This document shows, in pieces, positions 1 to 64,000 of a stretch of 64,000 bases of DNA (position 1 is the first letter of the stretch; each line of letters opens with the position of its first letter). The translations under genes were made by a program, and so were the position numbers. The notes under the pieces are model-generated. The model saw nothing but the letters and a program-made list of their open reading frames with translations. It was not told where the DNA came from and searched no databases. The DNA comes from Peronospora farinosa. Lineage: Eukaryota > Oomycota > Peronosporomycetes > Peronosporales > Peronosporaceae. The stretch spans positions 124,001-188,000 of the forward strand of contig CANTFK010000159.1 in the NCBI GenBank assembly GCA_947646735.1, read 5' to 3'.

Positions 1-369
1 ATTGACGAGAGCCAAAGGCAAAAATGTATTGGAATTGGTGAGAACGCCTATATGACGGAAGGGCGCACTAAGATTAAGATCACATTGAACGGATTACTTG
101 TATATTATTTTGATATCTGAATGGGTGATCAAGTTGGCCAAGAAGCGATCTTGGGTATGGATTTTATGGTCCCAGCAGTAATTCGCTTGAATTTGGCAGA
201 TGGAACTCTTTGTTTACCAGATGAAGTCAAAATTCACTTAGCTGGGCGAAGACCGCCGTATCGATCGAATATGCAGCCAATCACGATTAACGATCAGCAT
301 GTGGTAATTCCAGTAGGCGGATCAACGGAAATAAAGATTGGTAGTGGTGCCCCGAAAGCTAAGCTTTGA
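1..369 (+). pseudogene. retrotransposon protease C-terminal fragment
   Basis: Translation gives a stretch equivalent to the region after the DTGAE active site in the second copy (near 49.8 kb), including ILGMDFMVPA and LADGTLCLPDEV, typical of retropepsin C-terminal halves. The active site itself lies outside the window. A TGA at 118-120 interrupts the frame before the methionine at 121. The reading is lost downstream, where the 370-790 stretch no longer has one open frame although it matches the other copy in short pieces. Confidence 0.7.
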
Positions 370-792
370 GTAAGGAGAGATCAAAAAGGATACCGACTGT
401 GACTATTGGACCGGGTCGAGCTAAATATTTGCAGGTGACCAATTTAAGTGCATCGAGAAGTAATTGTAAGTCACGGATCTCCGTTAGGTTGGTGGATGGC
501 TGCGGATATGATACCCCGATCACCCGGATATGTTTCGGTTGGATCGCGCCGTTATAATGAGTGGCAGACTTTGGCCTATAAAGCAACCACAGATTGAAAG
601 GGAGAGTTTCTGAAGGAGCAGACAGGACCGTTGGTGGATCATCCATCGTATCCTACGCCGACTAAGATTTTGAATCGTTCTAAGAAGGACGAGAAGGAGG
701 AAGCCATGAAAATTGAAAAGATTGAATTGTAATCGGGTGAAGAGAGAATTAACGATGAGAAAAATTTAGATCGAGCCGAAGCCAGAGATTAC

Positions 793-1918
793 TTGGACGA
801 CGAAGATCAACAACTAACGAGATCGCCTGTTGTAATTAATGCGATTAGAGAAGTGGTTCGAGTACAAGATCGAACCTGTGAAGAGATCGACAATTCGAAG
901 ATGATTGAGATTAATGATTACGATCAAGAACAGTCCGATCGAGAGAGAAAAAAATCGGATAGAATTACGATCGAAGAAGTATCAACAAGAGATGTATCAC
1001 CTAGAGAGTCGGTATATGTTCACAAAAGTGGCGAGCTGCTCACTGAAGATGTGGATCAACACCTGGCGATTTTGCCGGAGATTGTTACACCTACAGCGGA
1101 AGTAACGATCGAGGATATCCAAATTGGCGATCCTGGAGTACCATTAACGGATGATCAAAAGCAGTTACGGCAGTTGATCTGGAAGAATCGTCATTTGCTC
1201 ATAGGAAAAGGTAACGCATTACCTCCCGCAGCACGCAGGCAATTGTCGGAGGGGCCAACCCGATCGCACAAAAAGTGCGACCTGTAGCACCCAAATTTCG
1301 AGATAAATTAGCAGTTCTGATCAAGGGGTTATTGTCCGCAAAGATCATTCGGCCATCTACATCACCATGGGCTTCGCCAATTGTGATAATAATCAAGAAG
1401 AACGGTGAAGATGTTCGACTATGTATCGATTATCGACGAGCAAATCAATTGACACGATTGATGGTGTATCCGATGCCATTGATCTGTGATTTATTGCAAG
1501 ATATGGATAAAGCTATGTGGTATTGTTCCTTGGATATGGCGAGTGGATTCTGGGTGGTAGAAATGACAGAGAGAGCGAGGATGATTTCTGCATTTATTAC
1601 ACCGTCAGGTTTGTTTGAGTGGTTACGAATGCCATTCGGATTGATAATGCTCCTCAAATCTATCAGCGATTGATTGACAATGCTCTATATGGGTATTTAA
1701 AAATCGGTACAAGTTCTGATTCAAATACAGCTGAATTGCCAAAGCCGATCGACGTATTTACTGAAGGTGAACCAGAGACTGATCCGAGACCATCGGTGTT
1801 AGGTCGGCGATCATATATTGACGATATATTGATACCTGCTACATCGTGGACGTCCCTTTATGAGAAGGTGGAACGATTGTTGGAAGCGTGCAATACGTGG
1901 AATTTATCAATCGTGTGA
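793..1918 (+). pseudogene. reverse transcriptase of subfamily A element, frameshifted
   Basis: Fragments in three frames (793-1287, 1275-1673, 1619-1918) together cover an RT. They show the pre-RT WKNRHLLIGKGNALPPAAR block, LCIDYR, WYCSLDMASGFW and FEWLRMPFGL, and the catalytic motif as YIDD in RSYIDDILIP. About nine codons present in the other copy are missing near 1250, and at least two further frame changes occur, so the fragment is non-functional. YIDD instead of the commoner YVDD/FDD is shared with the second copy and so is a family trait. Confidence 0.88.
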
Positions 1919-3240
1919 CTAAGAGTTTTTGGGGACGTCGTAAAGTAGATTACCTGGGTCATCAGGTTTTGCTTGAAGGTTTAGAAGCTCATCCAAAAGA
2001 TTTAGAATCTCTGGTGAACGTCCCATTTCCTCGGGCGTTGCGATCAATGCAGTCATTTTTGGGGAGTCTGAATTATTACAGCCGATTTATTGAGGATTTT
2101 GCGATTTATGCATCCGTACTTTATAAGCTGCGGGAGGCAGATTTTCATGAGATTAGCCGGGCAGGGGATGTTCAGATGGTCACTACTAACGCTGGACCAA
2201 ATTGTGATCGCCAGTCTCGTGACAAGTATAAGATCGATCAGGATTTTAAAAGTGGATCGAGAGATGGCTACATTATCGATCCAGAATCGAATACTGGGGA
2301 CGATCATGGTTGCGAGGGCAGAAACCTCTGGGAAAAGGCAACGATCGCATTCACTCTATTAAAAGCTAAAATAGCCACGACACCGATCCTGAAACATTTT
2401 GATCCAGAACGATCACCCGTAATTGTGGTGTATGCCAGCAAGTGGGCGATATCGGCCGCGTTGCTGCAAGAGCATGATGAAGTGTTTTGGCCGGTCACTT
2501 TCTCTAGTCGCACGCTGAAGCCTAACGAGATTAATTACGGGATGGTGGAGAAAGAGGTATTAGCTCTCCTCCGGATCCTGGATATCTGTTACACTATGCT
2601 GGTCTCACGAACGATCACAGTGCTTACGCGGCATTCGACGCTGGCTTGGTTATTGCAATCTTCTGGCCTTAACGAGAGGTTAGGAAGATGGGCTGCTCTC
2701 CTATCAAATTGGACATTAGAGATCCGCCGGAGTGAGAAAGGCGAAGACGAGATACTGGGTACCTTAGCTGCGAGTATAACTCCCCGCGAAGAAGTGGATG
2801 AGATGTTGATCGCAATTGCCCCGCGTAAGCAGCCTCGGCAAACAATCAGTATGCCACCACCCACGGTTGAAGTAGGTGAAGATCTGTTGGTAGTTAATTT
2901 CGATGGGTCAGCTAGAGTGAAAAGGAAGGGCGGGGCATATAGCGCGATCGTGTGGAAATTACCTGAATGGACGATCGTGGCTGCCGCTTCTGAATTCGCT
3001 ACTAATTTGACGGTGAATGAAGCGGAATATCGAGGATTACTTCTCAGCTTGGATCTGCTTGCAGATCAGACCAGGGGACGTGTAATCATTTGCGGCGACT
3101 CGAATTTGGTGATCAGGCAAATGCGTGGAGAGATCGACTGTAAGGCACCGTGTCTACAATTGTTGCGTCATAAAGCTATGGAGAAACTCCGATCGTGGCC
3201 AAACCACGAATTGTTGCACATGAAGCGGGACTGGAATTAA
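1888..3240 (+). pseudogene. RT thumb, RNase H1 and second (archaeal-like) RNase H
   Basis: One long open frame of 450 codons. Its first part continues RT (YLGHQVLLEGLEAHPKD, LNYYSRFIEDF). The middle is the usual Ty3/gypsy RNase H (VVYASKWAISAALLQ, NYGMVEKEVLALLRIL, RHSTLAWLL). After about 90 residues a separate RNase H follows (FDGSA, NEAEYRGLL, CGDSNLVIRQ). The last catalytic segment, SADRLAS, lies just beyond an in-frame TAA at 3238-3240 where the second copy has a sense codon. The frame is otherwise intact, the best-preserved part of this copy. Confidence 0.9.
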
Positions 3241-3285
3241 AGTGCCGATCGACTAGCAAGTGAAGCTGTACAGCGAGAAAAGGGT
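2870..3285 (+). other. second RNase H domain (aRNH-like)
   Basis: Carboxylates expected of an RNase H fold appear in order: D in NFDGSA, E in NEAEY, D in CGDSNLV, and D in SADRLAS after a stop at 3238. The spacing and the DGSA..EAEY..GDSNLV signature match archaeal/plant type 1 RNase H rather than the retroviral-type domain already present upstream at about 2400-2760. A tandem RNase H is known from plant Tat-lineage elements; its presence between RNase H1 and integrase here is read directly from the sequence. Confidence 0.82.
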
Positions 3286-3297
3286 ACAATTGTAGTT

Positions 3298-4393
3298 TTG
3301 GATCAAGACTTGGTTACTCTCAATCGGTTGGACGAGCTGTTGATCCCAAGCCAAGTCGATCAGGTAGTCAAAGTGGCTGCGATCACTCGATCAGCTGTAA
3401 GAAGACATTGTCAGCCAGAAATTTTGCAGGAAGGAATCGTGCAGCAAATGCGGGTCGATCGCATAAGACAAGCTCAAGACGAAGAATGTTGGATATCTAA
3501 CTTATAGACATATTTGGTCAGGGATGTTGCGAAGTTAACACCGGACGAAGCGAAGAGCTGCGCCCTGATCGCATCCGATTACGAAGTGGACCTAAGTGGA
3601 CTATTATTTTTCTGCCATGGAGCAAACGCGAAATCTGAAGATCGTAAAGAGTTGGTTCGCTTGTTAATTCCGGAGTTATTGCAGCAGGATGTTTTACATC
3701 ATTACCATACGAGTCTGGAAGGTGGTCACCAAGGGATTGGTCGAACCTACCAACGGATAAAATGAATTTCCACTGGCGAGGGTTGTACTGCAGTGTGCAG
3801 CGATATGTAGGCGAATGTGTGGATTGTGAAACAGGCAAGGGGCGGCCATCTGATCATGGAGGATCACCAGGAAATTTACAGGCAACCTATCCTTTTCAAA
3901 TTTTGGCTATGGATCATATTCCGTCACTACCGCGATCTTCAAAGGAAATACGGAGTTGTTACTATGGGTTGATCTGTTTTCAGGCTATGTGATCGCAAAG
4001 GCCAGTTCGTCCCGGACTGCACAGACGATCGCAAGAAACTACGAAGAGTGTGTTTTCCGACGGTTTGGTGCAAGTGAGGCGATACGCCACGATCAAGAGC
4101 CAGGATTCATGTCTGACTTCTTTCGTGCGTTTAATCGGATCGCGGGGCAGAAACAGCGAGCTACCATGGCATATAGACCGCAAGCAAATGGCACGGCAGA
4201 GCGCATGGTCCAAACGTTGACACGATCAATCAAGATGTATGTAACAGATGAGCATCAGAAAGATTGGGACGAGTATGCAGAAAGGCTGACTTTCGCGATC
4301 AATACTGCCCAAGATCGTGTCCGTGGAGATACCCCGTTTTATCTAATTCACGGTTGGACCCGCGATCGACCTTGGAGGCGGCCCTACCGTTAG
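3298..4393 (+). pseudogene. integrase of subfamily A element, frameshifted
   Basis: The HHCC zinc-binding N-terminus is visible as HHYHTSLEGGHQGIGR followed, after a stop near 3763, by CVDCETGKG. The catalytic core has D in AMDHIPSLP, D in IRHDQEPGF and E in NGTAERMV; exactly 35 residues separate the last two, a canonical D35E core. Stops at about 3507 and 3765 and frame changes near 3960 break the frame. A conserved helix (DEYAERLTFAINTAQDRV) closes the core. Confidence 0.9.
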
Positions 4394-4649
4394 GGAGCAC
4401 CAAAGCGCGTGATCGTGATCCAAGGCGATGGCGATACGGCATACAACGCCACTATCAACGGGCAAGATCGGCAGTAAATGACCGGTTGAAACTTGCGATA
4501 CAAGACCGATCTGATCGACATAATGCAGATCACGATCGTTTTGAGGTGGATCGTGGATCACAGGTGTGGATCTATCTGGATCGCTTCAAAGAAGGAGATG
4601 CTCGGAAGTTAGCCCATATATGGCACGGACCGTTTCGGGTAGCCGATAA

Positions 4650-5075
4650 ATGTGGCGATCAGCAGTACGATTGGAGATCGCTGGTACGCCATACAGGCTA
4701 TTCCCGATGGTCCATGTGTCTAAGTTGAAACAAGTTAGAGTGTTCCCAGAACGCCCTACAAATTTGTTGAATGTGGATGAAGCAGATCGAGTGGATTTTG
4801 ATGAAGCTTTAATTCCGGAAGACACTTGGAATGGTGATCTAGAGGAAGGTGAATACGAAGTGGAAAAAATCGTAGATGTGCGATCGGGTCGAAGGACGCG
4901 CTATGGTCGGATGTATCACCAGTTTTTAGTGAACTGGAAGGGTTATAACGATCCTGAATGGGTGGATGAAGCAGATTTGAATTGTAGTGCTTTGTTGCAA
5001 GAGTTCGATCGCGATCGAGCTAGCCGAAATCGTTTTGAGGTGATGCAATCGCACGAGGAGGAGTATCTTGGTTAA
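4650..5075 (+). pseudogene. integrase C-terminus with chromodomain
   Basis: The frame reads VSKLKQVRVFPERPTN, an integrase tail, then a chromodomain: YEVEKIVDVRSG, YHQFLVNWKGYNDPEWV and a closing LLQEFDRDR helix. Aromatic residues of the methyl-lysine cage (Y/W positions in YEVEKIV, WKGY, EWV) are present. Chromodomains fused to integrase steer new insertions to particular chromatin. The frame from integrase to chromodomain is disturbed around 4390-4650. Confidence 0.88.
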
Positions 5076-5421
5076 GGACGATTGGATTGTTGGAGTGGTG
5101 AAGATATGTAAGAGGGTTACATATGTAGGTGGAAGGGATTATATGTGGAGTGAGTAATAGTGGTCACGAAATCAAAGATGGAGAAAGGGGATCACTACGA
5201 AGAGAAAAAAAGAAAGAAGAAGAGGAGGATTTTGAACGCGATCAACGGAGAAAAGGTGAAAACTATATGAAGATCGTGTTAATGTTATGGATCAAAAGGT
5301 TACTCGCGATTCACAAACTAACCAACCAAGCGAGGTATCGAATATCCTGGATGGTCGGTCATGGAAGGACGATACTGGTTCCTCCACGGCTCTTTTACAG
5401 TACTTATGGATAATGCGGTGA

Positions 5422-7293
5422 TCAGATTAGGTATGTCGGTCTGATTCGTGCGCAAACCAGGATACCATATCCTGACCTCGTTGGAACGAGGGAAATGAAG
5501 GAAAATCGGGTCCAGTAAATGTCCAGATCACACAGACCATCGATCATGCCTTGAAGAATCATGCCAAGCACTTTTATCCACATGGGACCTGATCGTGATC
5601 GCCGTTGTTTTCTCTCTTGAACCAGTGTGGACAAGGCAGGATCGAATCGACGGTGTTGGACCAATATCGGCAGAAAATGTGTCGCCTCCCAGAGTGCCTG
5701 GCAATGACGGACTTTAAAATCGTTATATAAGCGTACCAATTCTTGGAACCATCCAGTACACTCGAAAGAGATCGGATCGACCAGTTGTTCATACAGCAGC
5801 CAGGGCTGGCGAGCGTATATTGGCTGATCTGAGAAGAGGTGATCAACCCGGATGACCACTCGGAATCACTAGGTTTCTGGAGTTTTCCAGAAGGAACAGG
5901 GAATATGTAACCCCTAGGTTTTGAATAATGGTGGAAGAATGTTCCAGATCCAATTCTGAAATGCACAATAAGCTGATTCTGCGAGCGGACCAAGGAAGCG
6001 TATCGGATGACGCTCGAGGGACTCGATCACGATAACCTGAAATCCAAAGATCACGAGAGATTGTGGTATCGGGGAGATCCGAGAATTCCTCCGCTGTCAT
6101 CAATTGATTGCAAGGAATTCGAGGGTCGCTGTCGATACTGAGGCTATCCTCAGATTCACTTGAGGGTTCGCCAAATAAATCCGTCATCGATACTCGTGTC
6201 GGAGTCTTATGAGGGGACGTAACTGGACTAGGTGAGTCCACCACGATCGGTGAAGAAGGTGGAAATACCGGAGACCGAGCCACAGTGCGTCGTCGAGAAG
6301 CCGATCGAGAAGAGGATAACGCAGCCAGCTGAGAGTCGTCCGTCTGATCTGAACCATACCCAAAAGTATCTTCTTCACTCGAATCTTTAGAAGATGAAGG
6401 AGAGTTCCGGGGAGAATCTGGGGTTGGTGACCCAGAAAAATCGGGGGAATTTGTTTTTGATCTGGGCGAATGCGATCTCGATCTCGAATTGTCTGGACCT
6501 GATTGTGTTGAAGCTATGTAATTTTCAAGACTTGATCGGGCCGAGGTTGGGGAATGGTTGGGACTTGAATCATGGAGACTTGGGGACGTAGATGTTCTCC
6601 GAATATGCTTGAGCATAGGCTGATCCGAGTCATATTTTTTTTGCTGGCGCTTGTTCCGCTGTGGAGGTACTTCACTAGAAGCAGCGGCTGGTGACGACGT
6701 TGAGGGCGGCGGCCCGGTTTGGTGTACCAGACAAACGAGCGAAGAGAGAATTCCGATCCTTAACTTCCTGCACAAGTTGATCGCGCTCAATCCGGATCGC
6801 GTCAAGCTGAAGTCGGGTATCATGGAGTTGCTGTTTGAATTGGATGTAGCGAGACTTAAATTGGCTCTCGGAATTTTTGGCTCGAGCAGCCTGTTCATTG
6901 GCCGACTTGGCTGAATCAAGCGCAGCTGCCAGCTTGTTCTGGACGGCAGCCAGCTGGAATTGAAAACGCTCTTCGGCCTTGTGGCGAGCTGCGGTGGCGT
7001 CGAGTAGAGAGGAACGCAGATCCGCGTATACATCTTCAGCTGGCCGATCTGTTCCAATTCTTGGCGATACTCCTCCGCCAATCGAGTCGCAATCTGCAGT
7101 TCGCAACACAAGGTATGACACGAATTTCGCGAAACTTCCAGCCAGTTCACAATCATCTTGAATTTTGCGTTCCAAATGAGCGCAGCGAGTTTCTTGGGAG
7201 TGCAATGCATCGTAAAGTGCTTCGTAATTGTCCAATACGTCCTGATGGGTCGTAAAGTTGGTCAATTTGGGCCTTCAGAGCAGCCCGATCCAT
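5422..7293 (-). pseudogene. antisense ORF between chromodomain and 3' LTR (copy 1)
   Basis: On the strand opposite to gag-pol, an ATG at 7293 (MDRAALKAQIDQ) leads, with a frame change, into a coiled-coil-rich segment (about 7265-6675). A Ser/Pro/Asp-rich middle follows (6600-5850) and then a C-terminal domain at 5859-5422. The C-terminal domain shares ALWEATH, a basic RKQRRSRS run, GLCDLDI and a terminal tail with the antisense frame of the second copy (SQALWEATH, RKKRRSR, GHCDLDIF). Conservation of protein but not DNA words argues that it was once a gene. Several frameshifts make this copy a pseudogene. I do not recognise a known family; the coiled coil and basic patch would suit a nucleic-acid-binding or assembly role, which is only inference. 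Confidence 0.7.
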
Positions 7294-7495
7294 GGTCGGA
7301 ATGACCCTCGCCCGACCGCCAGGAAAACTTGCAAGTGATCGAGGAGTAGGCGCGATCGACAGTTGGTGGGAATCCACGATCCGGTTAGATGGAATAGAAG
7401 CTTGACGTTGGAATGTCAACATGTTGAGAACGGGAATTTGAGCGAAGGAATAGAATATGCACGGATACACCATCACTGTATGCCGGTGTTCAGCG

Positions 7496-7506
7496 CAGGG
7501 GACGGC
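7496..7506 (+). other. polypurine tract (candidate), copy 1
   Basis: The tract GCAGGGGACGGC lies immediately 5' of the TGTGG LTR start. The second copy has the matching ACAGGGGGCGGC before its own 3' LTR. Position and conservation are what is expected for the plus-strand primer site. Confidence 0.6.
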
Positions 7507-7819
7507 TGTGGTAAGTCGATCAAGAAAAGTTTGATCAACGATATCGAAAGTGGACCACTTACATGGCGGGAATCATATTCTATGGATTATACTTGGCTAT
7601 TGTATTGGAGCGATCAAGATTTATCGATGAATGATCGCAAAGTTTATACTTGGCTATTGTACTGGAATGACAGTTTATCTGGATCGATCATGTAATGGCT
7701 ACGGTTAGCCGAGGATTACGCGGCTGTGATGACGATCAGGGTGGAATATTGCTCGATCGCAATCTTACTATGCGATCCACATGTTCGTGATAGACATGGG
7801 ATCACCGATTGGAATCGAC

Positions 7820-7985
7820 AAGTGTGATCATCGATCATGATCAACAAGCATGATCGTCGATCGTGATCAACAACTGTGATCGTCGATCGTGATCAACAAG
7901 TGTGATCATCGAACGTGATCAATAACCGTGAACAAGTGTGATCATCGATCATGATCAACAAGCGTGATCGACGATCGTGATCGTC
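7820..7985 (+). repeat. 26-bp tandem array of GATC palindromes in U3
   Basis: Six imperfect copies of a 26-bp unit of the type AAGTGTGATCATCGATCATG (then ATCAAC), starting at 7820, 7846, 7872, 7898, 7934 and 7960, with a 10-bp remnant at 7924. Each unit holds three GATC words. The array lies in the region equivalent to the other LTR arrays described below. Confidence 0.9.
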
Positions 7986-8089
7986 GATCCAGAAAGCCGG
8001 TTGCGATATGTAACCAGTTACAGATCGATCGTAACCTCGATCCAGAAAGCCGATCGCGAGATGTAACCGGTTACAGATCAATCGTTACC
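7984..8089 (+). repeat. 53-bp direct duplication in LTR
   Basis: Two adjoining copies of a 53-bp segment beginning TCGATCCAGAAAGCCG and containing the near-palindrome GTAACCNGTTAC. The two copies differ at a few positions. Confidence 0.8.
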
Positions 8090-8782
8090 TCGATCGACGG
8101 ATCAAGATCGCGATGGTATCCGAAGTGGACCACATACCGAGGTCTGATTTTCCTGAAAAGACGACACGCGGCAGTAGGTACTGTCATACAGATAGGCATA
8201 ATCGTAGGATTTGGTATTGGATTAGCTAACATTAAACAGAATTTCTTTTACTTCTACACGCACGTAGACTTCTCTTCCGGGCGGATAACTTTTCCCCCTG
8301 ACGATCAAGAGCTTCTGCTACGCTACGACAAGTGATATCCCTGGATTGTTTGGCCAGGGATTAAAAGAACTCTCAACCTAGTAAAACTCCCCTGCGATCG
8401 GACGCAGTATAAAACGTAAAGGACAAGGCACAAGATCGAGACGGCTCAAGTGGTCAGAAGATTAAGTGAAATCAAGTGGATCAAGTATCTACATTTGGAT
8501 AAGGTGGTCTCAAGGCAGACCAGGGTGACTCATAGAGCACCCCCCATACAACTTTCGATCGCGTGAGGATTTTCCACGTGATCGACCCCCCGACCAATCC
8601 CCAACCCTGGTCAAGTTCAGCATCGACTCAAGTCCACCGAGAAGAGCGCCCTACCGACGGGTACACAAGGTGAGGAAGGAAAGTTACACGGATACGGGGT
8701 ACCCCCTCCGTTAGTCGGTCGTCTGGGCGCCAGTGGAGAGTCGGGATCACATCAGAAATTTTGTGATCGCCACTCCACCACA

Positions 8783-9154
8783 ATTTAGTAGAGGCGTTCA
8801 TTAACGTAATAAAAACTTTGGAACCCGCCTTGCTCGACGTTGCCTGCGGGGGCGCTGTCGAGGATGATTGGAGTGATGCTTGCGCATCGGAGGTTGTGAC
8901 ACTCGATGTTGTCTTGGTCGCCTGGGAAAGGGTGGCCACGTCATGCATGGGCATCCCATTCTGTCGGGGGCTGGATATCTGGTTTGACTGAGCCGTCTGA
9001 CGCTGCCAAAGCACGCATGTGATCGTTTAAGGATGGGGATGTTTATCTTACACGCTGCGAAAGAGAATGAGGTCGTCGTAAGATCACCATGACTTGCGAC
9101 GACCACCTTGATCGCCGTGTCAAACACGCCATTTTTGTCTGCCATTCCTTTCAT
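8783..9154 (-). pseudogene. unrecognised ORF truncated by LTR insertion
   Basis: Minus-strand reading frames start near 9136 (MADKNGVFDTAIKV) and, in a different frame at 9014-8785, give a Ser/Thr/Gln-rich stretch (QATKTTSSVTTSDAQASLQS). The second frame runs directly into the end of the LTR at 8782. A 49-bp candidate intron (GTAAGATAAA...TTTGGCAG) lies between them but does not restore one frame. It may be the start of a gene cut by the retrotransposon insertion or another element; no family is recognised. Confidence 0.3.
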
Positions 9155-11099
9155 GGGGGGGGGCGCTGATTGGACAAAGGCCTGGCTTTAACCGTCTCTG
9201 ATTGTCCAAAAGGTCTTGTCTGCTGGGGTCAGAGCTCTGAACCGCGGGTAGAAGGTTCGACTTACTCACTCCGTATTAAATTCGAAACTTGACGTGCCTA
9301 CAAATGCAATTGTTTATTTCTGTTTGTATTATAGTGACCCATTACTCGTCTGATAAACCATACAATGGAGGGCATGATGTCATTAGGACCAAATATTCCC
9401 GTCAGCACGCCGGCAGGGACGAAAAAATTGTACTTTTTGGCTTCGCAAACACGAAGGCGAGGCATGGTGCTAAATCGTAGCCGCATTGGCTCCCCTGCTA
9501 ACATCACTTTCGATGGCAGGGAGAACAGCTTCGGGATGGACGTAGCGAGGCGGACGTGGATTTTTCGGCGGTAGTCGTGGCGAAGGGTGTTGCTGGGCGC
9601 GGGAGCGAGGCGTGAGGTACCTCAAGCAGGCGGCGTGGTCCGCATGGTGGCGCGTGGCAAGGTGGGCGGACCTCTCGCCCCAGCGCGCGCAGGTGGAGAG
9701 GGCGCGGCGACCGGCGACGGCAGAGAAGCAGGAGGAACACGTGGAACTGTCAGCACCACGACGGGATCACATGTCGCAGCTTAAACTGCGGTCGGCATCA
9801 GGCCAATGAAGGGGTCGAACGAAATATGTGCAGGTCGAGGGGGTGAATAACAGGCAGACGCGAGGAGAGAAGGTTCGGCGACTGGCGATGGATGGGTGTG
9901 CGGAGTGATTGTCACGTGCGCACTAGCTGGCTAATTAAAAACTGTAGGGTAAGTCTGGTTAAACATTGATTTTTTTGTTTAGTATTAATCTCGCTAGGAG
10001 AAGGCTGTACAATTGGCTCCCACAGTTTACGCATTTTGGGGATGAATGTTACTTGCCAAAATCATGTACTGTGTGAGGTTTTTAACTTCGCATGGAGAGG
10101 TCCGTACTACCCATCACCGTATGGATATCGGAAGGACCTGAATGAATATGGATCACCCCTATGACCGCTAGGTCGCTGCTTAGCCACTGCACCAGGGGAG
10201 GGGCCGGAGGGCAAGTCTGATTTAATAATGGGTGGTTATCAATGCCTGTTAGAGTAAAGGCCGAATGATATGCAAATGATGTAAAGTAGTCAAGATGGTG
10301 TAATCCACATAATATGGTATGAGCCACCCAAAGCATTAAGTCTGACATGGTTTCTTCCCTTTCTTCTAAGATAAAGGATGGGAGGTATCAAATGTATGCA
10401 GGTACAAAGTATTGGAGGTCGAAGATGCGTCGAATGTTCTCGAAAATGGGTAGAGAGATCAGGCCGATTGTTAATGTTACACCGCTGAAAGTATGTTGGA
10501 CACTTGAATGGCGTTACAGGATATCTTGTTCGTATTTTGACGTTACAGGTACGGATATGAAACACGGCTGATACCATGACGTTTCAAGACTGACGTTATT
10601 AGATGACGTCAGTAACGAAGCTTTTGATTGGACAGGCTTAGACGTAGCTCAGGGTGACAAAATAAGGACCGAAATGTATTTACTTCACAAGTTGCCTTCT
10701 ACCACTCAACACCGATGCCAAAACTTTGGGTCATTTCCCCAGTCTCCAGCCAAGACACAAGCAGTACCAAAAAAGCCCAGTAAGGTACGACGATGGTCGA
10801 GCCGACACCCTATGAGAGCCGGGTGACGACCTTGCCGATCAGAGCGACCCCTAACGAATCTGGAACTCCACACGCCTTCTCAGTGCCTTGTAAGAAGTCT
10901 CGTTGGAATCGTGTGGGCGCGCCGCGGAGTTGAGGGTAGCCCAGCAGAAGCAGGCAGTCGCTACTGATCCAGTTGGTGGACGGAATACTTCGCAAGTCGT
11001 ACCGCGAGGAGAGGCGAGCGGCTATTGAAGCCGCAAACAAGGCAACAGTACAGAAGGACAAACGTATTAAAATCAAGACCGACTAAGCAGAAGCCGCGA
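9155..11099. other. no recognisable gene; mixed composition
   Basis: No reading frame with recognisable domains was seen on either strand. A GC-rich patch at about 9500-9800 carries a short plus-strand frame rich in Ala/Arg/Trp (KQAAWSAWWRVARWADL), and 10950-11085 has a short plus-strand frame ending KDKRIKIKTD. Both could be relics of mobile elements. The remainder (9850-10800) shows nothing I can support. Confidence 0.5.
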
Positions 11100-11619
11100 C
11101 GGCTTACGCAGGTAGCCACCTGCCGCACAGTGTGCGAAGACGGGGTCTTAGCCGCACGCTTACACTGGAAGTGGAGAGTGATGTAGGCTCGGGCACGCTG
11201 AAAGGCGTACTGCATACCCTATTATCATACGGTCATTGTGACGATGACCCAGGATGTACAGCACACTGCAGGTGGAGGACGCGGAGCATATTGTGGGCCT
11301 CGGAGATGGTAATCGCGAATGCGGTAAAATCGACTTGTTGGAGAACACCACCGCCGCCCACGTGATGTGCCCGGTGAGAAGCGGCCGAAAGTCGGGAAGA
11401 AAAGTGTCCCAGGCCACTGCGCAATGGCGCAGCCTCAGAAGAGATGTTTGGCGCTCTCCACCTCTGGGCAGCCATGAGCGCAGAGAACATCGGAAGTCTG
11501 GTGCTAGTACTTTGATCAGACACTAAGTCCATTTAGTTGGAGGCAGAATTGAATGTCTGTGAGAATAGGCAGCAAGTCCCGATTAAGCAAACGTTCTTGT
11601 TTATAAAGGCTCGCGCATG
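11100..11619 (-). mobile_element. LINE (non-LTR retrotransposon) remnant, 3' portion
   Basis: Minus-strand frames show the cysteine-rich C-terminal zinc motif common in LINE polyproteins: LCAHGCPEVESAKHLF, followed after a stop by GCAIAQW. The stop sits where the usual Trp of HLFW would be. Another frame reads HCAVAWDTFLPDFRPLL. Several frames are needed, so the copy is dead. It continues the LINE at 12845-15944 across the inserted solo LTR. Confidence 0.6.
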
Positions 11620-12844
11620 TGTGGTGGAGTGGGATTCGCAAAATTGCTGATGCGATCCCAACTCTCCACTGGCGCCCGGACGACCGACTAACGGAGGGGG
11701 TACCCCGATTCCGTGTGTATAGCCTTCCTCACCTTGTGTACCCGTCGGTAGGGCGGGTTGCTCTCTTCTCGGTAGACTTGAGTCGATGTTGAACTTGATT
11801 GTGTTAGGGATAGGTGGGGTGCGATTGCGTGGAATTCCTCACACGATCTCAGTTGTTCTTGGGGTGCTCTGTTTGAGTCGCCCTGATCTCCCTTGAGATC
11901 GCCTTGTCCAAAAGTGTAGATACTTGATCCGCTTGCCTTCTGACCACTTGAGCCGTCTCGCGATCTTGTATCTGGACTTCTAAGTCCTCTGCGTCCAATC
12001 GCAGCTTGAGTTGTTTTGTTTTGAGAGTTCTTGTAATACCTGGCCAAACAATCCAGGGATATGACTTGCGTAGTAGGTAGACTTCCTTGAGACGTCGGGA
12101 GGCCAAAGAATCCAGCCCGGAAGAGAAGTCGACACGTGTACTTAGAAGAAAATTGAACTCTGTTAATGTTAACCAATCAAATACCAAAACCTATGATCTT
12201 GACTATCTGTAGCTCAGGATCTGTTGCCACGTATCGCCCTTTCGGAAAAAATCAGATCTCGGAATGTGGTCCACTCCAATATAGCCGCGATCTGGCTCGC
12301 TACCTCACTCGGATATAATACCATTTTAGTACCAGATCGCGGTACTAAATAATTAGTACCAGATCGCGGTACTAAATAATTAGTACCAGATCGCGGTACT
12401 AAATAATTAATATCGGATCGCGATCCGCCGGATCACGACTTGTCTTCTTCACCGTTTCTCAGGTCATGTGAGATAGTTCATCAATGTGACATTTCATATC
12501 CACCATTCCAGTCCTCCATAGCGACGTGATCCACACCAGACCGTCCTCCACATGCTTGGATGTACCCATCTTCCTCCTTAGCGACCGCGTTCACGCGGAT
12601 CGCCATCGGAAATACTGGAGATCGCAATAGCGTAGTTTCTAGGCCATATTTGACCCCACATAGAAGTGCAAACTACTCCATTCACTGTTTTCCATCCTAT
12701 TTGACATCGTCTTGAAACCTTTCTGCGAGATCGCGACTCATCAATATTGGCCACGAGATCGCGACTCATTAATATTGGCCATTTCGGACTTAACCGAAAA
12801 TATGCGATCACACTTGGCGAAATTCACTCTTTCACTTCGCCACA
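11620..12844 (-). repeat. solo LTR (subfamily B) with CATG target-site duplication
   Basis: On the plus strand the segment starts TGTGGTGGAG and ends CTTCGCCACA; read on the minus strand it is an LTR with TGTGG...CCACA ends, 1225 bp. It aligns with the LTR at 7507-8782 over its 3' half and with the fragment at 44981-45833 over its 5' half. It is flanked by CATG at 11616-11619 and CATG at 12845-12848, a perfect 4-bp duplication, so it is an intact insertion later reduced to one LTR. It interrupts the minus-strand LINE. Confidence 0.88.
12326..12410 (-). repeat. 27-bp tandem array with inverted repeat (U3 of solo LTR)
   Basis: Three copies with a period of 27 bp. Each contains TTAGTACC and its inverse GGTACTAA flanking AGATCGC, so each unit can form a hairpin. 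The related LTR at 44981-45833 holds a partial array of similar units near 45390-45430. Confidence 0.92.
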
Positions 12845-15800
12845 CATGTCAGGTCTTCTAGGATTCCAAGAGGTACGTACGATGGTCGCGGAATGGGAGA
12901 GAGCGGATAAAGCAACGGCAAAGCTCATAGATCCAGCGATCAAGAAAACCATTGCGGCGACCGTTTATCCGTAGGAAGCCGAGCACAGATCGCCTCAGAA
13001 GTGGGTCCCTTCCACGAGAGGCTCATCAAGAGCAATGCTTAGCAGATGAGTTGCCTGCCGAATGAAGTGCCCTGCCACACTGGATCACTGGGTGCGAACG
13101 TGGAATCAATAACATGCATACACACGTCCTTCGTCGGAGTCGCCCTATGGCATCCCACAAAATCGTGGGCATGGACGTAATCGGCCTCGAATAATCGCGA
13201 CGCATTGGTCGAGGCTTGTCCGGTGAGACGACGCGCGCAGTTTGCGCGAAAAAAGCTCTGCTAATACCTCCAACGCACAATGGCGGATGACGAGAGTATA
13301 CCAAGCTTGAAGAGGATCAGTTCAGAAGGACTTGAGGCCTGCCCAAGGCTCAGGCACCGTGAGTCCGTTGGAGGGAGGGGCATCAAGAAGATAAAATATT
13401 GGCCGCTGTACCGAACCTGTTCCGAGAAAGGACGAAGGCGGAGGCAAACCAGCGCGGAACAACATGCGTCGCGGTAACCGTTTGCATGGCATCACGGCGA
13501 GAACAGAGCTAGAGAGCATGGTTGAACGAAAAGGCTTCTGGGAGGCCCAGGCCACCTTGAGACTCAGCCAGCAAAGCCATTCTTCCGCCATCGGGTCTTT
13601 AAACGCACGCGTCGGCCACAGTTCCTTTTTAAACAGTAACGATTTGCAGAGGCACGTGACTTGGGTCGCGGTATCCGAAGGTAAGTAGATAACAGCGGCT
13701 GTGTACCGCAAAGAGGCAGCACGGTAGTACGCAGGATATCTGCACGACCAAAATGAGTGCATGCACGATACTGCGAAAGTTTGTAGCCGAGAATCATAGC
13801 TGCAAGAACCTTGGGAAACGGGATCTGATCGGGAGCAAAGGGCTCATGTAGGTAGCAAGGAAACATACGGAGTCAGTGCTCGTAATTACGTTCCAAGCCA
13901 CTAAACGCAAGCTTCTCCCGAACGTCCAGGAGGAGCAGAGAAACAACAAAGTGATACATTGAGACGGAGGCCAGCGGCACCCACGTAATGTTAAATCGTA
14001 TCGATGAATACGGGAGTCTTTTTGAGAACGCGCAGGAGGCCGGAGCAGACATTAGCGAAGGCCAGCAAGTGGTGGGTTCGGCGTACTCCCCCACCTGCAA
14101 CCCTAGATGGGACGTGGTTGCATGCAAGTAGCAGATGAGAGACCCAGTGAAAAGAACAAAAACACCGGCAACAGAGAGTCACTTTGGCGGATACCACAAC
14201 TAAACTCGAAAATACTTGCTCGCGGTCCCTTGACGAAGACACTGACAAGGGTGCCACGGAAGAATGTCATAACGTAGTCGCAGAAAACACATTGAAAACC
14301 ATGTGCTGCCCCTGACCGGCATGGTGCGCTTCGTTCGCTAATATTCATTGACAGACCGCGCACGGCCCAAGACAACTCAAGAGGTGAATGGTCGGTAGAG
14401 CTCATCGATTCATTGTCGCTCGCGTCGACAGCGACAGGCTCTTCTAGAGCCAATATAGAAGAGGCGTGAGAGGAAGCGTCCTCATCGTCGTCGTTGTGGT
14501 CGTCACGCACCAACTGCAACGAGAGTAGCACCGGAGCGCTGAGGTACTGCTCAAGACATATACTCAGGGCTGGGCCGTCAGTGTCGCTAGGCAATCATCA
14601 GACACATCAAGGACGGGAGGTCGCGGGCTCCTCGGCGAGTACGACGACGATACTCAAAACGCTTCAGAGTGTTGATCCGGGGCTCAGGAATGGACCAGGC
14701 GACGATAGGGATGCCGACTGGCTCGGCGAGAGCCGTAGGTAAACCATCCCGGACTCAGACCTGGCGCAGGCGACACAGTCGACGACATCAGACGTGGGCT
14801 CATCGAGATCGTGGTCGCTGAACGCCAGTTTAAAGCCAGAAAGCAAAACCGGAAACTCAGAAACGAGACGATCATCGGTCTCGTGACTGGTCGTTATCGG
14901 CACCGTAGAGGCCTCAGCGAGAGATAGTGCCATCGAGCAAACGATGACTTTTACCCACTTCTGGATAGAAGAAGAGAGTCTGGGCGGTCAAGGATGAGTA
15001 TGCTCTTTGGAAGCGCTGGGGAGGGCATCGATGGAACAGCAGTTGAAATGCCCTGAGGCGACGAACGATTTTGACAGCTGGGCGTGGGGTCACGCGCACG
15101 CAAGGCGAAATCGAGCGATTACTGGTAGAAGTGGCTCGCTTCTGCTGGATAGATGGAGGAAACTACCTTATTTAAAGAGCGTTGCTTGTGCTGTACGTAC
15201 ACACGGGTGTCGTACCCAGTATAAATATCTCACGCAGCGGCTGACCGCCGCGCTAAAAGAGCCTTGGGGACTGTCGCTTGCGGAACCCCGATTGTCCGAT
15301 CACGAGACATCAACGACCCGACAACATGCGTCGGGGCGATGATCAATTGCATTCCAAGGTTGACGAAATAATCGTAGATCACGTCTTCATCCAATTTAGA
15401 CGAAATACGCGTAAGATCGACGAAATAGTAGCGCTCGTAAGCGCTAACGTACTGACTGAGCTGAACCGCGGTTCATTGACTAATTCGGCCGCCGGCTCAG
15501 TGTGGCATAGGATGAGTGGCGCATGAACGTCAGGAACACGACGAAGTAAGACATACGAGCACTATAATAAACACTTTCACTTCCACAGCATATCCTCGAC
15601 ATCTAATATAAAGGGTTTAATGATGAGTTTTTGGTCCATGCAGGACACCAAGCTTGATCGCAAGATCGCGGTTTATACAGGTATAGCGGATGCCGTGACA
15701 CGAACGCAGACACAATCACAGAGAAAACTCAACGCTTGGTCCTAGGTTGGCACTGAGGCTCGCAAATGATCGCATGAAGAATGTCATCGATGCCGAACAC

Positions 15801-15944
15801 GTCGGCAATGCAAGAGGCAGGAATGAACAACTGAACCTTATCGTCAGGAGCAACACGAGCACGCTGAACTTCGCGGAGCGTGAGGACGCAAAGCTCCTGG
15901 GCGGACTACGTTACGCAAGAGCATCGTCGATGAGAGGTCGGTAG
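12845..15944 (-). mobile_element. LINE (non-LTR retrotransposon) remnant, RT region
   Basis: The minus strand carries decayed LINE reverse transcriptase. At about 14150-14215 it reads FEFSCGIRQSDSLLPVF, the GIRQGDPLSP motif of non-LTR RTs. At about 14050-14090 there is a degraded YADD region (TTLLAF-like, split between two frames), and around 14920-14970 FYPEVGKSHRLLDGTISR. A clean minus-strand frame also covers about 15930-15750 (LREVQRARVAPDD...). Frames change several times, so it is inactive. No endonuclease motif was identified with confidence. Confidence 0.65.
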
Positions 15945-16700
15945 GATCGGCTTTCATATAATAAGTTAGTTAAATGGTAATAAATGGTAATTTACTAGGT
16001 ATATATTGGTTTTTCAAAGAAAAAAATGATAATGCTATTAAAAGATATTTCGTGAAATTATCAAGTTCAAGCCCTACTTTCATGATTAAATTATATATTA
16101 TTATATAGATTTATAATTCAATTTCAAACTAGATTAACATTTTTTGGTGAAATACCTATTTTTACCTTTTTTATCAAATAAAAATTAGCAATTGTGTATA
16201 TTCCAGCTCCAATTGCGTATACTGAAGTTGTTGCAGTTAAAACGCTCGTAGTTGGCTTTTTGTCTTGGACGTCTGACCCTCTCCCTTTAGGAGTGTGTAT
16301 TGATGAATGTTCGAGGCATTTTGTGTGCTTCGTTTTCATAGTATTTGGAGATTATCTTGTCGATTTTGGTGCGTTTCTTGTTGCTCGTACAGCGTTAAAA
16401 GTTATCAGATCTGATCTTTATTGTTGCAATATGATTCTGACTACATTACAATGGAGCCATGTTAAGTGTTGCACACGAGTATCTATTTTTGCGGACGTGG
16501 TGCAATACATGATCGACTGTGAAAGTAAATAAGGAGCCTATTGCGCTTTTTGAGGACGTAAAACCAGGCGATCACGTACATACTCGTCGGCGCGCATTCC
16601 GCATACTGGACATTATGCACAAGCAAGTACAGGTTATATGCTGAAGGACCGAGATTATCGTGGAGGGATCATATCTTAAGTTAAAACGTTCGTTTTTTTC
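15945..16700. other. AT-rich spacer without a supported gene
   Basis: The stretch 15950-16200 is strongly AT-rich with short direct repeats (AAATGGTAATAAATGGTAAT). A plus-strand frame at 16194-16532 has no recognisable domain. At about 16520-16600 a short frame reads EDVKPGDHVHTRRRAF and could be one exon of the decayed gene that follows, but the reading phase to the next candidate exon does not match. Confidence 0.4.
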
Positions 16701-16724
16701 TGAATAGTGGCAGGCAGTGCGAGA

Positions 16725-17483
16725 AATGCACTAGGTAGAGAATTATACACAGGGAAGCTTGTATCAGCTGATAAAGCTTATCGAATGGCCAAGCAACTGC
16801 GTGCTTTACATCGGGTAGGTTGTCAACTCAGTCCATGATGACGCAAGCATGATGGAGGACTACGTCGCTAATATTTTGTTGACAGGGACAATTTGTTTCA
16901 GATGATAACAAATGGGTGTAATCATTCGGTAAGTTCTAGTGTCTGAATGGTGTGTGTTTAGTGAGTTGGAGGATGAAATGCGAGTGCAACAAACCCCTGA
17001 GTACCTGCGGCTCGTATTCCAGGTGCGAAACGTGTCTATTGTGTTGAGTTGGTGAATGTAACGTAGAAACTGATGGCGAAGATGCTTGGCTTACAGATTA
17101 ATACAGTCGATGAGTTGATGCGTAGTATCCAAAACGAGCTTCGTTCGGAACCAATTCCTCAGGCAAATTTGTGCAAACTCTTCAGTCTCTGCGATCTCAA
17201 TTGTTTCTTGTTTATATTGTCCACTTTGCTGTCTAGAATGACGCATGTGTGGATCAGCTTGTCGATGTTCACGAGGCAATTCAGACGGAGATGGAAAATC
17301 TCATCAATGTCAATTTCGGATTGGTCTTTTGAGCTGGTACGTATCCTTCGCAGTTCCCGTTCATTGTGCAGCGATATGTCGACATTTATTCAGCACGACT
17401 CGAAAATTTATTGGAATATTCTTTCAACCACGCCTTCATGCTACATGAGCATTGCCAAGCAGAGTTTGTCTAACATTATATAA
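16725..17483 (+). pseudogene. decayed intron-rich host gene, family unknown
   Basis: A series of short coding-like pieces bordered by consensus splice sites, all in one phase: GRELYTGKLVSADKAYR... up to GT at about 16815; GQFVSDDNKW; LEDEMRVQQTPEYLRLVF; KLMAKMLGLQ; VDELMRSIQNELRSEP. The frame then slips by one base near 17163 and continues as KFVQTLQSLRSQLFLVY, then VDQLVDVHEAIQTEMENL and FIVQRYVDIYSARLENLLE, with stops in between. The pieces look like a helical cytoplasmic protein. I do not recognise the family; it could be a pseudogene or a badly sequenced gene. Confidence 0.35.
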
Positions 17484-18542
17484 ATGGACGGCAATGACAG
17501 CTCGTTGGTCCGCAGTCAAACACCAAAACTTCCACTTTTTCGTGAAATGCTTCGTGACATACTGCATCTGCAGTAGCAACTATGTTTTTCATATTACAAA
17601 ATGTCGATTGTAAATGTGTGATCGCCCTCGCCATATTACACTTCATTGATACCGCCAACACCAGCGTCAATTCCGCGCTCACAAACCGAGATGGTTAGCA
17701 CCAACTTTAAAACCGTACGGTAAGTGCTGCATCGACACAGTGAGCTCACCGAATTGACCTGCACCCTCGACAACCGTTTCGACTACAAATTCGGTTATCA
17801 GAAACCTCCGTCATTAATGAGACGAACACTCGGAATGCCACGCGCGAATGCTACAGCAAAGCGATACGAGTGAGGTCTAGCGTCTGGCATATGCATCAAT
17901 CTTGCGGCAGCCGCCAACATGAACCGCGGGCAGGACCGCGACACAGTTCGACAATATCTGGACAAGTCATGGGCCTTCACGGTATGGCACGATGACGACT
18001 GGCGGCACGAGCTCGAGCAGTCGGATGGCGATCATGGCCATGGTAAGCGCGATCACGCCGCAGGGAAACAAGAAGTGAGGGCGGCGGATGGCTCCTTCCT
18101 GGTTAATTGGCGTGGCTGCCTTCACGGCCATGCTAAGCTCGTGCTGTGGATCGTGCAAGCGGGGTGAAAAGACAGACACGTCTTTAGAGTGAGATCATCG
18201 CAATGTTGCACTATCCTGTGAAAATGTTCATGTTGTGGAAGCACTTACAAGCGGAAACGGAAAGGATGGAGGTCAGCAGCGTAGGACCTGAGCCGAAGCA
18301 AGCACTGTAGTACTATCAGGGCAAAGTCAGCAAGTTGTCTATATCGCGCTTCTTACACATACTCTTACATTCTCATACCTCATTTGTCGAACCTGCTTCC
18401 TAACAGCACCATATGTGGTTATACCAAACTTCTTGGTCCAATACACAATGCCAGCCTCGTACTGGTATTCTAGGCAGGATGTGCCACGGTAGCACACAAC
18501 CTTACCGCTAAATAGTGACTAAAATAATAGCCATCAACATTG
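17484..18542. other. intergenic stretch, nothing supported
   Basis: Short frames exist on both strands but none has a recognisable domain. A piece reading PLFREMLRDILHLQ at about 17520-17570 on the plus strand may be a last relic of the decayed gene upstream. The segment ends at the 3' end of the RasGEF gene. Confidence 0.4.
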
Positions 18543-21500
18543 TCACTTAGTATCGGATGCGGCATCGACGACACGGGGCTCAATCGTCAGAGAGCGCGCA
18601 AAACAGGAGTCGCTATCAACGAAAGGAACTGGTGAGCAAATGTGTTCCTAAAAATAAAAAACATAATACACGTATTAGTTATGGCAAGAAGTACACGACC
18701 AAAAGCTAGTTGGACTTACCAAAACACGCTTGTTCGTCGGTAACAAGTACGGTGTCTTCTGGAAAGAAAGTACTCGTTGAATGAGAGAGCTAATGGAGCG
18801 TATCTTTTTAAAGTTGATCAAGTCGCCCTCCACACGATCTGGGTACTCCTGCAGAGCGATCACGTTTTGAATGACAACACCCATATACGGGATCAGCGGT
18901 GGAGTCGCTTCCTTCGTGAACTTGTTAAGTGGCCGAGCACCCTTCTCCGTTAGCGGCACCAGCTTTTGCCACAAGTCGCGTGCTTGCGGTTGAAGTCGGC
19001 CCCATGTTTTCTTGAGCCGGAAGATTGAAGAATCATTCGATGCGTTCATAACGGCCATAAATCCATCAAGATTTTGCAGGGGAGAGAGCAGAACGCCAGC
19101 AACACGAATGAAATAGGCCAGAATTTCTGCACGTTGGTCCACATCGCTTCGTATCAGAATTTGGCCAACTACCCAAGTGGAAATGTGATTATGCAGCAGC
19201 CGTAGTCGCTGATACCCTGGTGTTTTCTCCGCGTTGCGTTTGGACGCCAACACTTCAGACACTAAAAACACAAATCCAAGGTAACGAGTGTTAGCAACTT
19301 TCAATGTTCGTTGAACTTTGTAACGATGCGACGACTAGATCGTACGTTACCTTTAATCTTGCTAAAAAAATAGTGCTGCATCAGAGTGATCTGCTGTGCG
19401 ATGATGCAGGGATCCAAATCCAAGATCCTTTTACAAAAATAATGACATCAATACGATGACATCAATACTATCAGTAAACTGCAACAGACGTACCATAATC
19501 TCGTCATCCGCTGCTCTACCGTATATGGACGGCCCACATTCACACCTCTGGGCTGCCAGGGCGTAATTGTAGTCGACCGTGCTTCCGATACGGAATCAAG
19601 AATCTCCTCTGGCTTAACCACAAATGACTTGTTTCCTTCTCTCTTCTTCCACACACCAGCGAGAGACAATCGGCGTCGCATCGCTTCCGTAATAATCTCC
19701 ATACCCGTCGCAACGCCGAATAGATCGTCATCCAAAAATTCAAGGTTTGGATTTGCTTGCTTCGCTGTGCAGATGAAATGCTTCAGCGACGTATAATCAC
19801 CCTCGCAAAAAGACAGCACCTGAAATTCCTGCACGCGGTTTGACTGACAAGCATCTACGAACTCAGGCAACAGCGACGCACTTAGCCATTGCGCACACTG
19901 TGGGTCCTCCTTGGCCAGCTCATTCGGTAAAGGGACCAGTTCCGTATACAATTCAGCAGCGTAATTGCACACAATCATATCACATTCCACACTGTGCTTC
20001 AGAATCTCCACCAACTTATTTAATGCACTCAGCAACACACGCCGCGCGTAGAACCCAGCTTCCGTTCCGATCGAATGCCGTTTCCAAATGTGTCGCAAAA
20101 TATCTACCGTGTCACGGAAGGTATCCCCTCCTCCATTACAAGCATACCCGCATGACCAAATGAGTGCACTTAACTCCTCCAGACGGTAGTTCTCATAGCG
20201 CAACAAAAGGTCGGCAATAGCGTCAAAAGTCCCTGCAATAATTTCCTCGGCTCCATTAATCTCTTCCGTCACAAGATCCTTGATGCTCAAACACTTTCCG
20301 GAAAGACCTTTGCATCCTGAAAGTGACATAGGAATGTCAGCCTGTTCCAAGTCATCAATGTCTTCATCATCAGAGTCATCATCGTTCTCGCCCATCTCAC
20401 TGTAATCCCCATGGACCATGGCGGAACTATTGTCAGTAGACGCGTCTTCACTCGCAAGCGCGTGCGAGGAGCGACTAGCTTCCGCTATAACCGCTGCGGA
20501 CTGTCCATATAAGTCACGTCTTGCCACATTTGCGTCGTCCGCCATTTTTGATACGAGATACGCGTATAACCCGTCACATCCATATAGAGCTGCATAATGC
20601 AAAGGTGTACGATACAAATCGCAAACTGCAGACATTTCTGCACCACTCTGCACGAGATAATTTATTGTAGAAATGACTGAGGACTTGTCCACATTAATGC
20701 TGCTCAGCAGACCAACCGTTGTCTTCTGACAGTGGTTGTCATTTTTGTTGCAGTTGCCGTGATGATCCGTTGTCGATGGTACAGACAAAGAAGCGTCTTT
20801 CTCCTTGACCATCCCGTGATCTTTCGCAACTGCGATCATCAATGGTGTCAACCCTTCACTTGTACGCACATCAACACCACAGCCCTTTTCTATAAGCAAC
20901 TGGCACGCACGCTGGCTTGCACTAGCTGCCGCAAAATGTAGTGGGGTCTCACCGTGTAGCGTGCGAATATTGGCTTGAGCGCCATAATCTAGTAGCCCCT
21001 CCACTACATTTGTACGGCCGCTCTTTGCTGCAAAGGCGAGAGCGCTCATGCCACACTGCCAGTTCCGCACATTCAAGTCAATATTGCTATCGACTTCCAT
21101 TATCACATCGATTCCACCAAGATAGCCTCTTTCTGCCAACAACATGATTGGGGTATTGCCATAGATGTCCACAGTATGGACATGCGCTCCATGCGTTAGT
21201 AGTTTCTTGATAATCAAAACGGCCTTATCTGAGTCGCTCAAGGTAGCCGATGTTCCATTTGTTGCTTTCGTCATGCTCATTGTTGTAGGCATCATGCAGG
21301 GAGACCCAACCATGTGCAGTGCACTGCGACCACACTCCCCGATAGTCTTTACCTTTGCGCCGTGCTGAAGCATGTATGAAACGATGTTAAAGTGTAAAGC
21401 ACTTACTGCGACATGCAGTGGCGAGTTACTTCCACACTCATGAGCAACATAATTCACGTCAGCACCGTTTGCCAGCAGCATTTGTACACTGAACACATCA

Positions 21501-23836
21501 CCGCGCTGGCATGCGTGCATCAACGCCACGTTCCACAGCGCTTTGTTCGATGTCAAAATTTTGAAATAACTGCTTTCAGGGATGAAGGCTAATCGATGGG
21601 GTGACGACGACTCAAGAAGCAAGGTCATTATGTCTTGGAATGGCCATAGTACCACATTTTGGCCATTCACTGTCACTAATACGTAACCTCGAGTGATGAT
21701 GGTTCCAACAGCTGAGTAGCCGTGAGGTGAAATATGCTCTACAATTGCACCGTAGCGGTATGTGGGTTCGACTTCAAACTCCAGTACACGTCGCCAGTCA
21801 CCATCAATTGAGAGCGTAATTTGGTCCTTGAAAATGTCTTCCAATACGGCGGGAATGTTGACGTTGCTGATGAAGTCGACTGCGTCTGTCAGAATATTAA
21901 GTGATGTTTCGTCATCATGGGATCTGCCGACGGCCCAAGACCCGTTCAGTTCAGTCAACAGGGTTTTGAGTGAGATTAGGTTCTCCAGTCCGCTGTTTGA
22001 CAGCACGTAAGTGAAAATCGGTATGATGTCATCGGTCTCGAGAGCCTCCAATTCAGTCGCCGCGTAGTGCTCGTCCGCATAAGTCGCCTGAATCTGTTTG
22101 ATCGTATTCGTAAGTACATCGTATTTTGCTGCGGGAAGAGGTACATGAGCAATTTGTGCAAGAATTCTTGATGCTTTCCTCCATTCCTTCCACGAGACCT
22201 GATGCAGCGGGATGTTAAAGTAAACTTGGTCTTTTCCTTGTAACCATCTAACTTTGCGGTTAATCGAGGATTCTTCCTCGTGGTACAGACGACGTAGACT
22301 CGAGTTAATTTTGTCCTGAAGCGGCACGAAGAGCACTTCTTCCACATGACGAGAAACAGCCGAACGCACTACGTCAAGCGATATCGGCTGCAAGGCTTGT
22401 TTCGTGTCTGCATATTTATCACTACTCATACCATCGTTGCCTGGATCCTTAAGTGCTGCCAAAATACGAGCGCCGTGGTCCGTCACGATGGAATCTGTCA
22501 GCGTTGCATGGAACTCTCGAAACTGACGAAGCGCTTCTGTGCTTTGAGACTCGTACGAGCTGATAAAGCTCTTATACTTGGCGGCTTCAGGGGACTTGCT
22601 TGTGTGAAGCACTTTCCGTAATTCCGCCACAATGCGAATGCTTCGAGCGTCAACGGTGCTAGTACGAACTCGATTTCCCTTTGACGTATCTCCCGATTGT
22701 AACAGACTGTTGGTAGCCGCTGTGCCAATAAGACCGGCCGACGGTGGAATTGTGCTGCTACCTCCTCCTGATAAGCTCTGCAGTAGACACACCCACGCGC
22801 TTGCATCGTCGTCATTAGATCCAGAACACACAAACGAAAAATCTTCGCCGGCTACTTCAAAACAGAATGGCCTCTTGGTCTCGTCCGGTTCCAAAAAGCG
22901 TACTGACAGCATGCCATCCTGTAAATGCATTTCTCCCCGCAGCTTGCCAAAATTGTTTCCTTTGTAGTACTGCAATGATGCCCAGTACTCACCTGTGGCA
23001 ATATTTGTTCGTTTAATCAGCACAAAATACCGTCGCTTCCATGTTTTCCTGAACGCATGTGTCAACAATCAGTAACATCCTCTTACCACAGCCACTAAAT
23101 CCACAACGTACATGACATTTGCCTGTTTGTAAAGCCACCCACTGCGCACCAATTCACGGTCAATACGTACAGACGAAGCAAAACTCTTCCTCGATTTCTG
23201 GCTGTTGCTCAAATAACTCGACGATAACTCTGTACTGTTCGTCGACATTCTCAAAAGGGTCTCCTGGTCGGGCACTCGGACTGTCTTGCCAATAGGCACA
23301 CCTCGTCTTGCTGATACTCTCCATGAAAATTTCTTATTGTTCATGTGTCGATGGGCCTTTAATGCGTCCTCTGCTGTCTGCAGCACGGGCACAAAGTCGT
23401 CCTCTTCGGCGTCGAACTCGCCTACCACGACTCTGGCGTCTATCCCGTCCTCTCCGTCACTCTTCATTTCCACTTCTTCCTGGTCTGCCACATCCAGACG
23501 AAAGCCACTGCTATCTCGAGCCGCTTCCAATACAGGAATATCTCCATCAGAGCCTCCTCGTCGTCTCGATGAGATGGCACGTGGTAGGTTTTGACGTCGC
23601 AACGACATTTGGTCAACTCGTGATGCTCCTTGAGCTCTCAAAGACGGCAGAGGTGGCGGTGGTGGGGGTCGCTTTGCGACCTTCTGGAGCTGCACGGGGG
23701 ACGCCAAATCGTCTATTAAAAAGGTACTGAAGCTCAACTGACGCGCAGAATTCGTTGCAGGGGACGATATTGAGCGTTCCATGTCTCGTTTGAGAGTATC
23801 TGACGTCGATCGATGTAGGTCGCTTGTGCGGTTCAT
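18543..23836 (-). CDS. PH-VPS9-PDZ-like-ankyrin-RasGEF multidomain protein
   Basis: Exons on the minus strand: 23836-23112, 23048-19494, 19427-19351, 19261-18720 and 18647-18543. All junctions are GT-AG and phases close, giving 1667 residues. Order: disordered N-terminus with a PPPPPPLP run; PH domain at about 227-335 (SGWLYKQ..KTWKRRYFVL), split by intron 1; VPS9 domain at about 460-611 (WLQGKDQ, KYDVLTNTIKQI, DDIIPIFTYVL, GLENLISLKTLL), the Rab5-type exchange fold; a PDZ-like segment at about 655-735; ankyrin repeats at about 746-1085; an acidic linker; a RasGEF N-terminal-like segment at about 1175-1245; and a CDC25-type RasGEF at about 1400-1660 (IFRLKKTW, TPPLIPYMGV, INFKKIRSI, ending SLTIEPRV). 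The protein probably links membrane phosphoinositides with Rab5-like and Ras-like GTPase activation; substrates cannot be told from the sequence. Confidence 0.9.
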
Positions 23837-25315
23837 GTGTTTAATGACTTTAATTACCGTTCGCCTGGGTTTTTTAAACGTGATTTGGGTTTTTCACTTA
23901 TAAAGTGGGTTTTATCAAGGTCTCTCCTTTCTCTTACCAGCAAGACGCAAGCGAATGGAGTAGGAGAAAGAGGAAGTAATTGGTGCAAGAGATGATAGGC
24001 GTGAGGCTTCCAGCAGACGTCTACAGACGCAGAAATACAGCGCGTATCGCGACGACGTAGTGCGGAATCGACTGCTTCTATGTTTCCCTTTGGACTTTGG
24101 GCTTTTCCAGCTGCACAAAATGGGACCAAATCTTGCGAATGACCAATAAGAGGGATGTCGACCAAAATGACGAAATGCGTTCTTTTTTGGCACATAAGTA
24201 GCACAGATAGACACATTACGTACTTAAAAGAATTCAGAATGGGTAAGGACTCGATTTACTGGAGACGAGGCTGTTTCTTCATACCCTAACGTAAAGACGA
24301 CCGTATTCCGTTTATGTGTGAGTCTAGATGAGGTCTATGGATAATTTATGACAAGGTACTACCTAATCCAAGTGAAGTTCCTTTAGGACTGATTGTTGAA
24401 AACAGAGAAAAGCTTGAAGACAGTGTTGAATAGTTGGGACGCTGGCTGAATAGTTGGGACGCTGGCTGAATAGTTGGGACGCTGGCTGAATAGTTGGGAC
24501 GCTGGCTGCACTTATGATACTGTGGAGACTTGTGAGTGAATTTACGGTCGCAGTAACAGCAGAACTCGCTGTTTGCAACCGATTCTTTATCAGGCTCGGG
24601 GTTTGGAGGACAAATGGAACCAGCAGAAGGACGATTTATGGAAGTTGTTGATGTCAATTGATTCCTTTCGACGCGTGATGGAGACAGACCGGTAGTAGCT
24701 CAATTGCGTAAAGTGGTTCATTTATTTGCAGGCTTGGAATGTGGAGTCTGTAGTATAAAAGCTGGTACGATGAAGAGATATCGGCACGTTAACTATCATC
24801 AATCATCATTGGCAGCGAACGTTCTCAGGCGAAAACGTGTATGTAATATATATGTACGTAACTTCTAGTGCTTGAGAATGAAAGACATCTGAAGCATGAA
24901 TGCTTGTAAAAAGGCAACTTTGCATCAGTGGTCTCCATTTGCTTGTCACTTATAAGCATCCAGCTACTGGATCAGCGGGACCACTTACAGCCAGCTTTAG
25001 CTCTCGTAGACTCTTAAGCACATCAACACACACTGTCTTTTATCTAAATGCGACTTACAGTCAATCGGTTGTATATTGGTGCACCAACGATGTAGATGGA
25101 CCTTATGTAAAGTTCAAAACCACTGTGTTGCTGAGGACTAAGGAATGAAAATCCACTCTCCGTCTCGCATGCGACCGCAGCTCTACCTCTGATAACCCCC
25201 TTGTCATTAATAACACACGCCGACGCAACCGTAGATCTTGCTTCAAGCTCCATCTCGAGTGAAGACCTCATGCGTCTTAAAATCCTCACTTGAAACGATA
25301 TGTGCTATGCTCCCC
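23837..25315. other. intergenic region between RasGEF-type gene and DRG1
   Basis: It holds a 20-bp tandem array (24427-24506). A minus-strand frame across 24700-24350 contains FCCYCDRKFTHKSPQYHKC, a possible Cys/His zinc-binding stretch, but lacks an ATG and runs into the tandem repeat. No other coding signal was seen. The first few hundred bases next to 23836 presumably hold the promoter of the RasGEF-type gene. Confidence 0.45.
24427..24506 (+). repeat. 20-bp minisatellite, four perfect copies
   Basis: The unit TGAATAGTTGGGACGCTGGC is repeated four times without a mismatch, followed by TG. On the minus strand it translates in one frame as repeats including RPNYSASVPTIQ. Perfect identity suggests recent expansion and a length-variable locus. 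Confidence 0.97.
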
Positions 25316-26425
25316 TTACACCTTTTTGACGATCTGTACGATATCTTCGTCTTGTAGCAAGTGTTCCTTGCCCACCTTCTGCGGCTGGTGCTTACACGAC
25401 GCTCCCCAGACCCAGGCGTACTTGAAATCTTTCAGTAGCGACTTGTGAATGCGCTGACAAAAGCTCTCCACTGTGGGCGACTCCTCGTGTAGAATAACAG
25501 GTGCGTTATAGTCCGGCAGTCTGCCTCGTGGCTTGGTGTAGATGCGGATCATGTGACAGTAGTCCCAGATTGTCTCTAGCAGCTCGTCCAAGTTCCAGCC
25601 GTGGTGGGCCGAAATCACCACATTGTGCGGAATCTGGTCAATGATTGTGAGTTCCTCGATCGTAAGCTGGTCAATTTTATTCAACACATAGAGACACGGA
25701 ATGTACACGCGATTGCCTTCGATCTGATCGATAAACTCGTCCACTGTTACATCCGCACGCAGCGTCACATCGGCGTTGTGGATCTTGTACTCGTGCAAGA
25801 TCTGGTACACTGTGTCAGCGTCCAGCTCACTTTGTGGACAAGTAGTCTGAAAATGGACACCCCCTCTTTCTTTACGTCGAAAGACCATATTGGCTGGTTT
25901 CTTGTTGAGTCGGATGCCAAAACCCTCGAGTTCAAACTCAATGAGCTTCTTGTGAGTCGCTGGTTTCATGGCATCCAATACAATGAGAATCACGTTGCAA
26001 GTTCGTGCAGTACCAATGACCTGTCTTCCTCTTCCTTTACCATCCTTGGCACCTTCAATAATCCCAGGCAAATCCAAAATCTGGATACGTGCACCCCGAT
26101 AATTGAGCGTGCCAGGAATGGCCGTCAGTGTTGTAAATTCATAGGAAGCGGCCTCTGAAAACGTCCCCGTAAGTTTTGTTAATAGTGTAGATTTTCCCAC
26201 CGATGGAAACCCCACGAGTCCCACACGTGTATCGCCTACTTTATTCACATCAAACCCTTCACCTGTTCCACCACCACTAGATTTCGCACCAGCATCCGTT
26301 ACTTCACGTCGTAGCTTGGCAATCTTGGCCTTAAGTAGACACAAATGTTTCATTGTTGCTTTATTCTTCTGAGTACGTGCATATTCAGTCTCTAATTCAG
26401 CGATTTTTAACATGGCAGATGACAT
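25316..26425 (-). CDS. DRG1: developmentally regulated GTP-binding protein 1 (DRG1/Rbg1)
   Basis: A single-exon frame of 369 residues, the usual size of DRG1. An upstream in-frame ATG exists, but the methionine at 26425 matches the family start ([19 protein letters not shown]). G1 is GFPSVGKS at about 72-79, with G3 DLPGIIEGA and G4 NKID. A TGS domain closes the protein (about 290-366; [19 protein letters not shown]). DRG1 is a translation-associated OBG-family GTPase acting with the DFRP1/Tma46 partner on stalled ribosomes (family knowledge). It is divergently arranged with the small gene at 26578, 152 bp away. Confidence 0.96.
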
Positions 26426-26577
26426 GGCTACGTCGTTAGTTGAGTAATGGATGACAAAGCGAGGAGCGCCGAAGCCCAAAACAACTGGACACGATGACCC
26501 AAACTAATCGTTAGGGTTTTGACAGATGTCGACTAAAACGGAACCCAAAACAAAACTGACACTAAATAATCTGATCA

Positions 26578-26943
26578 ATGGGGTGCCGCTCTTCCAAGCC
26601 GATAGTCTCCGAGTCTGTGCAGTCTCGTCCTTCAACGCGTTTACAGTCGCCGAGAGACGGTCAGGCGCTGGGTCATAATGCTGTTGTGACTGATAGTCCC
26701 AAATATTCCGCTGCAGAGAAGCGAGCACGGGCAGCGGAAGCGGCTGAGACGCGTCAAGGAGATTGGCGTCAGGGCGGTCATGCAGACCCGGACATGTTGC
26801 GAAACATTGGACAACGTCGTAAAAAAGATGAGCTATTAGCTACAATCTATAACCGATACACAACATTAGGCAGAGAACCACCGATTGGACTGCCGTCTTG
26901 TGAGTTGGAGCAATTGCAACGCCATCTTGAAACGCTGCGCTAA
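26578..26943 (+). CDS. SVIP-like small p97/VCP-interacting membrane-anchored protein
   Basis: 121 residues beginning MGCRSSK: Gly2 and Cys3 fit N-myristoylation plus palmitoylation. At about residues 48-59, EKRARAAEAAETRQ matches the VCP-interacting motif R-x5-AA-x2-R exactly. This combination is the layout of SVIP, a small inhibitor/adaptor of p97 in ER-associated degradation. The tail (QRRKKDELLATIYNRY onwards) is longer than in animal SVIP and of unknown role. Single exon. It shares a 152-bp intergenic region with DRG1. Identification rests on short motifs, so moderate confidence. Confidence 0.62.
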   Translation: MGCRSSKPIVSESVQSRPSTRLQSPRDGQALGHNAVVTDSPKYSAAEKRARAAEAAETRQGDWRQGGHADPDMLRNIGQRRKKDELLATIYNRYTTLGREPPIGLPSCELEQLQRHLETLR

Positions 26944-27298
26944 AAGTAGACACTGAATTTGAAAAGAAGTTGTGTTGAATCGAATACAATGGAGCAAGTG
27001 CTCGTCATCTCAGTGCTTGGAAACATGGCTACATGCCGTTGTGTCTTGTGCTTTAAGTCTATGACATTTCATGACATTATCTGCAAAGGGCAGGAATATC
27101 CAAAGTGCACGATCTATGGCTGTTGTTGCAAGAGCGTAATGCATGATCGAGATTCCCGTGCTGCTTCCAAGTGTCTTCTCTCTCAAAGTTCTTTGTTGTT
27201 TAATTTTAGCTCTCGCGCCTCCCGGCAGCACGGTGCTTCAATTTCTTTATATCTGTCCTCTGATGTCAGTCAGTACCTGTGGGCAGTACTTTCGCTCG
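26944..27298. other. convergent 3' region between SVIP-like and AMPK gamma genes
   Basis: The region lies between two stop codons of converging genes. A plus-strand frame (26959-27318) is Cys/Ser-rich without domain similarity and overlaps the last AMPK gamma exon, so it is treated as chance. Confidence 0.5.
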
Positions 27299-28770
27299 CT
27301 ACTCGAGAAAATAATTAAACAAATCACTGAGAGATACGAGCCCCACGCAACGTGAATACTCGTCCACGCACACAAATCGGTGCGCCTTGCATGCCGCGAA
27401 TCGCTCGAATATCATGTGAAGTGTGTCAGTCTTGTAACACAGATGCAGACCTTCGCCGACATTGCCCTAAGTTCCATAGTTCACGGTCAGCAAGAGTTGG
27501 TCCATATGCATGCACAATTTCAGCCAGACAGCTTGCCAACACCCACCTCCGCAGCTTGAATCCTAAGAATTTCTCCCACAGGCATGTCTAATTGGGTAAG
27601 TGACCGGTCCTTCACTAACTCGGTGACGTTCGATACACAATAAATATTCACAACAACGCCTAATTCGCAACAACATGTAGACAAAAAATGTTGAGCATCA
27701 TCACAAGGATGGATTTCCAGTCACCAACTTACCAGTGGGGTCAACTATCGGCACAGCGGAGACCCTCCTCTCAATTAGGGTGTGCAGCACGCGAACAAGC
27801 GGCATGTCTTCGGGAACTGTCACGAAACCACAGTAGACGCCTATGCCTAAATCAAAGATGGGCTGGTCGAACAGCCGACGCTGCTCGCGGAAAGTGGCCA
27901 CCAGGTATTCCAAAATCCCGCTGTGCGTGATGACAGACAAGACCGAGTTCTGGGTTGGGTCTACTACGGGAAGTCTATGAAGTCTATTGTCACGAAGAAT
28001 TTTGCATACATCGTATAGGTTGTGCTCTGGTGTGACAGACACCATTTCTTCTCTTGTAGGTGCCATCGACAACGATCGAGGAATCGCTGTAGCCATCAAA
28101 TCCGATATTAGTCTTCGACATTTCCAAACCCACTAGTTTTTTTGAACGTACCTCTCCAGGAGGCAATACTATGTTCTGCTAATTCCTTCATGGGCGATCC
28201 ACGGATGTAAAAGTGCCGTAAAATGTTAACAAAATCGGTTGCGGTGAACATGCCCACAAATTTGCCCTGCTCAGCGTCCCAAATTGGCACCGACTTGATA
28301 TCTATTAGGAGCAGTAGCAACAAAAGTGAGTCAGTAATTACACCTTGGAGGTATAAAATATTTGCTGATCTTCTCGTCTTACCATGCTCTACCAGTGCAA
28401 AAAAGGCAAGATTAATGGGAATCTTGACATCAAACACCACAACTTTTCCACTATTTTTTATCACATCGTAGCACTGTGTTTCACTCATAAAGGCTGCGAT
28501 GACCCTCTTGCCTTCCTTTACAATATCTAATACTGATGCCTGTGCCAGATTGAGCGCAGATGACGAGATAGAGCGATAGGAATCGATCATGGACTGGTTT
28601 TCGTCCCCTTGTAGCTGTAGTGGGACTACTATATGAGTACGAGGTATCAGGCCATTCGAATCAGTCATCGAATGGACTGTAGGAGAGTCAGTAAAGCCCG
28701 AGGTTGAGCTGTGTGGGGCCGGCGGCGGCGTGTCATCTCGCGAGGAGGCGTAGTATCCGTCATGGGACAT
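27299..28770 (-). CDS. AMP-activated protein kinase gamma subunit (SNF4-like, four CBS domains)
   Basis: Exons on the minus strand: 28770-28383, 28301-28152, 28086-27733, 27659-27547 and 27466-27299. Introns are 65-81 bp, all GT-AG, and phases close to give 390 residues. The N-terminus is disordered (TPPPAPHSSTSG). Four CBS motifs follow: FMSETQCYDVIKNSGKVVVF with SVPIWDAEQGKFVGMFTATD; VSVTPEHNLYDVCKIL with HRLPVVDP; PLVRVLHTLIERRVSAVPIVD; and HMIFERFAACKAHRF with CVGLVSLSDLF. CBS pairs bind AMP/ADP/ATP and regulate the kinase complex. The ATG at 28770 is the first in frame; the frame stays open further upstream without an ATG. Confidence 0.93.
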
Positions 28771-29876
28771 CCCTCCGTCGCCTCGTTTTCTCTTGCGGTC
28801 CGTGAGCGTGGTGGCGACTGCAAGAACAGGTCCGGACGTGGTAGAAACAGCAAGACCTGGAGAAGGAAGAGGAAAGTATCCGTAGAAAGCGCAGCTGAGT
28901 GATTTACAGGACGCGAGAGATACCAAAAGATGCACCGAGATTTCGCACAGATAGTGAGATGAAGGAGGAGGGTGATACTGGGCTAGAAAGTGCGCGTGGG
29001 TCGTTTCCTAGAGACAACGAGGGTACGAAGACTGAGGGGGTCTTCTTTCGCTTAAAGGTGAATGGAGTTTGTTTTACCTTTTCCATACTAAAAACAAATG
29101 TACTGGGTTTTAGCCAATGAAAAAGGATTAAGAATTAGATCAACCGATGTGACGAGCCGTCGTAGGTGATGTGATGTACATAATCGCTCAGTATACAAGT
29201 CCGTAGACACACTGACCATGTTACAGTAAGACCTGGTCAATGTGTCTCCTTTAAATTATTGTATGCGCTTATCTTTTTCGTTTTGAACTGCACATTTCTA
29301 TGGACATCCTCAAGTCTTCACATTCCTACTCAAGTACTGGTTCCTGTAACTTGGTTCCGTCATTTAAAGCTAAATGTTCTGGCTAACGTCAAAATTTGGG
29401 CCTTCGAGTCGAACCTCCTACGTCCGACATACGATGAGTTTTGCGTGGCAGCACTCAAATTCCCTGATAAATTCATTTATTTTGAGCTCTGAAAAGTGTC
29501 CCACATCTACTTCCTATGGTTTTCTATCTCCCATTATTTTCGTCACTATCTCTTCGATTGTTATCGATTCAAGATCCTCGACCGTCATTTGCAGTAAGTA
29601 AGAAAATAGTTATAATAAAGGATGAGATAATAGTGACAACAACGGCTTCAATGTCACGCATAGCGGTACTAGAATGTCGCAAACTGCCACTATTGCGACA
29701 ATCAGCCAATCATCTCTCTCTACTGCTGAAATTTAGCCACTCCCCTTACACAATCTCGAATTTTCTCGTATATTCTTATATTAACGCATTTTAATCTTAA
29801 TCCACTTCCCATTTGATTCAGTATTGAAAAAGCAAAGTTTAAAGCAAAACGACATCAGAGGAAGAAGATTGATCTC
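28771..29876. promoter_or_regulatory. divergent intergenic region of AMPK gamma and DnaJ genes
   Basis: 1.1 kb between two divergent start codons. A CCAAT word is at 29706-29710, and GAATTTTC (29758-29765) has the GAAnnTTC form of one heat-shock element half pair, plausible but weak for a DnaJ gene. No coding frame with recognisable domains was found. Confidence 0.35.
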
Positions 29877-30959
29877 ATGGGGAAAGACTATTACTCAATC
29901 CTGAATGTAAACAAAGGTGCAACGGACGATGAACTGCGTAAAGCTTACCGTAAACTGGCGCTTAAATGGCATCCGGACAAAAACCCAAACGATCCAGACG
30001 GTGCACAGAAGAAATTTCAAGAAATTGGGGAGGCTTATGAAGTATTGAGTGACAAGAAAAAGCGTGAAATCTATGACATGTATGGTGAAGAAGGGCTGAA
30101 GGGTCAACCAGCAGGTCCGGAGGAAGGGGTGCCAGGAGGGGGTATGGGTGGAATGCCAGGAGGAATGGGAGGAATGCCTGGAGGTTTTACATTTACAACA
30201 TCAAGCGGCGGTTTTCCATCTGGAGGCTTTTCATTTCATTCAACAGACCCGTCTAAAATCTTTGAGCAATTCTTTGGCACTTCGAATCCCCATGAAGCTG
30301 AAAGGAATGACCCAATGGCTTCGATGTTTGGAGATATGGGTTTTGGTGGCATGCGTGGTATGAGAAGTGGTGGCTTTGGAGATCGTGGGGATCCTTTTGG
30401 TCAGCAAAGACAGCCACGAGCCGAGAAACTGAAGAGTGAACTGGAAGTACCTCTGGAACAGCTGTATACTGGCTGCATGAAGAAGCTTAAGATTACACGG
30501 AAGGTACATGATCCAAGCTCAAACCAACTGCGAGAAGAGCAGAAGATCTTGGAGATTAATGTCAAACCTGGTTGGAAAGACGGCACAAAGGTGACGTTTG
30601 AAGGGCAGGGTGACGCTTTACCTGGACGCCCGGCTCAAGATATTGTGTTTGTGATTAAGCAAAAGCCACATAACAAATTCCAACGTGATGGTGACAATTT
30701 GATGTACCGGGCCAAGTTGTCATTGCGAGATGCACTGCTAGGCAACGGCACGTTGACCGTCAAGACACTGGATGGACGCGACGTGCCTGTTCCACTTGGA
30801 GGTGTCGTTGCACCCGGCACAACGATGGTGATTGCGGGCGAGGGTATGCCTCTGCAGAAGATCCCCACGCAGCGGGGCAATTTGGTTGTTGAGTTCGACG
30901 TGCAGTTTCCCACGAGCCTTACAGAAGCACAGAAGAATTTGGTACGCCAGGCATTTTAA
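29877..30959 (+). CDS. class B (DNAJB-type) Hsp40 co-chaperone
   Basis: 360 residues in a single exon. The J domain occupies about 1-70 with HPD at 32-34 and typical [16 protein letters not shown] helices. A Gly/Phe/Met-rich linker covers about 76-180 ([24 protein letters not shown]). Two C-terminal beta domains follow ([52 protein letters not shown]). There is no Cys-rich zinc region, so it is class B, like DNAJB1/Sis1, which delivers substrates to cytosolic Hsp70. The start is the only ATG at the conserved MGKDYY. It converges on the CCDC6-like gene. Confidence 0.97.
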
Positions 30960-31355
30960 TCTTACTAGTGTTTGTCAACTAGCGCTATATGGAAGATGTG
31001 AGTTATTTGCAAGAATTGAAACTAAACTAGGTATGGAAAACTTTGACTCAATATCCGTTCTTATGTATTGGTGTTACGATTCTTACTACTTTTGCCCACT
31101 CGCTTACTGTCTTCGCTTCAAATGTTGAATCTTATCTCGAGTAAGCATAGAGTAGCCGACTTACCTGGATTAATGTGCTAGCAACGCATACGCAACAAGA
31201 AGCAAATTGAAAAAGTAAACAACGCCAGCATTCATGTGCACTCATTCATTCAAGACAGAAGGATCGTAACCGATCAGATCAAAACTTGCCATCCATCAAT
31301 CCATCCGTCGTTAATCCATCAATCCATCCGTCGTTAATCCATCCCCATCCTTCTC
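30960..31355. other. convergent 3' region between DnaJ and CCDC6-like genes
   Basis: Nothing coding is supported. It contains a small tandem repeat at 31291-31336. Confidence 0.5.
31291..31336 (+). repeat. 23-bp tandem duplication
   Basis: Two identical 23-bp copies beginning ATCCATCAATCCATCCGTCG, followed by a partial third, just downstream of the CCDC6-like stop codon on the minus strand. Confidence 0.9.
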
Positions 31356-32270
31356 TCACATGGTGTCGCGACGAATGTGCTGGTAGACCAGTCCTTCGGG
31401 CGTGAGCTGCGGCTTGTAGCCGGAGGAAGCAGCCCAGGCGTTGATATTGATGTCGTCCTTGGTGGTCTTAACGACATCCGCCGCCTTCTTCGCTTGTTGC
31501 TCTTTGACCCCGGCCAGAATCTTGCTCACCCCGTCTGCAAATGCATTAACATTATCTCCACACTCCAGTCGAAGCACATCAATCTTGAGCTGCATCTGAT
31601 CCAATAGCATTACATTCTGCTTGGCTAATTTTCTCTCCATCCTGCGACGTTCACTGTTCAGTCCCGAGAGTTGTTTCTGAAGTCGATTGACAAGAAACTC
31701 TTGCTCTTGTTCCAATTCGTTCTCAAGATGAACCTTTTCGTTCAAAATCCTCGCTACTTGTGACTCCAATGCTTTCCTCACCCCATTGTCTTCACTCTGC
31801 AACTCTTGCAACAGTCGTTCCTTGTCAGCACGAGCAGCTTCAAGCTGCTTTGAAAGACGGTTGACAATATATTCCTGTTCATTCTCAAGTTTATTCTCGA
31901 GATCAATCTTCTCCTTTTGTAATTGATTCAATTTTTTCTGTAATTTATTCGTCAAAAGTTCTTCTTCTCTCTCCACCTCGAGAGCCAATTTCTCTTTCTC
32001 GCTCTTGACGTCATAAAGACGTTTAATAAGACGATTCGTCATTCGTTCTTCTTCAAATTCTGTCGATTCTCCCAATGCTACAAGAGATGCACGAAGTGTC
32101 TTTACTTCCAATTCTAATGCAGCTGTACGTTGACGTTCCAAAACTAACGCATCGTCTTCCACGGGGTTGCAGCCATGAGATTGCATTGGGAATGAATGTA
32201 ATGGGCTCGAAGGTTTTTGAGAAATGGACAAAGAGGTACGACAGTGTGACAGAAAAGTGGACGACGGCAT
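31356..32270 (-). CDS. CCDC6-like coiled-coil protein
   Basis: 304 residues in one exon, nearly all coiled coil from about residue 40 to 250. The repeated pattern EEERMTNRLIKRL, EEELLTNKLQKKLNQLQKEK, EQEYIVNRLSKQL and EQEFLVNRLQKQL is the hallmark of CCDC6-family proteins (in animals PTC1/H4, a proapoptotic phosphoprotein). The C-terminus is short and ends GYKPQLTPEGLVYQHIRRD. The start at 32270 is the outermost ATG; a methionine at 32186 is an alternative because the first 28 residues are low complexity. It is divergent from the golgin gene at 32857. Confidence 0.8.
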   Translation of the reverse strand: MPSSTFLSHCRTSLSISQKPSSPLHSFPMQSHGCNPVEDDALVLERQRTAALELEVKTLRASLVALGESTEFEEERMTNRLIKRLYDVKSEKEKLALEVEREEELLTNKLQKKLNQLQKEKIDLENKLENEQEYIVNRLSKQLEAARADKERLLQELQSEDNGVRKALESQVARILNEKVHLENELEQEQEFLVNRLQKQLSGLNSERRRMERKLAKQNVMLLDQMQLKIDVLRLECGDNVNAFADGVSKILAGVKEQQAKKAADVVKTTKDDININAWAASSGYKPQLTPEGLVYQHIRRDTM

Positions 32271-32856
32271 GAAAGGAAGAAAGATTTACGTAATTTGTAG
32301 TGATTTAATGTATTTGAAGGATCAGATGAAGCGTTCAATTAACTGCATACAAATCTGATTCTTTAGTATCAGTTGAGGCTGCTTCGCTGCGTTTGTTCTC
32401 TGCGCTTCTGGGTTGCATACTTTTCAATCAAGTCGGAAGGATGTATAATCAGAAAATGATATCATCCATCTTGCTTCTAGAAATGCCGATATCGTAATTG
32501 TTCTGGACTTACGATCAATATTTTGTTACAATTTATTGTGGATATTTCATCTGAAGCACTACATATATCAGCTTAGTATCGAAATGGCGTGATAGTGAAG
32601 GCAATTTAAGTATATAAAAATAAAGCTGCATGTTTTGCAAGGCATTAATCAGGGTGGCACACTTATTTAGCATGTTTGCTTTGGATGACACACTTATATA
32701 GCATTTTTGGACTGACAAATTTCTAGAAGTTTTTGTTTCAAGTTTTGCCACATGTCAGCAAATGACCTTTTCCGACTTGGGGTTCGGGCTAATCGACTCT
32801 ATTATAAAGATCTCTATCGCTTATTGATTTCAAATACGACACAATCTCCTTATTCG
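32271..32856. other. divergent intergenic region, CCDC6-like and TMF-like genes
   Basis: About 590 bp between two start codons. A palindromic TTCTAGAA at 32721-32728 resembles a heat-shock element core. The frame of the golgin gene is open back to an ATG at 32752, so part of this stretch could be coding. Confidence 0.35.
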
Positions 32857-35490
32857 ATGTCTTCGTCGTCTCCATGGGGCGGCTGGGGCACGAAGCTCAA
32901 CGTGACGTCGATAGTATCACAGGGACTGGAACAAGTCCGTAATCTTCGTGAAGATGTTGAAAAATCCTTTGATCAGGTGGTAACAGGCGCTCCAGGAGCT
33001 CGCGTTTCGCTTCCTCTTACTTTAAAATCACAGCAACAAATTGAGGACAAAGAGCTTGATAAGGAGGTAATTACGATACAAAATGAGGCGGATGTGGGTC
33101 AAAATGAGGTGATTGTAGCAGTTGGAACAACGTTAAGTGAGGATAGAAAGTCTATTGAGGTCTTAGAAGAGAAAATTAAAGTTGAGGAGGCTGAAGAGAA
33201 CGAAAAGGACGAGCATCAACAGAATGTGATGAATGCGAGTGAACAAGAAGAAGGAGAAGAAGAAGTGAAGGAGATGGAGATGGAGCTACAAGAAAAGAAG
33301 GAGATGGAGCTACAAGAGAAGAAGGAGATGGAGCTGCAAGAGGGTGACAAACAGGATTTACAAGCTGTCGAAGAGGTCGCGCTTTTGTACGAAGAGCAAG
33401 AAGAGGAACAACAGCAGGAGATTGAGATTGAGGAGAAGATAGTGGAGGACAAAGAGGACGAGGTTCAAGATGAGGAAGATACTTTGGAAACGACGAAGAG
33501 TGTGGATGAGTCAAATGATGAAGAAGCTGAGCAAGAGCAGGTGGTTGCTGCTGCAAGCGATGACGTGAAGGTAGCGGTTTTAGTGAAGGAGCTTGAAATG
33601 CGTGAGTCGCAGCTGTTGGCAACGTCGGCGACTATCCGTGAGCTGCACGATGAGCTGGACAAGACGTGCCGTCGAGAAGTTGCAGCAGTAGAACGTGCAG
33701 ACTTTCTTACGGAGCAACTGGAAAACACGCGGCGCGAAGTAGCAAAGCTGACGCAGCTGCACAAAGACGCGAGTAGTCAAAATGCTGATGTACAGGCGCT
33801 GCAAATGGCTCTTGCAGAGAAGGAGGAGAAGTTGAGTGCGTTGCTAGATGAAGGTCAGGCTCTGTCGGTCAAGCAGGCGCAGATGGAGCAGAGACTGCGT
33901 TCACTACGTAAAGAAAAGGACGAGCTGGAGAAGCAAGCATTATCATCTCAGGCACAAGTTGAAGCGTCAGCAGAGGAGATGAAGAAGATTGTGTCGAAGC
34001 TGAAGGCGAGCGAAGAAGAAAAGACGAGCCTTATGCAGGAAAACCTTAAACTTGCGCGTAATACGGAGCTGACGAGTGCCAGTGTCGAAAAAGCTGAGCA
34101 AAGTGCGCTAGAGGCTACGCAGCAGCTGGAAAAGTTGCAGGCAGAGCTGGAAAAGCTGACTCTCGCTTCTGCCATCAAAAGTGAAGAGATTGAGAGACTG
34201 AAGATGGCTTCCCAGTCCAATGAGACTCTTAACCATGAGAAAAAGGAGCTTCAACAAACATTGCAGTTTCTGCAAGCTAATGTCCGCGACTTGGAGAAAG
34301 AGGTAGCTCGCCGCGAGGAGATGGCGCGGGCAGAGATTGCAGACCTGAAGCGTAAATGGCAGGACGCTGTGGCTCGTGTGGACATACTAGGACAGAGCGT
34401 ATCCGAAGCTACTCAGCCGTTGTTTCGCCAACTTCATGCATTGCAAGAGGACCAACGTGCGAGACAAGATAATTGGAAGGCGACGGAGAACACGCTTATT
34501 TTACGCATTGAAGAGGCCATAGAACAACGTCGTGTAGCAGAGCAGGAGAAACTTGATATGAAGCAGCAATTGCATGAATTTCGACGGAAGGTGGAGGAAA
34601 GCGAGTTGGAAATGACAAGGATACAGGCCGAACTTGCACGCTCGCAAGATGCTGTGGAAAGTACTAAGGCTCGTGCTCGCGAGTTGTGCGGACGGGCTGA
34701 TGCACTCCAGATTGAGTTAGATCAGGCTAAGCGCCAACGCGACGAGCAGACAGAAGTAAAAGAGCAACTTCAGGCCCGATTAGCTAATGTTGAGAAGTCT
34801 GCAAAACAGTTGCAGGCTTCATCGGCCGCGACAGTTGAACTGAAACAAATTCGTGAGCGCGAGGAACAGCTTCGTCAGGACCTGGAGTGGCACCAACAAG
34901 AGCTTCTGCGATTAAAAAACTTAACGGCACAACTTGTGTCTGCACCTGTATCTACAGGCTCCACATCTTCGCAGCGTCATTATGTGAGGCGAAGGTTTGA
35001 CGGCGAGCAGCCCAATGGATCTGAAGGTGTCGATGGTGAACTATCTTCTGAGGCATTAATTCTCAAAAAAACGTTGGAAACAGCAATGAGCGATCAACTC
35101 ACGTTGAATGGTCACAATACGTCGGTGTTGAGACTCAGTCAGCTGCAGCAGCAATTACGTTTACGTGAGGGCGAAAACCGAATGCTGAAACAACAGCTAG
35201 AAACATTAGAGGCTCGACAGAAACAAACGACTGACGAGATTGTTCGACTGAGCTCGCGCAACGCGTTGTTGGAGAGCGGTGAAACACAACGCGAGCAGGC
35301 ACAATTAGAATTGGTGAAACTACAGAAGCACCAAGTGGTGCTGCTCGAACTGTTTGGTGAGAAAGAGGAGCAAGTTGAGGAGTTGCAAGCTGAGGTAAAA
35401 GAGCTTAAGGCGTTTTACCGAAAGCAGCTCGATGCGCTGGCTACTCATAATGAGGAACAGCAAAAGCAGCGAGCAGAACAACAGCAGTAG
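32857..35490 (+). CDS. TMF-like golgin (TATA element modulatory factor family)
   Basis: A single frame of 877 residues from this ATG (912 if the ATG at 32752 is used). I chose 32857 because family similarity starts directly after it (SPWGGWGTKLNVTSI, then amphipathic VSQGLEQVRNLREDV). A very acidic Glu-rich segment follows, then about 550 residues of coiled coil. The C-terminal block VVLLELFGEKEEQVEELQ with LKAFYRKQLDAL corresponds to the conserved TMF C-terminal domain. TMF/ARA160 is a Golgi tether that binds Rab6 (family knowledge). Within the acidic part, a short unit (MELQEKKE) is repeated three times. Confidence 0.82.
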   Translation: MSSSSPWGGWGTKLNVTSIVSQGLEQVRNLREDVEKSFDQVVTGAPGARVSLPLTLKSQQQIEDKELDKEVITIQNEADVGQNEVIVAVGTTLSEDRKSIEVLEEKIKVEEAEENEKDEHQQNVMNASEQEEGEEEVKEMEMELQEKKEMELQEKKEMELQEGDKQDLQAVEEVALLYEEQEEEQQQEIEIEEKIVEDKEDEVQDEEDTLETTKSVDESNDEEAEQEQVVAAASDDVKVAVLVKELEMRESQLLATSATIRELHDELDKTCRREVAAVERADFLTEQLENTRREVAKLTQLHKDASSQNADVQALQMALAEKEEKLSALLDEGQALSVKQAQMEQRLRSLRKEKDELEKQALSSQAQVEASAEEMKKIVSKLKASEEEKTSLMQENLKLARNTELTSASVEKAEQSALEATQQLEKLQAELEKLTLASAIKSEEIERLKMASQSNETLNHEKKELQQTLQFLQANVRDLEKEVARREEMARAEIADLKRKWQDAVARVDILGQSVSEATQPLFRQLHALQEDQRARQDNWKATENTLILRIEEAIEQRRVAEQEKLDMKQQLHEFRRKVEESELEMTRIQAELARSQDAVESTKARARELCGRADALQIELDQAKRQRDEQTEVKEQLQARLANVEKSAKQLQASSAATVELKQIREREEQLRQDLEWHQQELLRLKNLTAQLVSAPVSTGSTSSQRHYVRRRFDGEQPNGSEGVDGELSSEALILKKTLETAMSDQLTLNGHNTSVLRLSQLQQQLRLREGENRMLKQQLETLEARQKQTTDEIVRLSSRNALLESGETQREQAQLELVKLQKHQVVLLELFGEKEEQVEELQAEVKELKAFYRKQLDALATHNEEQQKQRAEQQQ

Positions 35491-36119
35491 TGCACGCACG
35501 TGAGACTAATCAATGGGAAGCCCGATTTCCTGCTCGACTTGATCCATCTTTCCTACTTGTTGTTCGAAGAATACGTTCCGATGCGTATGCTACTGTGTGG
35601 AGTCATAGATCCGAGAGGCAAGGGGAAACGACCTCCTTTTGAGAAAATTGGTGTTTTCAAGTTCAGCTGAAACACACGACCCTATCGTCCCCAGCTTTTT
35701 GTAGAGCTTCAGCTTGCATTCTAAGGCTCTAGATGAAAGCTTTGTCCTAATTGTCCCGGTTGGCAGGCCAATGATGCACGATCGTGAGGTCGTTTGCTGG
35801 GCGTTTATCTCTGGTGTCGAAAAGGTTTCCGAAGCGAGTTTTGGATTAAGTCATGAACCTAGAGCACAACAACATGAAGCTTCACTCCCATTTTCCACAT
35901 TGAAGTGGGAGAAGTATATCGTCGCAGAGGCTGGCGATTTGCTGTGGTGTTATCGTTGACAGTAACGTCGGTGTGAGCAGAGCCTTAAAGATTAAAGCTT
36001 GTTGCACCATACAGCAAGCTAAGCGTGTCCAAAACATTAGTGCCGCCGAATCCAATCGGTCACCGTCACGTTCATCCAATACATTACACTATACTTGAAG
36101 TACAAACCTTCTCGAGCGT
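35491..36119. other. convergent 3' region between TMF-like and TRM112 genes
   Basis: Short frames only, without domains. Nothing else is supported. Confidence 0.5.
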
Positions 36120-36875
36120 TTACAGTTCATCCTCTTCGAGCAGCATATTTGGCACGGCGTTCGACACTTGGTAGCTACGTCCACAGTTGTTGCACACCAG
36201 CTCTCCCTCTACGATGTTCGTCTGCATCATGGAAGAAAAAACAAATCACACGCCCACAACCGTCAGACATTGACAATCAACAAGGATCCAGCCCCACGTC
36301 ACCGTAGAAACGTCTTTCTCCACTGCTACTTACGTCAAAAATGACACGATGGATCAGTTTCAGCAAGTCGTCCTGCTCTGACAAGTCAGCAGGAAGATGC
36401 TCTGGTAAAGTCGGCACCTCCGGATGGTTTAACTAGAGCCCCAGTAGCAATGAAAATGATCGGTGAGGACCTTTGAAGCATCAAAACAAAGCATCGTCAC
36501 AAATTCACCTCTTTGGTGGTGTGGCATAGTGCAGGATAGTCGATGGAGCGCATAATATGGAGCATAAAACTTTTACTGAACTGTGTCTTAAGTACAACAA
36601 CACCATCCATCTCTGGTACAATCTATAGAAAGCATTCCTTAGTCTCTATAGTCCACAACAAGCACAAGTCCACGGAATTCAACGTACTTTCAGTGGAAAA
36701 TTAAGTGGACGAGCGTCTACGTCGCGTCCAGCCGTATCAGCACACGCCTATCGATAGAACAACGAACCATATACCCGTTACTTGTTGGCTGTATGATATC
36801 CGCATATCCAGCGCCATTTCTTGTGCTAGTCACCTTGACATGGCATACGAGCATATTGTGCGTCAGCAGCCGCAT
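36120..36875 (-). CDS. TRM112: TRM112, methyltransferase activator subunit
   Basis: Five small exons on the minus strand: 36875-36834, 36747-36688, 36622-36509, 36432-36334 and 36221-36120. All junctions are in phase 0 with GT-AG borders, giving 138 residues (family 125-135). The protein begins MRLLTHNMLVCHVK, and exon 2 continues ACADTAGR, so Cys11 and Cys16 form half of the zinc site. The C-terminus supplies Cys115 and Cys118 (ELVCNNCGRSY) and ends VPNMLLEEDEL, the TRM112 signature. TRM112 stabilises several methyltransferases acting on tRNA, rRNA and eRF1 (Trm9, Trm11, Bud23, Mtq2). It is divergent from the nucleostemin-like gene 240 bp away. The exons are too short to show as long open frames. 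Confidence 0.93.
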
Positions 36876-37115
36876 CTTCGTCTCTCTGGTGTCCAGTGAT
36901 AGTCGCTCAGGTCTTTTTACACTTGGTTTCACTAAGTGGACGCTCACTTGGTGGACCTAAGTGGACCTAAATATTCTCTTTCGACCAATCACTGTCTGCG
37001 AATCAAACGACTGGAGCGCGAGAGTAGAGGACCAGAGCATCATAGCGGAAGCTGCTCCACTTTCTTCCATTGCTGCCTGTGAACGACCCAGTGACTTGAA
37101 AAACGTAGTGAGATC
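36876..37115. promoter_or_regulatory. bidirectional promoter region, TRM112 / GNL3-like
   Basis: 240 bp separate two divergent ATGs. It includes a direct repeat of AAGTGGACCTAA (about 36947-36969) and must contain both promoters. Both products serve ribosome biogenesis or translation, so shared control is plausible but inferred. Confidence 0.45.
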
Positions 37116-38639
37116 ATGGTCAAGAAGAAAGGAAAATCCAAACGATTATCTCTACATAAGAAGTACAAGATTGCTCGTAAAGTGCGTGAACATAAGCGAC
37201 AGGAACGCAAGTCGGATAAGCTCAATCAACATAAGAAGAAAAAAGATTCAGGGATTCCCAATAATTGGCCGTTTAAAGAAGAATTATTGCTACAGGTAGA
37301 GCAATCACGATTGGCAGAGATTGAAGCGCAACGTCAAGCTCAACAACAACGGAAAGAGGACAAGAAGAAGGCGAAACTGCAGACTAGACTTGAACGAAAC
37401 AAGGCCGTGGCACCCGTGACTCCATTAAGTGTCGAGTTACAGGCTAAAAAGGACCTTAAACATGCTGTACAAGCGGCAGATGTAGTGCTCATTGTGCTGG
37501 ATGCACGTGACCCACAGGGTTCTCGTTCGCTCTCGCTCGAGGACGGTCTGGTGGCCAAAGGACACAAGAAGGTCGTTCTTGTACTCAATAAAGTGGACCT
37601 TGTATCAGCTCATACGGCACAGAAATGGGTCACTTATCTACGTCGCTTCCACCCGACGATTCCTGTGCGTGCGTTAAACGCCAAAATGTCGGACAGCTCC
37701 AAGAAAACCAGACAGGAGAAGGGTCATAAAGCGCTCTATGACCGACAGCAGGAGATTAGCGGCATGCGTGACAATGGAGAGGTGCAGCCATTGCGTGTGT
37801 TTTTAAATGAACTGGCTAACAGCGTGGATAAACCCATTAGTGTGGCTGTCGTCGGGTACCCGAACGTAGGCAAGAGCACACTCATCAACTCGATCAAGCG
37901 GCGCCAGATGGCCAACGTGTCGAGCAACCCGCAGTCTACTAAGACTGCACAGGAAGTGCATTACGGCGAGAAGATTATGCTGGTGGATTGTCCTGCACTG
38001 GACCCGGACTACAGCGACGAATCGGCTGCCATCCTGCGTCATGGAATTGCTGGAGTTTTTGTGGAAGATCCCGTGCCCGTTGTGAAGAGCATTGTTGAGC
38101 GGGGAGATGCCGTGAACCTCATGCAGACGCTCCAGGTCCCCGTGTTCCGGAATCACGAAGAGTTTCTTACCAAGCTTGCCATCAAGCAAAACATGCTCCG
38201 CAAGGGCGGCGAACCGGACATTCTCATGGTGGCACGGACGTTCTTGCAGAATATGGGCAAGGGTGTGTACAGCCCTTCGTGTCTGCCGCCGGCCAAGTCC
38301 AAGTCGCGGTTTGAGGTGCCCACCTGGTACAAGAAGCTGGATCTTGCTACGGTATGCTTGCTTTAAGCTGTGGTCTTATCTTGTGATACTGAACAAACGC
38401 TTGTTACTCAGCTCCCTGATGCCGAAACGCTGCTGTACAGCTCCAATGCGACTGGCCACAAGCGCGTGCTCCTCTTCAAAGCAGCTCCTGTCTCACATGC
38501 TGTCGGAGAAACCACAGAATACGACCTTGTTATGGGAGAGCTACCGGAAAACGACGGTCTTACATCAGAAGAGGAAGATGAGGATGGCGACGCTGATATG
38601 GAAGAGGAGGAAGAAAAAATGAAGGATGGCGAGGAATAA
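37116..38639 (+). CDS. nucleostemin/GNL3-like circularly permuted GTPase
   Basis: Exons 37116-38351 and 38412-38639 with a 60-bp GT-AG intron, phase 0, 487 residues. The N-terminus is very basic (KKKGKSKRLSLHKKYKIARK), the GN3L/Grn1 type. The GTPase motifs are permuted: G4 NKVDLV, then G1 GYPNVGKSTLIN, then the G3 position DCPALD, where the usual DxPG glycine is absent, as in animal nucleostemin. The C-terminus is highly acidic (SEEEDEDGDADMEEEEE). Relatives act in nucleolar maturation and export of the large ribosomal subunit. Confidence 0.9.
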
Positions 38640-39082
38640 GCGCTGCCGCTTGTGGGGATCAGAGGCGCTATTGACAGCTAGTAGTAGAGTTGATGCAGCG
38701 CGTTGCTGTTTTCCAGCTAGACCGATACATGTACTTATTAATCTTGATGCGCTGCCGCGGAGTGTGTTTTTCGCTTGAAGTGGCGATTGATGGTCAGATC
38801 AACTACTCACTCGTGAACAAGATGTTGCCGACATGTATAAAGCAGCTTTGTTTGAGGCTTTTTAAAGATTTGTTCGCATTTGGCAACACTCCCAATCGCG
38901 CAATATTCCATCAGCCACTGCCGTGACCAAATTTCTTTTATTCAGACGTCACTTGTTACAAAGTAAAAGAACAGAGATATTGACTTGTAAGCTCTTGCCC
39001 ACTGTGCGTCAAGTCCGGAGTTCAGCTCAAGTCTCAATCCGTTGAGTATTTAATTTCTGTGACAAACACTCCACATCCTTGG
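38640..39082. other. convergent 3' region between GNL3-like and RPAP2 genes
   Basis: Nothing with recognisable similarity was found. A plus-strand frame (38690-38926) has no domain. Confidence 0.5.
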
Positions 39083-41112
39083 TTACTCGACCTGTTCCAT
39101 CAATTCGTCGTATTCTTCACGTAGTACAAGGGCATCTTGTAGCATCCCTGCTAATTGGACAGTTGAAAACTCTTCCTCCTTTGGAGCTTTTGCTCGAGTT
39201 TGGCAAATGCATTTGCTTTTCGCACGACGGCACTTGCGACAAAAGGCCTCACGTGTTTCTCCGTTTGCTGCTTTCTTGGTACTAGGCACGTCCTCCGGTA
39301 CAGGATCCACATCCATATCCACGGCAACATCGCTATCCTTTCGCACTTCATAAAATAATTGGAGCAGCTGGTGAAGCTCCGACGAGTCCAGCTTGGTCAG
39401 TGTTTTAACTTGATTACTACATGGGCAGCACAAAGCATCAGACCTCGCCTCTTCATACTGGTAGCAACACTAAACAGCTAACCCACCTTCGCTCTCCTTC
39501 TGCAAGTTCATTGGGTTTAATATCGTAAGCTACAAGCATCAAAATTGTTGCGATGCAGGTCCACTAGTACAAAAGGATCATTAGTTTAAGACACCGCAAA
39601 ACATTAAGCTCCTCATAGGCGCCGTACCTGGTGCGTGTTATGGGTGTCAATGGCGTCACGAAGTGTAAATGTCTCTGTAATAGTGTCGATACGGTGGTTT
39701 GCAAACCGGTCGCTGGCAAGTTTGAGCTTGAGTGCTACTTGAGGCAACGGACGCCGCAGCATAAGAGAGAGAGAATTCCACCTCTCCAAACGAGTTTGAC
39801 GCGCACGACGGCGTGCAGCAGCAGCCTCGGCCTTTTCTGGCCCTCCAACTAAGGGATCTTGGTCGTCCATCTCCTCGTTCTTATTAGAAAAAGGTTGTCC
39901 TGCCACTAATAGTGTCGTTTCATGGGTAATCCAATTGGAAAACAATCCCCAGAGGTGGCAAAATAATGGCAGGTCATTCAGATTCACCACTTCTCCGTCA
40001 TCAAAATCCGAGATCTCAAAGCTGCCAGCAGAAGACACGTCACTTGCAGCCGCATCGCTCTCATCGCTGTCGCTAACTATGACATCATCGTCATCATCTT
40101 CTTCTTCTTGACTTTTTTTTACTATCTTCTCCACTTTTTTCGCCAGTTTCTGCTTGTGTGCTGGAAACACGTAGCCTTCGATAAGCATCGCATGCTCAGC
40201 CGTCGGGAAGTTTCTGTCAGGAAGTGCAGGTGCTTGGTTCTCCTTCAAGCTCATCTTTTCCAATGCTGGTGGAACACCCATAGCCATTGAATTTGCCGTC
40301 GAGTGTCTCCTTTCAACAATACCAAGATCGTGTGTCTTGGCCCATATCGATCTGACCTTTGGCATTGGCCTTGGATTCTGTATTACTGGATTCTTGACGT
40401 TTACAATCGACTTTGTATCGTCTTCGTAGTCGATAGGATTGGGTTTATCCGTGCCAAATACGTCGATCAACGATGGTGCCAGCTGTGGGGGTTTCTGAGC
40501 CAATCTGGACAGCAAGACACGAGCTTTCTACAACAACAAAGCAAATAGACACAAGGTTATTGCTTACAATTTTATCACAAAATCACCATTTCTGCAGCAT
40601 TTTAAAAGCGTAGAACAAGCTCAAAAAAGTCAAGAAACAATTGAATCGGTACCTTAAGGCACGTCTGTGAGCAGAATTGCTGCTCATAAGAAGCATCATA
40701 GATCTCTTTACGAGCCAATGAAACCCGTAGCTTGCCTCTTGACCTGATCACGACCAAACAAATCACAATATAAAACAAGCAATTTCATTGGCTAAAAAGA
40801 AAGTACGAACTTGGACAGTAAGGTATCACAGCTGGGAAAGGCACAGAGTTTAGCAGCTGCACGCTCTTGAAAAACTTCTTCCATCTGTCGACGCTGTAGA
40901 AGACGACCGCTTAGTTCTAGATAACGCACAGGTACGTGTGGTGTTAATAGCGTCGCCATAAGCGCAAAAGCTTCGTGGACAGTCGAGCCATTAACGCTCG
41001 TCATGCTCTTGGAAAGGTTTTGAAATCTGTGTAAACCACATTTTAGCATACGTGTAGCCATGTTGTATCTAGATGTACCCATATGCAATTCTTCAACTTG
41101 GTTATCTCCCAT
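39083..41112 (-). CDS. RPAP2/Rtr1-type RNA polymerase II CTD phosphatase
   Basis: Exons: 41112-40811, 40743-40653, 40527-39628, 39563-39534 and 39457-39083. Phases close to give 565 residues; the GTTCGT donor of exon 1 is atypical. The Rtr1 zinc site spans intron 1: LCAFPSCDTLLSK then SRGKLRVSLARKEIYDA and FCSQTCLK (Cx4C and Cx3C). The middle has a long acidic tract (EEEDDDDDVIVSDSDESD). A helical domain follows (LFCHLWGLFSNWITHETT). The final exon adds a second cysteine cluster (CRKCRRAKSKCIC). RPAP2 removes Ser5 phosphate from the Pol II CTD and helps assemble and import the polymerase. The true start may lie downstream, because the divergent neighbour begins only 108 bp away. The short exon 4 is the least certain part. 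Confidence 0.82.
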
Positions 41113-41220
41113 TCAGCCAATCAGCATCAGTCTCTGACGATTTTTGAGACTCCAAATCCGCACATCAGAATCAAATTTGCGTCATTCCTCCAAAGTCAAA
41201 AAAAGTCACAGTCTTTGACT
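41113..41220. promoter_or_regulatory. 108-bp bidirectional promoter, RPAP2 / enoyl-CoA hydratase
   Basis: Only 108 bp separate the two ATGs. A CCAAT word lies at 41117-41121, and TCATTCC at 41182-41188 resembles the oomycete initiator core (TCAYTYY). Assignment of the elements is inference. Confidence 0.45.
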
Positions 41221-42141
41221 ATGTTTTCTATACGTCCGATCCGTCCCTCTTTTTCGTCGTCTTTCCGTCGTCCGATTACCCGTTACTTTTCTTCTAAAGG
41301 TTCATCACTTTATTTCGTTCTCTCTCTTTTTTATTCACACTAAAAAACGTCATTTTTCATCTCTACAGCCGAGTATGAAAACATTCGCACGGAAGTTCGG
41401 GGGAAAGTCGCCATCATTACGTTACACCGTCCCAAAGCACTTAATGCTTTATGCAGTCCCCTTATTGAAGAACTCAATGGTGCAGCTCATGCCTTTGATG
41501 CTGATCGCAATATTGGTGCCATTGTTATCACTGGTAGTGACAAGGCGTTTGCAGCTGGTGCGGACATTAAAGAAATGGCATCCAAGAGTTTTGTGGACGT
41601 CTACAGCAGCAATATGTTTTCTAATTGGGGAGACATTACTCAGATATCCAAGCCTGTGATTGCTGCTGTTAATGGCTACGCACTTGGTGGTGGCTGTGAG
41701 CTCGCCATGCTCTGTGACCTCATTATCGCCGGAGACTCGGCCAAGTTCGGCCAGCCAGAGATCACCCTGGGCACGATTCCAGGCTGCGGTGGCACCCAAA
41801 GACTGATACGGGCTGTCGGCAAGGCTAAAGCCATGGAGATGATTCTCACGGGCAATATGATTGACGCTCAGCAGGCTGAACGCGACGGCCTCGTGGCCCG
41901 TGTCGTGCCGGCCGATCAGCTGCTAGACGAGGCACTGAAGACGGCCAACAAAATTGCCAATTTCTCACAGCCGGTGGTCAAGATGGCCAAGGAGGCCGTG
42001 AACGCCGCCTATGAGCAATCCCTGCAAGAAGGACTCAAGTACGAGAGCCGTCTCTTTTGGAGCTCGTTTGCCACGAAGGACCAGAAGGAGGGCATGGCCG
42101 CCTTCGTGGAGAAGCGTAAGGCTGACTTCAATAACGAGTAA
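41221..42141 (+). CDS. ECHS1: mitochondrial short-chain enoyl-CoA hydratase
   Basis: Exons 41221-41299 and 41369-42141, GT-AG intron of 69 bp, phase 1, 283 residues. Exon 1 encodes an Arg/Ser-rich presequence ([22 protein letters not shown]), a mitochondrial signal. The mature crotonase fold shows [12 protein letters not shown] (oxyanion hole region), ALGGGCELA and [12 protein letters not shown], supplying the two catalytic glutamates. It hydrates 2-enoyl-CoA in beta-oxidation. It ends with the usual FVEKRKADF tail. Upstream in-frame codons exist, but the targeting peptide fits the ATG at 41221. Confidence 0.95.
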
Positions 42142-42444
42142 ACACCGACTGCTAATCGTGTCCACTGCCGTGGAAATTTGTGGAAGTGAGCTCAAGAGAT
42201 TAAAATCAAAGCAAAAACATGATTGAAATCCACTTGTATCTATTTAGCTATTGCAAACTGCAGTCTCCATCACGACATGGGCAACAAGAGTAACGGTTAT
42301 GACCGACACCATGCTCAATGTGTCATCATGCCCGTCGTCTAAAGCTCGCGCAATAGCTACAAGCTTCTTTAAAAGAGCTTCTAAGGCTGTCGCTACAGAC
42401 CGAGCACAATGGTGCTCGCCATGAGAACATCCGTCAGCATCTCT
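42142..42444. other. convergent 3' region between ECHS1 and poly(A) polymerase
   Basis: 303 bp with no supported feature. Confidence 0.5.
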
Positions 42445-44795
42445 TCACGTACCTTTACTTTTTTTAGATGAGCTCTCTGTCGGACTAATACCTGCTACCG
42501 TCTTGTTCGTGCCATTCATCACGTAGGTGTAGTCGCTAGCATCGCCACTGTCGCGCTTCTTCTTCTTGGAGAGCTTCGTGTTTGGCGACCTCTTTCGCAA
42601 ATGCTTACTATCGCTCTCACCACATTCCACAAACTCAAAGACCCATTCAGGGATCTCTGCCCGCGTTACATGATCGATTTGCATGTCCATTCCACCGTGA
42701 CGGGCCTCCCACTGATCCGTGTAAAACGCGAAATCACGAATCACGCTCGTCAAGTTTATACTATGAGTCGCGCCAGTCACTGGAACTATTTCTGGGGCAG
42801 TAAAGCCTAGCCCGATAAACAGCCACGACGTATGCACCTCACATTTTGATGAGCTCTTAGGACATGTATCCTTTGTCTCAATAAAGTCAAAGAAGCGGCC
42901 AAATGGGTATATTCGCAAATTCGGGAGTGCTTCCAATCTAAATAGAACAGCGAAAAAGTCAATAAACGCCACGAGGCAATTGACATGACCACATTAAGCG
43001 TTAACAGCACTCCAGTTATGCATACAAAATAACCCTGACTTTTGTATCAGACTTCGGATAAGACCGAAACGTACCGAAGGAACAACTGCCGCAGTCTTGA
43101 CACAACCCAACCAAACCAACCGTCAAAGTCTTCAGCACTATTCGCCATTATCTGAACACGAAGAAAGTGTTTTGACCTAGATATTGACACAATAACAAGA
43201 GAAAAAAGTCACAAAAAGAGTCTACGTGAGGGTGAGGAGAACCTCGACAAAAATGGAAAGACCAAGCAGGGATCACAGACAAAATTGAAACCTTTGGAAA
43301 AACTTTGGAGGTACGAACAGCTTTGCCCACGATGTTTTCTGCACACGCTAATGTCAGCAACAGAGTAAAGTATACGCAATAAAAACACCAAAGTCTCCTA
43401 CCTTGGTCTCAATCTCTAGAGTCCGATCAAACCCCTTCCCAAACTCTGACTTCAGAATGTGGAGGGTCGAAGCCATCACATTATACGATGAGTTTATCGC
43501 CGGGTATGCGGGCGTAATGATTGGCATCAAGTGCAATCGGTCGCGCACATTAATTTTAGGATTCCATCCCTAACACAAATCAATCAAACCAAATGTTAGT
43601 CCTTAACAATGCACGTACTGCGGACACTTTGGCGACGCATGAGGCGACACTTTGAAACGTCGCGTCGGTATCCGGAGAAACAAAAAGAATTGCATCACCG
43701 AGAAGCCAAGATTCAGCGGGTTATCAACCCGGTCGACCATGATCGGATTTGGCCACGTCCACATCTGGTATATCCTGAAAAAGCGTGCGAGCAACGACGC
43801 CGGCAGCAAATTCGGATAGAACTGGCAGATCCGAGCGACTAGAATGGCCCAGTTGACACCGCCGAGAAAGCCTAACACATTCGAGTAGATCCCTCGCATC
43901 TGCTGAAACGCGCATTGGTCACACAAGAGCAAAGCCTACTCCAATACGTCTTTACCCACGTACTCTTGCCCAATGCTTGACGGCAATCAATGTCGTCCGG
44001 AATGTGTCTGGGTTCGGCACGAGCTGCAAGATCCGTTCCGTAACACGCACCCCATTACAGCTTCGCACCGAGGTTTCGTCCAGTCCTTTCAAGTACCGAT
44101 CGTCCAGTATGTCGAGGTCTTTTGGGATCGAATCCAGATCCAGTGACACAAAAAGCAGATCCACTGGAATCCCGTCCACTTTCATCTTGATCACAGGTAC
44201 GAACCTATATACAAAACATCAACTTGTCAAATTCAAATATCATCTCACTTTAGTAATTACATACGCGTCACTGATGACGCGCAGCCCCGTGACATTAGGT
44301 GACGTCTCCAGTAGAATCGGTGCCTTGTCAAAGAAACTCGCCTGTGTGCAGTGTCGAGGCGCAATGCACAATCTGGTCATAACATAACGCCCATCAGCAT
44401 TGTAAAGTATTGTAGCATACTAATGGTCACTTGTTACGTGTCAATGTCGGCCTCTCGACTCTGCACACCAAGGCGATAGGAGCCAAACGTGCGTAGCTGC
44501 AGTTGCGGCTGTGGGCGCTTTGAGGTCGTCTCGTACTCATGGAGTGCGTATTCCTGTAGCACATGATGCAATCTTTTAAGTACGCGCCCTCGTTGGGCTA
44601 GGCGTTCTTCTGTCTCGTACAGGCCGCAGGAACTAACAAAATGGGTACATATCGTCATTTATGAACTAAACAAAGCTTCTAGAAGGCAGTAGAGAGAAAG
44701 AGAGATAGCAATACATACTGTAGCGTCTGCAGTAGCTCCTCATTAAGACGTTTATCTTCGTCCGAAGGTCCAGCAGTGGACAGCGGCGTCATCAT
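42445..44795 (-). CDS. canonical nuclear poly(A) polymerase
   Basis: Nine exons: 44795-44719, 44632-44438, 44372-44265, 44204-43964, 43902-43699, 43569-43402, 43338-43292, 43176-43075 and 42937-42445. All borders are GT-AG and phases close to give 544 residues. Catalytic aspartates: Asp88 and Asp90 in SREADID and Asp142 in GIPVDLLF. The central domain reads RGIYSNVLGFLGGVNWAIL and WTWPNPIM, then DRLHLMPIITPAYP. The RNA-binding C-terminal domain has LPNLRIYPFGRFF and SWLFIGLGF, then a Lys-rich tail (SKKKKRDSG) likely to be a nuclear signal. It adds mRNA poly(A) tails after CPSF-directed cleavage. The C-terminus is shorter than in animals, more like yeast Pap1. A second ATG follows the first directly (44792). 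Confidence 0.93.
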
Positions 44796-44980
44796 AGCTA
44801 CTTGACGGATGGACGTCACTAAAGTGTTTGTTACAAAAGAATGACACACGCTAGTGAACCCAACCTGGCTATGTACAGAACAATTAAATTCACTAAATTT
44901 GGAAATTGTTCAGGATAAAGTATTATTAGCAGCACCACCCCCCCTCTCGCAGAGCCACCGAAAGACGCATTCAAATTTAT

Positions 44981-45833
44981 TGTACAGCAAAAGAGCGAAT
45001 TTGGCAAAGTGTGATCACATATTTTCGGTTAAAACCGAAATGGTCAATATTGATGAATCGCGATCCCGCAGAAGAAGTTTCGAGACGATTGCAAATGGGA
45101 TGGAAAACAGTGTGGTGGAGTTCGCAGTTCTATGTGAAGTTAACTATGGCCTAGAACTACGCAATTGCGATCTCCGGTATTTTGGATGGCGATCCGCGTG
45201 AACGCGATCGCTAAGAAGGAGGATTGGTACATCCAAGTATGTGGAAGACGGTCTGGTGTGGATCACGTCGCTATGGAAGACTGGAATGAGGTGGACATGA
45301 CATGTCATATAGATTCATATAGATGGACCATTTCACATGACCCGAGGAACGGTGAAGAGGACAAGTCGTGATCAGGCGGACCGCGATCCGATACTACTTA
45401 TTAGTACCGCGATCCGATACTAAAATGGTATTAGATCCGATCGAGGTAGCGATCCAGATCGCGGCGATATTGGAGTGGACCATATTACAAGATCTGATTT
45501 TTCCGAAAGGGTGATACGTGGCAATAGATCCTGAGCTACAGATAGGCAAGATCATAGGATTGGTAGTTGATTGGTTAACATTAAAGAGAGCTCAATTTGC
45601 TTCTAAGTACACGTGTCGACTTCTCTATTCCGGGCAGTATATTTGGCCTCAAGACGCCAAGAATATCGACTACAAGTGCACCCTGGATTGTTTGGCCAGG
45701 TAAAGGAATTCTCAACACAACAACTCATCTGCAATCGGACGCAGAAATACAAGTAAGGGCAAGGCAAGCAAGTGCAAGACGAATTAAGTGGTCAGAAGGT
45801 TCTGCTCAAGTGGTCAGAAAATTCAAGCTTCGC
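44981..45833 (+). repeat. truncated LTR (subfamily B), interrupted by the next element
   Basis: It begins TGTACAGC and aligns with the minus-strand solo LTR at 11620-12844 from its first bases (AATTTNGCNAAGTGTGATC, TTTTCGGTT). It shows the same order of internal landmarks up to CTCAAGTGGTCAGAA. At 45833/45834 the alignment stops exactly where the TGTGG of another LTR begins. Its missing 3' part should lie beyond the window, on the far side of the nested insertions. Confidence 0.82.
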
Positions 45834-47001
45834 TGTGGTGAAGTGCTGTTTTTGCGATATGGGGACCCCATAATCCAGTTGGATTCGGAGTATAGACCGT
45901 GGGTCAGGGACAGGAGACCAGAGAGACAGGGGCCTCGAAGGGGAGCGACCGTTGGCGGAGAACAATCTGCAGGACCCACAGAAGAAAAATCAGTATCAAG
46001 GTACCGGTGAACCGGTGCCGAAGGGAGTGGACCATGTCTTTCCATTGATCGACCCGGCCCCTCGTTGGTAGGCCCAGGCCCCTCATCGGTCGACCTGGGT
46101 CCCTCAGTGGTCAACCCGGTCCCTCAGTGGTCGACCCGGTCCCTCATTGGTCGACCCAATCCCTCATCGGTAGATCTGGATCCCTCAGTGGTCGACCTGG
46201 GTCCCTCAGTGGTCGACCCGGTCCCTCAGTTGGTCGACCCGGTCCCTTATCGGTCGACCCGGTCCCTCATTGGTCGACCTGGGTCCCTCGTCGGTCGACC
46301 TCGGCTCCTCGGGGTTCAGCCACTCCTGACCAGTTAACACAAGGATCAGACCAGTCGACGCAAGGAATCAGAGCTTCAGGCAAGGATAGAGTAAAGGAGT
46401 TAAAAGGATAGGACTATATCAAATACTACTCAATTTGCGATCTACGTGGCACGACTCCGTCACCCAAGAAGAACTTGCTCTAAGCTACTCACTGTTTCAG
46501 GAAGGGATATATTTTGGCTCCCCGTCGAAGACAGTTGTGTAGCGAAGTTCAAGTGCGAATAGAGCTCCAGGATATATTTGGCCTGTGAGATCGTTCGAGT
46601 AGCAACAACCCCCAAGACCCGCTATCGGAAGCGGCCTCCCTTACCTCACGATCCGGAAGCAAAGTAAAGGTCAGGCGGTTGATAAGAAGGAAAAGGCCAG
46701 GGATAAGCTCCCTGAAGAAATTTGGCTCCAAGTCCACTCTCGACAAGGTCTATCGAGTGGCCACCTACCGGCCCACCGAGTGAAGCATATTTACTCGAGG
46801 CCCCCCAGGTCTACCTCCCTCAAGGCAGACGTCTACATCTTCACCAAGTCCTCCGAAGAGTGCAACCCGCCAGCCGACGGGTATACAAGGTGAGAGAAGG
46901 TCCATACGCGGCATCGGGGTATCCCCTACGACAGTCGTCAATCCGGAACAGTGAGTGGTTAGGGATCTCTTCATACAGTTTTGATAACCCACTCCACCAC
47001 A
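45834..47001 (+). repeat. 5' LTR of subfamily C element
   Basis: 1168 bp with TGTGG...CCACA ends. It contains a roughly 20-bp GGTCGACC tandem array at 46054-46316, then a unique part, then the block GACGGGTATACAAGGTGAG shared with the other LTRs. The first 540 bp match 56844-57395 with about four substitutions, one single-base indel and one array unit difference. Confidence 0.9.
46054..46316 (+). repeat. GGTCGACC tandem array in U3 of 5' LTR
   Basis: About a dozen units of 20-21 bp of the type GGTCGACCCGGTCCCTCA plus two variable bases. The palindrome GGTCGACC is the most constant part of each unit. Confidence 0.93.
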
Positions 47002-49480
47002 ATGGTGCGCGTGCCCGGATCTTCGGAAGACGCGGGGGTTCACCGCGAGTCCCAAGACAATAAAGATGTTCATGTCAAGAAGGAGCACAAGACCGAAGAG
47101 CCACTGGAAGACCGATCGCCAGTGACTCAAGAAGAAACAAACAAAGGATCGAAGGACCGACCGAGCCTTGGGAGGGGCCCGGTCAACATGGTCGAGGTTG
47201 AACTTATTGAGGAGAAACCTAAATACCCTCCCTATTTCCTCGTAGAGGACACCTTGGGTCATGATTCCTATCACGATCCAGAGGACCATCAGTCGACGGT
47301 AAAATCGAGAGGCTAAGGTCCCCGAACAAACAAAAAACAAAGATCATGCAGTCCAAGCCGACAAAGTTCCGGATGAAGGCACCCGGAAACACCAAGTCGA
47401 TAGGCCCCTAGAAGTCAGGACTGGCATCATGGTCAGACGCTGACGTCACGAGGGCCTACCACCAACGAAAGCTGAACGCGTTCCTGGAGAGCAACCCCGT
47501 CGCGAAGACCCTGGAGATCCGGCAGTTGGGTCATTACTGGGCCGGTGTCGACCCTACCACGGAACCAAACCATCACGGACGCGATCACTGCGCTGGTCAA
47601 TTTTCTTCGTGAAGCGAACATGGTCGCTGGACGGTTCGATCCGAACGACCTGCTGTCCCTGGGATTCGACAGAATCACAAAGACGCTAGAACATATACAC
47701 AAGCGTCTGTCGATCCTGGTGGGTACCACACCAGCAACGGAACACCCTCCTCTGGCGACACCTACACACACAAACACGGTCCAAGGAAAGCCAGATGACG
47801 CTTCAAGACATCATGGTATATCCTCGCATGTACGGAGCCGCCGGCCACCCAGGGGCGAACCAAGGCCCATCCCAATACCTGACGTCAAGCGGCCAAATGG
47901 CAAAAGCTCCGTGGTCCCCAGGATCGTCCTCGACTGGATCAGTCACTAGGATGTCCCTGGGCCCTACTGGGGCGGCGCTGCTCCAGTCCCGAGCGCGCAG
48001 CGCGGAGCAGGAACCACGTGGTCTCGAAACGGCGACGCGTGCCAAAAATGAAACTCATTCCGATTTTCAGCCGATGGAAAATCGGCAAGAGAGAAAAATG
48101 GAATTTGCTCTGCCCCGTGACGAAGATGCTGGGGGGGGCCCGGTAGGTGATCTGCAGACCCTCTTCGACGCGGCGATGGAAAGATTTTTTGAATGAACGC
48201 CAAGTACCGCGGGAACACCCTAACGGGAGTGTAGCAGGAGGAAGACAAGAGGCGCAAAGGACGACCGCTCAACATGACCAGAACCCAGGCATACAAATGC
48301 CAAGAGGCCACACGATGACCGGCGTCGATATGGAATCCGTCGGTTCTTGTGAGTTCGACCTGACAGTATGGATTTGAGGGAACCTCAGTCGATGATGGCG
48401 AACGCAGCGCTGGGACAGATGCCAAATATGGTCCCTCGCATCAAACTCTCGGCGACCTCGGACCTTAAAGAATTTCATGGAAGAGACCAAGACGAAGACA
48501 GAGCGCGCAGCTGGGTATCGACGGTCAAGACAGCATTCATAAGAGACCAAGCACCAGATGATGAACGATGTCTCGTTTTTGGAGGATTGCTGACTGGACC
48601 GGCACAGGATTGGTACCTTCAACTGTGTCGCTCAGTCCGAGGAAACTGGAAGGATTTAATCCAAGAGTTCATGATTCGGTTCTGTGGCATGGGGAAACCT
48701 GTCGCCCGCCAGTACTACCATAAAAAAGGTCGGAAGAGACCCCGCTGGATTATCTGTACCGCCTGAATGTGCTAGGACTTAGGGCGAAGATGAAGATTAA
48801 GGATGGGTCGCCAAAGGTTTTGAAGGATCATGTCGATCACTACATTTTGACGGTGGACGACCCGGAGATAGCAGACAAGTTGACTATGTTGCGTCTGGAG
48901 GATGTGGAAGAATTGGAGGAAGTATTGACAGCATGTCAGCGGACTAAGGCACGACGAGGCAAGATGTTGTTTGGATCAAGCAAGTTTCGTCAGAAGGCAC
49001 CGGCACTACCATACAGGCCGAGAGATATGAATCTCCGCTCCATACATGCAGTACGGGCGCCCCTGGAAGACTCGAGCTCTGGAGACTCCAGCCCAGACTC
49101 TTCAGAGAACGAAGGAGATCTAAGGCAAGTCTACCTTATGGAGAAAGAAGCAGGGAGGGACCCAAGTGTGAGGTTCTCAAAGAATCTACCGACCAGGGAG
49201 GCCGACCAACATCACCAGGCAGTGGACCAGCGACCCTGCCCATCATCAGCGACCCCAAATAAGAGATGTGCTTATTGCGGGTCCAAGAGACATGGAGATC
49301 TGAATTGATGGAAAAGATTGACCTGCGACCGCTGTGGAAGGAAAGGTCACCCGTCTGATCGCCGCCTGTTCGTATGCCGGGGTTTTGGAGAGATTCACGA
49401 GATTGGGAAGTGCCAGATGGAGGAGTTCTACAATTTGTTCTGTTAATGGTACAACCCAGCCAAGCATGCAGGGATGTTCC
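47002..49480 (+). pseudogene. gag region of subfamily C element
   Basis: Several frames in series. The capsid-like part (48368-48766) shows the retrotransposon gag pattern: EFHGRDQDEDRARSWVSTV, LVFGGLLTGPAQDWYLQL, WKDLIQEFMIRF. A downstream frame (48769-49308) ends in a zinc-knuckle region, CAYCGSKRHGDLN, followed by a TGA exactly where a Cys is expected, then CDRCGRKGHPSD. The region 47002-48200 has a charged N-terminal frame that overlaps the primer-binding site and no clear domain. Stops and shifts make it non-functional. Confidence 0.75.
47003..47021 (+). other. candidate primer-binding site
   Basis: One base after the LTR end, TGGTGCGCGTGCCCGGATC starts with TGG. Its reverse complement ends CACGCGCACCA, as expected for the acceptor end of a tRNA with 3' CCA, preceded by a T-arm-like GATCCGGG. 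The tRNA species was not identified. Confidence 0.55.
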
Positions 49481-49701
49481 CGAAGAAACCGAGAAGATGG
49501 CAAATTAGGACGCTCGCCAGGTTTGAATCTGGTACGAGCCGAGCGTCCTAACTGTTTTATCTTTGCATATGTGAAGAAACAGCCCAAGGAGGAGACGGGT
49601 ATTCCAGTTAAGATTGGAAATATATCGAAGATTGGAAATTACCCTGTGGTCCATGTTGCTTCTTTGAATAAGCCTAACAATTTATTCGAGAAAATGCAGT
49701 A

Positions 49702-50109
49702 ATGGAGTTGGGCTTATTGCCAGGCGAGTCTAGGAGGTACTGGAAATACCACGCCCCTACTATATGGTTCAGTCAAACCAAAGCCTCTGGGAAGGTCAAC
49801 AACGACCATGCAAATTTGTTGTTCGATACTGGTGCCGAGATACCCATCCTGGATATCGCCTTTTTTCGTAAGGTAGGTTGCCAAATTGATGAAAGTGAAA
49901 GGCAAGAATGCATTGGTATTGGGGAAGCCGTATACACCACGGAGGGACGCACTCGCATCAAGGTCACTCTGAATGGGAACTTGGTGTACATCTTTAAAGG
50001 TGTGGGTAGGCCCTATGGTAGTCTAAGATGCAATTTTGGGGATGGACTCCATGGTCCCAGCCGGTATCCGGTTAGACTTGGCAGATGGAACTCTCTATCT
50101 CCCCGATGA
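49702..50109 (+). pseudogene. retropepsin-like protease
   Basis: The frame contains LLFDTGAEIPILD, the active-site Asp-Thr-Gly motif, then RQECIGIGEAVYTTEGRTR, equivalent to the first codons of the copy at 1. The frame slips at about 50010-50040, after which DSMVPAGIRLDLADGTLYLP continues in another frame. Confidence 0.85.
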
Positions 50110-50627
50110 AGTTCGAGTACAATTGACCGGGCGAAGGACGCTTTACAAATCCCGAGTATCAGATGTGAAGCTGGTTCGGAATGTACAGATATCCGTTGGA
50201 GAATGTACGGAAGTGCCTCTCAAAAGGTTGACCTCAGGACAGTGTAAATTGTGGGTCACGAGAGGCGAACGATGGGCGACCACCTTGATCGAAGGGATAG
50301 GGCGTCGACAGATTTTGAAGATAACCAACATCATCCCTCGCCCCTTAACATTGCGCGAAGATATATGTGGTTGACCGGGGATCAAATTCCGAGAACGCCA
50401 GGGTTTGTCTCGGTGGGCGCTCGAAGATATGCGGAATGGCTAAATCTGGCTTATGAATCTACCACTGACCAAGTCGACCATCAGGTCGACCAAACGGAAG
50501 AGGAAGAGGGGCCACTAGTGGAGAGACCAGAGTATAAGACTCCGTCACACATCTTACAGTAACCAGCGGCCCCAGCCCCAATGATGAATATGACGCACCA
50601 ACCGGTACCCGAAAGAGAAGAACAATC

Positions 50628-51620
50628 GTGCGAAGAGAAGGTGAATTGGCAGGGGGGGCCGCCCAGGAGCGGAGTGTAGCTAATGAAGACCTACCTGCAG
50701 TGATCACTACCGAGAAGAAGGAGGCCGAACTGGTAGACTTGTTACAGGCAGATGACCAGATGTGTTCTTTCAAGAGTGGGGAACTTTGGGCCGAGGACAT
50801 AAGACCAGGATGGGCGGTCATACCGGAAGTAGACCCCTCATCCGAAGGCATTGCGCTAGAAGATATACAGATTCCTGATACAGATGGGAACACTCCTGAA
50901 GAGGTGGACCGGTTACAACAAATAATATGGAAGAATCGGCATCTGCTGATGGGTAAAGGTAACGCCTTACCCCCGGCCGCCCGAGGAGCAATATGCGATA
51001 TCGATGTGGGGAACGCAAGGCCGATCGCGCAACGTGTACGGAAGGTGGCCTCTCAATTTAGAGAGAAGCTAGCCGACCTGATCAAGGGACTGTTATCGGC
51101 AAAGATCATTCAGCCTTCCACCTCGCCATGGGCCAGACCAATTGCGATTATCGTGAAGAAGAATGGGGTCGATATTCGATTGTGTATCGACTATCGGTTG
51201 GTGAATGATCTCACCCAGCTTATGGTATACCCTATGCCGTTGATTAACGAATTACTGGAGGACTTGGACGGAGCTTTGTGGTACTGTTCTCTTGATATGG
51301 CGAGTGGTTCTTGGATCGTCAGTATGACCGAAAGGGCGAGACTAATCTCGGCCTTCGTCACGCCGCTGGGATTATTTGAATGGATTTGGATGTCTTTTGG
51401 GCTTAAGAATGCGCCTCAGATATATCAAAGGTTGCTGGATAATGCGTTATATGGATTTTTACGGATTTCGCCAGGGACTGCCACAGAGAAATCAGAGGAT
51501 TTGTTCGCAACAGGGGAACCAGATGCAAAATCGGGTCCCTAAATATTGAGTCGACGTTCATACATTGACGATAAATTTGTTCCTGCCGAATCGTGGGACT
51601 TATTATGCCAGAAAGTGGAG
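50628..51620 (+). pseudogene. reverse transcriptase of subfamily C element
   Basis: One frame to 51542 covers the N-terminal linker (WKNRHLLMGKGNALPPAAR) and RT fingers/palm (KIIQPSTSPWARPIAI, LCIDYRLVNDLTQ, WYCSLDMASGSW, FGLKNAPQIYQRL). A TAA at 51540-51542 precedes the catalytic SYIDDKFVP motif in the same region (about 51560-51590). A C-terminal shift follows. Confidence 0.88.
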
Positions 51621-51636
51621 CGGCTGCTAGACGTGT

Positions 51637-53222
51637 GTGACTATTGAAAGTGTCGGTCAGTGCCGTCAAGAGTACGTGGGGGTGTCGGAAGGTCGAGTAC
51701 CTTGGACATCGAGTGTCCAAGGAGGGACAGAGAACCACCCAAAGGACCTTCAGTCTTGGGTCGACCTATCTCTACCGACAACGTTGAAGGCTAGGCAATT
51801 ATATCTTCAAGGCCTTAATTACTACAGAAGATATATTGAAGATTATGCCGTATACACGTCGATCCTCTATGAACTGAGAGAGGTGGATTTTCACGCGTGG
51901 AGGTGCAAATTAAAGGCTAACGATGAAGTGACGGCCAAGGAAGAAGACGAAGAAAAATGGTCGAAGGTACAAGTAGCGTTTGCCATGCTCAAGAACAAGA
52001 ATGCTACGGGCCCATCCTACGACATTTCGACCCGGTTAGAGAGGCAGTTATTATTGTCTACGCAAGTGATTGGGCCATCTCGGCGTCGTTGGTGCAGAAT
52101 TACGACGGCCTGTACATGCCAGTAATGTTCGCGAGCCGAACCCTCAAGTCAAACGAGTTGAACTATAGCACAGTAGAAAAGGAAGTGCTGGCGTTGTTAC
52201 GAATATTGGAGACTTATTTCACGATATTGGTCACCCGACCCCTCAAGGTTCTGACGAGACATTCTACACTAGCCTGGCTAGTGAAGTCTTTGGGGTTGCA
52301 AGGCCGCTTGGGAAATTGATTCTGCTCTCTTGTCCCAGTGGACTTTGGAGATTGTAAAATGCAAGAAAGGCGAAGACCAGGTACTGGGGGCTTTAGCTGC
52401 AAGTATTACGCCTCGAGAAAATGTAGACTCAATTCTGTCGTCAATTGCTCCCAAGAAGCAATCCAGGCAGAAGGTCGACCTACCTACGACCAGGAACGAA
52501 GAACTGTATGTGATGAGTTTCGATGGGTCGGCCCGGGTGAAGCAAGGAGGAGGTGCCTGCAGAGCTATGTGTGGAGACTTCCTGCATGGACTATAGTCGC
52601 AGCTGCGTCGAGATATCTCGACAAGTCTACAGTGAATGAGGCTGAATATGAGGGCATGTTACTGAGATTTGACCTGTTGGAGCCAACGGAGCGACGGCGT
52701 TTGATTATTTGTGGAAACTCCAATTTGGTTGTAAGACAAATGCGTGGAGAGATTGAATGCAAAGCTTCAGGTTTATCCCCGTTGCGGGCCAAGGCGTTGA
52801 GCAAGCTCCAGACGTGGCCCACCCATGCATTTTTACACGTGAAACGAGACTGGAATCAGAGCGCGGACCAGTTGGCCAGTGCGGCTTTACATCAGCAGCA
52901 AGGGGGCGAATCGATACCGAAAGGAGAGTGGCCAGGTCTAGAAGCAATCAATCGGCTGCCAGAGGTGTTGTTCCCTAGAGACCGGGGTCAGTCGGTCAAG
53001 GTATCCGCGGTGACGAGGTCACTGTTCCCCGTCAGGATATCTGGAGAGGTCATGCAAGAAGATGTGGCACAACAGCTCCGGATGGACAGGATCCGAGATG
53101 CGCAAGAAGAGGAGAGATGGGTACGCGAGTTGAAGGCATATATGAAGGGAGACTGGAACGACTTGTCTGTGGAATCGGCCAGAAACTGCATGCAAAATGT
53201 CGGAAGATTACGAGATAAGTGA
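51637..53222 (+). pseudogene. RNase H and second RNase H of subfamily C element
   Basis: RNase H1 is seen at about 52020-52320 (VYASDWAISASLVQ, LNYSTVEKEVLALLRIL, RHSTLAWLVKSLG). The second RNase H starts MSFDGSARV at about 52510, moves to another frame, and continues TVNEAEYEGMLL, CGNSNLVVRQ and NQSADQLASAA. The catalytic Asp of GDSNLV is Asn here (GNSNLV), so this copy would be inactive even without the frameshifts. Confidence 0.87.
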
Positions 53223-54145
53223 AGAAGGACTGCTGGTGTACTACCCCGGCCAGAGAATCAAGGGAGACGACCGAGACATAACTACCAGATTGGTGATACC
53301 TGAGAGTCTCCAAGCCGGGTCCTCCATCACTATCATACGAGTTTGGAAGGCGGCCATCAGGGAATCGGGCGTACCTATCATCGGATCCGACGATATTGTC
53401 ATTGGAGGGGTCTATTCCGGAGCGTCCAGAAATATGTAGGTCAGTCCATGGATTGTGAGACTGGGAAAGGGAGGCCCACTTTACAAGGGAAGTCTCCGGG
53501 GAATGTTGAAGCGACGTACCCTTTCCGAATTATCGTGATGGACCACATACCATCTCTCCCCAAGTATATACGGAACTACTGATCTGGGTCGACCTGTTCA
53601 AGGGTAATGTGATGGCTAAGGCTAGTGCGTCGCGGACAGCCCAGACAGTAGCTGAGGGATATGAAGAATGTGTTTTCCGCTGTTTTGGCGCCAGTGAGAC
53701 GATCCGTCACGATCGGGAACCGGGGTTTATGTCGGACTTCTTCCGAGCGTTCAGTCGTAAGGTGGGTCAACGTCAGAGAGCGACCATGGCCTACCGACCT
53801 CAGGCGAACGGCACTGCGGAGAGAATGGTTCATACTCTAACAAGATCGCTCAAGATGTACGTAGCCGACGTGTGACAGCGAGACTGGGATGAGTACGCGG
53901 AACGTTTAACGTTCGCGTTAAACACGGCTCAAGACAGAGTGAGGAAGGAAACACCGTTCTATCTGGTACATGGATGGGATAGTAGGACCACTCTTGAGAC
54001 TATGTTACCGGTGGTAAACACTCGACGTCGAGAATCAGGACCTCGGAGATGGAGATATCGGTTTCAGAGTCACTATCAGCGAGCAAGAGACCAAGTCAAC
54101 GAGCGGCTAGTCAGGCTCGGGTGCATGCGCAAAAAGAAGGGGTAG
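53040..54145 (+). pseudogene. integrase of subfamily C element
   Basis: N-terminal segment, then CETGKGRPT, IVMDHIPSLP, IRHDREPGF and NGTAERMVHTL. The last Asp and Glu are separated by 35 residues (D35E). The frame is broken at about 53220, 53440, 53580 and by a TGA at 53872-53874. AERLTFALNTAQDRVR follows the core. Confidence 0.88.
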
Positions 54146-54377
54146 TCGGCCACGAAATTCAGCCAGGGTCCCGGGTATTGCTATACTTAGACCGGGTGAA
54201 AGAGGGGTATGCCAAGAAATTGGCCCACCTCTGGCACGGACCGTTCAGACTCCGGGAACTAGTCGGATATCATGCAGTACGATTGATATTACGAGGTACT
54301 ATTCCTAATCGTGCACATCTTCCAGCTCAAGCCCGTCAAAGAGTTCCCCGATCGACCTAACAGCGAGCTGAAAGTGG

Positions 54378-54662
54378 ATGGAGCAGATCGAGTCGACTTC
54401 AACGATGTCTGTTACCAGAAGACAGCTGGTGCGGGAAATGGAAGAGGGCGAGCATGAAGTCGAAGATATTTTAGAGAGTCGTACAGGCAAGAAGACTCGG
54501 TATGGGAGGCAACAACGAGAATTCCTCGTGCAATGGAAGGGACACCCTGACCCCTCGTGGGTGGAAAAAGTGGATCTGAATTGCGGAGCCTTACTCCGGG
54601 ACGTCGAGCGCAAGAAGACAAGCCATAACCGCTTCGAAGTAATGCAAAGGCATGAAAACTAG
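54378..54662 (+). pseudogene. chromodomain of subfamily C integrase
   Basis: HEVEDILESRTGK, REFLVQWKGHPDPSWV and a closing helix to HNRFEVMQRHEN form a chromodomain, aligned with the one at 4850-5075. It is separated by a frame change from the integrase tail (FQLKPVKEFPDRP at about 54310-54360). Confidence 0.88.
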
Positions 54663-55033
54663 CCGGCGGTAGCAAGTTTCTTGGAAGGTGGACCGAGTCC
54701 CTCAATGGTCGGCCCAGCCCCTCGTTGGAAGATTTAGGCCGCCTGCGGGGCGGCCTTGAACTTTTAAGAGTTAGAGGTATAGGAGAATGGAGAACAAAGG
54801 AGGGAGATTACCAAGATCAATTAGAACAGAGGAAAACATGGCAAGAGGAGATAGAAGATGGACAAGCACACAAAATAGGATCGAAGGGAAAAGAAGATTC
54901 ATGTTCAAAGGAAGACCTAAACGGATGGCCCAAACTTGCCTTTGAGGCGTGGAACTAGCGCGCCAGGATGGGGCACAGAAGACAACCGATACTGGGTGAG
55001 CCACGGCCACGCGGAATCCGACACCCGAAGGGC

Positions 55034-56730
55034 CTAAAGCAGGTCGACCGGGTCCGACCCCTCTTCACGACCAGGGAACCAATAAACCACACGGCGGGTT
55101 CGAGGAAGATGACGGAAGAAGGGATCCAGGAAGATGTCGAGATCGCAGTGGCCCTTGCTCATCCCAATGAAGATGAGGTCGACCACCTCCCGCCAAGCTC
55201 GAGTTGCCCGACTCCGACGCTTCTTCCGCGCGTTGTAGTAGGACGCGAGGAAAGAGTTCGCTCGCGCCTGGTCCTTGGAGATTCAAAAGCAGTGGGTCGC
55301 CTCCCAAAGAGCTTGACTATGCTCTTCGTCAAACTGGATGTAGGCCGCTGCCAACTGGGCGAACCAGCCAACAGGTCGGAAGGAAACGGGTTGAATGGGA
55401 ACACGAGCTTCTACCCAAGGTTCCGCCGCCAGCAATCTCTGGATCATCGGGGGGTTCACTAACGACTTCTTCCATTTGGGAGGGCATTCGAGGTTTCCGT
55501 CCGGAGGACCGAACCAACGCCAAGGTAGATCCAGCTGGTCGACCAAGTCTTTTGGAGACATTGTTACAATGCACCAAGATTTGACCAGGTCGACCGGCCA
55601 AGGCGCCACTTCCGCGGCAGAGAAGGTCTTCAGCTGCATGTACCCTGGGATGATGACATCCTTGGGGAGCGAGCAAGAGTCGGTCGAAAGGGGCAAATTG
55701 TTGTCCGCAACAGTGGGCGCGCTCTTTTCTTTCTCCGCAGACGACTCAGTCTCCGGGTTCGACATCCCGAACATCGCCCGTTTCAGCGAGAGGCCGGAAG
55801 CCGAGGTGGCACTCAATGGGGGAGCGGACGTCCGCGGAAGACGTAAAGAGCTTGCACTGGTGGGGCGCCGACCGGAAGAACGAGGCTTTCCAGGGCCGCC
55901 CGAAGTGTTTCGCTGTCGTCGCTGAGGTCGTCCTCCGAATAGTCCAGCGTGACAGGAGAGCGGCCACCAGAGACTTCCGACAGCGGTATCGCGGATGTGT
56001 CGAGCCTCGGAGGCTTGGAAACTTTGGCAGGCACACGGGGTGACGGCCGCCTGGACCGTTTACCAAGAGCTTTCGCCGGCCTCGAAGGGGAACATACGGC
56101 CGGGGGTGAAGCTGCCGAAGGAGTATCTGGTCCCGGAGGTGGCCCATCGGAGAAGTCGACGTGATCAAGCTCTGCAGCAAGAAGCGAGTAACGACTTCGA
56201 ATGTGGTCTATCTTCCATCACAGACGATCCATGAGTGTCGCCTCGCGCTGAAGAGCTTCGCGGAGTTGGATCACCAGCCGGGAATTGTCGCGTAACGTCT
56301 CTTCCAAGCGCTCATAACGGGTGGCCAATAAGGTGGCCGAAGGGTGAACGACACCTAGCCGACCCTCGCAGTCATCTATGCGGCGAGATTGCGCTTCCAC
56401 AAGAGCTTGCAGTTCCTGCAAAGCTACACGCACGTCGACTGGCGCGGAAGACGGGTTTTCAACCATGGAGACCAACGTGGCAGAAGAATCTGCCGTCTTG
56501 ACAGGAGGCAAAGCGGTGAAGACGGGTGAGCTATCAACGACGATAGTTTCGGCAGAATTCAACGGTGAAAATACCGGCCCGGGAAGGTCGACCAAGGACG
56601 CCTCTTCGAATGTAGGGTCAACCGAAGGCGCGGATGCGATCGAGGTCGGCTCTTCAGACGGTGGGTCAGCGGACGGTGGGTCAGCAGACGGTGGGTCATC
56701 AACCGGGGAAAGACATGGCTGGAACGACAC
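55034..56730 (-). pseudogene. antisense ORF between chromodomain and 3' LTR (copy 2)
   Basis: On the minus strand the frame from 56730 reads a Pro/Ser/Asp-rich start (DDPPSADPPSADPPSEEP), then a coiled coil (QELQALVEAQSRRIDDCEGR). A single TGA at 56218-56220 follows, then a basic/acidic middle (KRSRRPSPRVPAKVSKPP, LDYSEDDLSDDSE). After one frame change the C-terminal domain runs 55816-55034 with one TGA at 55283-55285. This domain has GWFAQLAAAYIQF, SQALWEATH, ARKKRRSRAT, GHCDLDIFLDPFF and a terminal DPVDLL. The last 260 residues match the antisense frame at 5422-5859. No known family was recognised. Few lesions over 1.7 kb suggest selection on this strand until recently. Confidence 0.72.
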
Positions 56731-56832
56731 GAGTTAAAGATGGACGATTAAAAAAGGGGACAGTAAAGGACCTACGTGACGAAGGAAGTGAAGACATGCG
56801 CGTGCTCAATCCGTTGTTCGGCTGAGCAAGTA

Positions 56833-56843
56833 CAGGGGGCGGC
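56833..56843 (+). other. polypurine tract (candidate), copy 2
   Basis: ACAGGGGGCGGC lies directly before the TGTGG of the 3' LTR and matches the equivalent tract at 7496-7506. Confidence 0.6.
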
Positions 56844-57395
56844 TGTGGTGAAGTGATGTTTTTGCGATGTGGGGACCCCATAATCCAGTTGGATTCGGAG
56901 TATAGACCGTGGGTCAGGGACAGGAGACCAGAGAGACAGGGGCCTCGAAGGGGAGCGACCGTTGGCGGAGAACAATCTGCAGGACCCACAGAAGAAAAAT
57001 CAGTATCAAGGTACCGGTGAACCGGTGCCGAAGGGAGTGGACCATGTCTTTCCATTGATCGACCCGGCCCCTCGTTGGTAGGCCCAGGCCCCTCATCGGT
57101 CGACCTGGGTCCCTCAGTGGTCAACCCGGTCCCTCAGTGGTCGACCCGGTCCCTCATTGGTCGACCCAATCCCTCATCGGTAGATCTGGATCCCTCAGTG
57201 GTCGACCTGGGTCCCTCAGTGGTCGACCCGGTCCCTCAGTGGTCGACCCGGTCCCTCATCGGTCGACCCGGTCCCTCATTGGTCGACCTGGGTCCCTCGT
57301 CGATCGACCTGGGTCCCTCGTCGGTCGACCTCGGCTCCTCGGGGTTCAGCCACTCCTGAACAGTTAACACAAGGATCAGACCAGTCGACGCAAGG
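56844..57395 (+). repeat. 3' LTR of subfamily C element, 5' part
   Basis: It matches 45834 onwards almost perfectly up to CAAGG at 57391-57395, where the TGTAATGGG of another LTR begins. The tandem array at 57064-57340 has one unit more than the 5' LTR. Confidence 0.92.
57064..57340 (+). repeat. GGTCGACC tandem array in 3' LTR
   Basis: Same 20-21 bp units as at 46054-46316, with an extra unit containing TCGATCGACC near 57298-57318. Confidence 0.93.
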
Positions 57396-57733
57396 TGTAA
57401 TGGGATACATTACATGGTATTAATATGAATAAACAATTACATATATAGGCAGGTGCTGGGCCCGAATTGCGGGCACAGCGTGGTAATTTATTGTTGGTTT
57501 ATTATTGGGCCTAAAGTCCCCAATATGGACCAATGATAAATCAACCTGAAATTGTGTGGTTCCCGAAAGGCGGGAACACTGTCGTATTTATTACGACTAA
57601 AATCTTCGTAATTAGTACGAATTAAAACCAAAATTAAAATCAGAGTTAAATTTACTTAATACCTAATACTTGGGCTTGAGTCTTCCTCAAGCGCACGTGT
57701 AAGCTAGTGACGGTACGCTCTAGCCCCGTTACA
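57396..57733 (+). repeat. 5' LTR of second-family element
   Basis: 338 bp beginning TGTAATGGG and ending CCCGTTACA, so TGTAA...TTACA terminal inverted repeats. The start is fixed by the abrupt end of the interrupted LTR at 57395. The 5 bp before it are CAAGG. After the LTR, CCTGGTAGCACTTTG may hold the primer-binding site (TGG at 57736), which I could not match to a tRNA. Confidence 0.85.
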
Positions 57734-57759
57734 CCTGGTAGCACTTTGTAGTCCTTCCT

Positions 57760-58809
57760 ATGCCCGAGTTTGATATGAGCGAATCGTCGTACTTTGACGC
57801 GCCAGATTTATTTCTAAAGCACGCGACCTTCTTCCATCTTACTGGTGTTGAGTGGGATGCCCTTAATCGCCTCGCGGCGATATCGGGAGAGGCATTCGTC
57901 GCGTCGTTGATGAGATCAGCGACCCCTGACGCGCAACGTCTCGCCATACATGAGTTTATGGCACGTGAGCTCGCCGAATCCAACCGGTGAGGCTTAACTC
58001 CCTCGCTCCCTTCACGTAATGAGGCCGTGAAGATGGAAACCTCCTCCTACTCTGGAGAAGGTAAGGACCGGTTATCGCTGAATCGGTGGTTCCGAGAAGT
58101 TGATATCGCCATCGCCTCAAGACTTCTTGAGGCTCCACAGGCGAAGGTCAACTTTCTTCTTTCCCGCCTCACCGGGAAGGCCAAGGAGTGGGCCCTTGGT
58201 AAACTCGTTGTGGACGAGCACGCATTCCCCACCTTGGATACCATCCAGGACGATCTCCGTCTTGCCTTCGAGCCACCACAAGAGGAGAAACTGGTGCGAT
58301 CAAGATTCCTGTCGATGCGACAGGGTAAAATGGCGATGCACGACTACGTACAGATGGCTAGGCATCTGGCGTCGTGTATTATCACGCACCCCATGGACAT
58401 GTACACGCAGGTGAATGTCTTTGTGGATGGTATGCGTGAGGGGCAGACCCGCTTATCGCTGGAGCGCGCCGAGCCTGCCACATTGGAGGAGGCATTTGCC
58501 ATCGCACTCCGTGAAGACTTTAGGGTCACAAAGGCATATGCCAAACCCTCGGTCGTCAGCGTTCCCCGGCCTTCTGGACCAGAACCTATGGAGATCGACG
58601 TTATTGAGTCGTCGGGTGACCGGCGACGTGTCTTTCATCATAAAGGTGACGCTCGCACCGGGCGTCCAATGGTTTGCTTTCGTTGTCGCAAGCCAGGACA
58701 TCGCGCGGCAGAGTGCCGTGCGCTAGCACCGATATCGGTGCAAGTAGTGGACGCCCATCATGAGGGTGCTGTACCGGCCGCACGTCCAAAAAACGGTCGG
58801 GACCAGTAG
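57760..58809 (+). pseudogene. gag of second-family element, one in-frame TGA
   Basis: One frame from the ATG at 57760 to a TAG at 58807-58809, interrupted only by TGA at 57988-57990. The capsid-like domain (about 58040-58520) shows [33 protein letters not shown] and [18 protein letters not shown]. The nucleocapsid knuckle [14 protein letters not shown] (CCHC) is at about 58674-58715. A start at 58030 downstream of the TGA is possible, which would make the first 76 codons a separate short frame. Confidence 0.85.
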
Positions 58810-58830
58810 GTGCAGGGCGCCGTACTGGTT
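58788..58830 (+). promoter_or_regulatory. -1 ribosomal frameshift signal between gag and pol
   Basis: The heptamer A AAA AAC (58788-58794) is in the correct gag phase (CCA AAA AAC). After a 6-nt spacer, GACCAGTA (58801-58808) pairs with TACTGGTT (58823-58830). The loop can extend the stem (GGTG 809-812 with CGCC 818-821). The gag stop follows at 58807-58809, and the -1 frame is the open pol frame. All three elements of a canonical signal are present; use in vivo is inferred. Confidence 0.75.
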
Positions 58831-61800
58831 GGAACGGAGGTCCGGGTCCCCCGGTGGCAGCCCAACCTTCCAGTCCTCCTGCGCTACGCGCACGGTTAAA
58901 TGCCACCACTACGAGTGGTGATTCACGACTGATTATTGTCAGTTTACATGTCGCCGGCGTCCGGCGACCTCTGCGAGCACTCCTGGACTCAGGAGCAACA
59001 AATAATTTCTTTCGTGAATCTTGTTTATCGATGCTGCCTCCAAGCATTCAGGTCCGTGAGGGACCTGGCCAAGTCGTCGTCAAGTTGGCTGATGGGAAAC
59101 CACACCGCGTATCGCGACGCGAAGTGTCGTTGCCGTATACGTTTGATGACTTTCGCAGTAATGATGATTTCTTGGTGATCGCGATGAATTATGCATTCGA
59201 TTGCATACTGGGCATGCCATGGTTGGCACGTTATAAGCCCCAGATCGACTGGTTAGCCAGATCAGTGAGACGTCGACGCAAGTTCGATGTCAGTGAAGTG
59301 TTTACCCATCTCTTGGTATCTCCAAGTGACTGGCCGAACGTCACAGTCGTGGATCGTGATTCCACGACGTTGGCGGTGCACAGAGCGAGCGATGGCCCTC
59401 TCTGCACTGCTTGTGCTGTTCTTCGAGACACAAGTGACAGTGACTCCTCGCTACAGAGCGAAGAGGACGACGAGGACGACGCGGTCGAACAGGGGTTCCC
59501 GCGCGTCATTAATGCGGTTGAACAGGGGTTCCCGCACGTGAATGCAGTGGTTGAACCGGGGTTCCCATCTGCACCTATTGTGGTCGAGCAGGGGCTCCCA
59601 CAAGAGCATTGTGGCGACGAGCAAGAGCTCGCCAGCGAGTGTGACGTGGACGGACAGGAGTCCTCACGCGAGAGCATGATGGTCGAACCGGGGTTCCCAT
59701 CATCACCCACTGTGGTCGAACCGAGGTTCCCACATGGGCATATTGTGGTTGAGCAGAGGCTCCTACACGAGTACAACGTGGACGGACAGGAGTCCCCACG
59801 CGAGAGCATGATGGTCGAACCGGGGTTTCCATCATCACCCACTGTGGTCGAACCGAGGTTCCCACATGGGCATACTGTGGTTGAGCAGGGGCTCCCACAC
59901 GGGTTTACGGCGGCCGAGCAGGAGCTCCCGCACCAAGTGTCGACGGTCGAGTTTGGGGTACTCTCGTTCAGTGTTTCCGGCATCTTGGATGACGACATCC
60001 AGTGCCTAGAGGGGGGTGATGGTTTATCACCTGAATGCGGTTCGCCAGCTTCGAGTAGTGACTCGAAGCACGATGGGGACAACAGCACCGAGAATTTAGT
60101 GTTGGAATGTGTCCACGCTATCGTGTACGTGGAAGGGAGTCCACAAAGGCGCCAATATATCGAGGTCGAGAGTCCTCCTCGTAATGCGTCTTCCATTACA
60201 AGTCTTCCAGGGCTTTCCTGGAAGCATTTCCTACGTGACCTTAAGGGAGGCACTGTGAAACAAGTGTGTCTAATCACCAACGAGGTGGTTACCGTGGCAA
60301 ACGAGGAGCATATGGCGCGTCCTCGAAGCGCTGAGCCGAAGTCTGCGCGTGAAGAAAGGTTTGCATCACAGTCATGGGAGGCTCTGCGAGAGTCTGGTAA
60401 CCCCGTCTACGACATTGCTCGTGAGTATGCAGACGTGTTCCCGGACAAGATCACGGATGAACTTCCTGCGGACCGTGATGTTCGGCACGAGATTGATCTC
60501 GTGCCAGGGTCGAAGTATTGTGTGACACGGCAGTGGCCGTTGACTCGAGATCAAGTCGAAGCTATTGACGCATTCTTCGAAGGCCGCCGCAAAGCGGGTC
60601 ATGTGCGGGAGAGTATCTCACCACAATCGAGTCCAATCTTCTGCGTGAAGAAATCTACGGGAGGCTGGCGGATAGTGCATGCGTTCAATAAGTTGAATGA
60701 TGCCGCTATTCCGCGCAAACGCCAATTCCCAGGAAGGACATGGTGCTGAATTCCATGTCAGGAAGTGTAATCTTCAGTGCTATCGAATTGACCGATGGCT
60801 TTTACCAGATTTTGATGCGCCCGAGCGATATCCCACTCACCGCGGTGAGCACCCCGAGAGGCATGTTATGGGAGTGGCTGGTTATGCCACAAGGGTTGAA
60901 GAACGCTCCGGCCACTTTCAATCGTATTGGTGTCTCAAGTGTTGAGACCTCTTCGGAACTTTGCTCCAAGTTATTTTGACGATATCTTCGTCCATAGTCG
61001 CGCCGAGGGCAATCTCAACGATGTCCAAGTTCACCTTCAACACCTGAAGCAAGTGTTTCAAGTTATGCGGGACAACAAGTTGTACGCGAATCTCAAGAAG
61101 TGTGTCTTTTGTGCACCGGAGATTCCGGAGTTAGGTTGCTATGTGAGTAAATTGGGAGTTCGAGCTGATCCAGAGAAGGTGTCGTCCATCTGTTCGTGGC
61201 CCACGCCCAAGAACCCTACGGAGCTGCGCCAGTGGCTCGGCTTCGCTAATTATTTGCACAAGTATACGAAGGATTATGCTGGTTCTATCCAGCCTTTGTC
61301 GTCACTCTTGAAGAAAGACGCCACGTGGTTGTGGCGTCCCGAGCACCAAGCAGCCTTCGAAGCAGTAAAGAAGAGCCTAGCGTCAGCGCCAGTCCTGGTC
61401 CTACCAGACGATTCCAAGCCGTTCCACGTGGTTTGCGACGCCAGTGATTTTGCAATCGGTTGTGCCCTCATGCAATGTGATGATGAGGGCCGTGAACGAG
61501 TCGTGAGTTATCAGTCGCGACAGATGAAGCCAGCTGAGAAGAACTATCCGGTTCACGACAAGGAGTTATTAGCGATGCGCTATGCACTCATCAAGTTTCG
61601 CGTGCATCTCCTTGGTGAAAGTACGTTTGCTTTGTACACCGATCATGCATCGCTGCGCACAGCGATGAAGAGCCCACACCTGTCCCAACGGATGGCACGA
61701 TGGCTCTCATTCTTCTCTGAGTACAACTTCGTCGTGCATTACAAGCCAGGCAAGACCAATATTCTCGCTGACGCCTTGTCACGACGTCCCGACTACGATC

Positions 61801-64000
61801 CTCGGATTGCTCTGAGTCGCCAGGCTACTGATGAAGAGGACGATGATGACCGATGTGCAATGTGTGTATCGCTGAACTTAACTCGGGTTACACCCGAGCC
61901 GTGTTTATTCGATGAGATCGTCGCAGCGTACAAGGGTGACTCAGATTATGCAGACATTATCGAGTATCTGCGTGCTCCCAGCGATGCTGCACTGGGAGCA
62001 TTATCCCGTACCAAGCGCGACCATATTCATCGCTACAGTTTAGACGGCGATTTGCTTCTGTATAGCATCGACCAATTCGATTCTCCTCGCACGGTGATTG
62101 CCAACGACATGGATTTGCGTGCAAGAATCATTCACGAGTATCACGATGCTCCTGCTGGCGGCCATTTAGGCCGCGAAAAGACTTTCGCGGATGTGTCTCG
62201 AAACTTCTTCTGGCCCCACATGTATAAGTGGGTACGCAACTGGATCCGAGCGTGCGAAATATGCCAGCGTGTGAAGCCATCTCCATCGTCACAGGCTCCC
62301 TTGCGATCGTTGCCAATTGCAGCAGAGGCCTGGAGATCAGTTTCGATGGACTTTATCTTCAGGCTTGCGCCCGATAGCCAAGCTCGAACGGGCATCTTGG
62401 TCTTTGTTGACAGATTCAGCAAGATGACACATCTCGTGCCTGTTCACGTTAAGGTCACCGTGGTAGAGACCGCGGCGCACTTCATCGACGCGGTGTTCCG
62501 TCATCATGGCCTTCCAGAAAACATTGTTTCGGACCGTGATCCGCGATTTACGTCCGCATTTTGGACATCACTTTTCGAACTCCTCGGGACAAAACTGCTG
62601 ATGTCGACGGCAGCCCATCCGGAAACGGATGGGCAGACCGAGCGCGTGAACCGAGTCCTCGAAGATGTTCTTCGGAGTTATGCTACGTCATTTACAAGTT
62701 GGAGTGCATTTTTACCACTCGCTGAGTTCGCACTCAACAACGCCGTACACGCGTCAACAGGGTTGACGCCATGTTTTGTAAATTCGGCTCGTCACCCTCG
62801 TGTTCCTACTGTCCTGGCCGTGGGGCGACCCACAACACCTAGTGGCTCCACTCTGGGGGGGGATAAAGGTGATAAACAAGGATCGAGTGCAGCTCACGGT
62901 ATTTTGAGCGCGAATGCAGTAACACGATCCAAGGCAAAGACGGCCATTTTGACGCCATCAGACGTGGCGTCCCCATTAGCTCGATGGACTGCGCAGACAT
63001 TGATTGACCCGTCTTCGGGTAAGCGTTCCCCTACTGCCAACTACGCGCCGATTGAGTCGGCGCGACCAATTGATGACATGGCCGTGTCGGAATTCATACT
63101 CCAACGTCAAGCCATCACCCGCTTTGTACGCGACGCACTACAAACTGCTGTAGACCAACAGAAGGAGAACGCTGACAAACATGGCAGAAAGAACATGAGC
63201 AAGTTTGAGAAAGGTGACCGTGTATTATTATCTACGGAAGGTTTAAGGGATTCTGCGGTCACTAATCTGGGCGCGAGTAAACTCGCGCCACGCTTCATCG
63301 GTCCATTCAAGGTTCTGAAGGCAATCGGCGACGCTTATACACTCGACGTACCCTCATCACTGCGACTCCACCCGACATTCTATGTCGGGCGGCTGAAGGA
63401 ATATCGTCCGGCTACGCTTCACGGTTTGGCTCCGACGCCGGCTTCAGGGGTTCGTAAGTCGAACGGCCTTCCCGTCGCGCTCGACGCGCCGATGACATGG
63501 GGCGGGGTCTCGATCCCGTCTGAACCTGACCAAGCATCTGGCGCTCCAGAATCCTTATCCGCTCGAGCAGTTCACGGTTCGACTGCCGGGTCTCACTCGA
63601 AGTCTTCTCCGCCTGGGCAGCACGTTCACTGGCAGCCTCAGCCTCCAGCCGAGCATCGGCAGCTATATTCACGGCCTGATCAACATCGTCCTGAGCAACC
63701 AGGACGCCAGCTCTACCACCGCGAGGGCCCTCCTCCGCTTGTTGATGCGGAGGGACAGGTGCGCTGGATTGTAGACCGCATTGTGGATCACGAGGACCCT
63801 CCACAACCTTTACTGCAGTCGGCTCATGAGAAGCGTGCGGTTCCATCCGCGCGTAGGTACCGAGTACGTTGGCTTGGATTCCCTCCCGAGCAGGATACAT
63901 GGGAACCACGTTCCTCGCTCCTTCGTGACGTTCCAGATGTGGTTCTGTCGTATGAAGCCACGAAGTCGGACTATTCCAAGGCGGGCGAGCACGCGAACGC
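58803..64000 (+). pseudogene. pol of second-family element (PR-RT-RNase H-IN-chromodomain), partial
   Basis: The frame entered by -1 shift runs to 60749, where a one-base loss near 60712 shifts it. It returns after a one-base gain near 60930 and is then open to the window end. Protease: [12 protein letters not shown] 400-residue linker with VE(Q/P)GFP repeats follows. [47 protein letters not shown]. RNase H: VVCDASDFAIGCAL, DKELLAMRYAL, YTDHASL. Integrase: HEYHDAPAGGHLGREK..CEICQRVK zinc site, MDFIF, SDRDPRF and DGQTERVN with D35E spacing. Chromodomain at about 63765-63960: RWIVDRIVDHE, RYRVRWLGFPPEQDTWEP. Confidence 0.92.
59649..59912 (+). repeat. 132-bp tandem duplication inside pol linker
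   Basis: Two copies with a 132-bp period (59649 and 59781), both starting GACGGACAGGAGTCC. They encode [18 protein letters not shown] followed by [10 protein letters not shown] and related units. The period is a multiple of three, so the frame is preserved. Confidence 0.9.

What the first reader, a model, noticed from the sequence alone, without database searches (positions are those of the whole stretch)
55034..56730. Conserved antisense gene between integrase and 3' LTR in two Ty3/gypsy subfamilies
Both related elements (5422-7293 and 55034-56730) have, on the strand opposite gag-pol, an ORF with the same layout: coiled coil, disordered acidic/basic middle and a C-terminal domain. Shared landmarks are GWF, ALWEATH, a basic RKxRRSR run and G(L/H)CDLDI. 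The DNA around these motifs has diverged in its favoured short words, yet the protein motifs persist, so this is unlikely to be a shadow frame; there is no pol gene on the other strand in this interval. Antisense ORFs at this position are known in some plant Tat-lineage elements. For an oomycete chromodomain element I know of no characterised protein of this type.
Basis: partly seen in the sequence, partly recalled or inferred. Interest (0 to 1): 0.88.

Follow-up and report, generated by a model that had tools for sequence, protein, structure and literature searches.

The report
Antisense gene in oomycete retrotransposons
A large family of jumping genes in a downy-mildew genome carries an extra protein gene written backwards between its enzyme genes and its right-hand end; the gene is kept working by natural selection and looks like an unstudied accessory protein of the element.

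Summary
Both window copies are broken, but the same antisense gene is open elsewhere in this genome: frames of 599-742 aa in 10 of 33 family-A copies held, 718 aa in B, 873 aa in C, 675 aa in D, 728 aa in E. In all five families the opposite strand beside it carries integrase and the end of pol. Mutations private to one copy are near neutral in its frame (omega 1.00 and 0.88); variants shared by three or more copies are constrained (0.44 in A, 0.34 in B). In A constraint begins about at the likely ATG and reaches 0.19-0.20 in the C-terminal domain; integrase gives 0.15, the intergenic gap about 1. Integrase and antisense protein favour the same five-family tree. Relatives occur in seven Phytophthora species and in Peronospora. 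The protein has a coiled coil, a disordered middle with an SRSxxRR-type motif and often a SUMO-interaction-like motif, and a helical domain without a Pfam match. I read it as an antisense-expressed regulator of the element, convergent with plant Tat/Retand antisense ORFs; function is inferred.

The parts
54908..56716 (-). Family A antisense gene, decayed copy (frame change near 55891 plus stops)
   Evidence: tblastn of an intact family A protein: 266 aligned aa at 56688-55891 (82.7%) and 328 at 55891-54908 (89.6%); ATG at 56716 inferred from the VVPAMS context
5303..7422 (-). Family B antisense gene, decayed copy in several frames
   Evidence: tblastn of an intact family B protein: six pieces between 7422 and 5303
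45834..46365 (+). 5' LTR of the family A element
   Evidence: self-BLAST 45832-46365 vs 56842-57395, 95.3%; TGTGGTGAAG edge at 45834
56844..57395 (+). 3' LTR of the family A element; presumed site of the antisense promoter; G-rich tract just before it
   Evidence: the same LTR-edge string stands 84-320 nt upstream of the antisense ATG in A (127), B (84), C (85) and D (320)
50628..51539 (+). family A pol fragment: reverse transcriptase
   Evidence: PF00078 E 3.8e-9
52338..53219 (+). family A pol fragment: second RNase H (RVT_3)
   Evidence: PF13456 E 1.8e-7
54378..54659 (+). family A chromodomain, end of pol, tail to tail with the antisense gene
   Evidence: PF00385 E 3.7e-5, 24 bits against a cut-off of 25.1
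1888..3237 (+). family B pol: RT RNase H followed by a second RNase H
   Evidence: PF17917, PF17919, PF13456
4650..5072 (+). family B chromodomain
   Evidence: PF00385 E 3.7e-9

Best explanation
It is a genuine accessory protein gene of Chronos-like Ty3/Gypsy elements, transcribed against gag-pol from a promoter in or beside the 3' LTR. The protein multimerises through its N-terminal coiled coil, uses its disordered acidic/basic middle (conserved SRSxxRR motif, frequent SUMO-interaction-like motif) to dock on nuclear host factors, and uses its helical C-terminal domain with a long basic helix to recognise the element's own nucleic acid or proteins. It thereby tunes transcription or silencing of its own element family, as HTLV HBZ and the plant Tat/Retand antisense ORFs are thought to do. 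Shown: open frames, purifying selection, fixed position, co-inheritance with integrase, domain layout. Inferred: promoter site, nuclear action, partners, regulatory role.
For: Open frames in five families. Pooled dN/dS 0.43 (A, 30 rows) and 0.485 (B, 14 rows) against 0.81-1.13 in the four frames that do not share its wobble positions. Private variants near neutral, shared variants constrained (Fisher p 1.8e-9 in A, 1e-5 in B); in A constraint starts about at the ATG; integrase and intergenic controls behave as expected. Pol ends tail to tail in C, D and E. Integrase and antisense protein favour the same split in all five quartets. C-terminal domain modelled with pLDDT 85.3, pTM 0.83, almost all helical. 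SIM-like pattern downstream of the SRS motif in 13 of 21 representatives, 2.7 expected from shuffles. The antisense ATG lies 84-320 nt from the LTR edge in four families.
Against: No expression data. No recognised DNA-binding or catalytic domain (in one search only 25 of 98 families were shown). CTD net charge only 0 to +12 in four families, so DNA binding is not evident. Seven of 21 representatives have no SIM-like match on either side of the motif, and motif and place were noticed before they were tested. The first block of codons of the family A gene after the ATG is only weakly constrained (0.67). The regulatory function rests on analogy.
Confidence: 0.55

Rival explanations
1. Real antisense protein, but it acts with integrase/chromodomain as an integration or targeting cofactor, or as a particle component, rather than as a regulator.
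For: It occurs next to a chromodomain integrase and is co-inherited with it; a coiled coil plus basic region suits assembly.
Against: Antisense transcription is an odd way to make a particle protein in gag proportions (argument, not a test); between families it changes faster than integrase (D against E dN/dS 0.24 vs 0.05).
Confidence: 0.3
2. The antisense RNA is the working product (dsRNA or small-RNA control); the ORF only rides along.
For: Antisense transcripts of retroelements can exist without coding capacity and may act themselves (passages of PMC7264820).
Against: Amino-acid-level selection on shared variants, in A strongest in the C-terminal domain and absent upstream of the ATG; protein similarity kept where synonymous sites are near saturation.
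Confidence: 0.05
3. Shadow frame or chance ORF with no function.
For: Both window copies are broken; the frame sharing wobble positions also has low pooled dN/dS (0.525, 0.516) and low shared omega (0.56, 0.41).
Against: That other frame holds 10-19 (A) or 19-32 (B) stops per copy, the antisense frame 0-5 (A, including a shared native stop) or 0-7 (B); five families with long open frames.
Confidence: 0.02
4. A captured host gene or a nested second element rather than a stable part of this lineage.
For: Origin unknown; gene models of relatives in Phytophthora are called hypothetical, unnamed or uncharacterised.
Against: Same place and orientation in five families with the integrase tree matched. 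The genomic contexts of the 34 database proteins were not read, so a host copy is not excluded.
Confidence: 0.05

Closest known systems
Antisense additional ORFs (aORF-3R) of plant elements: Retand TRP28 (PF04195), maize Grande gene23, rice RIRE2
   Same: Antisense gene between pol and 3' LTR; tandem repeats in that interval in some families (here inside the ORF); a regulatory role is proposed for the plant ones (abstract, discussion and passages of PMC11963269; passages of PMC7264820)
   Different: No PF04195 match in this whole genome at E up to 10; host is an oomycete; the elements carry a chromodomain, whereas Retand is described as non-chromovirus (abstract)
Chronos Ty3/Gypsy elements of oomycetes (PMC5348765)
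   Same: Dual RNase H, integrase and chromodomain in pol
   Different: The 12 passages seen speak of ORF1 and ORF2; the words antisense, opposite and additional open do not occur in its main text
HTLV-1 HBZ
   Same: Antisense protein gene with a promoter in the 3' LTR of a reverse-transcribing element (start of the abstract of PMC10186651 in the listing; HBZ details recalled)
   Different: HBZ is a bZIP protein (recalled); its sequence was not compared here

Membership tests
Chronos (oomycete Ty3/Gypsy) | Second, plant-type RNase H next to the native RNase H | tested here: met
   PF17917/PF17919 then PF13456 in family B; PF13456 alone in a family A fragment. That PF13456 here is the plant/archaeal type is inferred; families C-E were not tested for it
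Chronos (oomycete Ty3/Gypsy) | Chromodomain at the end of pol behind integrase | tested here: met
   PF00385 above cut-off in B, slightly below in A and C; integrase domains in C. D and E show a similar end by eye only
Chronos (oomycete Ty3/Gypsy) | Place in the reverse transcriptase tree | not tested
   No RT tree built
Plant antisense aORF-3R | ORF between pol and 3' LTR on the strand opposite gag-pol | tested here: met
   (LTR pair seen in A only; LTR-edge string in B, C, D)
Retand TRP28 proteins | Transposase_28 domain PF04195 | tested here: not met
   no match in the genome at E up to 10; remote kinship below HMM level not excluded
HBZ-like antisense regulators | Antisense promoter in the 3' LTR | not testable with these tools
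   no transcript data; ATG 127 nt from the LTR edge in the window copy
HBZ-like antisense regulators | bZIP domain | tested here: inconclusive
   Pfam scan of 32 members: no bZIP among the 25 of 98 families displayed, which are mostly coiled-coil families

The most novel reading that the evidence does not exclude
A new lineage of antisense-encoded regulators, independent of plant TRP28 and retroviral HBZ, which multimerises and docks on the host SUMO/silencing machinery through a conserved SIM-like motif to protect or throttle its own element family; its rapid change between families while integrase stays 74-92% identical would reflect family-specific self-recognition.
Probability: 0.25. Interest if true: 0.82.

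Novelty: new variant of a known kind. Interest (0 to 1): 0.64.

Why it matters
Antisense accessory genes behind pol are known from flowering-plant elements and a few retroviruses. The same layout, with a protein that shows no match to the plant domain, in dual-RNase-H chromodomain elements of an oomycete would be a third case, and adds to the convergence already noted between oomycete and plant retrotransposons. Such genes are numerous in this genome (152 and 149 matches, two lists that overlap and include fragments), and they give a defined, selected protein with which to ask how retroelements regulate themselves or counter silencing in oomycetes.

Full report
What was checked. Neither is one intact ORF. 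Against intact relatives the first copy is read in two frames meeting near 55891 and the second in six pieces. The first element has LTRs at 45834-46365 and 56844-57395, 95.3% identical, and pol fragments with reverse transcriptase, a second RNase H and a chromodomain just under Pfam's cut-off on the plus strand. For the second no LTR pair was found in window 1-12000; its pol has two RNase H domains and a chromodomain.

Family in the genome. A DNA search with the first copy gave 73 matches (40 of 139 candidates scored), with the second 47 (40 of 67 scored). A protein search with the family A C-terminal domain gave 152 matches (146 of 551 candidates scored), with the family D domain 149 (146 of 536). 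The two lists overlap, include fragments and are lower bounds. Open antisense frames of 599-742 aa (some include codons upstream of the likely start, from which they measure about 599-629) occur in 10 of the 33 distinct family A copies held. Open copies of 718 aa (B), 873 aa (C), 675 aa (D) and 728 aa from the first ATG of a 798-codon frame (E) define further families. Of the 42 matches at 40% identity or less in the capped list, 22 lie in frames of 686 codons or more without a stop, 15 of these over 900. In C, D and E the opposite strand carries integrase and the end of pol, and the antisense frame ends tail to tail with it (the chromodomain was tested by Pfam in A, B and C only). The nearest database protein is an unnamed Peronospora effusa product, 98% identical to one copy, so the genome is probably that species or a close relative (inference).

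Selection. Pooled pairwise dN/dS in the antisense frame is 0.43 (A, 30 rows, 435 pairs) and 0.485 (B, 14 rows, 91 pairs). Four other frames give 0.81-1.13; the fifth, which shares third codon positions, gives 0.525 and 0.516 but holds 10-19 or 19-32 stops per copy. Variants found in one copy only behave as neutral or nearly so (omega 1.00 in A, 0.88 in B), as decay after insertion should. Variants shared by three or more copies are constrained (0.44 in A, 0.34 in B; Fisher p 1.8e-9 and 1e-5); 2 of 326 shared variants in A and 0 of 95 in B are stops; the wobble-sharing frame shows 0.56 and 0.41, its shadow. In A the codons upstream of the likely ATG, mostly in the LTR, give 1.39; from there the values are 0.67, 0.32, 0.47, 0.31, 0.19 and 0.20 (the block edge is one codon before the ATG, codon 114). 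B gives 0.43, 0.18, 0.41, 0.26 and 0.36 from only 10 to 40 shared variants a block. Integrase of the same copies gives 0.15 shared and 0.87 private, with 4 of 61 shared variants stops; the gap between the two genes gives 0.90-1.08 shared in the three frames counted (18 rows). Copies share history, so p values are approximate.

Between families. Third codon positions match at 0.25-0.38 (chance 0.26-0.27), second positions at 0.54-0.75 (four families); synonymous change is near or at saturation. D against E have similar dS in integrase and antisense domain (1.39 and 1.61), with dN/dS 0.05 and 0.24. The antisense domain therefore changes faster but stays constrained: 31.5-56.7% identity where integrase has 74.2-91.8%. 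In all five quartets of A-E the favoured split is the same for both proteins: B with C, D with E (one copy per family, 9-23 informative columns per quartet in integrase). The gene has travelled with its pol.

Relatives elsewhere. Three protein searches gave 34 proteins (the first and third scored only the candidates sharing most words). Named ones are from Peronospora effusa, Peronospora matthiolae, and Phytophthora megakarya, fragariae, fragariaefolia, capsici, palmivora, ramorum and nicotianae; they are called unnamed, hypothetical or uncharacterised, save one called Lebercilin domain-containing. Their genomic context was not read. A tree of 34 rows is (its limits are told under Tried and rejected).

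Protein. N-terminal coiled coil (Pfam and PDB matches shown are mostly generic coiled coils); disordered middle with an acidic run followed by an LxxSRSxxRR-type motif in 26 of 39 proteins; an ELM-type SIM pattern within 60 residues downstream in 13 of 21 representatives against 2.7 expected, and upstream instead in the family A protein; then a domain of about 250 residues with nearly invariant W, RR and CDxD, modelled almost all helical with pLDDT 85.3 and pTM 0.83 from 32 rows, one 33-residue helix holding the basic run. Disorder was read from composition, not predicted by a tool. The middle carries tandem repeats with periods that are multiples of three in C, D and E.

Mechanism. The antisense ATG lies 127 nt from the 3' LTR edge in A (window copy and an intact copy), and 84, 85 and 320 nt from the same edge string in B, C and D. 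An antisense promoter in or beside the LTR follows as the simplest inference. The regulator reading rests on layout, on motifs typical of nuclear proteins (general knowledge), and on analogy with plant antisense ORFs, of which a nuclear product and antisense transcription from an upstream promoter are reported for maize Grande (passages of PMC7264820). Integration cofactor or particle protein remains open.

Known work. Plant Retand elements carry antisense ORFs with PF04195 (abstract, discussion and passages of PMC11963269); PF04195 has no match in this genome at E up to 10. Chronos elements are described with dual RNase H and chromodomain and without an antisense ORF in the passages seen (PMC5348765). 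Two brown-alga papers that mention Chronos were seen in passages and report no such gene for it there. Searches whose listings showed no oomycete antisense ORF; subscription papers and Repbase notes are outside the library.

Noticed in passing
46043-46308 and 57053-57338: The LTRs of the family A element contain an array of roughly 20-bp imperfect tandem repeats.
   Followed up: no
58027-60749: Behind the 3' LTR lies another retroelement with Ty3-type capsid, zinc knuckle and aspartic protease, with 33-bp-spaced repeats and a 349-codon open frame on the opposite strand at 59231-60280.
   Followed up: no
8124-8782 and 11620-12275: Inverted pair of related stretches, 78% identical over 682 columns, beyond the family B antisense gene.
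   Followed up: no
L025; G000:C254:256750-258920: A family A antisense gene piece runs directly into a family B piece at base 258225, a possible recombinant or nested insertion.
   Followed up: no
P0019 (586 aa, database protein): Reverse transcriptase and RNase H in one frame with the antisense C-terminal domain, a rearranged copy or assembly fault.
   Followed up: partly
18675-23068 minus strand: Host gene-like frames: PH, VPS9 and ankyrin repeats, then a RasGEF domain in a neighbouring frame.
   Followed up: no
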